Assembly: GCF_029855045.1 (NCBI RefSeq)
Contig: NZ_CP123228.1
Coordinates: forward strand, 5,766,001 to 5,830,000
Direction: 5' to 3'
Length of the DNA: 64,000 bases
Source: Piscinibacter sp. XHJ-5
GTDB lineage: Bacteria > Pseudomonadota > Gammaproteobacteria > Burkholderiales > Burkholderiaceae_C
Shown: positions 1 through 64,000 of the stretch, piece by piece
How positions within the stretch are numbered: the first letter of the stretch is position 1
Layout: each line of letters begins with the position of its first letter
The notes under the pieces: model-generated
What the model was told of the DNA's origin: nothing
Databases searched by the model: none
The model's input: only the letters and a program-made list of their open reading frames with translations
Translations under genes and position numbers: made by a program

Positions 1-289
1 CCGGGTACTGGACGAAAGGCTGCACCAGCACGCCTTTCTCGGCTCCCGGCAGCGACGTGATGCCCGCCTTGGTGCCCGACTCATGCACCTGGCGCCAGAA
101 CGGCGCGTTGTTGCCGGGCTGGCTCTTCGCGCGCAGGGCATTTGTGTCGTCGGGCTTGGGCTCGGGCGCGGCGACCGTGCTGGCCGGCGCGGCGAAGCGC
201 GGTGCCGTCGGTTCCTGCTGCGCCGACGCGGCGCCGCCGAAGGCGAGCGCGAGGCCCAGCAAGACGATTCGGATCAGGCCATGATGCAT
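1..289 (-). CDS. Formate dehydrogenase gamma (cytochrome b) subunit, N-terminal part only
   Basis: This is the first 96 residues of a protein cut by the window start. It begins with a hydrophobic signal-like segment (residues 5-22, ending near ASAQQ). A periplasmic stretch follows, with the NNAPFWRQV and GVLVQPF elements seen at the start of long gamma subunits of membrane-bound formate dehydrogenases. In that family the protein is a di-haem cytochrome b that anchors the alpha-beta dimer and passes electrons from formate to quinone; the haem-binding helices lie outside the window. A GAGGAG ribosome site (295-300) sits 5 nt before the ATG. It is the last visible gene of the FDH operon, 17 nt after the small lipoprotein gene. 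Identity rests on the N-terminal pattern plus position. Confidence 0.8.
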   Translation of the reverse strand, partial: MHHGLIRIVLLGLALAFGGAASAQQEPTAPRFAAPASTVAAPEPKPDDTNALRAKSQPGNNAPFWRQVHESGTKAGITSLPGAEKGVLVQPFVQYP

Positions 290-305
290 GCGCACTCCTC
301 GGACG

Positions 306-521
306 TCACTTCGTCTTCGCGTACTCGTTCTGCGTCTGCGCGCGGGTGCGGATCTGCTCTTCCCAGCTCGTCTTGTCGCCGGCCTTCCAGCCCGGAGCGA
401 CATACGGATCATTGGCGCCCTGCCAGGCCAGCGTGTCCGACCTGCGCGGATTGGCGGTCTGCGGGCGCTCCGAGCAGGCGGCGAGCCCCATCACCACGGC
501 GATCAGCATCAGGCGCCTCAT
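306..521 (-). CDS. Small lipoprotein of the formate dehydrogenase operon
   Basis: This 71-residue protein has a short signal sequence ending in a lipobox-like LAAC (Cys16), so it is probably lipid-anchored facing the periplasm. The rest is polar and Trp-rich (LAWQ, PGWK, TSWEEQ) with a charged C-terminus. Its ATG overlaps the stop of the beta-subunit gene by 4 nt (ATGA), so it is translationally coupled between beta and gamma. I know no assigned function. Its position suggests a small accessory or assembly protein of the periplasmic enzyme. The start is fixed by the overlap. Confidence 0.75.
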   Translation of the reverse strand: MRRLMLIAVVMGLAACSERPQTANPRRSDTLAWQGANDPYVAPGWKAGDKTSWEEQIRTRAQTQNEYAKTK

Positions 522-1153
522 GACTTGGTGGGCTCCTTGGCTTGCGGCGCGGCCGGCGCGCCCTGCGTCGGCTTGCCGTAGGCGGTGCCCCAGCCCCAGA
601 CCTCGCTGCCCTTGCCACGGTTGAGCACGCGGGTGCGGAAGATGTCGGCCACCACGTCCCCGTCGCCGCCCAGCAGCGCCTTGGTCGAGCACATCTCGGC
701 GCAGGCCGGCAGCTTGCCTTCGGACAGGCGGTTGCGGCCGTACTTCTCGAACTCCGTCTGGCTGCCGTTGGCCTCGGGACCTCCGGCGCAGAAGGTGCAC
801 TTGTCCATCTTGCCCCGCAGCCCGAAGGTGCCGTTGGTCGGGAACTGCGGCGCGCCGAACGGGCATGCGTAGGAACAGTAGCCGCAGCCGATGCAGACGT
901 CCTTGTCGTGCAGCACCACGCCTTCCTCGGTGCGGTAGAAGCAGTCGACCGGGCAAACCGCCATGCACGGCGCGTCGCTGCAGTGCATGCAGGCCACCGA
1001 GATGCTGCGCTCGCCCGGCACCCCGTCGTTCAGCGTGACGACGCGGCGGCGATTGACGCCCCACGGCACCTCGTTCTCCTGCTTGCAGGCGGTGACGCAA
1101 CCGTTGCACTCGATGCAGCGCTCGGCGTCGCAGATGAATTTCATTCGTGCCAT
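518..1153 (-). CDS. fdh3B: Formate dehydrogenase FDH3-type beta subunit, four [4Fe-4S] clusters
   Basis: This 211-residue iron-sulfur electron-transfer subunit carries electrons from the molybdopterin subunit to the cytochrome b subunit. Four cysteine groups are visible: CIECNGCVTAC near residue 13, CMHCSDAPCMAVCP near 55, CIGCGYCSYACP near 87, and a split group with CTFC near 118 and CAEMC near 150. There is no C-terminal membrane helix, unlike E. coli FdnH, which fits the shorter FDH3 type. The C-terminal 20 residues are Ala/Pro rich. The gene lies 19 nt after the alpha-subunit gene and overlaps the small lipoprotein gene downstream by 4 nt. Confidence 0.95.
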   Translation of the reverse strand: MARMKFICDAERCIECNGCVTACKQENEVPWGVNRRRVVTLNDGVPGERSISVACMHCSDAPCMAVCPVDCFYRTEEGVVLHDKDVCIGCGYCSYACPFGAPQFPTNGTFGLRGKMDKCTFCAGGPEANGSQTEFEKYGRNRLSEGKLPACAEMCSTKALLGGDGDVVADIFRTRVLNRGKGSEVWGWGTAYGKPTQGAPAAPQAKEPTKS

Positions 1154-1172
1154 GTCAGGCTCCTGAGGATGC

Positions 1173-4130
1173 TTAGGCGGTCTTCTCGACCTGGCACAGC
1201 GTGGTCTTGGTCTCTTGCATCATCGTCACGCTGTCGTAGCCGTAGGTGGTCGCCGTGTTGATCGCCTCGCCGCGGATCACCGGTGCGGACCCTTCGGGGT
1301 AGTAGGGCTTCAGGTCGACCCCCTGCCAGCGACCCGAGAAGTGGAACGGCAGGAACACCGTGCCGCGGTCGACCCGCTCCGTGACCAGCGCGCGCACGTT
1401 CAGCTTGGCGCCCGTGGGCGTCTTCACCCACACCATCTCGCCGTTGCGGATGCCGCGGTCGTTGGCGGCCGCCGGGTTGATCTCGACGAACATGTCCTGC
1501 TGCAGCTCGGCCAGCCAGGGATTGGAGCGCGTCTCCTCGCCGCCGCCTTCGTACTCGACCAGGCGTCCCGAAGTCATCACCAGCGGGAACTGCTTGGAGA
1601 TCTCCTTGTTCTTCTCCTGCACGCTCTTGTACAGCGTGGGCAGTCGCCAGAAGGCCTTCTTGTCGTCGTGCGTCGGGTACTTGTCGACGAGGTCGGGGCG
1701 CGGCGAATAAAGCGGCTCGCGGTGCTGCGGCACCGGATCGGGGAAGTTCCACACCACGGCACGCGCCCTGGCGTTGCCCCAGAAGTGGCAGTTGCGCGCC
1801 ATGGCCACGCGCTGGATGCCGCCGGACAGGTCGGTCTTCCAGTTCTTGCCCTCGGCCGCCGTCTTCTCGGCCTCGGTGAGATCGTCCCACCAGCCCAGCT
1901 TCTTGAGCAGGATGTGGTCGAACTCCGGATAGCCGGTCGTCAGCTCCGAACCCTTGGGGAAGGAGCCGTCGGCGGCCAGCAGGCTGACGCCGTCGCGCTC
2001 GACCCCGAAGTTCGCGCGGAAGCAGCCACCGCCCTCCATCATCGTCTTGGAGGTGTCGTAGAGGTTGGGGCTGCCGGGGTGCTTGATCTCGGGCGTGCCG
2101 TAGCACGGCCACGGCAAGCCGTAGTAGTCGCCGTCGAGCTTGTAGCCGGTCTCCTTGTCGACGCCGCCCTTGGCCCGCAGCGTCTTCACGTCGAAGACGT
2201 TCATGTTGCGCATGTGCGCCTTGAGCCGTTCGGGGCTCTGGCCGGTGTAGCCGATCGTCCAGTTGCTGCGGTTGATCTCCCGCAGCATCGACTCCGGCTC
2301 CGGCTCCATCATCCCGCCCTTGGCCGCGACCACCTTCAGGCTCTTGACCAGCTCCTTGCCGAAGCCGAGCTTGTCGGCGAGCTGGTACATGATCATGTGG
2401 TCGGTCCGCGCCTCGAACAGCGGCTCGATCACCTTCTCGCGCCACTGCAGCGACCGATTGGACGCGGTCACCGAGCCGGACGTCTCGAACTGCGTTGCGG
2501 CCGGCAGCAGATAGACGGCGCGGTTCGCGTTCAGGTCCTCCGGCTTGCCGGGCATCGCAGCCATGGCGGCGGTGGCAGACGGGTACGGGTCGATCACGAC
2601 CAGCAGGTCCAGCTTGTCCATCGCCTTCTTCATCTCGAGGCCACGGCTCTGCGAGTTGGGCGCGTGGCCCCAGAAGAACAGGCCGCGCAGGTTGCTGTCC
2701 TGGTCGATCAGCTCGTTCTTCTCGAGGACGCCGTCGATCCAGCGCGACACCGTCATGCCCGACTTGGTCATCATGCCGGGAGCGAACTGCTTCTTGATCC
2801 ACTCGAAGTCGACGTCCCAGACCTTGGCGTAGTGCTTCCACGCGCCTTCGGCCACGCCGTAGTAGCCGGGCAGCGAATCCGGATTCGGCCCGACGTCGGT
2901 CGCCCCCTGCACGTTGTCGTGGCCGCGGAAGATGTTGGCGCCGCCACCCGACACGCCGATGTTGCCCAGCGCGAGCTGCAGGATGCACGAGGCCCGCACG
3001 ATGGCGTTGCCGATGGTGTGCTGGGTCTGGCCCATGCACCACACGACGGTGCTGGGCCGGTTGTCGGCCATCAGCTTGGCGACCTTGTAGACGGTGGCCT
3101 CGTCGACGCCGCAGACCTCCTGGACCTTGTCGGGGGTCCATTTGGCGAGGACTTCGTCGCGCACCTTGTCCATGCCGTAGACGCGATCGGCGATGTACTT
3201 CTTGTCCTCCCAGCCGTTCTTGAAGATGTGGTGCAGCATCCCGAACAGGAAGGCGATGTCGGTGCCCGAGCGGATGCGCACGTACTCGTCGGCCTTCGCC
3301 GCCGTGCGCGTGAAGCGCGGGTCGACGACGATCATCTTCGTGCCGGTCTCCTTGGCATGCAGCATGTGCAGCAGCGACACCGGGTGCGCCTCGGCGGCAT
3401 TCGACCCGATGTACATGGCGCACTTCGAGTTCTGCATGTCGTTGTAGGAGTTCGTCATCGCGCCATACCCCCACGTGTTCGCCACGCCGGCGACGGTGGT
3501 GGAGTGGCAGATGCGCGCCTGGTGATCGCAGTTGTTGCTGCCCCACAGGCTGACCCACTTGCGCAGCAGGTACGCCTGCTCGTTGTTGTGCTTGCTCGAG
3601 CCGACGATGAAGATCGAGTCGGGGCCGCTCTGCTTGCGCAGATCGAGCATCCTGGCGCTGATCTCGTTGAGCGCCTGGTCCCAGGAGATGCGCTGGTACT
3701 TGCCGTCGACCAGCTTCATCGGGTACTTGAGGCGGTACTCGCCGTGCCCGTGCTCGCGCAGCGCCGCACCCTTGGCGCAGTGCGCGCCGAGGTTGATCGG
3801 CGAGTCGAACACCGGCTCCTGGCGTACCCAGACGCCGTTCTCGACCACCGCGTCGACGGCACAGCCGACGGAGCAGTGGCCGCACACGGTGCGGCGGACT
3901 TCGATCTTCGACGACTTGTCACCCTTGGGCGCGTCGGCCGCATGGGCCTTGCGCACGAGCGTGAGCTGCGAGGCGGCCAGGCCGGCGCCGACCCCCAGCC
4001 CCGAGCGGCGCAGGAAGGCGCGCCGGTCCATCGTGGGAATGGCCCGCGAGACACCGCGTGCCAGGCTGGAGACGAGCGAAGACGACGGCGACGCGGCCTG
4101 CGCGTCGGACGATTTGCGCGTGAGCAACAT
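1173..4130 (-). CDS. fdhA: Formate dehydrogenase alpha subunit, molybdopterin, Cys form, Tat-exported
   Basis: This 985-residue catalytic subunit oxidises formate to CO2 at a bis-MGD molybdenum (or tungsten) site. A twin-arginine signal (DRRAFLRRSG, residues 35-44) shows export folded to the periplasm. The N-terminal [4Fe-4S] ligands are Cys83, Cys86, Cys90 and Cys118. The active-site motif ARICHSTTVAG places Cys208 (codon TGC at 3509-3507) where other family members use selenocysteine, so no SECIS element is needed. The chosen start gives 33 residues before the Tat motif and is supported by a strong GAGGAGG site 5-6 nt upstream; a start at 4031 (Met34) would leave almost nothing before the arginines. 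The C-terminal molybdopterin-dinucleotide-binding domain lies around residues 845-975. The gene sits between the small Tat protein and fdh3B. Confidence 0.96.
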   Translation of the reverse strand: MLLTRKSSDAQAASPSSSLVSSLARGVSRAIPTMDRRAFLRRSGLGVGAGLAASQLTLVRKAHAADAPKGDKSSKIEVRRTVCGHCSVGCAVDAVVENGVWVRQEPVFDSPINLGAHCAKGAALREHGHGEYRLKYPMKLVDGKYQRISWDQALNEISARMLDLRKQSGPDSIFIVGSSKHNNEQAYLLRKWVSLWGSNNCDHQARICHSTTVAGVANTWGYGAMTNSYNDMQNSKCAMYIGSNAAEAHPVSLLHMLHAKETGTKMIVVDPRFTRTAAKADEYVRIRSGTDIAFLFGMLHHIFKNGWEDKKYIADRVYGMDKVRDEVLAKWTPDKVQEVCGVDEATVYKVAKLMADNRPSTVVWCMGQTQHTIGNAIVRASCILQLALGNIGVSGGGANIFRGHDNVQGATDVGPNPDSLPGYYGVAEGAWKHYAKVWDVDFEWIKKQFAPGMMTKSGMTVSRWIDGVLEKNELIDQDSNLRGLFFWGHAPNSQSRGLEMKKAMDKLDLLVVIDPYPSATAAMAAMPGKPEDLNANRAVYLLPAATQFETSGSVTASNRSLQWREKVIEPLFEARTDHMIMYQLADKLGFGKELVKSLKVVAAKGGMMEPEPESMLREINRSNWTIGYTGQSPERLKAHMRNMNVFDVKTLRAKGGVDKETGYKLDGDYYGLPWPCYGTPEIKHPGSPNLYDTSKTMMEGGGCFRANFGVERDGVSLLAADGSFPKGSELTTGYPEFDHILLKKLGWWDDLTEAEKTAAEGKNWKTDLSGGIQRVAMARNCHFWGNARARAVVWNFPDPVPQHREPLYSPRPDLVDKYPTHDDKKAFWRLPTLYKSVQEKNKEISKQFPLVMTSGRLVEYEGGGEETRSNPWLAELQQDMFVEINPAAANDRGIRNGEMVWVKTPTGAKLNVRALVTERVDRGTVFLPFHFSGRWQGVDLKPYYPEGSAPVIRGEAINTATTYGYDSVTMMQETKTTLCQVEKTA

Positions 4131-4164
4131 GATTCCTCCTCGGGCTGGAGCGTGCCGCCCGGAA

Positions 4165-4401
4165 TCAGACTTTGGTGGTCTCGTAGTAGCGCAGCACGTG
4201 CTGCGTCAGGCGATAGCCTTGTTGGGGATCGGCGGCGGCCGGCTGGTTCGCCTGGGCCACGGCTTGCTCGGGGGCGACGGGAAGCGTCTTGGCGGCAATC
4301 GCCGCCGCGCCTGCCACCCCCGCGCCGAGCAGGAGGCTGCGGCGTCGGGTGGGGGGCGTACCCCCCGTATCGGCATTCCGATCCAAAGCGCTCGACTTCA
4401 T
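4165..4401 (-). CDS. Formate dehydrogenase region Tat-target small protein
   Basis: This 78-residue protein matches the short family called formate dehydrogenase region TAT target. The N-terminus is polar, with TRRRSLLLGAG (a Tat-type motif near residues 18-28), a hydrophobic stretch, then an Ala/Pro-rich linker and a conserved-looking tail with YRLTQHVLRYYETTKV. It is found directly before FDH alpha genes, as here (34 nt gap). It may act as an export or assembly partner of the alpha subunit, but the exact role is not established. A CTCCAGGAG stretch precedes the ATG by about 10 nt, though spacing is long. Confidence 0.85.
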   Translation of the reverse strand: MKSSALDRNADTGGTPPTRRRSLLLGAGVAGAAAIAAKTLPVAPEQAVAQANQPAAADPQQGYRLTQHVLRYYETTKV

Positions 4402-4445
4402 GATCTTTTCTCCAGGAGTTGTGTCCTGCCCGCTGACATCAGGAC

Positions 4446-4466
4446 TTTATGCACCATGTTGCATGC
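4446..4466. promoter_or_regulatory. Inverted repeat upstream of the fdh structural genes
   Basis: ATGCA (4449-4453) and TGCAT (4460-4464) face each other across six bases in the 110-nt gap between the TorD-like gene and the Tat-target gene. The gap has no coding potential that I can see. It could hold an internal promoter or operator for the structural subunits. This is visible symmetry only; no regulator is identified. Confidence 0.25.
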
Positions 4467-4511
4467 GGTCATTAGGGTCTGTCCCAACGGGAAACCCGCC
4501 TCCCGTGCGCT

Positions 4512-5135
4512 CTACGCATCGAGCATGTCGAACGCCTGGGACTCCACCGCAAAAAAGGCCTGCGCGAAGAGAGCCACGGTCCGATAGAAGTCCGCCGCCG
4601 GATGCGCGGCGATCTGCTCGCACATCGCCCCGGCCCATGCGCGCAGGTGCGTGTCGAAGAAGCGGCGCTGCGTCGCCAGGTTGCTCACCGCCACGTCGTC
4701 GCCGGCGATCAGGAAGCGCATCGCCTCGCACAGGTAGGCGATGTGGTCCTCGGTCTCGGTCACCGTCTCGGCGCGCTCGAGTCCCAGCTCGGCCAAGGTG
4801 TCGCGCAGCGCGACCAGAGGCTTCTCATTCAGCGCGCCGGCCAGGTGATGCGACCCGTACAGGAACACCTCGGGCTTGCCGATGCCCAGGAACAGCGCGT
4901 CGTATTCAGCGGCCGCCTGCTCGCGCCCGAGGCGCCGCGACGCGCCGACGACGTCGGTCCAGCTCGATTCGAGAAAGGCGCCCGCCACGGGCGCGACAGT
5001 AGGGGCCACCTGGAGCTGCTCGTACAGCTCGTGCGAGGGCGGCGCGTAGAAGAGCTGCGCCAGCAGCCCGTAGACCTCGGCGCGCGCCAGCTCGTCGCTG
5101 TCGTCGGTGGTGCTCAGGCGAAGGGGCTGGTTCAT
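4512..5135 (-). CDS. TorD-family molecular chaperone for the molybdoenzyme
   Basis: This 207-residue, mostly helical acidic protein resembles TorD/DmsD-type chaperones, which bind a Tat signal peptide and hold the apo-molybdoenzyme until cofactor insertion. Visible family features are an N-terminal ARAEVYGLLAQLFYAPP block (residues 16-32), a central EYDALFLGIGKPEVFLYGS block and an acidic EDHIAYLCEAMRFL helix. The start codon overlaps the stop of the polyferredoxin gene by 4 nt. The natural client is FdhA, encoded downstream. Assignment to the superfamily is solid; the client is inferred from context. Confidence 0.87.
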   Translation of the reverse strand: MNQPLRLSTTDDSDELARAEVYGLLAQLFYAPPSHELYEQLQVAPTVAPVAGAFLESSWTDVVGASRRLGREQAAAEYDALFLGIGKPEVFLYGSHHLAGALNEKPLVALRDTLAELGLERAETVTETEDHIAYLCEAMRFLIAGDDVAVSNLATQRRFFDTHLRAWAGAMCEQIAAHPAADFYRTVALFAQAFFAVESQAFDMLDA

Positions 5136-7264
5136 CGGATGTCGGTGATCTTCAACTCGTCGGTGCTGGTGTGGATGTCGATCACGCGGCAGTCGCTGCA
5201 CATGCGCAGACGCTCGGCGGCGGCGCCCTGGAACATGGCGTGACCGGCCAGCTTGACGATCATCGCCTCGATGGCCTTCAGCGTGCCGAAGGGCTTGCCG
5301 CAGCGGATGCAGCGGTAAGGCTCGACCTCGTTCAGCACCCGCGGCTGCTTGCGCGCCTTGCCCTCGTCGGCCAGCCACAGGCGCGGCTGCAGGCGGATCG
5401 CCTGCTCCGGACAGGTGATCTCGCACAAGCCGCACTGCACGCAGTTCTTCTCGATGAAGCGCAGCTGCGGCCGCTCGGGGTTGTCGCCCAGCGCGCTTTC
5501 CGGACAGGCGCCGACGCACGCGAGGCACAGGGTGCACTTGCCGGTATCGACCGTGATGCTGCCGAACGGACTGCCGGCCGCCGGCAGCGCGATGGCATCG
5601 GCGCGCGCGGGCGCCTGCGAGAGCAGGTGATCGATGGCCAGCTCCAGCGTGGCGCGCTTGTCGGCCTGCACCGCGAAGCTGGCCGGCGGCACCGTGGCCG
5701 CGGCGGCCGGCGGCGCCTGCAGCGCCGCATCGAGGCGGGCCAGGTCGTCGTCGTCGCGCGACAACAGCAGGCGCACGCGCCCGGCCGCGCCCAGGCCTTC
5801 CATCAGCGCATTGGCCACTTCGGCCTGCGCCGCCAGCGCCTTGCGGTAGTCCGGCGCCTCCTCGTCGGTCAGCAGCAGCCAGACGTCGGACGCGCCATAG
5901 GCGAAGGCGGCCAGCCACAGATCGAGGCCGACGCTCGCCGTGTGCCAGACGTCGACCGGCAGCACCCGCGCCGGCACGCCGCGCACGGACGGGCTCACGC
6001 GTGCCGCGCGGCCCAGCGCGTTGAGCCGCCGGCTGCCGGCGCCCTGGCTGTGCAGCAGCAGCGCCGGCGCGGCGCCGCCGGCGCGTCGGTAGGTTTGCAG
6101 CAAGGTGCGCAGCCGCCTTCCCTGGTGATCCGGCGACGGCGTCGCATAGGTCAGCGCGCCGCTCGGGCACACGGTGGTGCAGGCGCCGCAGCCGACGCAG
6201 AGGTGCGGCTCGACGCGGATGCCGCCGCCTTCGGTCGCCAGGCTGCTGATGGCCTGGGCCGAGCACACCTCGACGCAGGCGTTGCAGCCCACTCGCTCGT
6301 TGCGGCTGTGCGCGCACAGCTTGCTGCGGTACTGGAAGAAGGTGGGCTTCTCGAACTCGCCGCTCATCTCGCGCAGCTGCAGCACGGCGTCGACCAGCCG
6401 ATCCGGATCGGTGCCCGCACGGAAATAGCCTTGCGGCGGCTGGTGCAGGGCGAGCACCGGTGTCGCGCCCAGATCGAGCACCAGGTCGAAGGTCTCCGAC
6501 ATCGTCTGCGGGCCCCGCTCGAAGTCGATGGCGCCGGCGGCTTCGCACACGCGCACGCAGTCGCGGTGGCTGCGGCAGCGACCGAGGTCGATCTGGTAGC
6601 TGAAGTCGATTGCCGATTCCGGACAGGCCTCGATGCAGGCATTGCAGCGAGTGCACAGGTCGAGATCGATGGGGTTGCCGCTGTCCCATTCGACTTCGAA
6701 CTGCCCCAGCCAGCCGCGCAGCGACTTCACGGTGCCGGCGTGCACCGGCCAGTCGCGCTGCTGCGTGACTTCGCCGCCGGGACGGGTGAGCAGCAGGCTC
6801 ACCTCCAGCTTGTCGGCGAGCATCGCGGCGGCGCGCTGCGCGGCGGCCGCGTCGCCGATGATCAGCACCCGGCCGCCGCTGCGGTAGCTCACCGTCGGCA
6901 CCGGATCGGGTGGCGGGAGCTGCGCGGCAGCGATCAGCGCGGCAATCTTGGGCGTGGCCTGCTTCGCGTCCTTGGACCAGCCGCCGCTCTCGCGGATGTT
7001 GACGAAGCGGATCGGCCGCTCCTGCACGCCGGGCGCGCCTTCGGTCTCGGCGTTCAGCTCCAGGAACAGCCGGCTTTCCTGCGTGCAGGCGACCAGCAGG
7101 TCATCGCCGCTCTTGGCGGCGCGCTGGAAGGCGCCGGCTTCGCGTCGGCACAGCGTGCTGTGCAGCGTCTGCAGCCCGTCCCCGGCGTCAGGCGGGAGGG
7201 CCTTTGCCAGGGCCGCCGGGTCCAGCGGCATCGTCTTGTTGCAGTCGCAGATCAGTGTCTTCAT
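5132..7264 (-). CDS. Large polyferredoxin-like 4Fe-4S protein of the formate dehydrogenase cluster
   Basis: This 710-residue cytoplasmic iron-sulfur protein has at least five ferredoxin-type cysteine sets: CTRCNACIEACP, CNACVEVC, CVGCGACTTVCP, CTLCLACVGACP and CVQCGLCEITCP. It also has a CIRCGKPFG element and a late CSDC. The N-terminus [12 protein letters not shown] is typical of proteins annotated simply as 4Fe-4S binding protein in Burkholderiales FDH loci. I chose ATG 7264 over an in-frame TTG at 7288 because it starts at this conserved block. Either way the gene starts inside DUF3306 (77-nt overlap). It probably donates or accepts electrons during FDH maturation or function; the exact role is unknown. 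Confidence 0.85.
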   Translation of the reverse strand: MKTLICDCNKTMPLDPAALAKALPPDAGDGLQTLHSTLCRREAGAFQRAAKSGDDLLVACTQESRLFLELNAETEGAPGVQERPIRFVNIRESGGWSKDAKQATPKIAALIAAAQLPPPDPVPTVSYRSGGRVLIIGDAAAAQRAAAMLADKLEVSLLLTRPGGEVTQQRDWPVHAGTVKSLRGWLGQFEVEWDSGNPIDLDLCTRCNACIEACPESAIDFSYQIDLGRCRSHRDCVRVCEAAGAIDFERGPQTMSETFDLVLDLGATPVLALHQPPQGYFRAGTDPDRLVDAVLQLREMSGEFEKPTFFQYRSKLCAHSRNERVGCNACVEVCSAQAISSLATEGGGIRVEPHLCVGCGACTTVCPSGALTYATPSPDHQGRRLRTLLQTYRRAGGAAPALLLHSQGAGSRRLNALGRAARVSPSVRGVPARVLPVDVWHTASVGLDLWLAAFAYGASDVWLLLTDEEAPDYRKALAAQAEVANALMEGLGAAGRVRLLLSRDDDDLARLDAALQAPPAAAATVPPASFAVQADKRATLELAIDHLLSQAPARADAIALPAAGSPFGSITVDTGKCTLCLACVGACPESALGDNPERPQLRFIEKNCVQCGLCEITCPEQAIRLQPRLWLADEGKARKQPRVLNEVEPYRCIRCGKPFGTLKAIEAMIVKLAGHAMFQGAAAERLRMCSDCRVIDIHTSTDELKITDIR

Positions 7265-7769
7265 CGGGGGGTACTGCGGAAGGGTCAACCGAAGACTGTG
7301 TCACCAGCGGGGCCCCGGCGCCATCGGGGGATGCCTTGGGAGGCGGCGGCTGCGCCTCCTCTTCGAACAGCCCGAGGAACTGCGCCTGCGCCATGTTGCG
7401 CAGCATGGACGCAGGTATCGGGTCGGGCTTGCCGTAGTCGTCGATGTAGATGTCGAGGCCGTCCATCATGTTGAAGCGCGGATCGGCGAACAGCTTCTTC
7501 AGCGCGGCGTTCTTGACGGCGGGGTCGACGTCGCGGGTGACGAAGCGCGTGAAGTCGGAGCCGGGGGTGAGATCGGCCACGTCCTGCATCGTCGGCGGCG
7601 GATCCTTCGGGGGCGGCTCGGGCGCCTCGGGCGCCTCGGCGGGCAGCGTTGCGGCGGAGGGCGGCACGGCCGCAGGGTCGGCCGGCACCGGCTCGGCCGG
7701 CAGCTCGACGCCGGCCTTCACCTCGGCCTTGCGGCGGGACCATCTCGACAGGAAACCTTCGTCGCTCAT
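7188..7769 (-). CDS. DUF3306 domain protein
   Basis: This 193-residue protein begins [13 protein letters not shown], followed by a Pro/Ala-rich linker (residues 25-60). The core is [20 protein letters not shown], then [21 protein letters not shown], the hallmark of DUF3306. The tail is Pro/Gly rich. DUF3305 and DUF3306 genes are regularly adjacent in formate dehydrogenase loci. Its start overlaps the DUF3305 stop by 4 nt, and its end overlaps the polyferredoxin start. Function is unknown; a role in FDH assembly is inferred only from co-occurrence. Confidence 0.88.
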
Positions 7770-8254
7770 CGGGCGCCTCGCTTGTCCGGCGGCAGGAAGG
7801 ACGCCGGCCGCTTGCGCTGCTTGGGCTCGGGCCGGTAGTGCTCGTCGGTGTAGGCCTGCAGCCAGCCGCACAGCGGCAGCGGCAGCGGCACGTTGTCGAC
7901 GCGCTCCTGGGCGTCCAGCCAGCGCCCGGCTTCGTTGTAGGACACGCTGACCGCCTCGGGACGCGCCTGCGAGGGATCCTCGTCGTCGACCCGCCACATG
8001 ACGAACCACACCGGTGCGCCCGAGCTGAGGTTCAGGTAGTAGCCCTCGCCCTCGTCGTCGAACAGCTCCACGCTGAACGCAGGATGAAGCGTGCGGCGCA
8101 GCTTGCCGTCGTCGCGCAGCACCCGGGCCTCGGTGCCGAAGCCTTCGTCGATCACCACGTCGACGATGCGAAAGCGCCAGTCTTCCCAGCGGTTGGGCTG
8201 GGCTTCGCGCTCCATCACCACCGCCACCTGCACCGCGGGGCGATCGGTTGTCAT
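7766..8254 (-). CDS. DUF3305 domain protein
   Basis: This 162-residue protein has the DUF3305 pattern: an early [19 protein letters not shown] block, then [20 protein letters not shown] and a [19 protein letters not shown] block. The C-terminus is basic. It is soluble with no signal peptide. The ATG directly abuts the TAG stop of apbC (TAGATG), and its own stop overlaps DUF3306, so the three are coupled. It is a frequent formate dehydrogenase neighbour of unknown function. Confidence 0.88.
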
Positions 8255-9346
8255 CTAGGTGTTCTTGGAAATGCTGATGGTCGGGAACTTCGACGAAAAG
8301 TCCTTGGCGCGCTGCGCGATCTTCACCGCGACCTGGCGCGCGACGCCCTTGTACAGCCCGGCGATCTCGCCGTCGGGGTCGCTGACGACGCTGGGCCGCC
8401 CGCCGTCGGCCTGAACGCGGATCGACAGGTTGAGCGGCAGCGCGCCGAGGTAGTCCATGCCGTACTCGGCAGCCAGCTTCTTTCCGCCCTCGGCCCCGAA
8501 GATGTGCTCCACATGGCCGCACTTCTCGCACACGTGCACCGCCATGTTCTCCACGATGCCGAGGATGGGCACGCCGACCTTCTCGAACATCTTGATGCCC
8601 TTCTTCGCGTCGAGCAGGGCGATGTCCTGGGGCGTGGTGACGATCACCGCGCCGGTGAGCGGCACGCGCTGGCTCAGCGTCAGCTGGATGTCCCCGGTGC
8701 CGGGCGGCATGTCGACGATCAGGTAGTCGAGATCGCCCCAGTTGGTCTGCCGCAGAAGCTGCTCCAGCGCCTGGGTGGCCATGGGACCGCGCCAGATCAT
8801 CGGGTTGTCGGCGTCGACCAGGAACCCGATCGACATCACCTGCACGCCGTAGTTCTCGAGCGGCTCCATCGTCTTGCCGTCGTTCGACTCGGGGCGGCCT
8901 TCGATGCCCATCATCATGGGCTGGCTGGGACCGTAGATGTCGGCATCGAGGATGCCGACGGCCGCGCCTTCTGCTGCCAGCGCCAGCGCCAGGTTGACCG
9001 CCGTGGTGCTCTTGCCGACGCCGCCCTTGCCCGACGCGACGGCGACGATGTTCTTCACGTTGGGCAGCAGCTGCACGCCGCGCTGCACCGCGTGCGGAAT
9101 GATCCTGGTGGCGAGGTTGACGCTCACGTTCTCCACCCCGGGCAGGCTGCGCGCCGCCGCGATCAGCTCCTTGCGCAGCGCGGCGACCTGGCTTTTCGCG
9201 GGGTAGCCGAGCTCGACGTCGAAGGCCACGTCGCCGCCGTCGATGCGCAGGTTCTTCAGCTGCTTGGCCGAGACGAAGTCGCGGCCGGTGTTGGGGTCGG
9301 TGACGGACTTCAGCGCTTCGAGCAGCGCGGATTCGGTGACGGGCAT
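8255..9346 (-). CDS. apbC: Mrp/NBP35-type iron-sulfur cluster carrier ATPase
   Basis: This 363-residue P-loop ATPase (MinD/Mrp class) is believed to bind and transfer [4Fe-4S] clusters to target proteins. An N-terminal MIP18/DUF59-like domain (residues 1-80, with DPNTGRDF) is followed by the deviant Walker [11 protein letters not shown], a Walker B-like [13 protein letters not shown], and a CEKC pair in the C-terminal half that bridges a cluster in the dimer. I start at ATG 9346, where the conserved domain begins, rather than the longer in-frame start at 9436. It is the first gene of the formate dehydrogenase block, fitting the high Fe-S demand of the products downstream. Confidence 0.93.
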
Positions 9347-9464
9347 GGGGGGCGCAAGGGCGGGTGCTGGAGGACGAATGGACCAGTCTACGACAGCCGG
9401 CGCCCGGCCGCCGGCGACACGCCGGCATGCCGCCATCCGCAGGCGGCCACTGCGTCACGGCGCC

Positions 9465-9470
9465 TAGAAT
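9465..9470 (+). promoter_or_regulatory. Possible -10 box for metG
   Basis: TAGAAT lies 45 nt before the metG ATG in the 168-nt divergent gap between apbC and metG. No good -35 hexamer is visible. The rest of the gap shows no further feature. Confidence 0.35.
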
Positions 9471-9514
9471 CCGGGCTTTCCCCGGATTTCCCGCGCCATC
9501 CCGGCTGCCGCACC

Positions 9515-11572
9515 ATGCCGCGCAAGCTCTTCGTCACCACCGCCCTGCCCTACGCCAACGCGCCGTTCCACGTCGGCCACATGATGGAGTACATCCAGGC
9601 CGACATCTGGGTGCGGGTGCTGCGCATGCAGGGCCACGAGGTGCACTTCGTCTGCGCCGACGACGCCCACGGCGCGCCGATCATGATCGCCGCCGAGAAG
9701 GCCGGCAAGACGCCACAGGAGTTCGTCGCGGAGATCGCCGCAGGACGCAGGCAATACCTCGACGGCTTTCACATCGGCTTCGACAACTGGCATTCCACCG
9801 ACGGCCCGGAGAACCACGAGCTCGCGAAGGACATCTACCGCGCGCTTCGCAAGGAGGGCCTGATCGCGGTGCGCTCGATCGAGCAGTTCTTCGATCCGGT
9901 CAAGGGCATGTTCCTGCCCGATCGCTACATCAAGGGCGAATGCCCGCGCTGCGGCGCGAAGGACCAGTACGGCGACTCGTGCGAGGTGTGCGGCGCGGTC
10001 TATGCGCCCACCGAGCTGAAGAACCCGTACTCCACGCTGACCGGCGCCACGCCGGTCATGAAGTCCAGCGAGCACTACTTCTTCCAGCTGTCCTCGCAGC
10101 GCTGCATCGACTACCTGAGGCAGTGGACGGGCCATGCCGGCCGGCTGCAGCCCGAGGTGCTGAACAAGATCAAGGAGTGGTTCGCCGTCGACGAGCAGGG
10201 GCACGGCGGGCTGTCCGACTGGGACATCAGCCGCGACGCGCCCTACTTCGGCATCGACATTCCCGATGCGCCCGGCAAGTACTTCTATGTCTGGCTCGAT
10301 GCACCGATCGGCTACCTGGCCTCGCTGAAGAACTACTTCGCCAAGACCGGTCGCGACTTCGACGCCTTCATGGCCGACCCGGCGGTCGAGCAGGTGCACT
10401 TCATCGGCAAGGACATCACCTACTTCCACACCCTGTTCTGGCCCGCGATGCTGCACTTCTCCGGCCGCAAGGCGCCGGACAAGGTCTTCGTGCACGGCTT
10501 CATCACGGTCAGCGGCGAGAAGATGAGCAAGAGCCGCGGCACCGGCATCTCGCCGCTGAAGTACCTCGAGCTCGGGATGAACGCCGAATGGCTGCGCTAC
10601 TACATCGCCGCCAAGCTCAACGCCAAGGTCGAGGACGTCGACTTCAATCCCGACGACTTCGTCGCGCGGGTCAACAGCGACCTCGTCGGCAAGTACATCA
10701 ACATCGCCAGCCGCGCCGCCGGATTCCTCAGCAAGCGCTTCGGCGGCACGCTGACGGCGCAGCACGCGGCCGACGGGCAGAAGCTGATCGATGCGGTGAT
10801 GTCGCAGTCGCGCGAGATCCAGCGGCTGTACGAGGAGCGCGAGTACGGCAAGGCGCTGCGCGAGGTGATGCTGCTGGCCGATCGCGTCAACGAATACGTC
10901 GACCAGAACAAGCCCTGGGAGCTCGCCAAGCAGGCCGGCCAGGATGCGCGACTGCACGAGGTGTGCTCGGTCTGCATCGAGACCTTCCGCCTGCTCACGG
11001 TCTACCTGAAGCCCGTGCTGCCGGCGCTCGCCGCGCAGGTCGAAGCTTTCCTGCGCGTCGCGCCGCTCGCCTTCGCCGACGTCGATCGGCCGCTCGGTCA
11101 GCACACCATCGGCGAGTACAAGCACCTGATGCAGCGTGTCGACCCGACGCTGCTCGACGCCTTGTTCGAGCCGCCGCCTGCGCCCGTCGACGCGACGGCG
11201 GTCGACGAGCCCGGCGGCGAGGCGATCGCCGAGACCATCGCGATCGGCGACTTCTCGAAGATCGACCTGCGCATCGCGAAGATCGTCGGCGCCGAGTACG
11301 TGACCGGCTCCGACAAGCTGCTTCGGCTGACGCTCGACGTGGGCGAACCCAAGCCGCGCAACGTCTTCAGCGGCATCCGCAGCGCCTACGAGCCGCAGGA
11401 CCTGGTGGGCAAGTACACCGTGATGGTTGCCAACCTCGCCCCGCGCAAGATGAAGTTCGGCGTCAGCGAAGGCATGGTGCTGGCCGCCAGCCACGCCGAC
11501 GAGAAGGCCAACCCCGGGCTCTACATCCTGGAGGCCTGGCCGGGCGCCACGCCGGGTCTGCGCGTCCGCTAG
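9515..11572 (+). CDS. metG: Methionyl-tRNA synthetase
   Basis: This 685-residue class I aminoacyl-tRNA synthetase charges tRNA-Met with methionine. The HIGH-type motif is HVGH (residues 19-22), and KMSKS starts at Lys336. A zinc knuckle [17 protein letters not shown] lies near residues 146-162. The C-terminal ~110 residues form the tRNA-binding EMAP/Trbp111 domain that dimerises the long bacterial form (around [14 protein letters not shown]). Length and layout are normal for a long MetG. It is divergently transcribed from apbC, an arrangement common in proteobacteria. Confidence 0.97.
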
Positions 11573-11587
11573 CCGGGGATCGCCCTC

Positions 11588-12505
11588 ATGCCGCTCGCCA
11601 CCTCCGCCGCGTCCCGGAAGGCGCGCGCGCGGTGGGCGAGATGGTCGACCAGCGTGTTCGCCAAACCCGACGGCTGGTCGGAATCGCACCAGACCAGCGG
11701 CGCCGACTGGCCGGCCGCCAGCGTCACGCCGGTGCATCGCTTTGCCGACACGCAGTGGGACGCCGGGCCGACCAGCGGGGTCGAAGAGCTGCTCGAGGAC
11801 GGCGCGCTGCTCGGCTTTGCCAGCCTGCCGTTCACCCTCGCCGAGTCCGAAGCCCGCCGGCTGCTGGACGGGCCCGCGCCGGCCGCGCTGCTCGCGCGCT
11901 ACGCCGAGCACAGCGAGGCGCTGGCGCTGCGCCTGTTTCCGCACTACCGCGGCTGCCTGCGCCGGGGTCCCGTCTCGCTGCGGTCCTGCGGTGTGACCGC
12001 CGGCGAAGCGAGCTGGCGCCGCGACGACACACGGTTGCACGTGGCGGCCGACCCCGCCCGGCCGACGCGCGGCACACGGCAGCTGCTGGTGTGCTGCAAC
12101 CTGGATCCGGCCGGCGGCACGCATGCGTGGCGCGTCGGCGAGCCCTTCGCCGCCCATGCGCGCCGCTACCTCGCCTCGCTGACCCGGCCACTGCCCGGAT
12201 CGGCCGCGTTGCTGCGGGCACTGGCCGTCACGCGCGGCCGCCGCACGGAGTTCGACCACCTGATGCTGCAGCTGCACGACCACGCGAAGGCCGATCTGGA
12301 CTTCCAGCGCAACAGCCCCCAGGCGGAGGTCGTCTTCCCGGCGGGCTCGACCTGGATCGTCTATGGCGACCAGGTACCGCACGCCGCCATGACCGGACGG
12401 CATCTGATCGAGCAGACCTTCCACTTGCGCGTCGACGACATGCAGCGGCCCGAGACCGCTCCGCTTCGCACGCTGGAGCGCCTGCTGCACCGTCCCCTCG
12501 GATAG
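11588..12505 (+). CDS. kdoO: Kdo hydroxylase family protein (Fe(II)/2-oxoglutarate type)
   Basis: This 305-residue protein is similar to KdoO, which hydroxylates the outer Kdo sugar of lipopolysaccharide to Ko using Fe(II), O2 and 2-oxoglutarate. Supporting blocks are LFPHYRGCLRRGP, RPTRGTRQLLV, HAWRVGEPF, FDHLMLQLHDHAKADLDFQ, GSTWIVYGDQVPHA and LIEQTFHL. The HxD iron motif I expect after RLH reads HVAAD here, so the usual Asp at +2 appears to be Ala; see findings. The start has only a weak ribosome site. It lies 16 nt after metG and may be co-transcribed. Family call is firm; activity is uncertain. Confidence 0.82.
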   Translation: MPLATSAASRKARARWARWSTSVFAKPDGWSESHQTSGADWPAASVTPVHRFADTQWDAGPTSGVEELLEDGALLGFASLPFTLAESEARRLLDGPAPAALLARYAEHSEALALRLFPHYRGCLRRGPVSLRSCGVTAGEASWRRDDTRLHVAADPARPTRGTRQLLVCCNLDPAGGTHAWRVGEPFAAHARRYLASLTRPLPGSAALLRALAVTRGRRTEFDHLMLQLHDHAKADLDFQRNSPQAEVVFPAGSTWIVYGDQVPHAAMTGRHLIEQTFHLRVDDMQRPETAPLRTLERLLHRPLG

Positions 12506-12642
12506 ACTTCGCGACGTGACGATCGCCCGCCACTCCCGCATCTGGCAGCTCTCGCGGCGACGCCGCTTCATGGCCCGGGCGCACCACTGCGGCCCGCCCT
12601 GCGCATCGAACGACCCCGTGTCCTTCGATACCAGGAGCTTCC

Positions 12643-14352
12643 ATGGCCTTGCCTCGTCTGCCGATCCAGCTTCATCCCTTCCGCCCGCGGCTGCTTGAGC
12701 ACCTGCGCGGCTATCGGCGCAGCGACTTCTTCCACGACCTGGGCGCCGGCGTCACCGTCGGCGTCGTCGCGCTGCCGCTTGCGATGGCTTTCGCGATCGC
12801 CTCGGGCGTCAAGCCGGAGCAGGGCATCTTCACCGCCATCGTTGCCGGCTTCCTGATCTCGGCGCTGGGCGGCTCCAGCGTGCAGATCGGCGGACCGGCG
12901 GGTGCGTTCATCGTCATCGTGTTCGGCATCGTGCAGCGGTACGGCCTGACCAACCTGCTGATCTCCACCGCGCTCGCCGGCGTGCTGCTGTTTGCCATGG
13001 GCGCGCTGAAGCTGGGCGCGCTGGTGCGCTACATGCCGGTGCCCATCATCATCGGATTCACCAATGGCATCGCCGTGCTGATCGCGCTGTCGCAGGTGCG
13101 CGACCTGCTCGGCCTGCGCATCGACAAGCTGCCGGGCGACTTCTTCTCCCAGATCCACGCGTATGCGACGCACCTCGACACCTTCAACCCGCATGCGCTC
13201 GCGATCGGCGGCCTGTGCGCCGCGGGGTTGTTCGTCTGGCCGCGGCTGTTCTCGCCCGGCGCGCTGGTGCCGCAGAAGGCGCTGGAAGGCATCACGTTGC
13301 GCACTGCGGCGCGCATGCCCGGGCCCATCCTCGCGCTGGTGACGCTCACCATCGCCGCCGCGGTGCTGAAGCTGCCGGTGGAGACCATCGGCTCGCGCTT
13401 CGGCGGCATCCCGCAGGGCCTGCCGTCGCTCGCATTGCCGCCGTTCAGCTGGGACAGCGCCCGCCAGCTGTTCATTCCCACGCTGACCATCGCGCTGCTC
13501 GGGGCGGTCGAGTCGCTGCTGTGCGCGCGCGTCGCCGACAACCTGACGACGCAGCCTCGCCACGATCCCAACCAGGAGCTGATGGCCCAGGGACTCGCCA
13601 ACATGGTGGTGCCGGCCTTCGGCGGCATTCCCGCCACCGGCACCATCGCACGCACCGTCACCAACGTGCGGGCCGGCGCGCGCTCCCCCGTGGCCGGCAT
13701 CGTGCATGCGCTGACGCTGCTGGCGGTGGTGCTGGTCGCGGCACCGCTGGCCGAATACGTGCCGCTCGCCGCGCTCGCCGGCATCCTGCTCTTCGTCGCG
13801 TGGAACATGGGCGAGTGGCACGAGTTCGCACGGCTGCGTCATTTCAGCGTGCCCTACCGCACCATCCTGGTCGGCACTTTCCTGCTGACGGTGATCTTCG
13901 ACCTCACCGTCGCGGTCGAGGTGGGCCTGGCGCTCGCCTGCGTGTTCTTCATCTACCGGATGAGCACGCTGTTCCGCCTCGAGCCCCATGCCGCGCCGGC
14001 CGGCGTGCACGTGCTGCGGCTGTACGGCGCGCTGTTCTTCGGGGCCGTCTCGAAGATGGAGGCGGTCGCGGAGTCGCTGCCGCCTGGCACGCATGCCGTC
14101 GTGCTGGAGATGCACCGCCTGGTGCTGATCGACACCTCGGGCCTCGACTCGCTGCGCCAGCTTCAGCGCGCGCTGGAGCGGCAAGGCGTTCGGCTGCTGC
14201 TGTGCGACGTCAACGAGCAGCCGCGCAGCCTGATCCAGCGGTCGGGCTTCGAGAAGGAGATCGGTGCCGGGCATCTGCTGCCCGACCTGCCGTCGGCGCT
14301 GGCTGCCGTCGGCGGCGCAACGCACTCACCTACCAGAACGCCTCGGCCTTGA
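12643..14352 (+). CDS. SulP-family anion transporter with STAS domain
   Basis: This 569-residue inner-membrane protein of the SulP/SLC26 family carries sulfate, bicarbonate or dicarboxylates with H+ or Na+. The N-terminal transmembrane core (about residues 25-430) starts with DLGAGVTVGVVALPLAMAFA, contains GFTNGIAVLIALSQ, and has the family signature GGIPATGTIARTVTNVR. A C-terminal STAS domain (about 450-555) contains LEMHRLVLIDTSGLDSL, the usual phospho-site-bearing loop. AGGAG lies 5 nt before the ATG. The substrate cannot be read from sequence. The last 23 nt overlap the convergent CYTH-CHAD gene. Confidence 0.92.
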   Translation: MALPRLPIQLHPFRPRLLEHLRGYRRSDFFHDLGAGVTVGVVALPLAMAFAIASGVKPEQGIFTAIVAGFLISALGGSSVQIGGPAGAFIVIVFGIVQRYGLTNLLISTALAGVLLFAMGALKLGALVRYMPVPIIIGFTNGIAVLIALSQVRDLLGLRIDKLPGDFFSQIHAYATHLDTFNPHALAIGGLCAAGLFVWPRLFSPGALVPQKALEGITLRTAARMPGPILALVTLTIAAAVLKLPVETIGSRFGGIPQGLPSLALPPFSWDSARQLFIPTLTIALLGAVESLLCARVADNLTTQPRHDPNQELMAQGLANMVVPAFGGIPATGTIARTVTNVRAGARSPVAGIVHALTLLAVVLVAAPLAEYVPLAALAGILLFVAWNMGEWHEFARLRHFSVPYRTILVGTFLLTVIFDLTVAVEVGLALACVFFIYRMSTLFRLEPHAAPAGVHVLRLYGALFFGAVSKMEAVAESLPPGTHAVVLEMHRLVLIDTSGLDSLRQLQRALERQGVRLLLCDVNEQPRSLIQRSGFEKEIGAGHLLPDLPSALAAVGGATHSPTRTPRP

Positions 14353-15811
14353 GGAACCTTCGCACCGGCTTGTCGCCTCGCGCGATCAGCTCCTGCTTGC
14401 GTCCAGCCAGCCAGCCGAGCGCGAACAGCGCATGCGGATCCTCGCTGCTGCGGTTGCGATAGGCGTCCAGCGCCACCATCACGTCCACGATCTCGCCCAG
14501 GCATTCCTGCAGCTTGCGCAACGGCTTGAGGTAGCGTTCGACCGCACGCGGCTTGAACAGGCTCGCCGCGAACTCGATGGCGTAGCGCAGTGTCTTCGCT
14601 CGCTTGCGAAGCGTGTGGCGACCGACGTCGTCGAGCTCGTGGAAGCGCTTGGCGTCGGCGCGGACCTTGTGGTGCCAGCGGCCGATCCGATGGGCCAGCG
14701 CGGCGCGAAGTTCCGGCGCATCGTCGGCCGCGCTCTCGGCGGCCTGCCGGGTCTGCGCGAACAGCTCCAGCAGCAAGGCCTGCGCCGGTCCCAGGCGCAT
14801 CAGCTCTGCCGGATCGGCCGCGTCGTCCGGCGCAGGCATCGCCGGTGCCTCGAAGCCGAGTCCTGCGGCCGCCAAGGCCTCGCTCAGCGCCACGGCCAGC
14901 GGCGCGGCGACGGCGGCTCGGTCGCGCGCCGCCCCGAGACGGCGAAACAGCACCGCGGCCTCCAACGGCAGAGCGGCGGGAGTGGCCTCGGCGGGAAACA
15001 CGCGCAGCGCGGTGCGCATGCGCCGCAGGCCGATGCGCAGCTGATGCACGTGCTCGTCCTCGAAGGTGCCGCTCGCCACCTGGCTGCCGTTGGCGACGAT
15101 CTGTTGCAGGCAGGATCCCAGCACGGCGCGCCGTCCCTCGGCCAGCGACATCTCGCGCATCAGCTCGACGGCAGCGGCCTTGCACGGCGGCGTCATCGTC
15201 TCGCCGCGTGCCAGCAGGTCGCCCCGCGCGGCCTTGCTGCGGGTGTCCAGCCACAGCCGGTGGCGCAGCACCCAGCGCCGCGCGGCGGCGATCACCGCTT
15301 GCGGCGACCCGGCGAGCAGCTCGATCTCGAGCTCGCACACCGGAAGGCGGCGCGGCCCGGCCACGATCTCGCCTTCGTCGAACGCCAGCTCCAGCGTGCC
15401 GTGCGCGGTGCGCACCCGGCGGCTGCGGCGTCGGATGTCGGTGCGGTACAGGCATTGCAGCGCCGGCGATGGCGCGCCGCGCAGCACCTCCAGCAGGCGA
15501 TCGCCCGCCGGCGTGCCGGCATGCAGTTGCGGATCGGCGAACGTGTCGGTCGAGGTCGTCGCCGGCAGGCCCACGTTGTGCTCGAACCGCGTCATGCCGT
15601 CGACCGCGTCGGCTTTCAGCGTCTGCATCCACCGGCGTCCCTCGCGCCGCACGCGCAGCGCCATGCCGGCGCGAGCCAGCGCTCGGTCGGCGGTGTCGAA
15701 GTAGGCCGCCTGCAGGCGTTGGCGCTGCGCCGCATGGCGCCCGGCCACTTCGGCGTCGACGGCGCTTCGGCAGGCCGCCGGAACCTGCAACTTCAGCTCG
15801 ACCTCGTGCAC
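14330..15811 (-). CDS. CYTH and CHAD domain protein
   Basis: This 493-residue protein carries an N-terminal CYTH (triphosphate tunnel metalloenzyme) domain starting with the EVELKLQVP signature (EXEXK type, residues 3-11), with the tunnel strands running to about residue 195. A C-terminal helical CHAD domain (about 215-490) contains the HQLRIGLRRMRTALRVF motif and many conserved His/Arg. CYTH domains bind and often hydrolyse inorganic triphosphate; CHAD domains bind polyphosphate granules. It may therefore be a triphosphatase linked to polyphosphate. The start is GTG. It diverges from DUF3460 and converges on the SulP gene. Confidence 0.92.
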   Translation of the reverse strand: MHEVELKLQVPAACRSAVDAEVAGRHAAQRQRLQAAYFDTADRALARAGMALRVRREGRRWMQTLKADAVDGMTRFEHNVGLPATTSTDTFADPQLHAGTPAGDRLLEVLRGAPSPALQCLYRTDIRRRSRRVRTAHGTLELAFDEGEIVAGPRRLPVCELEIELLAGSPQAVIAAARRWVLRHRLWLDTRSKAARGDLLARGETMTPPCKAAAVELMREMSLAEGRRAVLGSCLQQIVANGSQVASGTFEDEHVHQLRIGLRRMRTALRVFPAEATPAALPLEAAVLFRRLGAARDRAAVAAPLAVALSEALAAAGLGFEAPAMPAPDDAADPAELMRLGPAQALLLELFAQTRQAAESAADDAPELRAALAHRIGRWHHKVRADAKRFHELDDVGRHTLRKRAKTLRYAIEFAASLFKPRAVERYLKPLRKLQECLGEIVDVMVALDAYRNRSSEDPHALFALGWLAGRKQELIARGDKPVRRFLKAEAFW

Positions 15812-15825
15812 CCCTGCGCTCCCCG

Positions 15826-15831
15826 TAAAAT
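15826..15831 (+). promoter_or_regulatory. Possible -10 box for DUF3460-scpA
   Basis: TAAAAT occurs 34 nt before the DUF3460 ATG, in the short gap after the divergent GTG of the CYTH-CHAD gene. No clear -35 box is seen. Confidence 0.35.
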
Positions 15832-15864
15832 CCTCGGTTTCACCTTCTGTCGGGCCGACTCGCC

Positions 15865-16065
15865 ATGCCGCTGTTCTGGAAACCGTACAAGTCCGATGTC
15901 ACGCAGTTCATCGAGGAGCTGAAGGCCATGAAGCCGACGCTCGAGGACGAGCAGCGCGCCGGGCGGGCCCTGCTGTGGGACAAGCGCATCGACCGCGACG
16001 CGCAGCAAGAGTACCGCGAAGCCCGCGTGGCGCAGCAGCCCTACGTCTACCAGACCAAGGTCTGA
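15865..16065 (+). CDS. DUF3460 small protein
   Basis: This 66-residue soluble protein has the DUF3460 pattern LFWKPYKSDVTQFIEELK, then LLWDKRIDRDAQQEYREARV and a C-terminal PYVYQT. It is a short helical protein conserved in Burkholderiales, typically just before scpA, as here (19-nt gap). Function is unknown. Linkage with scpA could mean shared expression rather than a shared job. Confidence 0.9.
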   Translation: MPLFWKPYKSDVTQFIEELKAMKPTLEDEQRAGRALLWDKRIDRDAQQEYREARVAQQPYVYQTKV

Positions 16066-16084
16066 GCACCGCGGACGTTCTGCC

Positions 16085-16957
16085 GTGAAAGACGACGCGA
16101 ACACCACGCAGGCCTACCCGCCTGCCGTGCCCGACATGCCGCCGCCCCCCGCGCCGGTGCTGCCCGAGGAGGTGGACCGCGTCGCGATGGCGCGCCTGTA
16201 CGGCGAGCCGCTGTTCACGCTGCCGCAGGACCTGTACATCCCGCCCGACGCGCTGGAGGTCTTCCTCGAGGCCTTCGAAGGTCCGCTGGACCTGCTGCTG
16301 TACCTGATCCGCAAGCAGAACTTCAACATCCTCGACATCCCGATGGCCGACGTGACGCGGCAGTACCTGGCGTATGTCGAGCAGATCCGCAAGACCAACC
16401 TCGAGCTGGCCAGCGAATATCTGCTGATGGCGGCGATGCTGATCGAGATCAAGTCGCGCATGCTGCTGCCGCCGAAGAAGACGGCCGACGGCCAGGAGCC
16501 GGAAGACCCGCGCGCCGAGCTGGTGCGCCGCCTCATCGAATACGAGCAGATCAAGCTGGCCGCCGCGCGGCTGGATGCCCTGCCGGTGCTGGGCCGCGAT
16601 TTCCTGCGCGCGCAGGTCGTCATCGAGCAGTCGCTGACGCCGCGCTTTCCCGACGTGCATCCCGACGAACTGCGCGCGGCCTGGGCCGACATCCTGCGCC
16701 GCGCGAAGCTGACGCAGCACCACACGATCACGCGAGAGCAGCTTTCGGTGCGCGAGCACATGAGCATCGTGTTGCGCACGCTGCAAGGGCGCCGCTTCGT
16801 CGAGTTCGAAGACCTGTTCGACGTTCGCCGCGGCACGCCGGTGCTGGTGGTCACCTTCATCGCGCTGCTGGAGCTGGCGCGCGAGCACCTGCTGGAGATC
16901 ACCCAGGCGGAAGCCTTCGCGCCGATCTACGTGCGGCTGGCCTACCAGCCGTCCTGA
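16085..16957 (+). CDS. scpA: Segregation and condensation protein A
   Basis: This 290-residue kleisin links the SMC dimer heads in the bacterial condensin SMC-ScpA-ScpB and supports chromosome segregation. The N-terminal Smc neck-binding region carries the family signature [19 protein letters not shown] (around residues 63-81) and [20 protein letters not shown]. The C-terminal winged-helix region ends with [21 protein letters not shown] Pro-rich N-terminal extension ([15 protein letters not shown]) precedes the domain. The start is GTG. scpB is not in the window. Confidence 0.94.
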
Positions 16958-17004
16958 CCCCTCTCCCATCCCTGCGGCCGCCATCGCATGGCGGGACCCT
17001 GAAC

Positions 17005-17983
17005 ATGCAAACCACGCCTGTCCAGTTTCATCGCCCCGCCCTGTGCTCCGGCACTGCCCGCTGGCGAACCGACGATGTCGAGGCGCTGTTCGAGCTGCCC
17101 TTCAACGAGCTGCTGTTTCGCGCGCAGACGGTGCACCGGGAGCACTTCGATCCGTCGGCGGTGCAGCTGTCGACGCTGCTGTCGATCAAGACCGGCGGCT
17201 GCCCCGAGAACTGCGCCTACTGTCCGCAGTCGGCGCACTTCGACACCGGCGTCGACGCCACGGCGCTGATGGCGCTCGACGAAGTGCTCGAGGCCGCGCG
17301 TCGCGCCAGGCAGGCTGGCGCGACACGCTTCTGCATGGGCGCCGCCTGGCGCGGCCCCAAGGACCGCGACATCGAGAAGGTCGCCGCGCTGGTCGCCGGG
17401 GTGAAGTCGCTGGGGCTGGAGACCTGCGCCACGCTGGGCATGCTGGGCGAAGGCCACGCCGAGGCCTGCGCGACGCGGGCCTGGACTACTACAACCACAA
17501 CATCGACAGCGCGCCGGACAAGTACGCCGACATCGTCGGCACGCGGCAATTCGAAGACCGCCTCGATACGCTGCGCAAGGTGCGCGGCGCCGGCGTGAAG
17601 GTGTGCTGCGGCGGCATCGTCGGCATGGGCGAGTCGCGCCGGCAGCGCGCGGCGCTGATCGCCGAGCTGGCCAACATGGAGCCGTATCCGGAGTCGGTGC
17701 CGATCAACCACCTGGTGCAGGTCGCGGGCACGCCGCTGCACGGGCTCGATCCGCTGGATCCGTTCGAATTCGTGCGCACCATCGCGGCGGCGCGCATCAC
17801 GATGCCGCGGGCGATGGTCCGGCTGTCCGCCGGTCGGCAGCAGATGGGCGAGGCGGTGCAGGCGCTGTGCTTCCTGGCCGGCGCGAACTCCATCTTCTAC
17901 GGCGACAAGCTGCTGACCACCGGCAATCCCGACGTCCAGGCCGACCAGATGCTGCTCGGCAAGCTGGGCATGAGAGCGACCGC

Positions 17984-17987
<4 letters not shown>
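17005..17987 (+). pseudogene. bioB: Biotin synthase with a one-base frameshift
   Basis: This radical-SAM enzyme inserts sulfur into dethiobiotin in the last step of biotin synthesis. The N-terminal half is normal: CPENCAYC (Cys66, Cys70, Cys73) binds the SAM cluster and KTGGCPENC is intact. The frame breaks at 17464-17466, where GAG GCC TGC replaces an expected GAG GCC CTG: one C is missing. The correct protein resumes in the +1 frame as [17 protein letters not shown] and runs to a normal C-terminus with [18 protein letters not shown]. Restoring one base would give about 327 residues, the usual length. As written, translation ends near 17598. Either a real inactivating mutation or a base-call error. 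The stop overlaps panB by 4 nt. Confidence 0.9.
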
Positions 17988-19619
<1,632 letters not shown>

Positions 19620-19628
19620 CTTCGGGGA

Positions 19629-20060
19629 TCAGCGCGTGGCGCGCCGGCGCACGCACTCGATGTACTTCTCCCCGTCCGGCGGCAAACCGCTTCGCTGCGA
19701 CGCCCACATCATCTCGCCCAGGCATTCCATCACCTCGTGCTGCGCCTCGTGCGCGGAGCCGCGCCGGGCGGCGAGCAGTTCGAAGGCCTGCTTGATGCCG
19801 CGCGGCTGGTCGATGCTGACCTGCTCGCTGATCGACAAGTGCATCGACAGGTGAAGAAACGGATTGGTGCGCCCGGCCTCGACGTCGAACACCGCCGCCA
19901 GCGCGGCGTCCGCGTCGGCCAGGTCGGCGTGGTATTCGGGATGCGCGGCGATCCAGTCGGACGCCATCGCCTCCAACGGTGTCATCGGCACAGCGTCGCG
20001 TTGCTTGCGAAAGGCGTCGCAGAAGAATCGCCTCACGTCGGTCTGGGAAGGGGCAAACAT
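19629..20060 (-). CDS. DUF1841 protein
   Basis: This 143-residue soluble helical protein fits DUF1841. It starts MFAPSQTDVRRFFCDAF, has a central TNPFLHLSMHLSISEQVSID block, and ends with the His/Met-rich EAQHEVMECLGEMMWASQR. The family is conserved in beta- and gammaproteobacteria with unknown function. It is convergent with panC (9-nt gap) and divergent from the TauE/SafE gene (35-nt gap). Confidence 0.9.
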   Translation of the reverse strand: MFAPSQTDVRRFFCDAFRKQRDAVPMTPLEAMASDWIAAHPEYHADLADADAALAAVFDVEAGRTNPFLHLSMHLSISEQVSIDQPRGIKQAFELLAARRGSAHEAQHEVMECLGEMMWASQRSGLPPDGEKYIECVRRRATR

Positions 20061-20095
20061 CGCAGAATTGTCGCCTTCCCTCGATCCCCTTGCCC

Positions 20096-20854
20096 TTGTC
20101 CAACCTGCCGCTGATCGACGACCCGGCCTTTTACGCGCTCGCGGTGCCGGCCGTGTTGCTGATGGGACTGGCCAAGAGCGGCTTCCTCGGCGGCTTCGGC
20201 TCGCTCGCGACGCCGCTGCTGGCCCTCGTCGTGCCGGTGCCGCAGGCCGCCGCCATCATGCTGCCGCTGCTGCTGGTGATGGACGCGACCGGCCTGCAGC
20301 AGCTGTGGCGGGATCGCGATAGCGCGCTGCTTCGCCTGCTGCTGCCGGCGGGCCTGATCGGCACCGTGGTCGGCACGGTGCTCTTCGGCGTGCTGTCGAC
20401 GAAGACCGTGGCGGGGCTGGTCGGCGGACTCACGCTTCTGTTCCTGGCGCAGCGCCTGGTGTTTCCGCCGCGCGCCGACGCACCGCCGCCGCCGCGCGCG
20501 CTGGGCTTCGTGCTCGGCATCGCTTCGGGCTTCACCAGCTTCGTGGCGCATGCCGGCAGCCCGCCGATCAGCGCCTACGTGCTGCCGCTGCGACTGCCGC
20601 CGGTCACCTTCGCTGCCACGATGGCGGTGTTCTTCGGGGCGGTGAACCTGTCCAAGTGGATCCCGTATGCCTGGCTCGGTCTCATCGACATGCGCAACCT
20701 GTCGACCTCGCTGGTGCTGCTGCCGCTGGCACCGGTGGGGGTGTGGCTGGGCGTGTGGCTCACCAGGCGGATCGCGTCCGCCTGGTTCTATCGACTGGCC
20801 TATGCCGGGATGTTCCTCACCGGCGCAAAGCTTCTGTGGGACGGGTTGAAGTGA
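20096..20854 (+). CDS. TauE/SafE (TSUP) family membrane permease
   Basis: This protein of about 252 residues is an integral inner-membrane protein of the sulfite exporter TauE/SafE family, with around eight hydrophobic segments. Typical elements are LLMGLAKSGFLGGFGSLATPLLAL near the N-terminus and the repeat-half SGFTSFVAHAGSPPISAYVLP. The start is uncertain: no ATG is in frame, and TTG at 20096 (or 20090) gives the normal N-terminus. The substrate is unknown; the family moves sulfite, sulfonates or other organic anions. It ends 7 nt before the convergent small unknown gene. Confidence 0.88.
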   Translation: MSNLPLIDDPAFYALAVPAVLLMGLAKSGFLGGFGSLATPLLALVVPVPQAAAIMLPLLLVMDATGLQQLWRDRDSALLRLLLPAGLIGTVVGTVLFGVLSTKTVAGLVGGLTLLFLAQRLVFPPRADAPPPPRALGFVLGIASGFTSFVAHAGSPPISAYVLPLRLPPVTFAATMAVFFGAVNLSKWIPYAWLGLIDMRNLSTSLVLLPLAPVGVWLGVWLTRRIASAWFYRLAYAGMFLTGAKLLWDGLK

Positions 20855-20860
20855 GGCTGC

Positions 20861-21168
20861 TCAAGGCCCTTCGTTGCCGATGGTCGGATCGAGCACGAGC
20901 ACCCGCTTGCCGTCGGTCACCTTGACGTCGTACTTGTAGTTCTTGGTGTTGGTGTTCGCATCGACGCACGAGAACACCTTGCCGCCGCCGTTCACCTTGA
21001 AGTCGGTGAACTGCCCGTCGTTGTCGTGGATGACGATGCCGTCGCTCGGGAACGTCCACCCCTGGGTCTGCAGGTTCCACTTGATGGTCTCGTTCTTCAG
21101 CTTGCCCATCTTCAGGTCATCGATGTCGACGCTGACCTGATCGCCGTTGACCCTGACTGCGACTTGAC

Positions 21169-21172
<4 letters not shown>
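20861..21172 (-). CDS. Small beta-rich protein of unknown family, coupled to a Ser/Thr kinase
   Basis: This 103-residue protein has no signal peptide and no family I recognise. Composition suggests beta strands with aromatic residues (WNLQTQGWTF, FTDFKVNGGGKVFSC). It has a single Cys near residue 69 and a lysine-rich C-terminal half (NYKYDVKVTDGKRVLVLD). A good AAGGA ribosome site (21180-21184) precedes the ATG, and the ATG overlaps the stop of the kinase gene by 4 nt. It may be a substrate, ligand or binding partner of that kinase; this is inference from overlap alone. Confidence 0.75.
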
Positions 21173-23985
<2,813 letters not shown>

Positions 23986-24011
23986 AGGGCTCCTCCGTTG
24001 GCGGGCGAAAC

Positions 24012-24017
24012 CATATA
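24012..24017 (-). promoter_or_regulatory. Possible -10 box for the Ser/Thr kinase gene
   Basis: Read on the minus strand the hexamer is TATATG, 27 nt before the kinase ATG. No good -35 box is visible. Confidence 0.3.
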
Positions 24018-24052
24018 CGAAAGGCCACCCCCTGGGTAGGACAGCGGCGGCA

Positions 24053-25918
24053 TCAAGTTCGATCTGCGCGTGACATCGTTCCGGCCGGCTCGGTTCGTCC
24101 GGCCCATCCCGCCTGCAGCTTGCGCCGTTGCGCCTGCTCGCGTTCCTGGGCGAACTGTTCCTCGAGCTGACGGCGGCCCTGCTTGGCGGCGGTGATCAGC
24201 TTGGCCTCGTCCTTCCAGTGCGGTGCCATGGCCAGCACCTGCGTGACGTTGTGGCGGCGAAAGCGCAGGGCCAGCGTGCGCGCGTGGTGCGCCTCCCAGC
24301 CGAGCAGCTCGAGCGCGCTGCGCCCGGTCATCAGCGCCGAGTCGAGCGTCTCGCGCTCGATCAGCTCGACGCCGGCATCGCGCAGCGCGTAGAAGTGCTG
24401 GACGTTGCGCGCGCGGGCGACGAGGGCGAGCTGCGAGAAGTGCTGGCGGGCCATCCTGGCGATCTCGATGCTCTGGTCGACGTCGTCGATCGCCAGCACC
24501 AGCACCCGCGCCTTGTCGGCCCCGGCGATGCGCAGCAGGTCCAGCCGCGTCGCGTCGCCGTAGAACACCGGCCAGCCGAAGCGGCGCATCGCCTCGATCT
24601 GCTCGGCGTCGTGGTCGAGCACGGTCGGCGTGATGCCGTTGGCGTAGAGCAGGCGGCCGACGATCTGGCCGTAGCGGCCGAAGCCGGCGATGATTACCGC
24701 CTCGTGCTGCGGTTCGCTGATCTCCGGCAGGTCGGTGCGCCGCGAGCCGGCCAGGCGCGGGATCCACCAGCGGTCGGCGGCCTTCAGCACCAGCGGCGTC
24801 AGCAGCATCGAGATCGCCACCACCGCGACCAGCAGCGAGCTTGCCGGTGCATCGATGACGCCCGCCTGCGCCGCGGTCTGGAACACGACGAACCCGAATT
24901 CGCCGCCTTGGGCGAGCAGGATGATGAACACCGGCCGCTCCTGCCGCGGCAGCGGCATCACCCGCGCCATCGTCCACAGCACCGCGGCCTTCAGCAGCAG
25001 GAAGCCCGCCACCAGCAGCGCGACCAGTCCCGGTCGCGCCAGGACCACGGCGAAGTCGATGGTCATGCCGACGGCGATGAAGAACAGCCCCAGCAGCAGT
25101 CCCTTGAACGGCTCCAGGTCGGTTTCGAGCTCGCGCCGGTATTCGCTCTCGGCGAGCAGCACGCCGGCGAGGAAGGCGCCCAGCGCCATCGACAGGCCGA
25201 CTGCCTGCATGAGCGCCGCCGTGGCGATGACCAGCAGCAGCGATGCTGCTGTGAAGATCTCCGGCGTCTCGCTGCGCGCGATCCAGCGCAGGGCCGGGCG
25301 CAGCAGCAGACGGCCGCCGAGCACGATCGCGGCGATGACGCCGACGACCTTGGCCGCATCCCACCAGCCACCCGTGTCGGCCGCTTGCGCCGCGTGCACG
25401 CCGACTGCCAGCAGCGGCACCAGTGCCAGGATCGGGATGGCTGCGACGTCCTGCAACAGGGCGACGCTGAGGATGCTCTGCCCCGAGGTCGTCGGCATCA
25501 GGTTGCGCTCGGCCAGAACGCCCAGCCCGATCGCCGTGGACGACATCGCCAGTCCCACGCCGGCCACCAGTGCGAGACGCCAGTCGGCGCCGGCCAGCAC
25601 GCCGGCGCCTGTCATCAGCGCTGCCGAGCCGAACAGCTGCACGCTGCCCCAGCCGAAGATCGGACGGCGCAGCGCCCAGAGCCGGCGCGGCTCGAGCTCG
25701 AGGCCGACGAGGAACAGCATGAGCACCACGCCGAATTCGGCGAAGTGCAGCATGTCCTGAGCATCGGTGACCAGCTTGAGGCCCCACGGCCCGATGAGGA
25801 TGCCGGCGCCCAGGTACCCGATGATCGAGCTCAGTCCCACCACCCGTGCGAGCGGAACAGCGATGACGGCCGCCGCCAGGTAGACCAGCGTGCCGTGCAG
25901 CCAGGTGCCGTGTTCCAT
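24053..25918 (-). CDS. kefC: KefC-type glutathione-gated K+/H+ antiporter (CPA2)
   Basis: This 621-residue cation:proton antiporter-2 family protein has an N-terminal membrane domain of about 12 helices (residues 1-380) that includes SIIGYLGAGILIGPWGLK, FAEFGVVLMLFLVGLEL and GAFLAGVLLAESEYRRE. A Rossmann-type TrkA-N domain follows (VIIAGFGRYGQIVGRLL, about 400-520), which in Kef proteins binds glutathione and NAD(H). The tail is a Gln/Arg-rich helix. KefC efflux protects against electrophiles by acidifying the cytoplasm. The start overlaps the stop of the KefF-like flavoprotein gene by 4 nt. Specific KefB versus KefC assignment is by context. Confidence 0.9.
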   Translation of the reverse strand: MEHGTWLHGTLVYLAAAVIAVPLARVVGLSSIIGYLGAGILIGPWGLKLVTDAQDMLHFAEFGVVLMLFLVGLELEPRRLWALRRPIFGWGSVQLFGSAALMTGAGVLAGADWRLALVAGVGLAMSSTAIGLGVLAERNLMPTTSGQSILSVALLQDVAAIPILALVPLLAVGVHAAQAADTGGWWDAAKVVGVIAAIVLGGRLLLRPALRWIARSETPEIFTAASLLLVIATAALMQAVGLSMALGAFLAGVLLAESEYRRELETDLEPFKGLLLGLFFIAVGMTIDFAVVLARPGLVALLVAGFLLLKAAVLWTMARVMPLPRQERPVFIILLAQGGEFGFVVFQTAAQAGVIDAPASSLLVAVVAISMLLTPLVLKAADRWWIPRLAGSRRTDLPEISEPQHEAVIIAGFGRYGQIVGRLLYANGITPTVLDHDAEQIEAMRRFGWPVFYGDATRLDLLRIAGADKARVLVLAIDDVDQSIEIARMARQHFSQLALVARARNVQHFYALRDAGVELIERETLDSALMTGRSALELLGWEAHHARTLALRFRRHNVTQVLAMAPHWKDEAKLITAAKQGRRQLEEQFAQEREQAQRRKLQAGWAGRTEPAGTMSRADRT

Positions 25919-26550
25919 CACGCGGCCTCCATCGCCGGCCGTGCGCTGGCCGGTACCTCGCATTCCGGGCAGCTGCCCATCTCCTCGATCTCGGGCCAGT
26001 CGGGATAGGCGGCCAGGCGCTGCGCATACACGTCGGCATGGGCGGCCAGCTCCTCCTCGCCGACGCGATGCGCCCCGTGGAGCATCAGCGGCGGCAGGAA
26101 GCGCAGCCCGCACAGCGCGGCGCTCTGTTCGTAGGGCGGCAGGAAGGCGTCGAAGAAGTAGCGGTTGTAGCTGTCGGGCCGGTACGAATCCTGGGGACCG
26201 CCGGTGGAGCCGACCAGCCAGACGTCCTTGCCATGCAGCGCGTCGCCTCCCGGACCGTATGCCCAGCCGAACGACAGCACCTCGTCCAGCCAGAGCTTCA
26301 TGAGCGGCGGTGGGCCGTACCAGTGGATCGGGTGCTGCCACACGATGAGCCGGGCGGCGGCCAGCCGCGCCTGCTCGGCCTCGGCATCGATCAGGTAGTC
26401 GGGATACAGCGCGTACAGGTCGCGCACCTGCACCCGCGGCCCGGCGCTGCGCGCAGCCTTCAGCAGCCGGCGGTTCACGCGCGACTGCTCCATCGCCGGA
26501 TGTGCCAGCAGCACCAGCACGTCGGCACGCGTGTCTTGGGGTTCGTTCAT
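25918..26550 (-). CDS. kefF: KefF-like NAD(P)H-dependent flavodoxin-fold oxidoreductase
   Basis: This 210-residue protein is similar to KefF/MdaB-type FMN quinone reductases. It has an N-terminal flavodoxin-like start VLVLLAHPAMEQSRVNR, then VRDLYALYPDYLID, the conserved LIVWQHPIHWYGPPPLMKLW and LSFGWAYGPGGDALHGK. In E. coli KefF is the ancillary subunit that activates KefC. The directly overlapping kefC-type gene supports the same job. About 35 residues at the C-terminus extend beyond the usual family length and include a CPEC pair (near residues 196-199), an uncommon addition. Confidence 0.88.
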   Translation of the reverse strand: MNEPQDTRADVLVLLAHPAMEQSRVNRRLLKAARSAGPRVQVRDLYALYPDYLIDAEAEQARLAAARLIVWQHPIHWYGPPPLMKLWLDEVLSFGWAYGPGGDALHGKDVWLVGSTGGPQDSYRPDSYNRYFFDAFLPPYEQSAALCGLRFLPPLMLHGAHRVGEEELAAHADVYAQRLAAYPDWPEIEEMGSCPECEVPASARPAMEAA

Positions 26551-26635
26551 GGCGGGGTTCGTCTCGATATCCCCGGGACGGGGGTCGCCGCTAACATAAC
26601 CCGAAACCCCATAGCAAACCTCCCGGGAGCCCAAC

Positions 26636-27253
26636 ATGCCGGTGATCGTGGTCGCCAACCCGAAGGGCGGCGTCGGCAAGAGCACGCTGGCCACGCAGGT
26701 CGCCGGCTACTTCGCGTCGAAGGGACATGCGGTGATGCTGGGCGACGTCGACCGGCAGCAGTCGTCGCGGATGTGGCTGAAGCTGAGGCCCGCGGGGGTG
26801 CCCGCCATCCAGGCCTGGGAGGTCTCGCAGGATGACATCGTGCGCCCGCCCAAGGGCACGACGCACGTGGTGCTCGACACGCCGGCCGGCCTGCACGACA
26901 AGCGCCTCGAAGCCGTGATGCGGCATGCCGACAAGGTGCTGGTGCCGCTGCAGCCGAGCATCTTCGACATCCATGCCACGCACGACTTCCTGCGCGAGAT
27001 CCTGGCGCGCAAGAAGCACGGGGGCGTGCAGGTCGGCATCGTGGGCATGCGCTTCAAGGAAGGCACCATCTCGGCCGACCAGCTGCGTCACTTCCTGGGC
27101 ACGCTCGACGTGCCGGTGATCGGCTACCTGCGCGACACGCAGAACTACGTGCACCTCGCCGCGCGCGGACTCACGCTGTGGGACGTCGCGCCCAGCCGCG
27201 TGCAGCGCGACCTGGAGCAATGGCAGTCGATCGGCGAATGGCTCGATCGCTGA
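26636..27253 (+). CDS. Orphan ParA-family ATPase
   Basis: This 205-residue protein has the deviant Walker A of the ParA/MinD class ([10 protein letters not shown], residues 8-17), a switch motif GDVDRQQSS and VVLDTPAG. No parB-like gene is adjacent. The compact form without an N-terminal DNA-binding domain fits orphan ParA proteins that place cellular machinery or large complexes (PpfA/ParC/VirC1 type). The cargo is unknown. GGGAG lies 7-8 nt before the ATG. It is divergent from the kef pair. Confidence 0.9.
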   Translation: MPVIVVANPKGGVGKSTLATQVAGYFASKGHAVMLGDVDRQQSSRMWLKLRPAGVPAIQAWEVSQDDIVRPPKGTTHVVLDTPAGLHDKRLEAVMRHADKVLVPLQPSIFDIHATHDFLREILARKKHGGVQVGIVGMRFKEGTISADQLRHFLGTLDVPVIGYLRDTQNYVHLAARGLTLWDVAPSRVQRDLEQWQSIGEWLDR

Positions 27254-27338
27254 CGCATCGCCGGTTCGTGTCTCCCCCGCGAAAGCGCGCCGCGCACGTT
27301 TGCGCCATCCTTGCCCTCTCCCCGCTTTCTTCACCCCC

Positions 27339-27791
27339 ATGAAGCACTTCGACAAGCTCGCCGACCTGCAAGCCCTGGTCGGCCACGAGATCGGCACCAG
27401 CGACTGGATCACCGTCGACCAGAAGCGCATCGATCTCTTCGCCGATGCGACCGGCGATCACCAATGGATTCACGTCGACGTGGCGCGCGCCAAGGCGGGC
27501 CCTTTCGGCGCCCCGGTCGCGCACGGCTTCCTCACGCTCAGCCTGCTGCCCGAGATGGCCGCCTCGGCCATCGAGATCGCGGATGTCCGCATGGGCGTCA
27601 ACTACGGACTCAACCGCGTGCGCTTCCCGGCTCCGGTGCCGGTGGACAGCCGCCTGCGCGGGCGCTTCAAGCTGCTGGCCTACGAACCGCTCGACGGCGG
27701 CGCGCAGCTCACGATGGAAGCGACCATGGAGCGCGAAGGCTCGCCCAAGCCGGTGTGCGTCGCCGAGTCCGTGACGCGTCGCTTCGTCTGA
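27339..27791 (+). CDS. MaoC-type (R)-specific enoyl-CoA hydratase-like protein
   Basis: This 150-residue hot-dog-fold protein has the hydratase-2 motif FADATGDHQWIHVD (catalytic Asp and His) followed by APVAHGFLTLSLLP. Such proteins hydrate trans-2-enoyl-CoA to (R)-3-hydroxyacyl-CoA, often supplying polyhydroxyalkanoate monomers. I chose ATG 27339 because it begins the conserved domain; the longer in-frame start at 27300 would add 13 residues of low family value. It stands alone between ParA and the response regulator. Confidence 0.9.
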   Translation: MKHFDKLADLQALVGHEIGTSDWITVDQKRIDLFADATGDHQWIHVDVARAKAGPFGAPVAHGFLTLSLLPEMAASAIEIADVRMGVNYGLNRVRFPAPVPVDSRLRGRFKLLAYEPLDGGAQLTMEATMEREGSPKPVCVAESVTRRFV

Positions 27792-27851
27792 ATCCCCCTT
27801 CCCACGACCACGCGTCCCCCTCCCGGGGTGCTGTGCCGCCGCCAGCGCTCT

Positions 27852-27857
27852 TATACG
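27852..27857 (+). promoter_or_regulatory. Possible -10 box for the response regulator-histidine kinase pair
   Basis: TATACG lies 31 nt before the response-regulator ATG in the 96-nt gap after the MaoC gene. No convincing -35 box is seen. Confidence 0.35.
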
Positions 27858-27887
27858 ATCCACGCTGGACGGCCAGAGGGGAATGCG

Positions 27888-28607
27888 ATGAAGGTGCTGC
27901 TGATCGACGACCATCCGCTGATCCTGTCGGCGTTGCAATCGGTCATCCAGGGACTGGGTGATCACGTCACGGTGGTCGGCGCCGCCAGCGCGCGCGCCGC
28001 GCGCGAAACGCTGCAGCGCACGCCCGATTTCGATCTGGTGCTGCTCGATCTGCAGCTGGGCGATGCCGACGGCTTCGACGTGCTCACCGAGTTCCGCGGC
28101 GCCTACCCCGCGCTGCCGGTCGTCGTGGTGTCGGCCAGCGACCGCGCCAGCGACGTCATCCGTGCCATCGACCTGGGTGCCATGGGCTTCGTGCCCAAGC
28201 GGGCGTCCAATGAAACACTGTTCGAGGCGCTGCGCATGGTCATGTCCGGGGGCATCTACGTGCCGCCGATGACCATGGGCAGCGAGCGGCCCGGCGAGCG
28301 CGGCGACGCGCCCGGCGTGCTGCGCGAGGTCGGTCGCGGCGCCCACGAGGCCGGCTTCCAGAAGCCACTGGCCATCGAGTCGCTCGGGCTCACGCCGCGC
28401 CAGACCGATGTGCTGGGGCTGCTGCTGCAGGGGCAGCCCAACAAGCTCATCGCCCGCGAGCTGGGCCTGTCCGTGGAGACCGTCAAGGACCACGTCGCCG
28501 CCGTGCTGCGCGCGCTCAACGTCAGCTCACGCACGCAGGCGGTGCTGGCCGTCAGCCAGATGGCGCAGCAGCCCGGCGGCTTCCACCCGCTGCGCCGATC
28601 GCACTAG
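27888..28607 (+). CDS. NarL/LuxR-type response regulator
   Basis: This 239-residue protein has an N-terminal receiver domain (residues 1-125) with acidic pocket DDH (7-9), phospho-acceptor Asp54 in LLDLQLGDADG, and the conserved Lys104. A C-terminal LuxR/GerE helix-turn-helix (about 165-225) contains LTPRQTDVLGLLLQGQPNK and LSVETVKDHVAAVLRAL. It should bind DNA when phosphorylated. The histidine kinase gene follows after 18 nt and is the likely partner. AGAGGGG precedes the ATG. Confidence 0.93.
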   Translation: MKVLLIDDHPLILSALQSVIQGLGDHVTVVGAASARAARETLQRTPDFDLVLLDLQLGDADGFDVLTEFRGAYPALPVVVVSASDRASDVIRAIDLGAMGFVPKRASNETLFEALRMVMSGGIYVPPMTMGSERPGERGDAPGVLREVGRGAHEAGFQKPLAIESLGLTPRQTDVLGLLLQGQPNKLIARELGLSVETVKDHVAAVLRALNVSSRTQAVLAVSQMAQQPGGFHPLRRSH

Positions 28608-28625
28608 CATCTGCCCAGGCCCACC

Positions 28626-30491
28626 ATGCCGAAGCACGCAACCCCCGCCCGCATGCTCGGCGCCCTGGTCGCGCCGCTGCCGGCCGACGCCGAGCGCGAC
28701 GCTCCGTCGGCAGCGCCGCCGCCTTCGTCCACGCTGACCGAGGTGGTGCGCAGCGTCTACGACTACATGCCGGCCACGCTGCTCGGCTACATCGCGGGCA
28801 TCGGCGTGATCTGCATGCTGTTCTGGAGCGCCACGCCGGCCAGCGTGATGCTGCCGTGGCTGGCCGCCTTCACGGCGATGTGGCTGGCGCGCGTCTTCGT
28901 GTGGCAGCGGTTCCGCTCGGCCCAGCCGCAGACGCCGGCCGAGTGGAAACGCTGGCTGCTGTACTGGAACGCCGGCACCCTGACCTCCGGCGCGCTGTGG
29001 GGGTCGACCGCATGGATCTTCTTCTTCCGCGGCGAGAGCGCCCAGCAGATCGGCCTCATCGTCACCGTGTACACGTTCTGTGCCGCCGCCGTGCCGGTGC
29101 TGGCCACCCAGCCGCGCGTGTTCCTTGTCTACGCCGCGCTGTGCTTCGTGCCGATGGCGGCCCGCATCGCGAGCGAGGGCAGCGTGCAGAGCTGGCAGCT
29201 TGCCGGCATCCTGTTCCTCATCTTCGGCCTCACGGCGGTGCTGGCGCGCAACTACCGGCAGGCGCTGCAGCGAGAGATCGATCTCAAGGTCCACGCCGAC
29301 GAACTGCTCGCCCAGCTGCGCACCGAGAAGCAAGCCGCCGACGACGCGCGCCATGAAGCCGAGGTGGCCAACCGCGCGAAGACGCAGTTCTTCACCGCTG
29401 CCAGCCACGACCTGCGCCAGCCGCTGCACGCGATGGGCCTGTTCGCCGAGGCACTGCGCAACAAGAGCCACGACGAGGAGGTGGCACAACTGGTCAACAG
29501 CATCAACGGCTCGGTCGATGCGCTCGAGGGCTTGTTCTCGGAGCTGCTCGACATCACGCGCATCGACACCGGCGGGGTCGAGGTGAATCCGCGCTCCTTC
29601 GAGGTCGGCGACATCTTTCGCAAGCTGCGGCTGCACTTCGAGCCCACCGCGTTCGAAAAGGGCCTCGGACTGCGACTGCGCGGCGGCCACCACGTGGCCA
29701 ACGCCGACCCCCTGCTCGTCGAGCGCATCCTGCGCAACCTGGTGTCCAACGCCATCCGCTACACCAACGACGGCACCGTACTGGTCGGCTGCCGGCGCCG
29801 CGGCGACAAGCTGCTGGTGCAGGTGTGGGACACCGGCGTCGGCATCCCGGAGCAGGAGCTGTCGCGCATCTTCGAAGAGTTCTACCAGGTGCCCGGCAAC
29901 GGCGCGCCGCAGCAGCGCAAGGGTCTCGGGCTCGGGTTGGCCATCGTCAAGCGCCTGGCCGACCTGATCGGCGCGCCGCTCACACTGCGGTCGCAGCCTG
30001 GCCGCGGCACGGTGTTCTCGCTGGAGCTTCCGGTGGGGCGGCTGGTCAAGGCGACGCCCGCGGCGCTGACCAGCAAGACGCCCGCCGGCCTCACGCTCGA
30101 CGGCCGCACCATCGTGGTGGTCGAAGACGAGCCGGCCGTGCGCAGCGGACTGGAGGCGCTGCTGCGCGGCTGGGGCGCGAGCCTCGTGTCCTTCGACAGC
30201 GTCGCGGCCACCAGTGCGTGGGCGCGGCAGGCCGATGCGTCCGCCCGGCCCGATCTGCTGATCGTCGACTACCGGCTGGAAAACGGCTCCAACGGCGTCG
30301 ACGCCATCGTCGCCCTGCGCGAACGCTTCGGCCCTCTGCCGGCCATCGTGGTGACGGGCAGCACGATGAGCACGCTCGACCGTGAAGCGCAGGAAAAGGA
30401 CTTCCACCTGCTGATCAAGCCGGTGGTGCCCAACAAGCTGCGCGCGATGATCGCGTTCAAGCTGAAGGTGAAGGCTGGCGCCTCGACGTGA
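28626..30491 (+). CDS. Hybrid sensor histidine kinase with C-terminal receiver
   Basis: This 621-residue inner-membrane kinase has an N-terminal sensor of about six hydrophobic segments (residues 50-200) with no large periplasmic domain. A coiled-coil linker (about 205-250) leads to HisKA with ASHDLRQPLHAMGLF (phospho-His261), then an ATPase domain with NLVSNAIRYTNDG, DTGVGIP and GLGLGLAIVKRLA. The C-terminal receiver (about 490-610) has Asp548 in LIVDYRL. A phosphorelay to the upstream response regulator is likely. The signal is unknown; few-loop membrane sensors often read membrane or quinone state. Confidence 0.92.
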   Translation: MPKHATPARMLGALVAPLPADAERDAPSAAPPPSSTLTEVVRSVYDYMPATLLGYIAGIGVICMLFWSATPASVMLPWLAAFTAMWLARVFVWQRFRSAQPQTPAEWKRWLLYWNAGTLTSGALWGSTAWIFFFRGESAQQIGLIVTVYTFCAAAVPVLATQPRVFLVYAALCFVPMAARIASEGSVQSWQLAGILFLIFGLTAVLARNYRQALQREIDLKVHADELLAQLRTEKQAADDARHEAEVANRAKTQFFTAASHDLRQPLHAMGLFAEALRNKSHDEEVAQLVNSINGSVDALEGLFSELLDITRIDTGGVEVNPRSFEVGDIFRKLRLHFEPTAFEKGLGLRLRGGHHVANADPLLVERILRNLVSNAIRYTNDGTVLVGCRRRGDKLLVQVWDTGVGIPEQELSRIFEEFYQVPGNGAPQQRKGLGLGLAIVKRLADLIGAPLTLRSQPGRGTVFSLELPVGRLVKATPAALTSKTPAGLTLDGRTIVVVEDEPAVRSGLEALLRGWGASLVSFDSVAATSAWARQADASARPDLLIVDYRLENGSNGVDAIVALRERFGPLPAIVVTGSTMSTLDREAQEKDFHLLIKPVVPNKLRAMIAFKLKVKAGAST

Positions 30492-30512
30492 ATTCCAGCA
30501 GCGCGTGTCCGG

Positions 30513-30535
30513 CGGGCCGTCCTGCCGACGGCCCG
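30513..30535. terminator. Hairpin between convergent kinase and substrate-binding protein genes
   Basis: A perfect 9-bp stem, CGGGCCGTC (30513-30521) with GACGGCCCG (30527-30535), encloses a 5-nt loop. No T-run follows on either strand, so it could be a weak or factor-assisted terminator for both converging genes. Confidence 0.45.
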
Positions 30536-30540
30536 TCCCG

Positions 30541-32118
30541 TCACTTCGGCGACTGCATCTTCACCCACTGGATTTCGAGCCAGTTGTCGGCGCGGTGCAC
30601 CACCTCCACGCCGCCGCGCGCGGCCCACGGGATGAACTGGCGGTGCAGCGGGATGTGGTGGACCTGGTCGTTGTGGCGCAGAAAGGCCTTCTTGATCAGC
30701 GCCTTGCGCTTGGCCGGATCCACCTCCTCGGTCGACGCGGCGCACAACGCGTCCAGCTCGTCGTCCTTGTAGTTGCCGCGGTTGTAGAACCCGATCCCGC
30801 CCGGCGCTCGATTGCGGTACACCGGCGTGAACGTGGTCTCCGCATCGGTGACCGAGCCGCCCCACCCCAGCATGTACAGCGAGGTGTCGAGCTTTTCCTG
30901 CTTCGGGAAGTAGGTGCTCTTGGGCATCGCGTTCACCTTGACCTTCATCTTGATCTGCGCCCACATGTTGGCCAGCGCGATACAGATGCGTTCATCGTTG
31001 ATGTAGCGGTTGTTCGGGCAGTCGAGCGTCACTTCGAAGCCGTCCGCGTAGCCCGCGTCGGCCATCAGCTTGCGCGCGGCCTTGAGGTCGTACGGCAGGC
31101 GCTTCTCGATCTCCGGGTCATTGAAGCTGCCCAGCGGCGAAGGCACCACCGCGCCGGTGGGCACGGCCTTGCCGTTCATCAGCTTGGTGCGGATGGAATC
31201 GATGTCGATCGCCTGGTACATCGCGCGGCGCACGCGCACGTCCTTGAACGGGTTCTTGCCCTTCACGTTGCTGTAGAGCAGTTCGTCTCGCGCCTGGTCC
31301 AGCCCGATGAAGATGACGCGGTTCTCCATGCCGTCGATGACCTTCACGCCGGGCGTGGCGCGCAGGCGCTCGAGATCCGTCGAGGGCGGATCGAGGATGA
31401 AATCGAGCTCGCCGGAGATCAGGGCAGCCACCCGCGTGGCCGCGCTGGCGATCGGCGTATAGACCACCTCCTGCACGTTGCCCTCTATCTTTCCCCAGTA
31501 GTTGGGGTTGCGCTTGTAGACCGTCTTCACGTCGGGCTGGCGGCTCACGAGCATGTAGGGGCCGGTGCCGTTGGCATTGCGCGCGGCGTAGGTCTCTTCC
31601 TTGTTGGTGAAGTCCTGCGGCTTGGTGACCTTGTGCTCCTCGCTCCACGACTTGCTCATGATGAACACCGAATTCAGGTGCTCGAGGAAGATCGGATTGA
31701 ACTTCTGCAGGTTGAACTCGACGGTGTAGTCGTCGATCTTCTTGGGATCGCCCAGCGCGCCGGCGTAGTTGGCGATCTGAGAGGTCGGCTCCTTGGCGCG
31801 GTTCACCGAGAACACCACGTCGTCCGCGGTGAAGGGGCGGCCGTCGTGGAACTTCACGTCGCGACGCAGCTTGAAGGTCCATTTCAGCGGGCCATCCTGC
31901 TTCCACTCGGTGGCAAGCGAAGGAACGATGTTCAGCTTCTTGTCGCGCGCCACCAGGTAGTCGTACACCTGGCCGTTCATGGCGTTGGTGAACGACTCGT
32001 TCTGCGACACCGGATCGAGCGTCTGCACGTCGCCCTGGCTGGCCCAGCGCAGGGTCTGAGATTGCACGGTGCCGCTCGCCAACGCGGCAGTGCACAGCGC
32101 CAATAACCAAGCTTTCAT
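30541..32118 (-). CDS. ABC transporter substrate-binding protein, family 5 (peptide/nickel type)
   Basis: This 525-residue periplasmic protein has a Sec signal peptide (KAWLLALCTAALASG, cleavage near residue 19-21) followed by LRWASQGDVQTLDP and a family-5 solute-binding fold. Diagnostic blocks are DVKFHDGRPFTADDVVFSV and YDLKAARKLMADAGYADGFE. It would capture peptides, opines or similar solutes. No permease or ATPase genes lie nearby, so it is an orphan that must share a transporter. I start at ATG 32118 rather than an in-frame TTG at 32130 because it begins the signal peptide and GGGAG lies 6 nt upstream. Confidence 0.92.
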   Translation of the reverse strand: MKAWLLALCTAALASGTVQSQTLRWASQGDVQTLDPVSQNESFTNAMNGQVYDYLVARDKKLNIVPSLATEWKQDGPLKWTFKLRRDVKFHDGRPFTADDVVFSVNRAKEPTSQIANYAGALGDPKKIDDYTVEFNLQKFNPIFLEHLNSVFIMSKSWSEEHKVTKPQDFTNKEETYAARNANGTGPYMLVSRQPDVKTVYKRNPNYWGKIEGNVQEVVYTPIASAATRVAALISGELDFILDPPSTDLERLRATPGVKVIDGMENRVIFIGLDQARDELLYSNVKGKNPFKDVRVRRAMYQAIDIDSIRTKLMNGKAVPTGAVVPSPLGSFNDPEIEKRLPYDLKAARKLMADAGYADGFEVTLDCPNNRYINDERICIALANMWAQIKMKVKVNAMPKSTYFPKQEKLDTSLYMLGWGGSVTDAETTFTPVYRNRAPGGIGFYNRGNYKDDELDALCAASTEEVDPAKRKALIKKAFLRHNDQVHHIPLHRQFIPWAARGGVEVVHRADNWLEIQWVKMQSPK

Positions 32119-32227
32119 GGCCACTCCCAAGAGGTGAGGAAGCGACGAGTGTAGGAGTCCCCCACCGGGGCGGACTCCGGGAAATCGCGGGGCGCGCAGG
32201 CAGCCCGCTCGCGGGCCCGGCCAAGGC

Positions 32228-32256
32228 GAAAAAAAGCCGCTGGTTCGCAGCGGCTT
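32228..32256 (-). terminator. Rho-independent terminator of the cytochrome c gene
   Basis: On the minus strand a 9-bp stem AAGCCGCTG / CAGCGGCTT with a 5-nt loop is followed by a run of seven T residues. It lies 19 nt past the cytochrome c stop codon and upstream of the substrate-binding protein gene, separating the two transcripts. Confidence 0.85.
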
Positions 32257-32274
32257 CTCGGGAATGCGGCGACT

Positions 32275-32940
32275 TCAGCGGAAGCGCGGCTGCGGCACCA
32301 CCTGCATCTCGCCCGGCAGCGACCCGATGTACTCGGCGAGCTGCTTGAGCTCATGCGGCTTGAAGCCGGCGGCCATGCCGCTCATCACCGGATTGGCCCG
32401 GCCGACCTGCGCGTTGCGCTGCACCTGGTAGGCCTTCAGCGCGACATACAGGTAGTCGCTGTGCTGCCCCGCCAGCTTGGGAAAGGAGGGGTCGGTAGGC
32501 TTGCTGAAGTTCTCGCCGTGGCAGGACGCGCAGTTGCCCCGTTGCAGCAGCGCGGCCACTTCGCGCGACGGCTGGACCGATGGCTTGGCCTCGACCGTGA
32601 CCTTGGTCTTGGGCAGCGACTCGTAGTAGGCGGCGAGATCGGCCATGTCCTGGTCGGACAGCGAGGCGGCGATCGCCTTCATCGTGGGGTGCTTGCGGTC
32701 GCCCGACTTGTACGCGGCGAGCGCGCCCTGCATGTACTTGGCGTTCTGGCCCGCGAGCATCGGCACCTTGTGGACCTCGGGGAAGCTGGCCTGGTAGCCC
32801 GGAATGCTGTGGCAGCCGATGCACATCGCGGCCTTTTTCTCGCCTGCCAGGGCGTTGGCTTTGACATCTTCCGCGAAGGCGCCGCAGGTGCCTGCGACGA
32901 GGGTGATGAAGACCAGGGCGGGAGCAAGCAGCGTTCTCAT
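32275..32940 (-). CDS. Di-haem cytochrome c (c4 type)
   Basis: This 221-residue exported electron carrier has a signal peptide (residues 1-23, ending GAFAED) and two class I cytochrome c domains with haem sites CIGCH (40-44) and CASCH (137-141). Each is followed by a Met-containing segment that could give the axial ligand (PTMKAIAASL and NPVMSGMAAGF). The two-domain symmetry and length fit cytochrome c4, which passes electrons to terminal oxidases in the periplasm. ATG 32940 is chosen over 32952 as the start of the signal peptide. It is divergent from the MoxR gene. Confidence 0.92.
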   Translation of the reverse strand: MRTLLAPALVFITLVAGTCGAFAEDVKANALAGEKKAAMCIGCHSIPGYQASFPEVHKVPMLAGQNAKYMQGALAAYKSGDRKHPTMKAIAASLSDQDMADLAAYYESLPKTKVTVEAKPSVQPSREVAALLQRGNCASCHGENFSKPTDPSFPKLAGQHSDYLYVALKAYQVQRNAQVGRANPVMSGMAAGFKPHELKQLAEYIGSLPGEMQVVPQPRFR

Positions 32941-32974
32941 GGGATCGGGCAAGCGGGGTTCAGGGCAACGCGGG

Positions 32975-32980
32975 ATTATA
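32975..32980 (-). promoter_or_regulatory. Likely -10 box for the cytochrome c gene
   Basis: A consensus TATAAT on the minus strand, 35 nt before the ATG at 32940. No clear -35 hexamer. It lies 11 nt from the opposing -10 of the MoxR gene, so the two promoters overlap. Confidence 0.5.
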
Positions 32981-32991
32981 GGGGGGGCACT

Positions 32992-32997
32992 TATACT
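32992..32997 (+). promoter_or_regulatory. Likely -10 box for the MoxR gene
   Basis: TATACT on the plus strand, 29 nt before the MoxR ATG at 33027. No good -35 box is visible. It faces the divergent cytochrome c promoter. Confidence 0.45.
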
Positions 32998-33026
32998 GGC
33001 CTGACACCTCCCGAGTCGGACGCTTC

Positions 33027-33869
<843 letters not shown>

Positions 33870-33873
33870 TCCC

Positions 33874-34116
33874 ATGGCCTCGGACGGATCGCGTGCCCTG
33901 ATCGAAGGCCTGACCGACGCGGCGGGCTTCTTCATCGGCGGCCTTGCCGGCGCATGGCTCGCGCGCATGCTCGGATTCGACTTCCTCGCGCCCGGCTACG
34001 GCGGGTCGGTCATGGTCGGATTGCTGATGGTCGGCATCGGCGGCGGCATCGGCCTGCGCGCGGCGCGCGCGTTCAGGGCCCGCCTTGCGGCCCGCGAGGA
34101 GGAGCACAAGCCATGA
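33874..34116 (+). CDS. Small membrane protein of unknown function
   Basis: This 80-residue protein has two predicted hydrophobic, glycine-rich segments (residues 17-34, GFFIGGLAGAWLARMLG; and 42-61, YGGSVMVGLLMVGIGGGIGL) and a basic, then acidic tail (FRARLAAREEEH). It sits 4 nt after MoxR and overlaps the GNAT gene by 4 nt, so it is translated as part of the operon. I recognise no family. It may anchor or modulate the MoxR-VWA pair. Confidence 0.7.
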   Translation: MASDGSRALIEGLTDAAGFFIGGLAGAWLARMLGFDFLAPGYGGSVMVGLLMVGIGGGIGLRAARAFRARLAAREEEHKP

Positions 34117-34706
34117 AGCCCGTAGAGCCCGTCAGCCTTGCCGACGAACGCGTGCGCCTCGAGCCGCTCGGCATGCACCACGTCGAGGGCCTGTTGCAGG
34201 CGGCGGCCGACGGCGAGCTGTGGAACCTGCGCTTCACGAGCGTGCCGGAGCCGGAAAACACCGCCGCGTACGTCGAGACCGCGCTGAAGCACCACGGCGA
34301 AGGGCACCGCCTCGCTTTCGCGGTGATCGAGGTCGCGAGCGGACGTGTCATCGGCAGCTCGAGCTATCACGACATCGTTCCCGCCGTCTCGCGCCTGGAG
34401 ATCGGCTACACCTGGTACGCCGCGAGCATGCAGCGCACGCACGTCAACACCAGCGCCAAGCTGCTCCTGCTGACGCATGCCTTCGAGACGCTGGGAGCGC
34501 AGCTCGTCGGCTGGCGCACCGACAACTACAACTTCGCCAGCCAGCGCGCCATCGAGCGCCTGGGCGCCAAGCGCGACGGCGTGATCCGGCATCACCATCC
34601 GCGCCGCGACGGCACCGTGCGCGACACGGTCATGTACAGCATGACCGCCGGCGAATGGCCCGAGGCGAAGGCCCACCTGCGCTGGCTGCTGACCCGCCCG
34701 CGCTAG
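34113..34706 (+). CDS. GNAT-family N-acetyltransferase
   Basis: This 197-residue protein is of the RimJ/RimL-like acetyltransferase_3 type. It starts VRLEPLGMHHVEGLLQAA and includes VIGSSSYHDIVP, then the EIGYTWYAASMQRTHVNTSA acetyl-CoA-binding region and the late NYNFASQRAIERLGAKRDGV motif. It would acetylate an N-terminus or small molecule; the substrate is unknown. The ATG overlaps the small membrane protein stop. A 106-nt gap to the VWA ATG holds a possible -10 (TATCCT, 34776-34781). Confidence 0.9.
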   Translation: MKPVEPVSLADERVRLEPLGMHHVEGLLQAAADGELWNLRFTSVPEPENTAAYVETALKHHGEGHRLAFAVIEVASGRVIGSSSYHDIVPAVSRLEIGYTWYAASMQRTHVNTSAKLLLLTHAFETLGAQLVGWRTDNYNFASQRAIERLGAKRDGVIRHHHPRRDGTVRDTVMYSMTAGEWPEAKAHLRWLLTRPR

Positions 34707-34812
34707 GAGCCCGCCGGCCGACGGCAACCCGCATTCCGCAGGGGTGCGCCCCACGCCGGCCGGCGCATAGGCGTGTATCCTCGTGAGCCTTCGCGCCAAT
34801 GACGTCCCGGTC

Positions 34813-35997
34813 ATGCTGATCAACTTCTTCTTCACGCTGCGCGCGGCCAAGCTCAAGGTCTCGGTCAAGGAATACCTGACGCTGCTCGAGGCGATCAAGT
34901 CGGGCGTGATCGACGACGATGCCGGCCCGACGGTGGACAAGTTCTACTACCTCGCGCGCACTTCCCTGGTGAAGGACGAGGCGCAGTTCGACAAGTTCGA
35001 CCGGGCCTTCGCCGCCTACTTCAAGGGCGTCGAGATGCTGGCCGACTTCACGCAGGACATCCCGCTCGAATGGCTGCAGAAGAAGCTCGAGCTGGAGCTC
35101 AGCGCCGAGGAGAAGGCCGCCATCGAGAAGATGGGCTGGGAGCAGCTCATGGAAGAGCTGAAGAAGCGCTTCGAGGAGCAGAAGGAGCGCCACCAGGGCG
35201 GCAACCGGATGATCGGCACTGCGGGCACCTCGCCCTTCGGCGCCTACGGCTACAACCCGCAGGGCATTCGCGTCGGCCAGGACAAGGGGCGCAACAAGAG
35301 CGCGGTGAAGGTGTGGGACCAGCGCGCCTACAAGGACTACGACGACACGCTCGAGCTCGGCACGCGCAACATCAAGGTCGCGCTGCGCCGCCTGCGCCGC
35401 TTCGCGCGCGAAGGCTCCGAGGAGGAGCTCGACCTCGACGACACCATCCGCTCCACCGCCGCCAATGCCGGCTACCTCGACATCAAGATGGTCCCGGAGC
35501 GCCACAACAAGGTGAAGGTGCTGCTGCTGATGGACGTGGGCGGCACGATGGACGAGCACATCCACCGCGTCGAGGAGCTCTTCTCCGCCTGCAAGAGCGA
35601 GTTCAAGCACCTCGAGTTCTACTACTTCCACAACTGCGTCTACGACTTCATGTGGAAGAACAATCGCCGCCGCTACAGCGAGAAGTTCCCCACCTGGGAC
35701 GTCATCCGCAAGTACAACAAGGACTACAAGCTCGTCTTCGTCGGCGACGCGACGATGAGCCCGTACGAGATCCTGCAGCCCGGCGGCAGCGTCGAATACA
35801 ACAACGAGGAAGCCGGTGCCGAATGGCTGCAGCGGCTCACGCATGCGTTCCCGAAGTTCGCCTGGATCAACCCGGAGCCGCAGGGTGTGTGGGGCTACCG
35901 GCAGAGCATCGCGGTCATCCAGCAGTTGATGAACCAGCGCATGTTTCCCCTGACCTTGCAGGGGCTCGAGGGAGCGATGCGGCTGCTCAGCAAATGA
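34813..35997 (+). CDS. VWA domain protein (CoxE-like), partner of MoxR
   Basis: This protein of about 394 residues begins FFFTLRAAKLKVSVKEYLTL and has a long charged helical middle (WLQKKLELELSAEEKAAIEK) and a C-terminal von Willebrand A-like domain (from about residue 240). The MIDAS position reads DVGGTMD, not DxSxS, so metal binding may be altered, as is usual in this CoxE-like group. An in-frame GTG at 34783 is possible, but a -10-like TATCCT at 34776-34781 would start RNA after it. ATG 34813 begins the conserved block. The stop overlaps tamA by 4 nt. Confidence 0.87.
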   Translation: MLINFFFTLRAAKLKVSVKEYLTLLEAIKSGVIDDDAGPTVDKFYYLARTSLVKDEAQFDKFDRAFAAYFKGVEMLADFTQDIPLEWLQKKLELELSAEEKAAIEKMGWEQLMEELKKRFEEQKERHQGGNRMIGTAGTSPFGAYGYNPQGIRVGQDKGRNKSAVKVWDQRAYKDYDDTLELGTRNIKVALRRLRRFAREGSEEELDLDDTIRSTAANAGYLDIKMVPERHNKVKVLLLMDVGGTMDEHIHRVEELFSACKSEFKHLEFYYFHNCVYDFMWKNNRRRYSEKFPTWDVIRKYNKDYKLVFVGDATMSPYEILQPGGSVEYNNEEAGAEWLQRLTHAFPKFAWINPEPQGVWGYRQSIAVIQQLMNQRMFPLTLQGLEGAMRLLSK

Positions 35998-37868
35998 GCT
36001 GGCGCGCGCTGCGGTTCGCGGCGCTGGTCGCTCTCCTCACCTGGCTGCTGGCCGGCTGCTCCAGCCTGCCCTTCTGGTCGAAGAAGTCCGGCGAGGCCGC
36101 AGCCAGGCCCGCGCCACCGACCTACCAGCTCGAGGTGGAAGCGCCCGGCAACCTGCGTCAGCTGCTCCAGACCTACCTCGACCTGGCGCGCTTCCAGAGC
36201 GCACCGGAGACCGAGACGATCACCGGCGTCGAGCTGGACCGGCTGGTCGCCGCCTCGCCCTCGCAGGTGCGTTCGCTGCTCGAGACCGAGGGCTACTTCA
36301 ACGCCGACGTCCGCGTGAGCCGCAGCGCCGGTGCTTCCGGCCTCGATGTCATCCGCGTCAGCGTCGTCCCCGGTCCGCGCGCGACGATCGAGAAGTGGCA
36401 GGTCGACGTGACCGGCGAGTTGCAGAAGTCGGTGCAGGCCGACAACGAGGACGCTGTGGTCGAGCTGGCCGCGCTGCGCCGACGTTGGCCGCTGAAGGGG
36501 GACGAGCCGTTTCGCCAGGCCGCCTGGAACGAGGCGAAGAACGTCACCATCGCGCGGCTGCGCGCCGAGGGATACCCCGCGGCAACCTGGTTGTCCACCA
36601 CGGCGCGGGTCGATGCCCAGACGAATTCCGTGCAGCTTCAGGTCGTGGCCGACAGCGGCCCGCTGTACAAGCTGGGGCCCATCACCATCGAAGGTCTGCA
36701 GCGCTACGACGAGCGGGACGTGCGCCGCCTCACCACGTTCCATCCCGGGCAGCCGTACAGCGAGCAGTTGCTGCTCGACTATCAGGAGCGGCTGCAGAAG
36801 GTGGGCCTGTTCGAGGGCGCCGTCGTCGAGATCGATCCGGACCCCGCCACCCACCAGGCCGCGCCGGTGCGCATCCGCGTGAAGGAGCTTCCGCTGCAGC
36901 AGGCGACCGCGGGCGTGGGCTACAGCGCCAATGTCGGGCCGCGGCTCACCTTGGAACATGTGCACCGAAGGGTGTTCGGCCAGCGCATGAGCGCGAAGAA
37001 CAAGTTCGAGCTGGGCCCGTCGCTGAAGTCGTGGCAGGGCGAGCTCACGTCGCACCCGCTGGTCGGCCTGTACCGCAACCTGCTCTCGGGCAGCGCTGAG
37101 CACCTCGAGGCCGCGGACGAGGTGCGCAACAGCTGGACGGCGCGTGTCGGCCGCACGCAGGAAACACCGCACATCGAGCGGCTGTACTTCGCCGAGCTCA
37201 CGCATGCGCGCCTGGACACCGCCGCCGGTTCGGCCAGCAGCGAAGCCGTCTCGCTGAACTACCACTGGATCTGGCGCCGCGTGGACAGCGTGCTGCTGCC
37301 GACCAAGGGCATCACCTTGTCGTTGCAGGGCGCCGGCGGCTATGCGATCGGCCGCGACATCCAGGAGGGCGGCATCACCGAGGGCCGCGGCCCGTTCACG
37401 CGGGCCTTCGGACGCTTCACCTGGTACCGGCCGATACCGAACGACGAGGACCAGCCGCCGCGCTGGTACCTCACCGCACGCGCCGAAGCCGGCCAGGTAT
37501 TCGCCGCCGACCACGTGGGGGTGCCGGACACGCTGCTGTTTCGTGCGGGCGGCGACGAATCGGTGCGCGGCTACGCGTATCGCACGCTCGGGCCCATCGT
37601 CAACGGCGTCATCACCAGCGGCCGCGTGATGGCCACCGGCAGTGTCGAGGTCGCGCGTCCCATCTCGCCGAAGCGGCCGCAGTTCCTCTGGGCCGTCTTC
37701 GTCGATGCGGGGCAGGCAGCCGACCACTGGCCGGACCTGGATCCCGTCGTGGGATACGGCGTGGGCTTGCGCTGGCGCAGTCCCGTGGGCCCGCTGCGAG
37801 TGGACCTGGCTTACGGTCAGGAGATCCGCAAGCTGCGCCTGCACCTCAGCGTGGGCATCGCGTTCTGA
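35994..37868 (+). CDS. tamA: Outer-membrane translocation and assembly module TamA (BamA/Omp85 family)
   Basis: This 624-residue protein has N-terminal POTRA domains (about residues 60-310), with VRSLLETEGYFNADVRVS and VGLFEGAVVEIDP repeats, and a C-terminal 16-strand beta-barrel (about 315-624) ending with the outer-membrane C-terminal Phe (VGIAF). The barrel contains the FRAGGDESVRGYAYRTLG region with the Omp85 (V)RGY element. With TamB it inserts certain autotransporters and moves lipids to the outer membrane. The signal sequence ends in a lipobox-like LLAGC (Cys21), unusual for a barrel protein. The ATG overlaps the VWA stop. Confidence 0.92.
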   Translation: MSWRALRFAALVALLTWLLAGCSSLPFWSKKSGEAAARPAPPTYQLEVEAPGNLRQLLQTYLDLARFQSAPETETITGVELDRLVAASPSQVRSLLETEGYFNADVRVSRSAGASGLDVIRVSVVPGPRATIEKWQVDVTGELQKSVQADNEDAVVELAALRRRWPLKGDEPFRQAAWNEAKNVTIARLRAEGYPAATWLSTTARVDAQTNSVQLQVVADSGPLYKLGPITIEGLQRYDERDVRRLTTFHPGQPYSEQLLLDYQERLQKVGLFEGAVVEIDPDPATHQAAPVRIRVKELPLQQATAGVGYSANVGPRLTLEHVHRRVFGQRMSAKNKFELGPSLKSWQGELTSHPLVGLYRNLLSGSAEHLEAADEVRNSWTARVGRTQETPHIERLYFAELTHARLDTAAGSASSEAVSLNYHWIWRRVDSVLLPTKGITLSLQGAGGYAIGRDIQEGGITEGRGPFTRAFGRFTWYRPIPNDEDQPPRWYLTARAEAGQVFAADHVGVPDTLLFRAGGDESVRGYAYRTLGPIVNGVITSGRVMATGSVEVARPISPKRPQFLWAVFVDAGQAADHWPDLDPVVGYGVGLRWRSPVGPLRVDLAYGQEIRKLRLHLSVGIAF

Positions 37869-37878
37869 GGCCCTCCAG

Positions 37879-40800
37879 ATGACGATCGACGACGCACCCG
37901 CTTCCGCCGCTCCGGCGCTGCCGCCGCGATTTCGCTGGCGCCGGCGCGTCGCCTGGCTGGTGGGCGCCCTGCTGGTCGCCGTCCTGCTGATCGTCGTGTC
38001 GGCCGGCAGCGGCCTCTGGTGGGCCGTGCGCAGCGACAGCGGCACGGCCTGGCTGTTCTCGCGGGTGCCGGGACTCAAGATCAGCGGCGGCAAGGGGACG
38101 CTGTGGGGAGACTTCGAAGCCGCGCAGGTCGAGTTCCGACTTCCCGGCGGCGGCAAGGTATTGCTCGACGACGTGGCCTGGCGCGGGCTGCGCGTCGAGC
38201 ATGCGCCGTGGATGGCCTACCGGGCGCGGGTGGTCATCGACGCGCTGAGCGCACGCCGTGTCGAGGTGCAGCTTCCGTCGGACAGCAAGAAGGAGCCAGC
38301 CCGGCAACCGGCTCATCTGCGCGCGCCGGTGGAGCTCGACGTCGCCGCGCTGCGCATCGGCGAATTGCATCTCGCGGCCTTGGGGGACAAGCCGCTGCGC
38401 GATCTGCAGGCACGCGTTCACTTCGGCGCGCAGCGCGGCTCGCGCCACCAGGTCGAGGACCTCCGCCTCGCCTGGGACAAGCTCAAGGCACGCGGCTCCG
38501 CAGGGATCGCGACCGATGCACCGTTCGGGCTGCAGGTCCAAACCGAACTCACACAGGACGCCGCCGCCGACGCCACCGCCTGGCGCGCGCAGGCAGCGCT
38601 CGCCGGCCCGCTTGCCCAGCCGCTGCTCACGGCGACGGTGCGCGCGCAGCCTGCCGGTGGGCGTCCCGCGCAGTCCCTTGATCTGCGCGCCGGGCTGCGG
38701 CCGTTCGCCGCCTGGCCGCTCGGCGAGCTGCAGGCGCGCACGCAGGCGCTCGACCTGTCGGCGCTGCTGGCGAACGCTCCGGTGACCTCTCTGAGCGGCG
38801 ACGCGCAGGCGCAGACCACCGCCCTCGACCAGCCTGCCACGCTGAGCGCTCGCCTGGCCAACGCCGAAGCGGGCCGCTGGAACGAAGGCCGCCTGCCGCT
38901 GCGCACGCTGTCGCTCGATGCGCGGGCGCGGCCCAACGATCCCCGCACGCTGGATCTCCAGACTTTCGCCGCCGAGCTCGGCACGAAGCAACAGGCGGCT
39001 GGTCGCCTTCAGGGCCACGGCCGCTGGACCCCGGGGCGCTGGGATCTCGACCTGCACCTGGAAGAGCTGCAGCCTTCGCAGCTCGACGCCCGCGCGCCCA
39101 CGATGCGGCTGAGCGGGCCTTTGACGGCGCACGGCACCGACTTCGACCGCGGCATCGACGCCGCCACCCTCGAGCTGAAGGCGGATTTCGCGGGGCAATT
39201 CACCGCTGCCGGTGCAGCGCGCAGCGCGACGGTCAAGCTGGATGCGGCGGGCTCCCTCAAGCGAATCGATCTGCGCGAGGCGCGCGCGGCAGCCGGCAGC
39301 GCACGCGCCACGCTCACCGCGCTCGCGACGCGCGACACCGCCACCGCGCCCTGGCAGCTGAAGGGCAGCGGCACGCTGGTCGATTTCGACCCGGCCCCCT
39401 GGTGGCCCGGCCGCGAAGGCACGCCCTTGCGCAAGGGCCCGAACCGCCTCAATGCGAGCAGCGAGTTCGACCTGAGCGTGCCGATCGCGCAAGCCGGCGT
39501 GCCGTGGGTCGACCAGCTGGCCGCCATCCGCGGCAAGGCCCACGTCGGCATCGCGAAGAGCGTGCTGGCCGGCGTGCCGCTGACCGCCGATGCCGCGCTG
39601 CGCGGAGACGGCGGCGGCGTGCAGGCCTCGCTGAAGCTCGATGCCGCCGGCAACAGCGTGAGCGCCGACGGGCGCCTCGGCACCGGCCGGCAGGCGGCGT
39701 CCGACCAATGGAAGCTCGTGCTGACGGCTCCCGCGCTCGACCAGCTCGCGCCGCTGTGGCAGACGGCACCCACCCCGGCCGGCGAAGCTGCGCTCGCCGG
39801 CAGCGCGAAGGGCAGCGCCACCATCGCCGGGCGCTGGCCCGCCATCGCGACGCAGGGCGAGCTCGAGGCCAGCGGGCTGCGCGTCGGCCAGACGCGCGTG
39901 CAGCAGGCACAGGCACGCTGGCAGGTCGACGCGCGCGGCAGCGGCGCGGCCGATGCGGTGGTCGACGTGCAGGCCTCGCTGGCGCAGCTGGCGTTCTCGC
40001 AGGCGCTGTTCAAGGGCACGCCGCCCATCGAATCGGCGACGCTGCAGGCCCGGGGAACGATGCGCGCCCACAGTGTCGAGCTGCACGCCGAGACGAAGGC
40101 GCTGCCGCCGGCGTGGACCGACGCGTTCCAGCCCCGGCCAGCCGGACCGGCCGCGGCGGCGAGCGCGCCGGCACCCGCCTCGCGCAGCGTCGGCGTCTTC
40201 AGCGCCCGCGGCGCAGCCATCGGCGGACCGACGGCGCGCGACGCGCCCGCGCCATGGACCGGCTGGCGCGGGCAGATCCAGCAGATCGAGCTGCGCAGCA
40301 CGCTCCCGGACGCGCTGCCCTGGCTGCGCACCCGCGACGTCGGTCTCGAGCTCCAGTGGGCCGGCGGTCCGATGCGGCTGGCCGTGCAGCCGGGCCGGGC
40401 CGAGGTGCTGGGCGCCGCATTGCGCTGGAACCGCGTCGCGTGGCAGGCAGGAGCGGACAACCGGCCGGCGCAGATCGAGGCGCAGGCCGAGCTGGAGCCG
40501 CTTCCGGTCGCGCCGCTGCTCGCGCGCTTCCAGCCGGATTTCGGTTGGGGCGGCGACTTGACCGTGGTGGGCCGGCTCGACCTGCGCAGCGCACCGGCCT
40601 TCAGCGCCGACGTGGTGCTGGAGCGCCAGCGCGGCGATCTCGTGGTCACCGACGAGACCGGCAAGACGCAGGCGCTCGGACTGAGCGACCTTCGGCTGGG
40701 GCTGCATGTGGACAACGGCGTGTGGAGCTTCACCCAGGGCCTGGCCGGCAGCACGCTGGGCGTCGCGGCCGGCGCCGTCATCGCGCGCACGTCGCCGCAG

Positions 40801-42120
40801 AACACCTGGCCGCCGCCGGACACGCCGATCCAGGGCGTGCTGGAGGTGCAGGTCGCCAATCTCGGCACCTGGGGTCCCTGGCTTCCCGCGGGCTGGCGGC
40901 TCAACGGGGCGTTGCGCACGAGCGCCGGCATCGCCGGGCGCTTCAACGCCCCCGAATACACCGGCGAGGTACGCGGCAGCGGCATCGGCGTGCGCAACTT
41001 CCTGCTCGGCGTCAACGTCAGCGACGGCGACGTGGCGGTGCTGCTGCAAGGTCCTACGGCGCGCATCGAGCGCTTCAGCGCGCGGGCCGGCGCGGGCACC
41101 GTCAGGCTCGAAGGCAATGCGTCGCTCGGCGAGGCCCCCAAGGCGGTGCTGAAGCTGCAGGCCGACAGGTTCCAGCTCCTGGGACGTGTGGACCGGCGCA
41201 TCGTCACCACGGGCCGGGCCGAGATGCAGCTCGACCGCGAGACGCTGGCGCTGGACGGAAAGTTCGTCATCGACGAAGGGCTGATCGACTTCAGCCGTTC
41301 CGACGCACCTCGGCTGTCCGACGACGTGGTCGTGGTGCGCCGAAACAGCAACGGCAGCGGCACGTCGCCGACGGCCGAGCCGCAGGCACCTTCGCCGAAC
41401 CCGGCGCCGGAGCACACCGTCAAGCTCAACCTCGAGGTCGACCTCGGCAGCGCGCTGCATTTGCGCGGACGCGGCATCGACACCGACCTGCGCGGCGCCC
41501 TGCACATCACGTCGCCGGGCAACCACCTGGCGCTCAACGGCACCGTCGCGGCCGTGAACGGCACCTACGCTGCCTACGGCCAGAAGCTGAGCATCGACCG
41601 CGGCAGGATCATCTTCAACGGACCGGCGGAGAACCCGCGGCTGGACATCGAGGCCACCCGTCCCAACCTCGACGTGCGCGTCGGCGTGATCGTCAGCGGC
41701 ACGGCGCTGGACCCGAGGGTGCGCCTGTTCTCCGAGCCCGAGATGGCCGAGATGGACAAGCTGTCGTGGCTGGTGCTGGGCCGCGGCGGCGACAGCCTGG
41801 GCCGCACCGACACCGCGCTGTTGCAGCGCGCCGCCATGGCCCTGCTGGCCGGCGAAGGCGGGGGCGCCACCGACCAGTTCACCAAGGCGCTCGGACTCGA
41901 CGAGGTGTCGTTGCGGCAGACCGATGGCGAGGTGCGTGAGACCGTCATCTCGCTCGGCAAGCAGATCTCGCAACGCTGGTACGTCGGCTACGAGCGCAGC
42001 CTCACCGCCACCACCGGCAACTGGCAGCTCATCTACCGCATCGCCCGACGCTTCACGTTGCGCGCGCAGGCCGGCGCCGACAGCTCTCTGGACGTCATCT
42101 GGACCTGGCGCTGGCAGTGA
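37879..42120 (+). CDS. tamB: Translocation and assembly module TamB (DUF490, AsmA-like)
   Basis: This 1413-residue protein has one N-terminal transmembrane helix (about residues 24-50, WLVGALLVAVLLIVVSAG) and a very long periplasmic beta-rich repeat region typical of AsmA-like lipid-transfer proteins. The C-terminal DUF490 domain (about 1060-1413) contains HLRGRGIDTDLRGALHIT, FNGPAENPRLDIEATR, LSWLVLGRGG and KQISQRWYVGYERSL. It bridges the inner and outer membranes with TamA and probably ferries phospholipid. The start at ATG 37879 lies 10 nt after tamA. Confidence 0.95.
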   Translation: MTIDDAPASAAPALPPRFRWRRRVAWLVGALLVAVLLIVVSAGSGLWWAVRSDSGTAWLFSRVPGLKISGGKGTLWGDFEAAQVEFRLPGGGKVLLDDVAWRGLRVEHAPWMAYRARVVIDALSARRVEVQLPSDSKKEPARQPAHLRAPVELDVAALRIGELHLAALGDKPLRDLQARVHFGAQRGSRHQVEDLRLAWDKLKARGSAGIATDAPFGLQVQTELTQDAAADATAWRAQAALAGPLAQPLLTATVRAQPAGGRPAQSLDLRAGLRPFAAWPLGELQARTQALDLSALLANAPVTSLSGDAQAQTTALDQPATLSARLANAEAGRWNEGRLPLRTLSLDARARPNDPRTLDLQTFAAELGTKQQAAGRLQGHGRWTPGRWDLDLHLEELQPSQLDARAPTMRLSGPLTAHGTDFDRGIDAATLELKADFAGQFTAAGAARSATVKLDAAGSLKRIDLREARAAAGSARATLTALATRDTATAPWQLKGSGTLVDFDPAPWWPGREGTPLRKGPNRLNASSEFDLSVPIAQAGVPWVDQLAAIRGKAHVGIAKSVLAGVPLTADAALRGDGGGVQASLKLDAAGNSVSADGRLGTGRQAASDQWKLVLTAPALDQLAPLWQTAPTPAGEAALAGSAKGSATIAGRWPAIATQGELEASGLRVGQTRVQQAQARWQVDARGSGAADAVVDVQASLAQLAFSQALFKGTPPIESATLQARGTMRAHSVELHAETKALPPAWTDAFQPRPAGPAAAASAPAPASRSVGVFSARGAAIGGPTARDAPAPWTGWRGQIQQIELRSTLPDALPWLRTRDVGLELQWAGGPMRLAVQPGRAEVLGAALRWNRVAWQAGADNRPAQIEAQAELEPLPVAPLLARFQPDFGWGGDLTVVGRLDLRSAPAFSADVVLERQRGDLVVTDETGKTQALGLSDLRLGLHVDNGVWSFTQGLAGSTLGVAAGAVIARTSPQNTWPPPDTPIQGVLEVQVANLGTWGPWLPAGWRLNGALRTSAGIAGRFNAPEYTGEVRGSGIGVRNFLLGVNVSDGDVAVLLQGPTARIERFSARAGAGTVRLEGNASLGEAPKAVLKLQADRFQLLGRVDRRIVTTGRAEMQLDRETLALDGKFVIDEGLIDFSRSDAPRLSDDVVVVRRNSNGSGTSPTAEPQAPSPNPAPEHTVKLNLEVDLGSALHLRGRGIDTDLRGALHITSPGNHLALNGTVAAVNGTYAAYGQKLSIDRGRIIFNGPAENPRLDIEATRPNLDVRVGVIVSGTALDPRVRLFSEPEMAEMDKLSWLVLGRGGDSLGRTDTALLQRAAMALLAGEGGGATDQFTKALGLDEVSLRQTDGEVRETVISLGKQISQRWYVGYERSLTATTGNWQLIYRIARRFTLRAQAGADSSLDVIWTWRWQ

Positions 42121-42166
42121 GCCGCAAGGCGGGGCGCCTCGGGCCGCATGCCAAAATCCGCGTCGC

Positions 42167-42241
42167 CTCGCCGTAGTTCAATGGACAGAACGGCCGCCTC
42201 CTAAGCGGCAAATACAGGTTCGATTCCTGTCGGCGGGACCA
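42167..42241 (+). tRNA. tRNA-Arg (anticodon CCT)
   Basis: This 75-nt cloverleaf includes the encoded CCA. The acceptor 5' strand CTCGCCG (42167-42173) pairs with CGGCGGG (42231-42237) with one U-G pair. The anticodon stem GCCGC / GCGGC closes the loop CTCCTAA, giving anticodon CCT at 42200-42202 for AGG codons. The T arm is CAGG-TTCGATT-CCTG. It stands alone between tamB and the protease gene. Confidence 0.96.
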
Positions 42242-42317
42242 GGCACTTCCGTCGGCCCCGCCCGGTCATTTCGCTCGATGTGTAAATGCCGGGCGATGCA
42301 GGAAAACCCGTGAACTT

Positions 42318-42333
42318 CCGCGCAGTTGCGCGG
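42318..42333. promoter_or_regulatory. Inverted repeat just upstream of the ctpA promoter
   Basis: CCGCGCA and TGCGCGG face each other with a 2-nt centre. The repeat ends immediately before the expected -35 position of the -10 box at 42357-42362. It could be an operator, or a hairpin ending the tRNA transcript. The rest of the 166-nt gap between the tRNA and ctpA shows nothing else clear. Confidence 0.3.
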
Positions 42334-42356
42334 CTCCAAGCCGGCCTTTGTGGTTT

Positions 42357-42362
42357 TATACT
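42357..42362 (+). promoter_or_regulatory. Likely -10 box for the CtpA protease gene
   Basis: TATACT, 46 nt before the ATG at 42408. The -35 region (CTCCAA, 42334-42339) is poor, hinting at activator dependence or a weak promoter. Confidence 0.4.
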
Positions 42363-42407
42363 GGGTCGCGAGTGAAGTTTTTATCTCAAGCAGGAAGCGG
42401 GAAAGTC

Positions 42408-43847
42408 ATGGGTGCCAAGCTGAGGGTTGCCGGTTGGATTGCACTCGGTACCGTGGCGGGGGCGTTGGCGACGATGCAATTGCAGGCCATCGCCCGCAGT
42501 TCCGTCTCCCAGCTTCCCTACGAGGAGCTGCAGCAGCTCGCCAACGTCTTCGACATGGTCAAGAAGGACTACGTCGAAGCGGTCGACGAGAAGAAGCTCA
42601 TCACCGACGCGATCACCGGCATGGTGGCCGGCCTCGATCCCCACTCCCAATACTTCGACAAGAAGACCTTCAAGGAATTTCGTGAAGGCACGACCGGCAA
42701 GTTCGTCGGCGTCGGCATCGAGATCGGCATGGAAGACGGCCTGGTCAAGGTAGTCTCGCCGATCGAAGGCTCGCCCGCCTTCCGCGCCGGCCTGAAAAGC
42801 GGCGACCTGATCACCAAGATCGACGACACCGTCGTCAAGGGCCTCACGATGGACCAGGCCGTCAAGCGCATGCGCGGCGAGCCGAGCACCAAGGTGGTCC
42901 TGACCATCTTCCGCAAGGCCGAAAACCGCAGCTTCCCGGTCACCATCACCCGCGAAGAGATCCGCGTGCAAAGCGTTCGCGCCAAGCTCGTCGAGCCGGG
43001 CTACGGCTGGATCCGCGTCAGCCAGTTCCAGGACCGCACCGTCGACGACTTCGTGCGCAAGGTGGACGAAATCTACAAGCAGGAGCCCAACCTGAAGGGT
43101 CTGGTGCTCGACCTGCGCAACGACCCGGGCGGCCTGCTCGAAGCCTCGGTGGCGATTTCGGCCGCCTTCCTGCCCAACGACGCGGTGGTGGTCACGACGA
43201 ACGGCCAGATCGCCGAGTCGAAGGCGGTCTTCAAGGCCTCGCCCGAGTTCTATCTGCGCCGCGGCGGCGCAGACCCGCTGCGCAAGCTGCCCGAAGCGCT
43301 GAAGACGGTGCCGCTGGTCGTGCTGGTCAACGAAGGCTCCGCATCCGCCAGCGAAATCGTCGCCGGCGCCCTGCAGGACCACAAGCGTGCCACCGTGATG
43401 GGCGCGCAGACCTTCGGCAAGGGCTCGGTGCAAACCGTCCGCCAGCTGTCGCCCGAGACGGCGCTGAAGATCACGACGGCGCGCTACTACACCCCGACCG
43501 GCAAGTCGATCCAGGCCAAGGGCATCGTGCCCGACGTCATGCTCGACGAGACCGCCGAGGGCAACCTGTTTGCCGCGCTGCGCGTGCGCGAAGCCGACCT
43601 CGAGAAGCACCTCATCAGCGGCCAGGGCGCCGAGCAGAAGGATGCGGCCCGCGACAAGGCGCGCGAGGATGCCCGCAAGCGCCTCGAGGAAGAAGCGGCC
43701 AAGAGCACCACGCCGCCCAAGCCGCTGCCCGAGTTCGGCAGCACCGAGGACTTCCAGCTCGCCCAGGCGCTGAATCGCCTGAAAGGCAAGACGGTGGCCG
43801 TCAGCAAGACGCTGACCGAGCGCAAGCCCGAAGTCGAGACGAACTGA
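42408..43847 (+). CDS. ctpA: S41-family C-terminal processing peptidase (CtpA)
   Basis: This 479-residue periplasmic serine protease removes or recognises C-terminal tails. An N-terminal signal anchor (residues 6-26) is followed by a PDZ domain (about 95-180: GVGIEIGMEDGLVKVVSPIEGSPA) and the S41 core. The catalytic dyad is Ser313 in GSASASE and Lys338 in FGKGS, 25 residues apart as in Prc and D1 protease. A charged Lys/Glu-rich helix lies near 405-430. ATG 42408 is preceded by AGGAAG; the longer in-frame start at 42348 lies before the likely transcription start. Terminated by the hairpin that follows. Confidence 0.93.
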   Translation: MGAKLRVAGWIALGTVAGALATMQLQAIARSSVSQLPYEELQQLANVFDMVKKDYVEAVDEKKLITDAITGMVAGLDPHSQYFDKKTFKEFREGTTGKFVGVGIEIGMEDGLVKVVSPIEGSPAFRAGLKSGDLITKIDDTVVKGLTMDQAVKRMRGEPSTKVVLTIFRKAENRSFPVTITREEIRVQSVRAKLVEPGYGWIRVSQFQDRTVDDFVRKVDEIYKQEPNLKGLVLDLRNDPGGLLEASVAISAAFLPNDAVVVTTNGQIAESKAVFKASPEFYLRRGGADPLRKLPEALKTVPLVVLVNEGSASASEIVAGALQDHKRATVMGAQTFGKGSVQTVRQLSPETALKITTARYYTPTGKSIQAKGIVPDVMLDETAEGNLFAALRVREADLEKHLISGQGAEQKDAARDKAREDARKRLEEEAAKSTTPPKPLPEFGSTEDFQLAQALNRLKGKTVAVSKTLTERKPEVETN

Positions 43848-43861
43848 TCTTCGCCGACATG

Positions 43862-43889
43862 AAAAAACGCCCGCTGACGCGGGCGTTTT
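43862..43889. terminator. Bidirectional rho-independent terminator
   Basis: An 11-bp stem AAAACGCCCGC (43864-43874) / GCGGGCGTTTT (43879-43889) with a TGAC loop, with A-run before and T-run after. It lies 15 nt past the ctpA stop and ahead of the convergent small gene, so it can serve both strands. Confidence 0.88.
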
Positions 43890-43909
43890 GCTTTGTGCCT
43901 GCCGGCCGA

Positions 43910-44233
43910 TCAGCGCCGGCGCGCCCGCTCGATGGCCTCCTTGGCCCGGAGTTCCGCCCCCAGGGCGTGCTCCAGCGGCGAGCGACACAGCCCGGCGTGC
44001 CGGTAGTTCAGGTTCTCGTACAGCTGCGAGGCGGCTGGATGTGCATCCAGCACCGCACGCAGCGCGCTGTCGGCGGGAACTGAAGCCAGTTCGTCAGCCA
44101 GGCGCCGCACCACCGACCGGTACTGGTCGGCGCCGACCGACGTGCGGCTGGCTTCGAGCTGCTCCAGCACGTGGGCGAGCGTGACCACCACCGCGAGGCG
44201 GTCGGGAATTGCTTTCGACGGGGTCGCGTTCAT
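43910..44233 (-). CDS. Small soluble protein of unknown function
   Basis: This 107-residue helical protein has no signal peptide. Visible features are an N-terminal LAVVVTLAHVLEQLEASRTS helix, a QYRSVVRRLADELASVPADS segment, and a C-terminal NLNYRHAGLCRSPLEHALGAE region with a basic end. I recognise no family. A clear AAGGAG site 5-6 nt before ATG 44233 supports the start and argues it is real. It is divergent from moeB, with a palindrome between them. Confidence 0.75.
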   Translation of the reverse strand: MNATPSKAIPDRLAVVVTLAHVLEQLEASRTSVGADQYRSVVRRLADELASVPADSALRAVLDAHPAASQLYENLNYRHAGLCRSPLEHALGAELRAKEAIERARRR

Positions 44234-44261
44234 GTCACTCCTTTGCAGCACGACATCGTTG

Positions 44262-44271
44262 CCTACGTAGG
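44262..44271. promoter_or_regulatory. Perfect palindrome between divergent small gene and moeB
   Basis: CCTACGTAGG is a perfect 10-bp palindrome, 28 nt from one start and 45 nt from the other. Its position fits a shared operator, but the element is short and could be chance. Confidence 0.3.
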
Positions 44272-44304
44272 GGCGATTCGCCGGTGCTCAAGGCCGGGCT
44301 TGGG

Positions 44305-44310
44305 TATGCT
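44305..44310 (+). promoter_or_regulatory. Possible -10 box for moeB, near-leaderless
   Basis: TATGCT ends 6 nt before the moeB ATG, so transcription would begin at or very near the start codon. No ribosome site is seen before this ATG. Confidence 0.35.
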
Positions 44311-44316
44311 GGTCCC

Positions 44317-45069
44317 ATGAACGACGACCAGCTGCTGCGCTATTCGCGCCACATCCTGCTCGACGAGCTGGGGGTCGAGGGACAGCAGCGGCTGCTGGCC
44401 TCCCACGCGCTGGTGATCGGTGCCGGCGGGCTCGGCTCGCCGGTGCTGCTGTACCTCGGCACGGCCGGGGTGGGCACCATCACCGTCATCGACCACGACA
44501 CCGTGGACCTGACCAACCTGCAGCGGCAGATCGCCCATGACCTGTCGCGGATCGGCACGCCGAAGGCAGCGTCCGCGGCGCAGACGGTGCGCGCCATCAA
44601 CCCGGAAATCCGGTTGGTGCCCCTGCACGAGCGCGCCGACGCCGTTCGCCTCGAAACGCTGGTGGCGGCCGCCGACGTGGTCATCGACTGCACCGACAAC
44701 TTCAAGACCCGCCATGCCGTCAACGCAGCCTGCGTGCGCCACCACAAGCCGCTGGTCTCCGGCGCGGCAATCGGCTTCGACGGGCAGATCTCGGTGTACG
44801 ACACGCGCTCGCCGGACAAGCCCTGCTACGCCTGCCTGTTCCCGCCTGACGCAGCGTTCGAGGAGGTGCGCTGCGCGACCATGGGCGTGTTCGCGCCGCT
44901 GGTCGGCATTGTCGGCACGATGCAGGCCGCCGAGGCGCTCAAGCTGCTCGCCGGCGTCGGCGCGTCGCTGGCCGGACGGCTGCAGATGCTGGATGGCCGC
45001 ACGATGGAGTGGAGCGAGATTCGGGTCGCGCGCCAGCCGCATTGCCCGGTCTGCGCGGGGCACCGATGA
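44317..45069 (+). CDS. moeB: MoeB/ThiF-family adenylyltransferase
   Basis: This 250-residue E1-like enzyme activates the C-terminal Gly of MoaD (or ThiS) by adenylation for sulfur transfer in molybdopterin or thiamine synthesis. Motifs are the nucleotide-binding GAGGLGSPVLLYLGTAGVG (about 36-54), DLTNLQRQ, and DCTDNFKTRHAVN with the metal/ATP Asp. Zinc ligands are CYAC near residue 169 and CPVC near the C-terminus. ATMGVF holds the usual switch region. Functionally it fits the molybdoenzyme need created by FDH at the other end of the window, though MoeB and ThiF cannot be told apart by eye. Confidence 0.92.
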   Translation: MNDDQLLRYSRHILLDELGVEGQQRLLASHALVIGAGGLGSPVLLYLGTAGVGTITVIDHDTVDLTNLQRQIAHDLSRIGTPKAASAAQTVRAINPEIRLVPLHERADAVRLETLVAAADVVIDCTDNFKTRHAVNAACVRHHKPLVSGAAIGFDGQISVYDTRSPDKPCYACLFPPDAAFEEVRCATMGVFAPLVGIVGTMQAAEALKLLAGVGASLAGRLQMLDGRTMEWSEIRVARQPHCPVCAGHR

Positions 45070-45120
45070 ACGGCCACCACCACCGCCTTGTGGACACGAG
45101 CTGGGGTTAAGCTGCCGCCT

Positions 45121-46050
45121 ATGGCTAAAGAGAAAAACAACGGGCCGGCACAGCGCGGCGAACTGACCGCCCGCAACTTCCCGACCGCTCAGCAGGACGC
45201 GACGATCCAGGCGCCTCCGTCACGCTATGACGGCCCCGAAAGCGCCTACCGCCTGGCCTTCACCGACACGGAGTTCCTGCTGCGCGAAGAGCTGCGCCCG
45301 GTGCGCATGCAGCTGGAGCTGCTGAAGCCCGAGCTGGTGCAAAGCGAGCAGAATATCGAGTCGACCATCGTCATCTTCGGCAGCGCGCGCATCGTGCCGT
45401 CCGACGTGGCGCAGCGCCTGCTGGACGACGCTCAGGCGGCGCAGAACGCGACCGCCCTGCGCATCGCCGAGGCGCACATGGGCATGGCGCGCTACTACGA
45501 CGAGGCGCGGCGCTTCGCTGCCATCGTCACCGAGAAGTCGCGCGGGCTGGCGACGCCGATCTATGTCGTCACCGGCGGCGGTCCCGGCATCATGGAAGCC
45601 GGCAACCGCGGCGCCCACGAAGCCGGCGGCAAGAGCATCGGGCTCAACATCGTGCTGCCGCACGAGCAGGCACCCAATCCGTACATCACGCCGGAGCTGT
45701 GCTTCCAGTTCCACTACTTCGGCCTGCGCAAGATGCACTTCCTGATGCGCTCGATCGGGCTGGTGTGCTTCCCCGGCGGCTTCGGCACGCTCGACGAGAT
45801 GTTCGAGGCGCTCACCCTCATCCAGACCGGGAAGTGCCGGCGCCGGCCCGTCCTGCTGTTCGGGCGCGATTTCTGGACGCGGCTCGTCAATTTCGAACTG
45901 CTGGTCGACACCGGCATGATCAGCGCGATGGACCTCGAGCTGTTCCGCTTCGTCGAGACCGCGGAGCAGGCGTGGGAGATCCTGGAAGCGCACTACGGCT
46001 TCGAGCTGCGCGATACAAGCACGAAGGGCGATCTGGCCAGCAACGTCTGA
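45121..46050 (+). CDS. LOG-family (TIGR00730) nucleotide phosphoribohydrolase-like protein
   Basis: This 309-residue Rossmann-fold protein has the LOG signature GGGPGIMEAGNRGAHEAGG and PGGFGTLDEMFEALTLIQTG. Family members cleave the N-glycosidic bond of nucleoside 5'-monophosphates (cytokinin-activating in plants, PpnN-type in bacteria). An N-terminal extension of about 85 residues before the core (VIFGSARI) is longer than plant-type LOG. The longer in-frame start at 45088 is less likely than ATG 45121. It is 13 nt ahead of the arginase gene. Confidence 0.9.
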   Translation: MAKEKNNGPAQRGELTARNFPTAQQDATIQAPPSRYDGPESAYRLAFTDTEFLLREELRPVRMQLELLKPELVQSEQNIESTIVIFGSARIVPSDVAQRLLDDAQAAQNATALRIAEAHMGMARYYDEARRFAAIVTEKSRGLATPIYVVTGGGPGIMEAGNRGAHEAGGKSIGLNIVLPHEQAPNPYITPELCFQFHYFGLRKMHFLMRSIGLVCFPGGFGTLDEMFEALTLIQTGKCRRRPVLLFGRDFWTRLVNFELLVDTGMISAMDLELFRFVETAEQAWEILEAHYGFELRDTSTKGDLASNV

Positions 46051-46063
46051 ATCCAAAGGCTCC

Positions 46064-46978
46064 ATGAACAAGCAGATCAGCATCATCGGCGCGCCCACCG
46101 ACATCGGCGCGGGCAGCCGCGGCGCCAGCATGGGACCCGAGGCGCTGCGTGTCGCCGACATCGTGCCGGTGCTGCAGGGCCACGGCCTCGAGGTGGTCGA
46201 CCGTGGGAACCTGTCCGGCCCGGCCAACCCGTGGCTGCCGCCATCCGACGGCTACCGCCACCTGGCGGAGGTCGTCGCCTGGAACAAGGCGGTGCACAAC
46301 GCCGTGCATGCCGAGCTCGCACTGGGCCGCCTGCCGATCCTGCTGGGCGGGGACCATTCGCTCGGGCTCGGCTCCATCAGCGCGGTGGCGCGCCACTGCC
46401 GCGAGACCAACCGCAAGCTGCGCATCCTCTGGCTGGACGCGCACGCCGACTTCAACACCAACATCCTCACACCGAGCGGCAATCTGCACGGCATGCCGGT
46501 CGCCTGCCTGTGCGGCCACGGTCCGCAGGAGCTCATCGAGATCGGCGGCCATGTCCCGGCGATCAGCCCGAAGTGGATCCGCCAGATCGGCATCCGCAGC
46601 GTCGACGCCGGCGAGAAGCGGTTCGTGCACGAGATGGACCTCGAGGTCTTCGACATGCGCTACATCGACGAGATGGGCATGCGCCACGCGATGGAACTGG
46701 CGCTGGCGACGCTGGACGCGCACACCCACCTGCACGTGAGCTTCGACGTGGACTTCCTCGACCCCGACGTGGCGCCGGGCGTCGGCACCACCGTCAAGGG
46801 CGGCCCGACCTACCGCGAGGCGCAGCTGTGCATGGAGATGATCGCCGACACCGGCCGGCTCGCCTCGCTCGACGTGATGGAGCTGAACCCGGCGCTGGAC
46901 GTGCGCAACGCCACCGCCGAGGTGGCGGTCGACCTCATCGAGAGCCTGTTCGGCAAGAGCACGCTGATGCGCAAGTAA
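46064..46978 (+). CDS. rocF: Arginase
   Basis: This 304-residue binuclear Mn hydrolase converts arginine to ornithine and urea. Metal ligands are His98 (GGDHS), Asp125, His127 and Asp129 (DAHADFN), and Asp228 and Asp230 (SFDVDFLDP). The C-terminal ELNPALDVRNATAEVAVDL is typical of arginase rather than agmatinase, as is the GNLHGMPVA substrate loop. Length is normal. Expressed with the LOG gene upstream by spacing. Ureohydrolase specificity is well supported. Confidence 0.93.
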   Translation: MNKQISIIGAPTDIGAGSRGASMGPEALRVADIVPVLQGHGLEVVDRGNLSGPANPWLPPSDGYRHLAEVVAWNKAVHNAVHAELALGRLPILLGGDHSLGLGSISAVARHCRETNRKLRILWLDAHADFNTNILTPSGNLHGMPVACLCGHGPQELIEIGGHVPAISPKWIRQIGIRSVDAGEKRFVHEMDLEVFDMRYIDEMGMRHAMELALATLDAHTHLHVSFDVDFLDPDVAPGVGTTVKGGPTYREAQLCMEMIADTGRLASLDVMELNPALDVRNATAEVAVDLIESLFGKSTLMRK

Positions 46979-46984
46979 GCGCAG

Positions 46985-47003
46985 CGGCCTCGCCGCGGGG
47001 CCG
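46985..47003 (+). terminator. Possible terminator after arginase
   Basis: CGGCC (46985-46989) and GGCCG (46999-47003) form a short GC stem followed by TGATTTCGTT. It is weak and lacks a true T-run, but would separate rocF from the DUF4132 operon. Confidence 0.3.
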
Positions 47004-47013
47004 TGATTTCGTT

Positions 47014-47062
47014 CACGCGAGGGCCGCCGATCCCACGTCAAAATGCGCCCCACGCGAGGGGG
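47014..47062 (+). promoter_or_regulatory. Direct repeat and ribosome-site hairpin before the DUF4132 operon
   Basis: CACGCGAGGG occurs at 47014-47023 and again at 47051-47060. The second copy overlaps the GAGGGGG ribosome site (47056-47062), which can also pair with CCCC (47048-47051). GAGGGGG abuts ATG 47063 but has 6-nt spacing to ATG 47069, favouring the latter. This is the only gap before the five-gene operon. Confidence 0.35.
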
Positions 47063-47068
47063 ATGCGC

Positions 47069-50000
47069 ATGCTCAAGTGGGTGGGGAAGCTGCTCGGGGG
47101 AACGTCGGTCGATCTGCCGCCCGATGTGCCATCCGGCTGGGTGCGGTGCCTGGAAGAAGCACTCGAGCCGCTGCGCGCCGCGGACGCCGACCTGGCCCGG
47201 CAGATCCTCGATTTCGTGTGCCGCGGCGAGCCGATCGGCGTGCTGCACACCGCCGCGAAGGGCCCCACCTGCGCCGAAAAGCTGGGCCTCACCTGGCAGG
47301 GACGCAGCGATGCATGGAAGAAGCTGTACCGCGACATCGCGAAGGTTACGCCGCGGGTGCTGCTGCGCTGGGCGCAGCTTCTGGAGGCCGCGGGGCAATC
47401 TCAGTCGCCCGGCTACCAGCTCACGTTCGCCAATGGCGTGCACTGGCCCGAGACGCTGCTGGTCCATGCCAGCGGTGCCGCATTCAACGCCTGGGGCAGC
47501 CATGAGGATCCGCACGCCGACCTGAGCGCCGACGCGATCGAGGCGCTGCTCGTCGAAGGCGGCCTGGCGCCGCACGCGCTGCTCGCGGCCGCCTTCACAA
47601 CGAACGTCAAGCAGGGCTACTGGGGTGGCGGCAATGCCATGAAGGTCGCCAAGCTCACCGGCTACGCCGACTGGCTGGCCAGGCATGTCGGGGATGTCCG
47701 GCCGCTGCTGTCGGCGGCCGGAGCGCAGGAACGCCTGCACATGGTCAAGATGCTCGAGCCCGCCCCGCCGCACGCGCTCGCCGCGCTGGCCAGCGAGCTG
47801 GCAGATTGGGCCACCAGCTCGAGCAAGCAGGTGCGCGCGGCGGCCGAGCCGCTGCTGCGCAAGGTCGCGGCCGAGGGCGTCGTGGCGCTGAAGCATCTGG
47901 CCGCGCAGGCCAAGCCCGAGCAGCGTGTCAACGCGCTGCGGCTGCTCTGGCAGCTGGCCCGCGTGTCCGACGACGAGGCCCTGCGCGCCTTCGCGCGCAG
48001 CACCGCGGAAGCGGACAACGCACCGAGCGCGCAGGCGCTGCTCGCCGAATGGGCAGGCGCCGCATCCCCCACCGTCGAGGCGACCCGCTACGAGTACACG
48101 CTGCCCACGATCGACTGGCGCGACACGCTCACCGATGCGGTCTCGCAGGCACTCGACCGGCTGTGGGAAGACATGAACGCCGGCGTGGAAGAGGTCAACC
48201 GGCAGGGACGCGAGTTCGAGAGGCGCTCGCAGTCCAGCACCTACAAGCACCGTCACACCGACCGGAAGCCTTTCTCGCCGTCCGAGCGGCAGCGCGTGCG
48301 CGACCACCTGGCCGACGACGTCCCGCGAAGCCCCAGGGAACGGGTGCGCGTCGATCGCCTCAGCTACCACGCGCCGCTCATGCCGATGCTGGAGCGCTTC
48401 GCGGCGGCGCCCGGTGTCACGCCTCAGGCGCTGGTGAAGCTGCTGGACGTGCTGGGCCAGCTCGACGCGAGCCATGGCCGCTTCGGCGGCTCGCTCGCCG
48501 TTGCGTTCAACGCGATGCACCGCGCGAGCGGACGTCCCACGCTGCTCGAGCTGCAGCTGCTGCTGGAGCCGCTGGGCCACGGCGCCGAGATGCTCCTGCG
48601 CGAGTGCTGCAACACCTGGGGCCACTCGCTGGCACGCGACTGGAGCGATGCGGCGCAGTGGCCGTTCTTCGCGCACAACGTCGAGCTGCTGCTGCGCTAC
48701 ATGAACCCGACGCTGATGCGCGAGCACTACTGGTTCGACCGCAGCGGGCTGTTCCGCGCCATCGCGACGCTGCCGGCGCCGCCCGATGCCATCGTCAACG
48801 TGCTGTTCGACCTCGCGCTGGGATCGGCCAAGACCGAGCGCGCCCCGGCACAGCAGGCGCTGTCGAACCTCGCGGGCAAGGAGCTTCGCATCACCAACGC
48901 GCTGGCCGACGGCAAGGCCGAGGCGCGCACCGTGGCCGCGCAGTGGCTCGGCGCGCTGAAGCACGCGGCGGCCCAGCCGGCGCTGGAGAAGGCGCTGCTC
49001 AAGGAGAAGAACGACGTCGCCAAGGGCGCCATGCTCGACGCGCTGGAGGCGCTCGGCCAGCCGGTCGAGAAGTACCTCGACCGCAGCGCTCTGCTCAAGG
49101 ACGCCGCCGCCTCGCTCGCCAAGGGACTGCCCAAGGACATCGAGTGGTTTCCCTTCGCCGCGATGCCGCGCGTGCGCTGGGCCGACGATGAGTCGGAAGT
49201 CGACCCCGACGTGCTGCGCGCCTTCGTCGTGCAGGCGACGAAGCAGAAGTCGCCGGAGCCCAATGCGGTGCTGCGCAAGTATTGCCGCATGTTCCACCCG
49301 CGCGACCGCGAGGCCTTCGGCCAGTTCGTGCTCGAGGCGTGGCTGCGCGAGGACGTGAAGCCGATCTCCGCCGAGGAGGCGATGCGGCAGGCGCGGGCTT
49401 CCGCGCAAGGCACGCATGCGGCGATGCAGCGCTATCCGCAGTACTACAAGGACGACGCCAACTTCGGCAAGTCGGTGGAGGAGCTGTACGCGGCCTGCCG
49501 GCCCGGCTTCCTGCGCATGCCGGTGGGTTCGGCGGCGGCGAGCAAGGGCCTGCTGGCGCTGGCCGCGGCCTGCGCCCACGAGCGCGCGGCCCCGGCGGTC
49601 GCACGCTACCTGAAGGAGTACTACGGCACGCGGGCATCGCAGGGCAAGTCGCTGATCGCGATGCTGGCGTGGGTCGAGCATCCCTCGGCAACGCAGCTGA
49701 TGCTGTCCATCGGCAACCGCTTCCGCACCAAGAGCTTCCAGGAAGAGGCGATGAAGCAGGCCGAGGCGCTGGCCGAGCGGCGCGGCTGGTCGGTGGCCGA
49801 GCTGGCCGACCGCACCATCCCCAGCGCCGGCTTCGACGAGACCGGCACGCAGGAGCTGAGCTACGGCCCGCGCACGTTCGTCGTGCGCCTGCTGCCCGAC
49901 TTCAAGCTCGAGCTGCTCAACCCCGACGGCAGGAAGATCGCCGCGCTGCCCGAACCCCGCCAGGACGACGATGCGGACCTCGCCAAGGCGGCGAAGAAGG

Positions 50001-50779
50001 CCTTCTCGTCAGCGCGCAAGGAGATCAAGGGAATCGTCGACCAGCAGACCGAGCGCCTGTACGAGGCGCTGTGCACCGAGCGCGACTGGCGCTACGAGGA
50101 CTGGGAGCTGTACCTCAACCAGCATCCGATCGTGCGGCGGCTGGTCCAGCGCCTGGTGTGGGCGGTGACGCGGGACGGCGGCGTGGTACAGACCTTCCGA
50201 CCGCTGGACGACGGCACGCTGACCGACTGCGACGACAACCCGGTGCACGTCGCCCCCGACGCGCGGGTTCGTGTCGCGCACGACTCGATCCTGAGCGCCG
50301 AAGCGGTCGGGCAATGGCAGCAGCACCTCGCCGACTACGAGATCGCGCCGCTGTTCCAGCAGCTCGGCAAGGGCATCTATGCGCTGCCCGAAGGAAAGTC
50401 GCAGGCCGAGGAGATCGGCGACTTCGAGGGCCATCTGCTGGAGACGTTCGCGCTGCGCGGCCGCGCGCTGAAGCTCGGCTATACCCGCGGCAGCACCGAG
50501 GACGGCGGGTGGTTCACGACCTACGAGAAGCGCTTTCCCACGCTGGGCCTGCAGGCCCTGCTCGAGTTCACCGGCAACCCGCTGCCCGAGCAGAACCGCA
50601 CCGTCGCGCTGCTGAGCCTCTCGTTCGCCAGCCTGCAGCCTGACAGCCATCGCAGCGGCAAGCTCAAGCTCGCCAAGGTGCCCAAGGTGCTGCTGTCCGA
50701 GTGCTACAACGACCTTCGCCTGATCGCCGCCGAGGGCACGGGCTTTCACGCCGACTGGCGCAAGAAGAGCGAGTACTGA
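47069..50779 (+). CDS. DUF4132 protein (YehI/MolR-like), first gene of the MoxR-VWA-SWIM operon
   Basis: This 1236-residue cytoplasmic protein is mostly helical, with HEAT-like stretches rich in Ala/Leu (e.g. residues 220-330 and 590-680). The DUF4132 domain is near residues 905-1090, including RGWSVAELADRTIPSAGFD, YGPRTFVVRLLPDFKLEL and a WRYEDWELYLNQHPIVRRLV block. Size and neighbours match E. coli YehI (once named MolR, about 1200 residues). Function is not established; it is a large scaffold or substrate-binding partner by inference. ATG 47069 is chosen from ribosome-site spacing (47063 and an upstream 47003 are alternatives). Only 3 nt separate it from the ATPase gene. Confidence 0.9.
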   Translation: MLKWVGKLLGGTSVDLPPDVPSGWVRCLEEALEPLRAADADLARQILDFVCRGEPIGVLHTAAKGPTCAEKLGLTWQGRSDAWKKLYRDIAKVTPRVLLRWAQLLEAAGQSQSPGYQLTFANGVHWPETLLVHASGAAFNAWGSHEDPHADLSADAIEALLVEGGLAPHALLAAAFTTNVKQGYWGGGNAMKVAKLTGYADWLARHVGDVRPLLSAAGAQERLHMVKMLEPAPPHALAALASELADWATSSSKQVRAAAEPLLRKVAAEGVVALKHLAAQAKPEQRVNALRLLWQLARVSDDEALRAFARSTAEADNAPSAQALLAEWAGAASPTVEATRYEYTLPTIDWRDTLTDAVSQALDRLWEDMNAGVEEVNRQGREFERRSQSSTYKHRHTDRKPFSPSERQRVRDHLADDVPRSPRERVRVDRLSYHAPLMPMLERFAAAPGVTPQALVKLLDVLGQLDASHGRFGGSLAVAFNAMHRASGRPTLLELQLLLEPLGHGAEMLLRECCNTWGHSLARDWSDAAQWPFFAHNVELLLRYMNPTLMREHYWFDRSGLFRAIATLPAPPDAIVNVLFDLALGSAKTERAPAQQALSNLAGKELRITNALADGKAEARTVAAQWLGALKHAAAQPALEKALLKEKNDVAKGAMLDALEALGQPVEKYLDRSALLKDAAASLAKGLPKDIEWFPFAAMPRVRWADDESEVDPDVLRAFVVQATKQKSPEPNAVLRKYCRMFHPRDREAFGQFVLEAWLREDVKPISAEEAMRQARASAQGTHAAMQRYPQYYKDDANFGKSVEELYAACRPGFLRMPVGSAAASKGLLALAAACAHERAAPAVARYLKEYYGTRASQGKSLIAMLAWVEHPSATQLMLSIGNRFRTKSFQEEAMKQAEALAERRGWSVAELADRTIPSAGFDETGTQELSYGPRTFVVRLLPDFKLELLNPDGRKIAALPEPRQDDDADLAKAAKKAFSSARKEIKGIVDQQTERLYEALCTERDWRYEDWELYLNQHPIVRRLVQRLVWAVTRDGGVVQTFRPLDDGTLTDCDDNPVHVAPDARVRVAHDSILSAEAVGQWQQHLADYEIAPLFQQLGKGIYALPEGKSQAEEIGDFEGHLLETFALRGRALKLGYTRGSTEDGGWFTTYEKRFPTLGLQALLEFTGNPLPEQNRTVALLSLSFASLQPDSHRSGKLKLAKVPKVLLSECYNDLRLIAAEGTGFHADWRKKSEY

Positions 50780-50782
50780 GCC

Positions 50783-51883
50783 ATGAGCCAACCCCAGACC
50801 GGCGTGCTGCGCGCGCCCGCCGAGCAGGTGCATGCCGAGGAGCTCGCCCGCCTCGCCGAACGCGACGGCAATGCGCGCCCGCCGGGCTGGCGGCTGTCGC
50901 CCCGCGCGGTGCGCAGCTTCATCCTCGGCGACGACAAGCTGGGCGTGCGCCGCAAGTTCTTCGGCGACGATCCGCTGATCGACCGCTGCATCGTCACGCT
51001 GATGAGCAACCGCGGGCTGCTGCTGGTCGGAGAGCCGGGCACCGCGAAGTCGATGCTGTCGGAGCTGCTGGCCGCGGCCATCTCGCACGATTCGGGCTGC
51101 ACCATCCAGGGCACGGCGGGCACCACCGAGGACCAGATCAAGTACTCGTGGAACTACGCATTGCTGCTCAACGAGGGACCCACGCCACGCGCGCTGGTGC
51201 GCGGCCCGCTGTACGAGGCCATGCGCACCGGCCGCGTCTGCCGCTTCGAGGAGATCACGCGCGTGCAGCCGGAGATCCAGGACTGCCTGATCAGCCTGCT
51301 GTCCGACAAGGTGCTGCATGTGCCGGAGCTGACCGGTGCCGACGCCAACGTCTTCGCCGCCCGCGGATTCAACGTGCTGGCCACGGCCAACATCCGCGAC
51401 CGCGGCGTGCACGAGATGTCCAGCGCCCTGAAGCGGCGCTTCAACTTCGAGACCGTCAAGCCGATCGCCGACCGCAAGCTCGAGACGCAGCTCGTGCGCG
51501 AGCAGACCGAACAGCTGCTGCGGCACGCGCAGGTCGACGTGGAGCTCGCGCCCGACGTGGTGGACCTGCTGGTGACCGCGTTCAACGACCTGCGCCAGGG
51601 TGTCACCGGCGAGGGCACGGTGGTGGAGAAGCCCACCGCCGTCATGTCGTCCGCGGAGGCGGTGGCCGTCGGCTATGCGGCCTGCCTGGACGCGCACTAC
51701 CTCGGCAACGGCACGGTGGGCGGCGAGCATGTCGCGCGCCAGCTGATCGGCACGGTGCTGAAGGACAACCCCGACGACGGCAAGAAGCTGCGCCACTACT
51801 TCGACGTCGTCGTGCGGCCGCGCGCGCAGCGCCACAAGCAGTGGCAGCGCGTGCTGGAGGCGCGCAAGGAACTCGAGCGCTGA
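50783..51883 (+). CDS. MoxR-type AAA+ ATPase (YehL-like)
   Basis: This 366-residue AAA+ ATPase has Walker A GEPGTAKS (residues 83-90), an extended ISHDSGCTIQGTAGTTEDQI loop, a Walker B position that reads CRFEEITR (Glu-Glu in place of the usual Asp-Glu), a sensor-1 VLATANIRDRG and arginine-finger-like SSALKRRFNFE. Its N-terminal 60 residues are a distinct helical cap. It is more like the E. coli YehL group than the MoxR protein at 33027. It should be the motor of the operon, working with the VWA protein two genes downstream. Confidence 0.92.
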   Translation: MSQPQTGVLRAPAEQVHAEELARLAERDGNARPPGWRLSPRAVRSFILGDDKLGVRRKFFGDDPLIDRCIVTLMSNRGLLLVGEPGTAKSMLSELLAAAISHDSGCTIQGTAGTTEDQIKYSWNYALLLNEGPTPRALVRGPLYEAMRTGRVCRFEEITRVQPEIQDCLISLLSDKVLHVPELTGADANVFAARGFNVLATANIRDRGVHEMSSALKRRFNFETVKPIADRKLETQLVREQTEQLLRHAQVDVELAPDVVDLLVTAFNDLRQGVTGEGTVVEKPTAVMSSAEAVAVGYAACLDAHYLGNGTVGGEHVARQLIGTVLKDNPDDGKKLRHYFDVVVRPRAQRHKQWQRVLEARKELER

Positions 51884-51890
51884 GCCCGCG

Positions 51891-54329
51891 ATGCAGAACG
51901 CAGCCGAGCTGCGCACCGCCTTCCGGCAGCTCGTCGGCGACGCGCTGATCCTGTTCCCGGTGCGCCACCACAGTCCCGCCTGCGCGCACCACCTGCTGCA
52001 CATCTTCGAGCAGCGCCGCCCGAGCGTCGTGCTGGTGGAGGGCCCGCGCTCCTTCACGCCGCTGGTGCCGCTGCTGGCGCATGCGCAGGCGCGGGCGCCC
52101 TTCGCCGTCTACGCCTATGCGGTGCAGCGTGCCGCCGGCGACACGCCGGAGCGCCGCAGGGCCGCCTACTACCCGTTCTGCGACTACTCGCCCGAGCTGG
52201 TGGCCCTGCGCGAGTCGGCGCGGCGCGGCATCCCCGCGAGCTTCATCGACCTCGACTTCGCCGAGCAGTTCGTGCTCGACCGCGACGACGCCGGCGAAGA
52301 GCAGGGCTCACTGCTGGCCGAGCATCACCTGAGACGCAGCGACTACCTGAAGGCGCTGGCGCAGCAGCTCGGCTGCCGCGACCACGAGGAGTTGTGGGAG
52401 CACCTGTTCGAGCTGCCGCACCGCGACACGTCCACGGAGGACTTCGTCGCGCGCATCGCCACCTATTGCCACCTCGCCCGTCAGGACGCGACCGAGGACG
52501 GGCATGCGAGGGACGGCACCCACGAACGCGAGGCCGAGATGGCCTGGCACATTCGCACCGCGCTGGCGCAGCGCGCGCCGCAAGCCGGTCCGGTGCTGGT
52601 GGTGCTCGGCGGCTATCACGCCGTCGCGATGCCGCGGCTCATCCAGGCCGAGGTCGCGCGCCCGGCCGTTTCGCGCGACACGCTGGCCGACCACCACGCG
52701 TCGGTGATCCGCTACAGCTTCGACCGCCTCGAGCGGCTCAACGGCTACGCCTCCGGCATGACCGCGCCGGCGTGGCACCAGGCGCTGTGGGAGCGCGCCC
52801 AGGCGATGGATCGCGCCGGCATCGCCGGCAGCGAGCGCCTGCGCCGCGAAGTGGCGCTGACGATGCTGTTCGACATCGCGCTCGAGCTGCGCCAGCGCCA
52901 TCAGCTGGCGCTGCCGGTGCCTGCGCTGTCGGCCGCCTACGAGCAGGCGCTGCGCCTCGCGCAGCTGCGCGGACGCTGCGGGCCCGCCCGCGACGACGTG
53001 CTCGATGCGGTGACGAGCTGCTTCATCAAGGGGCAGGCCGATGCCGATGGCGTGCTGGTGCAGCGCGCCGCGCAGCGTGTGCTCGGCGGCGTCGCACTCG
53101 GCAAGGTTCCCGCGGGGGCCGGCGTGCCGCCGCTGGTGCGCGACTTCGAAGCACGCGCGCGGCGCCAGCGGTTGAGGATGGACGACACCGAACGCCGCCG
53201 CGCGACGCTGGACCTCTACCGGCGTCCCGAGCACCGCGTGACCAGCCGGCTGTTCCACGGCCTCGTGCTGCTCGAGGTGCCCTTCGGCGTGCGCACCGCG
53301 GGACCCGACTTCGTGAACGGCATCGGGCTCGAGCGGCTGCAGGAACACTGGGAGTACGACTACTCGCCGCTCACCGAGGCCGCGCTGGTCGAGGCGTCGG
53401 TGTACGGCGTGACGCTGCCGCTGGCGGTGGCCAGCCGCTTCGCCCAGCGCATGCAGCAGCTGGAGGCCGACGGCCAGGCGCGCAACGCCCGCGTCGCGGC
53501 GTCCAGCGCCGTGCAGGCCTGCGTGCTCGGCCTGCACGACCACCTGCCGCGCGTGCTCCAGGCCTTGCGCGTGGCGATCAACGAAGACGCCGCCTTCGAT
53601 GCGGTGGCCGCCGCCGCCGGCACGCTGGGGTTGCTGTGGGAGTCGCGCGAGCCGCTGGAGGCGCGCGACGTGCCCGAGGTCATGCCGCTGCTGCAGGCGG
53701 CCTACGAACGGTCGATCTACCTGGGCCGCGACCTGCGCGGCGTGGCCGACGACCGCGCCGGCGACATCGTGCAGGCGCTGCAGCAATTGCGCGAGCTGCT
53801 GGTCGGCGCGTGCGGGCAGTCGCTGGATGCCGGCCTGTACTGGGACATGGTCGGCGCGCTGCGGCATGCCAACGACTCGGCGCTGCTGCGCGGCGCATCG
53901 GCCGGCCTGCTGTACAGCGCCGGCCGGCTGGGCGAAGACGCGCTGGGCGCCGAGCTGAACGGCCACCTGAGCGGCATGGCGCAGCCGCGCGACGCGGTCG
54001 CCTACCTGCGCGGGCTCACGCAGACCGCCCGCGAGGCGACGTGGCAGCAGCCGGCCCTGCTGCAGGTGCTCGACGTCCTGCTCGCGCAATGGGACGAGCC
54101 GGCCTTCGTCGCCGTACTGCCGGAGTTGCGGCTGGCCTTCGCGGCGATGACCCCGAACGAGACCGACCGCATCGCCGGCGCCGTGGCCGGGCTGCATGGC
54201 ATGGGCGATCTCGGCCCGCTGGTCCACCGCGACCTCGCGGAGGACGAGGTGCGCGCGCACCTGGCGCTCAGCGAGACGCTGCGCGAGGTGCTCGCGGCGG
54301 ACGGCCTTTCCGACTGGCTGGTGGCATGA
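51891..54329 (+). CDS. DUF5682 protein (YehM-like)
   Basis: This 812-residue soluble protein has an N-terminal LFPVRHHSPACAHHLL (RHHSP at 25-29), then VVLVEGPRSF (EGP at 50-52) and a GGYHA motif near residue 240, which together mark DUF5682. The spacing of His and Glu motifs resembles hydrolase folds of the TraB/ChaN/EreA type, but this is only a suggestion. The C-terminal 500 residues are helical and Ala/Leu rich, including TLGLLWESREPLEARDVPEV. It matches the E. coli YehM in position and size (about 760). The stop overlaps the VWA start by 4 nt. Confidence 0.88.
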   Translation: MQNAAELRTAFRQLVGDALILFPVRHHSPACAHHLLHIFEQRRPSVVLVEGPRSFTPLVPLLAHAQARAPFAVYAYAVQRAAGDTPERRRAAYYPFCDYSPELVALRESARRGIPASFIDLDFAEQFVLDRDDAGEEQGSLLAEHHLRRSDYLKALAQQLGCRDHEELWEHLFELPHRDTSTEDFVARIATYCHLARQDATEDGHARDGTHEREAEMAWHIRTALAQRAPQAGPVLVVLGGYHAVAMPRLIQAEVARPAVSRDTLADHHASVIRYSFDRLERLNGYASGMTAPAWHQALWERAQAMDRAGIAGSERLRREVALTMLFDIALELRQRHQLALPVPALSAAYEQALRLAQLRGRCGPARDDVLDAVTSCFIKGQADADGVLVQRAAQRVLGGVALGKVPAGAGVPPLVRDFEARARRQRLRMDDTERRRATLDLYRRPEHRVTSRLFHGLVLLEVPFGVRTAGPDFVNGIGLERLQEHWEYDYSPLTEAALVEASVYGVTLPLAVASRFAQRMQQLEADGQARNARVAASSAVQACVLGLHDHLPRVLQALRVAINEDAAFDAVAAAAGTLGLLWESREPLEARDVPEVMPLLQAAYERSIYLGRDLRGVADDRAGDIVQALQQLRELLVGACGQSLDAGLYWDMVGALRHANDSALLRGASAGLLYSAGRLGEDALGAELNGHLSGMAQPRDAVAYLRGLTQTAREATWQQPALLQVLDVLLAQWDEPAFVAVLPELRLAFAAMTPNETDRIAGAVAGLHGMGDLGPLVHRDLAEDEVRAHLALSETLREVLAADGLSDWLVA

Positions 54330-55447
54330 AGACGCTGCAGCGCTGGCGCCTCGTGCTCGGCAAGTACGCCGACCGCCGGTTCGCGCCGGGCGCGGGCGGT
54401 CTGGGCGCGGCGTACAGCCGCATGGACCGCGCGCTCGACTACCTGTACGGGCGCGAGTACCAGGGCCGCGGCCTGCGCAAGGACATCGGGCCCGGCTCGC
54501 TCGACGCGTCGCAGCTCACGCTGACCACATGGCTCGGCGAGGTGCGGGAGCTGTTCCCCAACGACACCGCCGAGGTCATCGAGAAGCACGCGCTCGACCG
54601 CTACGGCATGACGGAGCTGGTCACCGACCCCAGGACGCTGGAGCGCCTGCAACCCAGCCAGGACCTGCTGCGAACCCTGCTCGGACTGCGCGGCCACCTC
54701 CGGGGCGAGGTGCTGCACGTGGCGCGGCGAATCGTCCGCCAGGTGGTCGAGGAGCTCAAGCGCAAGCTGGAATCCGAAGTGCGCCAGGCGCTCGCCGGCC
54801 GCCTGAACCGCTTTCGCCACTCGCCGCTCGCGCTGTCGCAGAACTTCGACGCGCACGGCACCGTGCGCCGCAACCTGAAGCACTACGACCGGGACCGGCG
54901 GCAGCTCGTCGTCGAGCAGGCGCTGTTCTTCGAGCGCAACAGCCGCCGCCTGCCGTGGGACATCATCCTGTGCGTGGACCAGAGCGGCAGCATGGCCGAC
55001 TCGGTGATCCACAGCGCGGTGATGGCCGGCATCCTGGCGGCGCTGCCGGCGTTTCGCGTGAAGATCGTCGTCTTCGACACCAGCATCGTCGACCTGTCCG
55101 GGCATGCCGACGACCCGGTCGAGATCCTGATGAGCGTGCAGCTCGGCGGGGGCACCGACATCGCGCAGGCGGTGCGCTACTGCACGCAGCTGGTCGAGAA
55201 CCCGCACCGGACCGTGCTCGTGCTCGTCACCGACTTCTGCGAAGGCGCCCCGCCCGGGGAGCTGGTGCGCGCGGTGAAGGCGCTGGCCGAAGCTCGCGTC
55301 AAGCTCCTGGGACTGGCCGCGCTCGACGGGCAGGCGAACCCGGTGTACGACAAGGCGATGGCGGAGCGTCTGGCCGCCTGCGGCATGGAGATCGCGGCGC
55401 TCACGCCGCAGCGTCTCGCGCATTGGCTGGTGAAGGTGGTGTCGTGA
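54326..55447 (+). CDS. VWA domain protein (YehP-like)
   Basis: This 373-residue protein has an N-terminal helical domain (1-205) followed by a von Willebrand A domain (about 210-373). Unlike the VWA protein at 34813 its MIDAS is complete: Asp218-x-Ser220-x-Ser222 (VDQSGSM), Thr277 (GGGTD) and Asp303 (VTDFCEG), so it should bind Mg2+ and a protein ligand. It would couple the upstream AAA+ ATPase to its clients. It is overlapped by 4 nt with DUF5682 upstream and by GTGA with the SWIM gene downstream. E. coli YehP has the same size and place. Confidence 0.92.
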   Translation: MKTLQRWRLVLGKYADRRFAPGAGGLGAAYSRMDRALDYLYGREYQGRGLRKDIGPGSLDASQLTLTTWLGEVRELFPNDTAEVIEKHALDRYGMTELVTDPRTLERLQPSQDLLRTLLGLRGHLRGEVLHVARRIVRQVVEELKRKLESEVRQALAGRLNRFRHSPLALSQNFDAHGTVRRNLKHYDRDRRQLVVEQALFFERNSRRLPWDIILCVDQSGSMADSVIHSAVMAGILAALPAFRVKIVVFDTSIVDLSGHADDPVEILMSVQLGGGTDIAQAVRYCTQLVENPHRTVLVLVTDFCEGAPPGELVRAVKALAEARVKLLGLAALDGQANPVYDKAMAERLAACGMEIAALTPQRLAHWLVKVVS

Positions 55448-57549
55448 CGGCGGGTCTGAAGGACCGCCTGCTCGAGCAGCTGCGCCGCTTCGACGAGGAT
55501 GCGTTCGTCGCGCTGGCCAACAAGGGCCTGCTGCGGCGCGCGCAGAAGGACCTGGAGAAGCAGGCCGCCACCATCAGCGCCGAAGCGCAGGACCGGCTGG
55601 AACTCCGGTTCGGCGAGCACACCATCCGCTTCGATGCGCGCGGTCCGGCGCAGGCGAGCTGCAGCTGCCCGGCGGCGGGCGTCTGCCAGCACATCCTCGC
55701 CGCCATGATCAGCCTGCAGCGCATGGCGGCGCCGGCCGCGGCCGACGACGATGCGCCGTCCGCAGCGGGCGGGAGCAACGCGCAGGCCGACCTGTCGGCC
55801 GCGCTCCTGGCCATTCCGCAGGCCGCACTGGAGCGCCATGCCGGCGCGGCCGGCTACCGCTGGGCGTGGCAGTTCGTGCAGGACCTCGACCTGCCGGACG
55901 ACCTCGGGCTCGGCGGCGACACGCACCTGGTCATCGACCTCAAGCGGCCACGACTGCGCCTGCGCTACATGGGCGGCGGCGTGGACGCGCTGATCCCCGA
56001 CACCGAAACGAAGCAGCTCGCGAAGTACCAGGTGGCCGCCGTGCTGGCGTGTCGCCAGGCGCTCGGCGCCGACGTGATGCCTCCGCCGGCGCGGGCCAAG
56101 CCGAAGACCGCGGCGCTGGACCTCGGCAAGGACCACGCGCTGCCGGAGGACGTCGACAACGCCGAAGCCGCGTCGCGGGTCAGGCTGCGTGCCAGCGTCC
56201 AGCAGGTGCTGCAGGACTGCCTCCAGCTCGGCTTGTCGCACCTGTCGCCGGCCATGCGCGATCGCTTCGCGACGCTCGCGGTATGGGCGCAAGGCGCCCA
56301 GTACCACCGTCTCGCGCTGCTGCTGCGACGGGTCGCCGACCACGTCGAGCTGCTGCTCGAGCGCGCGGCCGGCGCGGACGAGCATCGCCTGTTCGACGAG
56401 CTCGCCCTGGTCCACGGACTGCTGGGGGCACTGGCCAGCGCCGACGCGAAAGGCGCCGCGCCGGCGCACCTCGTGGGCCGTTCGCGCAGCGAGTACGCCG
56501 CCGCGTCGACGCTGGAGCTGATCGGTGTGGGCGCCAGCGCCTGGCGATCCGCCTCCGGCTACGTCGGGCTGACGATGATGTTCTGGTCGCCCGAGGAGCA
56601 GCGCTTCTTCTCGTGCACCGACGCGCGGGCCGAGCTGCAGCGCGGGTTCGATCCCCTTGCCCGCTACAAGGCGCCCGGGCCCTGGAGCGGCCTGGGCGCC
56701 CCGCAGCAGGCCACCGGCCGCCGTGTGCGACTGGTGTCGGCGCAAGTCAATGCGCAAGGCCGCCTGTCGGGCAGCGACACGACGCACGTCACGCTGCAGC
56801 CGGCCGGCGCGCTGGCAACGCACCTGCAGCCGATCGCCGACTGGGCCGATCTCCTCGAGCGCCGCGCACACGCACGTCGCAGCCTGCTCGCCGAGCCGCA
56901 GCCGCTGCAGGACTGGGTGACGCTGGCGCCGGCGCGCTTCGGCGCCGCCCGCTTCGACCCGATCCGACAGACGCTCGCATGGCCGCTCGTCGACGCGGCC
57001 GATCGGGTGCTGCACGCCGAGCTCGTGTACTCGCCGTTCACCGAGCACGCCATCCAGCGCATCGAACGCCTGCAGGCGGATTCGCTCCCGCCGGGCACGC
57101 TGCTGATCGGGCGGCTGCGGCCCGCGGACGGTGCGCCGGTGCTGGAGCCGTTGAGCCTGGTGCGAGGCGGGTCCGACAACCAGATCGATGCCCTTCAGTT
57201 CGACGACGCGCCCGCGAGCTCCTGGGCTTCCAAGTGGCGGCAGCTGATGGGCCGCGGCGCAGAGGCCCCGGCGTTGGACGCGATGGCGAGCGCGGCGGCA
57301 GCGCCTCGCGACCTGCTGGCCCTGCGCCACTGGCTGCGCGAACGGGCCGAACGTGGCCTGGCGGAGGATGCCGTTGCCGCCCTCGACCGCGACCGGGAGG
57401 CGCACCGACAGCGCTGCGAGGCCGCCGGCCTGACGGCGCTGGCGCAGGTGCTGGGCCGGCCGGTGTGCGCTTCCCAGTGGCTGGCCGCGAACTACGTCTG
57501 CCTGCAGACGGAGCGCCTGCTCGGCCGCGGCGACGACGCGCCGGCGTGA
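55444..57549 (+). CDS. SWIM zinc-finger protein (YehQ-like)
   Basis: This 701-residue protein has a SWIM-type zinc finger at its N-terminus: Cys73, Cys75, Cys81 and His83 (CSCPAAGVCQH, CxCx5CxH). SWIM fingers bind DNA or protein. A linker of Ala/Asp follows (residues 95-115), then a large helical/beta domain without motifs I recognise. The start is GTG at 55444, overlapping the VWA stop (GTGA); no upstream ATG fits. It matches E. coli YehQ (about 650 residues, SWIM domain) in order and size. It is the last gene of the operon. Confidence 0.9.
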   Translation: MTAGLKDRLLEQLRRFDEDAFVALANKGLLRRAQKDLEKQAATISAEAQDRLELRFGEHTIRFDARGPAQASCSCPAAGVCQHILAAMISLQRMAAPAAADDDAPSAAGGSNAQADLSAALLAIPQAALERHAGAAGYRWAWQFVQDLDLPDDLGLGGDTHLVIDLKRPRLRLRYMGGGVDALIPDTETKQLAKYQVAAVLACRQALGADVMPPPARAKPKTAALDLGKDHALPEDVDNAEAASRVRLRASVQQVLQDCLQLGLSHLSPAMRDRFATLAVWAQGAQYHRLALLLRRVADHVELLLERAAGADEHRLFDELALVHGLLGALASADAKGAAPAHLVGRSRSEYAAASTLELIGVGASAWRSASGYVGLTMMFWSPEEQRFFSCTDARAELQRGFDPLARYKAPGPWSGLGAPQQATGRRVRLVSAQVNAQGRLSGSDTTHVTLQPAGALATHLQPIADWADLLERRAHARRSLLAEPQPLQDWVTLAPARFGAARFDPIRQTLAWPLVDAADRVLHAELVYSPFTEHAIQRIERLQADSLPPGTLLIGRLRPADGAPVLEPLSLVRGGSDNQIDALQFDDAPASSWASKWRQLMGRGAEAPALDAMASAAAAPRDLLALRHWLRERAERGLAEDAVAALDRDREAHRQRCEAAGLTALAQVLGRPVCASQWLAANYVCLQTERLLGRGDDAPA

Positions 57550-57557
57550 GGCGCGAC

Positions 57558-57575
57558 GCCGCCGCTGCCGGCGGC
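57558..57575. terminator. Hairpin after the SWIM gene
   Basis: GCCGCCG / CGGCGGC, a 7-bp perfect stem with a CTGC loop, lies 9 nt past the SWIM stop and before the convergent lipoprotein gene. There is no T-run, so termination is uncertain. Confidence 0.4.
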
Positions 57576-57585
57576 TTGCCCACCG

Positions 57586-58011
57586 TCAGGTGCAGCTCAC
57601 GCTCACGTCGTGCGTGTGACCGGCGTTCGAGGACGTCACCGTGACGGTGGCTCCCGCCGTCTTCAGCGACGCCAGCTGCGCAGGCGTGAGGGTGATGGTG
57701 TGGTTGTGGTCCGAGACGCCCTGGATGTTGTAGGTCATGCTCACCGTCGAATCACGATCGGCCGGCGGGATGGTGACCGAATGCCCATGGTTGCCGGTGA
57801 TCACGGTGTCGCGACAGCTCACCATGGGCGCCGGAGCCGGCGGCGTGGGAGCAGGCGGTGTCGGCGCGGGCGGTGTCGGCGCGGGCGTCGGGGTCGGTGA
57901 CGGCGGCGGTGAGTCGCCGCCCCCGCCCCCGCAGCCTTGGATGCTGACCGCGGCGGCGCTGCCCGCAAGGCTCGCCAAGGTGGCCAGGAACTGCTTGCGC
58001 GTCATCGACAT
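57586..58011 (-). CDS. Small lipoprotein with Pro-rich linker and HxH motifs
   Basis: This 141-residue protein has a lipoprotein-type signal (MTRKQFLATLASLAGSAA) ending in a lipobox-like QGC (Cys27) before GGGGG. A Pro/Thr linker with a repeated PAPTPP unit (residues 35-62) leads to a beta-rich domain with three HxH sites (NHGHS, DHNHT, GHTHD) that could bind metal. A Cys at each end of the domain (VSCRD and VSCT) may form a disulfide. AAGGAG lies 7 nt before ATG 58011. Function unknown. It is divergent from the next lipoprotein gene across a 191-nt gap in which I see no further feature. Confidence 0.78.
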   Translation of the reverse strand: MSMTRKQFLATLASLAGSAAAVSIQGCGGGGGDSPPPSPTPTPAPTPPAPTPPAPTPPAPAPMVSCRDTVITGNHGHSVTIPPADRDSTVSMTYNIQGVSDHNHTITLTPAQLASLKTAGATVTVTSSNAGHTHDVSVSCT

Positions 58012-58202
58012 CGTCGTCTCCTTCGGCCTTCGGGCCTGTGGTGCGCACCCTGACGTGGCGGTCTTCCGCCTGGGGCTCGATGTGTTTACGGCCGCGCGCT
58101 GCGGGCCATTCCATCGACCGCGGTGTTTCGGGTTGTGACCGCATGACCACGGCAAGCCACCCTGCGCCGTTCACTCCTCACACGCCATCGCAGGAGACTC
58201 CC

Positions 58203-58913
58203 ATGGGTGCGCTTCACCGGCTCGTTTCCATATGCGGCCTGGTCATGCTCGCTGCCTGCGGGGGCGGCGGCTCCGACGACGGCGGGGTCATGCCGCCCGC
58301 CGACAACTTCGCCGTCCGCACCGCCTGGGCCAACTTCCTGACAGCCTCGCGCACCTGGTCGGCGGCCGGCGTCGCCAGCAACGGCCTCGGCTACGACATC
58401 ACCATCGGCGTGCAGCCGGGCGCCGCGTCCGTCATGCCGATCAGCGGGATCGCGGCCGCACGCAGCGACACCGCACTGCGAGTGCGCGAGAACGGCGTGA
58501 TCGTGAGCGATGCCCTCAGCGAGACCTTCTTCGATGCAGCCACCTTGCAGCTGGTAGGCGTGCGGCTCACGGCCACCGGCGGGTCCGGCGTGTGCAGCCT
58601 GGCCAGCACGGCGGCGGTGCCGCCGACGACCGCGCAGATCGGCACCGGCGGCACGCTGGCCACGCTGGACGAGCGCAACGGCTGCCTCGCCGGCTCGGCC
58701 ACTCTCGGCACCGCGACCATCGGCTGGTCACTGGAGTTCGAGGCTGGAACGAGCTACTTCTGCATCAACTCGACCGAGCACGACCTCGGCGGCAGCGTGC
58801 TCTCCACCGAGTCCGACTGCGTGCAGGTGAGCCCCGACGGCTCGCTGGGCGCACGGGCGCGGATCACCATCACGCAGCCTGGCAGCGGCTTCACGCTGAC
58901 GGCGCGCGGCTGA
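58203..58913 (+). CDS. Putative lipoprotein of unknown function
   Basis: This 236-residue protein has a signal sequence (residues 1-18, HRLVSICGLVMLAAC) with a lipobox LAAC and a Gly/Asp-rich anchor (GGGGSDDGG). The rest is Gly/Thr/Ser rich and probably beta-structured, with Cys pairs (GVCSLAS, NGCLAGS, SYFCINS, ESDCVQV) that could form disulfides. I recognise no family. AGGAG sits 6 nt before ATG 58203; a longer in-frame ATG at 58143 would place the signal peptide internally. It is convergent with DUF1232. Confidence 0.72.
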   Translation: MGALHRLVSICGLVMLAACGGGGSDDGGVMPPADNFAVRTAWANFLTASRTWSAAGVASNGLGYDITIGVQPGAASVMPISGIAAARSDTALRVRENGVIVSDALSETFFDAATLQLVGVRLTATGGSGVCSLASTAAVPPTTAQIGTGGTLATLDERNGCLAGSATLGTATIGWSLEFEAGTSYFCINSTEHDLGGSVLSTESDCVQVSPDGSLGARARITITQPGSGFTLTARG

Positions 58914-58928
58914 TCGCTGGAGCTGCCC

Positions 58929-59303
58929 TCAGAAGAACACCAGCCAGGCGATCAGCGCGAGCAGCGCGACCCAGACCAGCGCAATGCCGACCGCGCCCAT
59001 CCACAGGCGCGGCAGCTTCTGCGCCGACTGCTCCGCCTCGTGCAAGCAGGCCTCCCAGAGGGGCTTGGGCGTGAGTCGCACCACGAGCGCGATGCCCAGC
59101 GGCACGATGACGATGTCGTCCAGCATCCCCAGCACCGGCACGAAGTCCGGGATGAGGTCGATCGGGCTGGCCGCGTAGGCCACCACGGCGATCGCCGTCC
59201 ATTTGGCGAGCCGCGGCGTCTGCGGATGCTTGAAGAGCTTCCACAGCGCGACGAGGTAGGTGAGCATCCGCGCGCGCGCACCGGCGACGACCAGCTTGCT
59301 CAT
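58929..59303 (-). CDS. DUF1232 (YkvA-like) membrane protein
   Basis: This 124-residue protein carries the DUF1232 core [34 protein letters not shown] segment (residues 40-75, key SPIDLIPDF and LDDI) plus a second hydrophobic segment at the C-terminus (about 103-123). It is an inner-membrane protein of unknown function. Its start overlaps the stop of the helicase gene by 4 nt, so it is the third gene of the antiporter-helicase operon. Confidence 0.9.
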
Positions 59304-61726
59304 CGGTCGGCCGCCTTCTCGGCATCGCGAAGGATGCGGGCGAGCCGGTCCTTCAGCTTCTCGGTGGACAGCTTCTCGCGAAAGCGCTCCACCATCAGCG
59401 GCAGCGCGAACGGACTCGGAGCGGGCAGGCGCACCGATTCGATCTGTTGTGAACGCATGCGCGACAGTGTCGCGGCCAGCCGGCGAATCTCCAACTCCTG
59501 GCTCAGCACCTCGGCCTGCGCCTGGCCCAGCAGCAGATTCGCGGCGTCGTACTTGCGGAACACCTCGTAGAACAGCGCGCTCGAGGCCTGCAGCTGGCGG
59601 GTGCTTTTGGGCGCGCCTGGATAGCCGGTGAAGATCAGGCCCGCCACGCGCGCGATCTCGCGAAATCGGCGCCTGGCGAGCTCCGTGGCGTTCAGGCTCG
59701 CCAGCACGTCGTGCAGCAGCTCGCCTTCATCGAACAGGCGCTGGTCGAGCAGCGGGGCCAGGTCCACCGGCATCGCGCTCAGCAGCTCCAGCCCATAGTC
59801 GTTGATCGACAGGCTGAAGGTGTTCGGCGCGTCGCGCGCGAGGCGCCAGGCGAGCAGGCTGGCCAGTCCGATGTGCACGTAGCGGCCGGCGAAGGGGTAC
59901 AGGAACACGTGGTGCCCTTCACGCGAGCGGTACTGCTCCACCAGCAGCGTCTGCGGTGTGGGCAGCTTCGACAGGCGGGCCTGGGTCTGCAGCATGGGCC
60001 GTGCGGCCTGCAGCTCGGGCTCGCCGAAGTCGCCTCGTCCCGCACCGGCGATGACCTCGAGCACCGCGTCGGCCAGCTCGCTGGACAACGGCATCTTGCT
60101 GCCGGCCCAGGTGGTGACCACGCCCTTGCCGGTCGCGGCCCGTCGCACATAGGCCGTCATCTCCTGGGTGCGCACGTACTCCAGCAGGCGGCCGGCGAAC
60201 AGGAAGCAGTCACCCGGCTTCAGCCGCGCGATGAAGCCCTCCTCCACCGTGCCGATGCGCCCGCCGCTGACGTAGCTCACCTGCATCGCGGCATCGGACA
60301 CGATGGTGCCGACTTGAAGCTTGTGGCGCCGTCCGATCGCGCGGTCCGGCACGCGGTACACGCCGTCGACCCGCTTCACGCGGTGGTATTCGGGATAGGC
60401 GGCGAGGCTCGCGCCGCCCTTCTCGACGAAGTCGACGGCCCACTGGAACTCGTCGCGCGTCAGGTCCCGATAGGCGAAGGCGCTGCGCACCTCGTCGAAC
60501 AGCTCGTCGGGCCGGAAGCCGCCGCCGAGCGCCACCGTCACCAGGTGCTGCACCAGCACGTCGAGCGGCTTCTCGGGCGTCGCGCGCTTCTCGATCCGGC
60601 CGGCCTGCGCCGCGCGGCGCGCGCCCACGGCCTCGATGAGCTCCAGCGTGTTGGTGGGCACCAGCGTGACGCGGCTGGGCCTGCCCGGCGCGTGGCCGCT
60701 GCGGCCGGCGCGCTGCAGCAGGCGCGCGATGCCCTTGGGCGAGCCGATCTGCAGCACGCGCTCCACCGGCAGGAAGTCGACGCCCAGGTCCAGCGACGAG
60801 GTCGCGACGACTGCCTTCAGCCGCCCCTCCTTCAGCCCCAACTCCACCCACTCGCGCGTCTGGCGGTCGAGCGAGCCATGGTGCAACGCGACGCTGCCCG
60901 CCCACTCGGGACGGCGCTCCAGCAGCAATTGGTACCAGACCTCGGCCTGCGTGCGCATGTTGACGAACACCAGCGTGGTCGACGAGCGCTCGATCTCGTC
61001 GACCACCGGCTGCTGCATCTGCACGCCGAGGTGGCCGCCCCAGGAGAAGCGCCCGGGGTCGTGCGGGATCAGCGTGTCGATCACCAGCGTCTTGTCGACG
61101 CGGCCTTGCACCAGCATCCCGGACGCGTCGCCGAGCAGCACCTGCATCGCCTGGTCGAGATTGCCCAGGGTCGCGCTCAGGCCCCACACCACGAGCTGCG
61201 GATTCCGTCGACGCAGCCGCGCGAGCGCGAGCTGCACCTGCACGCCGCGCTTGTTGCCCATCAGCTCGTGCCATTCGTCGACGATGACCGCCTGCACCTG
61301 CGCCAGCTCGTCGCATGCGTGCTCGCGGGTCAGCATGAGGCTCAGGCTTTCCGGCGTGGTGACCAGCGCGCTCGGCAGCCGCTTGTCCTGTTGCGCCCGT
61401 TCGGCGCTCGGCGTGTCGCCGCTGCGCGCGCCCACCGTCCAGTTCGGCGCCACCCGCGGCAGCGGGGCCGTGATCGCGCGCGTGGTGTCGGCGGCCAGCG
61501 CTCGCATCGGTGTGATCCACAGCACCCGAAGCGGCGGCGTCGATGCGCCTTGCGGGTCGCTGCGCCGCGCGTGCAGCAAGGCGCCGAACCACACGGCGTA
61601 GGTCTTGCCCGCGCCGGTGGTGGCGTGCAGCAGGCCGCTGCGGCCGTGCGCCATCGCGGCCCACACCTCGCGCTGGAACGCGAACGGCTGCCAGCCCTGG
61701 GCGGCGAACCAGTCCTCGGGGCTCAT
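59300..61726 (-). CDS. Lhr-like DExH helicase (ligase-associated DNA damage response type)
   Basis: This 808-residue SF2 helicase has Walker A ATTGAGKT (about residues 35-42), the motif II variant [12 protein letters not shown] motif GLSATLGN and motif [15 protein letters not shown]. The C-terminal Lhr-type winged-helix and beta-barrel regions contain [22 protein letters not shown]. Length and motifs match the ligase-associated DEXH box helicase family, which usually sits with an exonuclease, an ATP-dependent ligase and a phosphoesterase. None of these is adjacent here. ATG 61726 gives the normal N-terminus ([16 protein letters not shown]) and overlaps the antiporter stop by 4 nt. Confidence 0.92.
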
Positions 61727-63177
61727 CCCGCGCGCGGCGCGAGCGTCACCACGACTCGCACGATGCGACCGTCCTTCAGCGCGGCGACGCGAAAGTGCGC
61801 ACCGTGCCACTCGAGCCCGTCGCCTTCGGCATGGTCGCGCGCCAGGGTCTGGGTGAGCCAGTCGCCGAGGGTGGCCGCGGTGTGCGGCGGCAGCGGCAGC
61901 TGGAAGAAACCGAACACGTCATCCAGCGGCAGGTCCGCATCCAGGGTCAGCCGTCCCTTCACCGTGCCTTCGCCGGGCGGCGGCTGCTCCGGCGGCTCGA
62001 CCACCTTCAGGCGGCGTGCCGCCCAGCCCAGCGTCGTGCCTTGCAGCAGCAGCGAGGCCAGGACGACCGCGAAGGCGACGTTGAAGAACCGGTTGCTGTC
62101 GGGCACCTGGGCCAGCACGGGGAACAGCGCAAGCACGATGGGCACGGCGCCGCGCAAGCCGACCCAGCCGATGAACAGGACCGCGCGTGGCGGAAAGCGC
62201 AGCGGCGCCAGGCACAGCGCAACGGCGAGCGGGCGCGCGACGAAGATCAGCGTCGCCGCGATGCCGAACGTGGGACCCGCGGTGGCGAGCACCTGGTGCG
62301 GCGAGACGAACAGGCCGAGCAGCAGGAACATCGTCGCCTGCGCCGCCCATGCGAAGCCGTCGAGCGCCGACGAGGCGATGTGCGCAGCCTCTTCGGCGCG
62401 TGCCCGCAGTTGCAGCCCCACCAGGTAGACCGCCAGGAAACCCGAGCCTTCGAGCACGCCGGCCAGGGCGAACAGCGCCATGCCCGCCGACACGATCAGC
62501 AGCGACAGCACGCCGCCATGTTCCGCGGTCAGCGGCAGCCGGCGCAGCAGCGCGGCGGCAGCAGCACCGCCGAGCCAGCCGACGGCCGTCCCCAGGCCGG
62601 CCTGCCGCAGCAGCAGCCAGCCGACCTCCGCGGCGCCGGCGTCGGCGCGGATCATCTCGATCAGCGCGAGAACGAGGCACACGGCCATCGGGTCGTTGAG
62701 GCCGGACTCCAGCTCCAGCGTGGCGTCCACGCGTTCGTGCAGGCGCAGCCCGAGGTGGCGCAGCAGCGAGAACACCGCCGCCGCATCGGTCGAGCCGACG
62801 ATGGCGCCGAGCAGCAGTCCGTAGCGCCAGTCGAGATCCAGCAGCCGCATCGCCACGGCGCCGACGACGGCGGCCGTCGTGACGACGCCCACCGTGGCAA
62901 GCAGCGCCGCTGGCACGAAGGCGCCCCGGAAGGTGCTCATCCGGGTGTTGAGCCCGCCTTCGAGCAGGATGATCGCCAGCGCCGCGTTGCCGACCCAGGC
63001 GCTCAGCAGCGGGCTGTCGAAGCGCACGCCGCCGGGACCTTCCTCGCCCGCGAGCATGCCGGCGACGAGGAACACGAGCAGGTACGACAGGCCGAAGCGC
63101 GCGGAATACACGCCCGCGAAGAGGCTGACGAACACCAGAAGCCCGCCCGCGAGTAACAGCAGGTTCAGCGCATGCAT
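61723..63177 (-). CDS. CPA1-family K+(Na+)/H+ antiporter (NhaP2/CvrA-like)
   Basis: This 484-residue inner-membrane antiporter has about 12 hydrophobic segments (residues 5-395). CPA1 hallmarks are [41 protein letters not shown] (the ion-binding Asn-Asp pair), and [16 protein letters not shown]. The C-terminal 85 residues are cytoplasmic ([20 protein letters not shown]), as in NhaP2. It exchanges K+ or Na+ for H+. It is the first gene of the operon with the helicase and DUF1232 genes. Confidence 0.92.
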
Positions 63178-63210
63178 CGCGGGCCACCTTAGCAGAGGCC
63201 CGTGTGCCCG

Positions 63211-64000
63211 CTACTCGAACCGGTGATTCGCCGCGGGGTTCAGCGCCGCCACGCGCGGGACAGCCGACGTGCGCCGGTCCGCGTTCCGCGGCATGCCCGC
63301 CCGTGCCGCGTCGACCGCGTGGTTGCGTTGCGCCATCCACAACACCATCACCAGTCCGAGCAGCGGCAGGTTCTTCACCAGCGGTCCGCAGTGGTCAATC
63401 GTGAGCTCGGGCATGTTGATCGCGGCGGTGGCGGTGTAGCCGATCACGGCGGCGCACTGGAGCGCATGCAGCCATGGCCGCGGCCGCACCAGCGTGAGCG
63501 TGCCCAGGGCGATGTTCAACGCGCACGACACCACCAGCACCGCGACGCCCGCGCGCCCCTCGAAGCCGCAGCGCGCGAGCAGCTTCAGCACGCCCGACTG
63601 CTGCGGCAGCAGTGCGCTGATCAGCGCGGTGTAGAGCCACATGAAGGCGAGCGCCGCCCGCAGCAGGCGATCGATCCCGGGACTGAGCTGCACGCGCAGA
63701 TCGAACAGCGGCTCGGGCGGCGTGATCGCCAGGCCGTGCGCCATCGCCGTCGGCGTGCGGCCCAGCAGGGCCGGCGCTGCGTTGTCCCGGGGGACGCTGC
63801 CGCGCTCGAGCATCGCGATGGTGTCGCGGCACAGCACCTTCTGCGGCAGCCATTCGGCCAGCCATGCGGTGAGCCGCATCAGCGGAATGGGCAGCGGCAG
63901 CCACAGCGCTGCGCCGAGTCCCTGCTGGCTGCGGTAGTGCGCCAGCATCTCGCGGTAGGCGAGCACTTGCGGCCCGCCGATCTCGTGAATCGCCCGCAGC
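63211..64000 (-). CDS. SDR-type NAD(P)-binding protein fused to DoxX-like domain (C-terminal part)
   Basis: The reading frame is open through the right edge of the window, so the N-terminus lies outside. The first visible residues (EIGGPQVLAYREMLAHYR) are the end of an NmrA-like/SDR domain, and ITPPEPLFDLRVQLSPGIDR leads to a C-terminal membrane domain with four hydrophobic segments (FMWLYTALISALLP to LPLLGLVMVLWMAQ), typical of DoxX-like fusions. Function is unknown; such proteins are predicted oxidoreductases anchored to the membrane. The last 30 residues are polar. Confidence 0.82.
   Translation of the reverse strand, partial: LRAIHEIGGPQVLAYREMLAHYRSQQGLGAALWLPLPIPLMRLTAWLAEWLPQKVLCRDTIAMLERGSVPRDNAAPALLGRTPTAMAHGLAITPPEPLFDLRVQLSPGIDRLLRAALAFMWLYTALISALLPQQSGVLKLLARCGFEGRAGVAVLVVSCALNIALGTLTLVRPRPWLHALQCAAVIGYTATAAINMPELTIDHCGPLVKNLPLLGLVMVLWMAQRNHAVDAARAGMPRNADRRTSAVPRVAALNPAANHRFE

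What the first reader, a model, noticed from the sequence alone, without database searches (positions are those of the whole stretch)
47069..57549. Five-gene DUF4132-MoxR-DUF5682-VWA-SWIM operon: the window's best candidate for an uncharacterised system
Five genes run on one strand with gaps of 3 and 7 nt, then ATGA and GTGA overlaps. The parts are an AAA+ ATPase, a MIDAS-complete VWA protein, a SWIM zinc-finger protein and two very large partners (DUF4132, DUF5682). From memory this equals the E. coli yehI-yehL-yehM-yehP-yehQ set in content and order, whose function is unsettled (YehI was once linked to molybdate as MolR). The set is a self-contained machine: motor, metal-dependent adaptor, Zn-finger targeting protein and two client or effector-size proteins. 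Inference: a stress, conflict or protein-remodelling system. It has no obvious link to its neighbours.
Basis: partly seen in the sequence, partly recalled or inferred. Interest (0 to 1): 0.75.

Follow-up and report, generated by a model that had tools for sequence, protein, structure and literature searches.

The report
Widespread ATPase machine with hidden hydrolase
Five neighbouring genes of unknown function, also present in E. coli, are kept together in very different bacteria, and one of the 'unknown' proteins looks like an enzyme of the Tiki/TraB hydrolase kind that an ATP-driven motor may control.

Summary
Five same-strand genes (47069-57549) encode DUF4132, a YehL-type MoxR ATPase, DUF5682, a CoxE-type VWA protein and a SWIM protein, matching E. 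coli molR/yehI-yehL-yehM-yehP-yehQ. Starting from MoxR alone, the 80 best relatives kept (ten named phyla) all carry DUF5682. Of 59 loci with long flanks, 56 have MoxR, DUF5682, VWA and SWIM and 51 have all five. The large partner varies: DUF4132 (0-4 copies) or DUF5691. Each of the 12 genomes with DUF5682 among 299 Pseudomonadota has at least one of these. New here: the N-terminal ~250 residues of DUF5682 resemble the TIKI superfamily (TraB/ChaN/Ere). Profile scores are nearly double the best of 60 shuffles. His/Glu/Arg/His motifs align and are invariant in 76 of 76. Ere-type structures are four of the top six fold hits, but weakly (E 0.1-0.26). Best reading: a MoxR-VWA machine gating a TIKI-type hydrolase on a HEAT-repeat scaffold. 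A DNA-damage link is reported for E. coli molR and for Deinococcus DUF4132/WGR genes, but no damage box is clearly enriched upstream of 92 operons and none lies at the window. Substrate unknown.

The parts
47069..50779 (+). DUF4132 protein (MolR/YehI kin), 1236 aa; conserved DUF4132 domain at residues 954-1138; proposed scaffold/sensor
   Evidence: Pfam PF13569 4.6e-43; HEAT_2 in 24 of 42 and WGR in 7 of 42 members scanned, neither reported for this one
50783..51883 (+). MoxR-type AAA+ ATPase, YehL kind, 366 aa: motor
   Evidence: AAA_5 5.6e-36; 41-55% identical to the 9 other rows of alignment A1; GEPGTAKS Walker-type segment
51891..54329 (+). DUF5682 protein, 812 aa: N-terminal (about residues 1-285) TIKI-like hydrolase-type domain, then a long mostly helical region; proposed catalytic part
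   Evidence: PF18934 4.8e-102; AF2 pLDDT 91.3; hhalign to ChaN 86% and TraB 77%, controls at or below 1.3%; R25 H26 E50 R213 G240 H243 invariant in 76 of 76; fold search weak but Ere-led
54326..55447 (+). VWA protein of CoxE type, 373 aa, complete MIDAS: metal-dependent adaptor of the ATPase
   Evidence: VWA_CoxE 1.4e-50; MIDAS residues 72 of 72; ATGA overlap
55444..57549 (+). SWIM zinc-finger protein, 701 aa (GTG start): proposed targeting subunit
   Evidence: PF04434 3.4e-4; CxC..CxH and R32 invariant in 67 of 67; GTGA overlap
46984..47004 (+). terminator-like hairpin between the arginase gene and the operon
   Evidence: 1 found against a shuffle mean of 0.2; pattern match only

Best explanation
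A five-protein ATP-driven machine in which a MoxR ring (YehL type) and its VWA/MIDAS partner control a TIKI-superfamily hydrolase (the N-terminal domain of DUF5682). DUF4132 (or DUF5691 in other lineages) is a large repeat-type scaffold that presents the target, and the SWIM protein, like the WGR domain on some DUF4132 proteins, is a candidate nucleic-acid or protein targeting element. ATP hydrolysis would load or unlock the hydrolase so that it cuts a peptide or ester bond in a target, as a damage or stress response in at least some lineages. Shown by computation: gene set, strict linkage, conserved motifs, TIKI-like profile. Inferred: physical complex, hydrolase activity, ATP gating, substrate, and the damage role.
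For: MoxR-seeded scan: DUF5682 present in 80 of 80 kept loci, adjacent in 78; of 59 well-flanked loci, 56 have the core four and 51 all five; 390 of 393 family hits lie on the MoxR strand; median gaps between matched regions 38, 1 and 2 nt. DUF5682 N-terminus: hhalign scores 49.2 (ChaN) and 44.7 (TraB) against maxima of 26.9 and 23.5 in 60 block shuffles, 77-90% over six settings; motif-on-motif alignment; over 59 members the Pfam families matched by most members after DUF5682 are ChaN (7), TraB (6) and DUF5694 (4), all weak; Ere-type 2rad, 6xcs, 6xcq, 3b55 are ranks 1, 3, 4 and 6 of the fold search. H26/E50/H243 and probably R213 fit the His-Glu pair, second His and basic residue described for TIKI enzymes (PMC6254334 passages) and are invariant in 76 of 76; 16 of 76 keep the Gly of a GxxH first motif. 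MoxR proteins mostly work with VWA cofactors and mature dedicated complexes (PMC3893208 passages). Damage link: molR listed as LexA-regulated (PMC11039860, PMC3978071 passages); a LexA-like site just before the first DUF4132 gene of E. coli; D. radiodurans DUF4132 and WGR genes strongly up on DdrO depletion (PMC8533742 passage).
Against: No Foldseek hit reaches E 0.001 (best 0.098, TM about 0.3); rank 2 there is an unidentified Tetrahymena complex IV chain, and the full-length model finds mostly helical-repeat proteins. The EreA profile match fails (0.7%; 0.1-1.8% over settings), and a smaller 10-row TraB alignment gives only 17% over 49 columns. The Glu two residues before the first His of the 2His/2Glu motif is absent (Val, Ile or Leu in 76 of 76), and the first-motif Gly is Pro in 59 of 76, the window included. 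No damage-type box is clearly enriched upstream of 92 operons: found/expected 1/0.5, 0/0.3, 1/0.8, 0/0.0, 1/0.6 (the strict patterns miss the E. coli site too). With the looser CTG-N10-CAG, 5 of 26 proteobacterial loci have an upstream site, only two scoring 13 or more of 20, and sites as good or better occur elsewhere in some loci; none is upstream in the window. Complex formation was not tested.
Confidence: 0.45

Rival explanations
1. Cofactor-insertion or enzyme-maturation machine: like CoxD-CoxE, NorQ-NorD or Mg-chelatase, the MoxR-VWA pair matures a metalloenzyme, and the old MolR-molybdate link is real.
For: The VWA is CoxE-type; CoxD, NorQ and MoxR examples are maturation or activation factors (PMC3893208 passages); molR was named for molybdate use (title in the reference list of PMC7824862; that paper not read); PMC8533742 says DUF4132 may be involved in molybdopterin biosynthesis (passage).
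Against: No metalloenzyme stands out among the 25 largest neighbour clusters printed; the window's ThiF/MoeB-like neighbour has no match in 98 related loci; molybdate genes were not differentially expressed along with the D. radiodurans genes; does not explain an invariant hydrolase-type site in DUF5682.
Confidence: 0.25
2. Anti-phage or other conflict system related to the MoxR-vWA ternary systems, with DUF5682 as toxic effector.
For: MoxR-vWA pairs are the core of described ternary conflict systems (PMC7159879 passages) and vWA-MoxR-VMAP sets occur near CRISPR loci (PMC10910872 passages); DUF5682 is patchy in Pseudomonadota (12 of 299); the window's five flanking proteins tested match none of 18 related loci, a same-genus one included; scaffolds are duplicated and exchangeable.
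Against: No PADLOC match better than E 0.016; bpMoxR match below its cut-off and no VMAP-type partner found by Pfam; the ternary-system paper's main text has no SWIM, YehL or DUF5682; yehL-Q in 5,311 of 5,426 E. coli genomes; no defence gene cluster stands out in the printed neighbour clusters; one phage record of 50,697.
Confidence: 0.2
3. DUF5682 has a TIKI-like fold but is a binding protein, not an enzyme (as ChaN binds haem), and the machine is a pure chaperone or disassembly motor.
For: The strongest profile match is ChaN (86%); the first-motif Glu is missing; all five solved chains matching the MoxR profile at E 1e-8 or better are midasins, remodelling motors (role recalled).
Against: His, Glu, Arg and second His are all invariant (76 of 76), more than binding alone usually keeps (inference).
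Confidence: 0.1

Closest known systems
E. coli molR/yehI-yehL-yehM-yehP-yehQ (YehL subfamily of MoxR)
   Same: Same five families, same order and strand for the shared genes; YehL named as one of seven MoxR subfamilies (PMC3893208 passage).
   Different: E. coli has two tandem DUF4132 genes, the first with WGR and a LexA-like site, and a small gene before yehL; the window has one DUF4132, no WGR match and no such site upstream.
MoxR-vWA ternary conflict systems (VMAP, iSTAND, beta-propeller)
   Same: MoxR plus vWA core with a further large component; CoxD-CoxE proposed as ancestor (PMC7159879 passages).
   Different: Further components are a TIKI-like DUF5682, SWIM and a repeat scaffold; bpMoxR match under its cut-off; the terms SWIM, YehL, DUF5682 do not occur in that paper's main text.
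TIKI superfamily (TraB, ChaN, Ere, RRSP)
   Same: His/Glu pair, Arg and C-terminal GxxH motif in the same order in DUF5682.
   Different: First motif reads PVRH in the window and 59 of 76 rows have Pro (16 have Gly); no Glu before the first His; fused to a large helical region and tied to an ATPase; Ere (PF05139) profile match fails.
RavA-ViaA
   Same: MoxR plus VWA partner; the VWA weakly matches the ViaA model (3.6e-5, 23 bits against a cut-off of 500).
   Different: RavA and ViaA genes form their own operon (PMC3893208 passage); no DUF5682, SWIM or DUF4132 is described there.

Membership tests
E. coli yeh gene set | Five families together in one operon | tested here: met
   order DUF4132-MoxR-DUF5682-VWA-SWIM in both
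E. coli yeh gene set | LexA-like site before the first gene | tested here: not met
   none upstream in the window; a regulatory trait, not a part that defines the machine
MoxR AAA+ ATPase, YehL subfamily | MoxR-type AAA core and close identity to YehL | tested here: met
   AAA_5 5.6e-36; 50% identity to E. coli YehL in A1
VWA MoxR cofactor (CoxE type) | VWA_CoxE domain with complete MIDAS | tested here: met
TIKI superfamily | Profile relation to known members | tested here: met
   ChaN 86%, TraB 77%, controls at or below 1.3%, shuffles at most 4.9%; but EreA 0.7% and a small TraB set 17%
TIKI superfamily | 2His/2Glu active-site motif plus basic residue | tested here: inconclusive
   2 His, 1 Glu and Arg aligned and invariant; the Glu before the first His is absent in 76 of 76
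TIKI superfamily | Parallel beta-sheet core fold | tested here: inconclusive
   Ere-type chains are 4 of the top 6 hits but with E 0.098-0.26, TM about 0.3
TIKI superfamily | Hydrolase activity | not testable with these tools
   needs purified protein
MoxR-vWA ternary conflict systems | System-specific MoxR and VMAP, iSTAND or beta-propeller partner | tested here: not met
   bpMoxR 21.9 bits, cut-off 27; no such partner among the five by Pfam
CoxD-CoxE / chelatase type maturation system | Dedicated metalloenzyme encoded alongside | tested here: inconclusive
   none stands out in the 25 largest neighbour clusters printed, but not every cluster was printed or annotated

The most novel reading that the evidence does not exclude
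A new class of ATP-gated hydrolase: bacteria of at least ten phyla share a MoxR-VWA machine whose constant partner is a cytoplasmic TIKI-superfamily protease, aimed by interchangeable repeat scaffolds with nucleic-acid-binding modules, acting as a regulated protease that answers DNA damage or invading nucleic acid. To my knowledge it would be the first TIKI enzyme run by an AAA+ motor (not searched beyond).
Probability: 0.25. Interest if true: 0.85.

Novelty: new variant of a known kind. Interest (0 to 1): 0.62.

Why it matters
E. coli K-12 genes without a settled function (yehL, yehM, yehP, yehQ with molR/yehI) become one testable machine with a named candidate active site. The name DUF5682 occurs in no paper of the searched library, so the TIKI assignment gives a first concrete handle. 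The spread over ten named phyla, with the ATPase-DUF5682 pair in 80 of 80 kept loci, says the function is general and old or often transferred, not a species quirk.

Tried and rejected
Full-length DUF5682 fold search: helical-repeat proteins dominate, uninformative; repeated with the N-terminal domain. Sequence searches of PDB: DUF5682 gave no significant hit, single (best E 0.32) or profile (best 0.17); DUF4132 only HEAT-type chains, mostly designed alphaReps; the SWIM profile's best hit was a designed protein at E 0.009; a 10-row TraB profile found no TIKI-type chain, so the Tetrahymena chains at ranks 2, 5 and 8 could not be identified.

Accessory gene hunt: 864 non-core ORFs clustered by blastp; of the 25 largest clusters printed, only two have members inside a core span: a 4-locus Bacillota cluster at or just past the SWIM end (1 member inside) and a 2-locus pair that one search shows to be DUF5691. 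The largest (17 loci) has none inside. Small unnamed genes do occur in single loci (E. coli, Deinococcus, Hymenobacter).

General SOS control: not supported as a family-wide trait.

Corrections made on the way. One search took wrong-strand ORFs for L004, L007, L016 and L018, so its identity table and conserved columns are not used (redone). The first VWA count (52 of 59) allowed one family per ORF; corrected to 56 of 59. The DUF5691 profile included a SWIM-DUF5691 fusion, so first ORFs labelled DUF5691 there are SWIM proteins. One search had one flank query out of frame; redone with all five in frame, still no match.

DUF5691 as a relative of the DUF4132 repeat region: only 29.5% (other pairs 0.1-0.2%), a hint, not claimed. 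Rfam at 43000-60000: nothing at gathering threshold.

Alignments were picked for diversity: A2 window + 58 of 75 eligible DUF5682, A5 window + 55 of those 58, A3 window + 52 of 66 SWIM, A4 window + 41 of 71 DUF4132. Sequences under length limits or with X were left out first.
Full report
WHAT IS THERE. The window is part of a 6.65 Mb single-contig genome. Between 47069 and 57549 five genes lie on the + strand: DUF4132 (47069-50779), MoxR ATPase (50783-51883), DUF5682 (51891-54329), CoxE-type VWA (54326-55447) and SWIM (55444-57549), with gaps of 3 and 7 nt and two start-stop overlaps. The genome has one DUF5682 match. A terminator-like hairpin lies between the upstream arginase gene and the set, and G+C content is within the window's range.

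RELATION TO E. COLI. An E. coli record shows metG, a WGR+DUF4132 gene, a second DUF4132 gene, a small gene, then yehL, yehM, yehP, yehQ. The yehL-Q stretch matches in 5,311 of 5,426 complete E. coli genomes, 5,155 of them over at least 80% of the query; the two DUF4132 genes match in 5,371 of 5,426, 4,682 over at least 80%. So the set is near-universal there.

LINKAGE TEST WITHOUT SELECTING FOR IT. I searched species-representative genomes with the MoxR alignment alone. DUF5682 is in 80 of 80 and adjacent in 78; the exceptions are L061 (about 1 kb apart) and L102 (about 4 kb). Across all 80, VWA is in 72, SWIM in 69 and DUF4132 in 59, contigs of any length included; of the 59 loci with at least 7.5 kb before and 8 kb after MoxR, VWA is in 56, SWIM in 56 and DUF4132 in 51. 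Three of the 59 (L072, L102, L121) show only MoxR and DUF5682. DUF4132 ORFs per locus in these 59: none in 8, one in 31, two in 12, three in 7, four in 1 (a broken gene could count twice). Order varies: same-strand DUF4132 lies before MoxR in 17 of 18 Pseudomonadota and 9 of 9 Actinomycetota loci that have it, after MoxR in 17 of 24 Bacillota.

A SECOND ARCHITECTURE. Other DUF5682 loci carry SWIM, DUF5691, MoxR, DUF5682 and VWA, with SWIM and DUF5691 in one ORF in Hymenobacter; in one (L037) about 4 kb separate MoxR and DUF5682. The zinc motif is present in 9 of 10 such loci; the tenth contig is only 5.8 kb. Of 299 Pseudomonadota genomes, 12 have DUF5682, 10 have DUF4132 and 5 have DUF5691 over its cut-off, with 2 more below it. 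Eight of the 10 and all 5 are among the 12, and each of the 12 has one or both; Fisher p 1.5e-11 and 4e-8 (relatedness not corrected). Two genomes (G007, G200) have DUF4132 without DUF5682. So the heart is MoxR-DUF5682, nearly always with VWA and SWIM, plus an exchangeable large partner.

DUF5682 LOOKS LIKE A TIKI-SUPERFAMILY HYDROLASE. Aligned members keep R25, H26, E50, E102, D120, E174, R213, M217, G240 and H243 in 76 of 76. Pfam scans of 59 members one by one (E up to 1) give, after DUF5682, ChaN in 7 (best E 0.036), TraB in 6 (0.12) and DUF5694 in 4 (0.0088); the other families shown match 1 or 2 members. Profile comparison of residues 1-300 gives ChaN 86.3% and TraB 76.7%; VWA, MoxR, SWIM, DUF4132, the DUF5682 C-terminal part and the reversed profile give 0.1-1.3%; EreA gives 0.7%. 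Accepted kin score 93.8% (TraB-ChaN), 82.6% (ChaN-EreA) and 5.3% (TraB-EreA) by the same method. Six settings keep TraB and ChaN at 77-90%; 60 block shuffles reach at most 4.9% against either. With a 10-row TraB alignment the match falls to 17% over 49 columns, still pairing the last two motifs. The alignment sets LFPVRHHSP on the first His motif, VLVEG on the Glu strand, REAEMA on the TraB RN motif and GGYH on the second GxxH. Models are confident (pLDDT 91). In the fold search with the N-terminal domain, 2rad, 6xcs, 6xcq and 3b55 (Ere-type) are ranks 1, 3, 4 and 6, but with E 0.098-0.26 and TM about 0.3, so the fold is suggested, not proven. Passages of PMC6254334 describe Bcr135 (3B55) as TIKI/Ere kin, the His-Glu pair, the second His and a conserved basic residue. 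DUF5682 has candidates for all of these, invariant, but lacks the Glu two residues before the first His in 76 of 76; the Gly of the first motif is kept in 16 of 76 and is Pro in 59, the window included.

THE OTHER PARTS. DUF4132 members show HEAT_2 in 24 of 42 and WGR in 7 of 42; the window's protein shows neither. WGR is called a DNA-binding domain of MolR-like proteins in PMC7824862 (passage). The MoxR profile's solved relatives at E 1e-8 or better are all midasins (5 of 5). VWA and SWIM metal-site residues are invariant.

REGULATION. PMC11039860 and PMC3978071 (passages) list molR among LexA-regulated or SOS genes of E. coli, and the E. coli locus carries AACTGGATAAAATTACAGGG just before the first DUF4132 start. 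PMC8533742 (passage) reports DUF4132 and WGR genes of D. radiodurans strongly induced on DdrO depletion; whether those genes sit beside a MoxR-DUF5682 set was not tested. Against a general rule: five damage-box patterns upstream of 92 operons give 1, 0, 1, 0 and 1 matches against 0.5, 0.3, 0.8, 0.0 and 0.6 expected (the strict patterns also miss the E. coli site). The looser CTG-N10-CAG is upstream in 5 of 26 proteobacterial loci, scoring 13 or more of 20 only in E. coli and L039, while two other loci hold sites of 16 elsewhere; the window has none upstream.

HOW IT MOST LIKELY WORKS. MoxR proteins act with VWA cofactors as chaperone-like factors for dedicated complexes (PMC3893208 passages). 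Since DUF5682 is the one protein never missing beside this MoxR in the 80 loci, I infer that it is the dedicated partner: a hydrolase-type N-terminal domain whose helical C-terminal part would dock on the motor, with VWA as metal-dependent bridge and DUF4132/DUF5691 and SWIM supplying targets. My estimates: one machine 0.95; DUF5682 is TIKI kin 0.8; it is catalytic 0.6; ATP-gated hydrolysis is the function 0.45; damage response is general 0.25.

KNOWN OR NEW. The genes are known by name; no paper found gives the set a function: DUF5682 0 papers; DUF4132 3, two seen in passages; two or more yeh names 6 listings, of which one E. coli and one Shigella genome paper, the rest unrelated by title (listings only); YehL with MoxR 4, one seen in passages; mixed terms 18, 15 listed. 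Most subscription papers and preprints are not in the library, and the 1990 molR paper was not read. A quick tree of 75 DUF5682 proteins plus the window needs 16 phylum changes against a minimum of 9, with warnings on letter make-up and 14 of 73 branches open; and none of the window's five flanking proteins tested has a match in 18 related loci, the same-genus one included, or in the 80 survey loci. This suggests transfer but does not prove it.

Noticed in passing
L102:11175-14750: An ORF that by eye begins like a UvrD-type helicase sits between MoxR and DUF5682 in a Lachnospiraceae MAG; one of two loci of 80 where the pair is not adjacent.
   Followed up: no
MT835988.1 (hits H51, H52): The only phage record of 50,697 with MoxR and DUF5682 matches is a 14 kb unannotated faecal 'Bacteriophage sp.' contig; possibly bacterial DNA.
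   Followed up: no
L041: Four DUF4132 ORFs, two on each side of MoxR-DUF5682, in a genome of the window's family.
   Followed up: no
L037: In a DUF5691-type locus about 4 kb separate DUF5682 from MoxR; contents not read.
   Followed up: no
window 44209-45069: MoeB/ThiF-like adenylyltransferase (read by eye) three genes upstream of the MolR-type gene; tempting for a molybdenum link, but no match in 98 related loci.
   Followed up: yes
window 57586-58155, - strand: Small lipoprotein-like ORF with a proline-rich linker and a His-rich end (read by eye), just after the operon on the other strand.
   Followed up: no
L039, about 110 bases before DUF4132: Near-perfect LexA-like palindrome TACTGATTAAATAATCAGTA in a genome of the window's family.
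   Followed up: partly
L021 (CP088875.1): A 393 kb E. coli plasmid record carries the chromosomal metG-yeh-bts stretch; 2 plasmid places among 5,332 in the E. coli collection.
   Followed up: no
PMC9334617 (passages): A resistance transposon interrupts the DUF4132 region in 184 isolates of one E. coli ST131 branch, so that region seems dispensable in that lineage.
   Followed up: no
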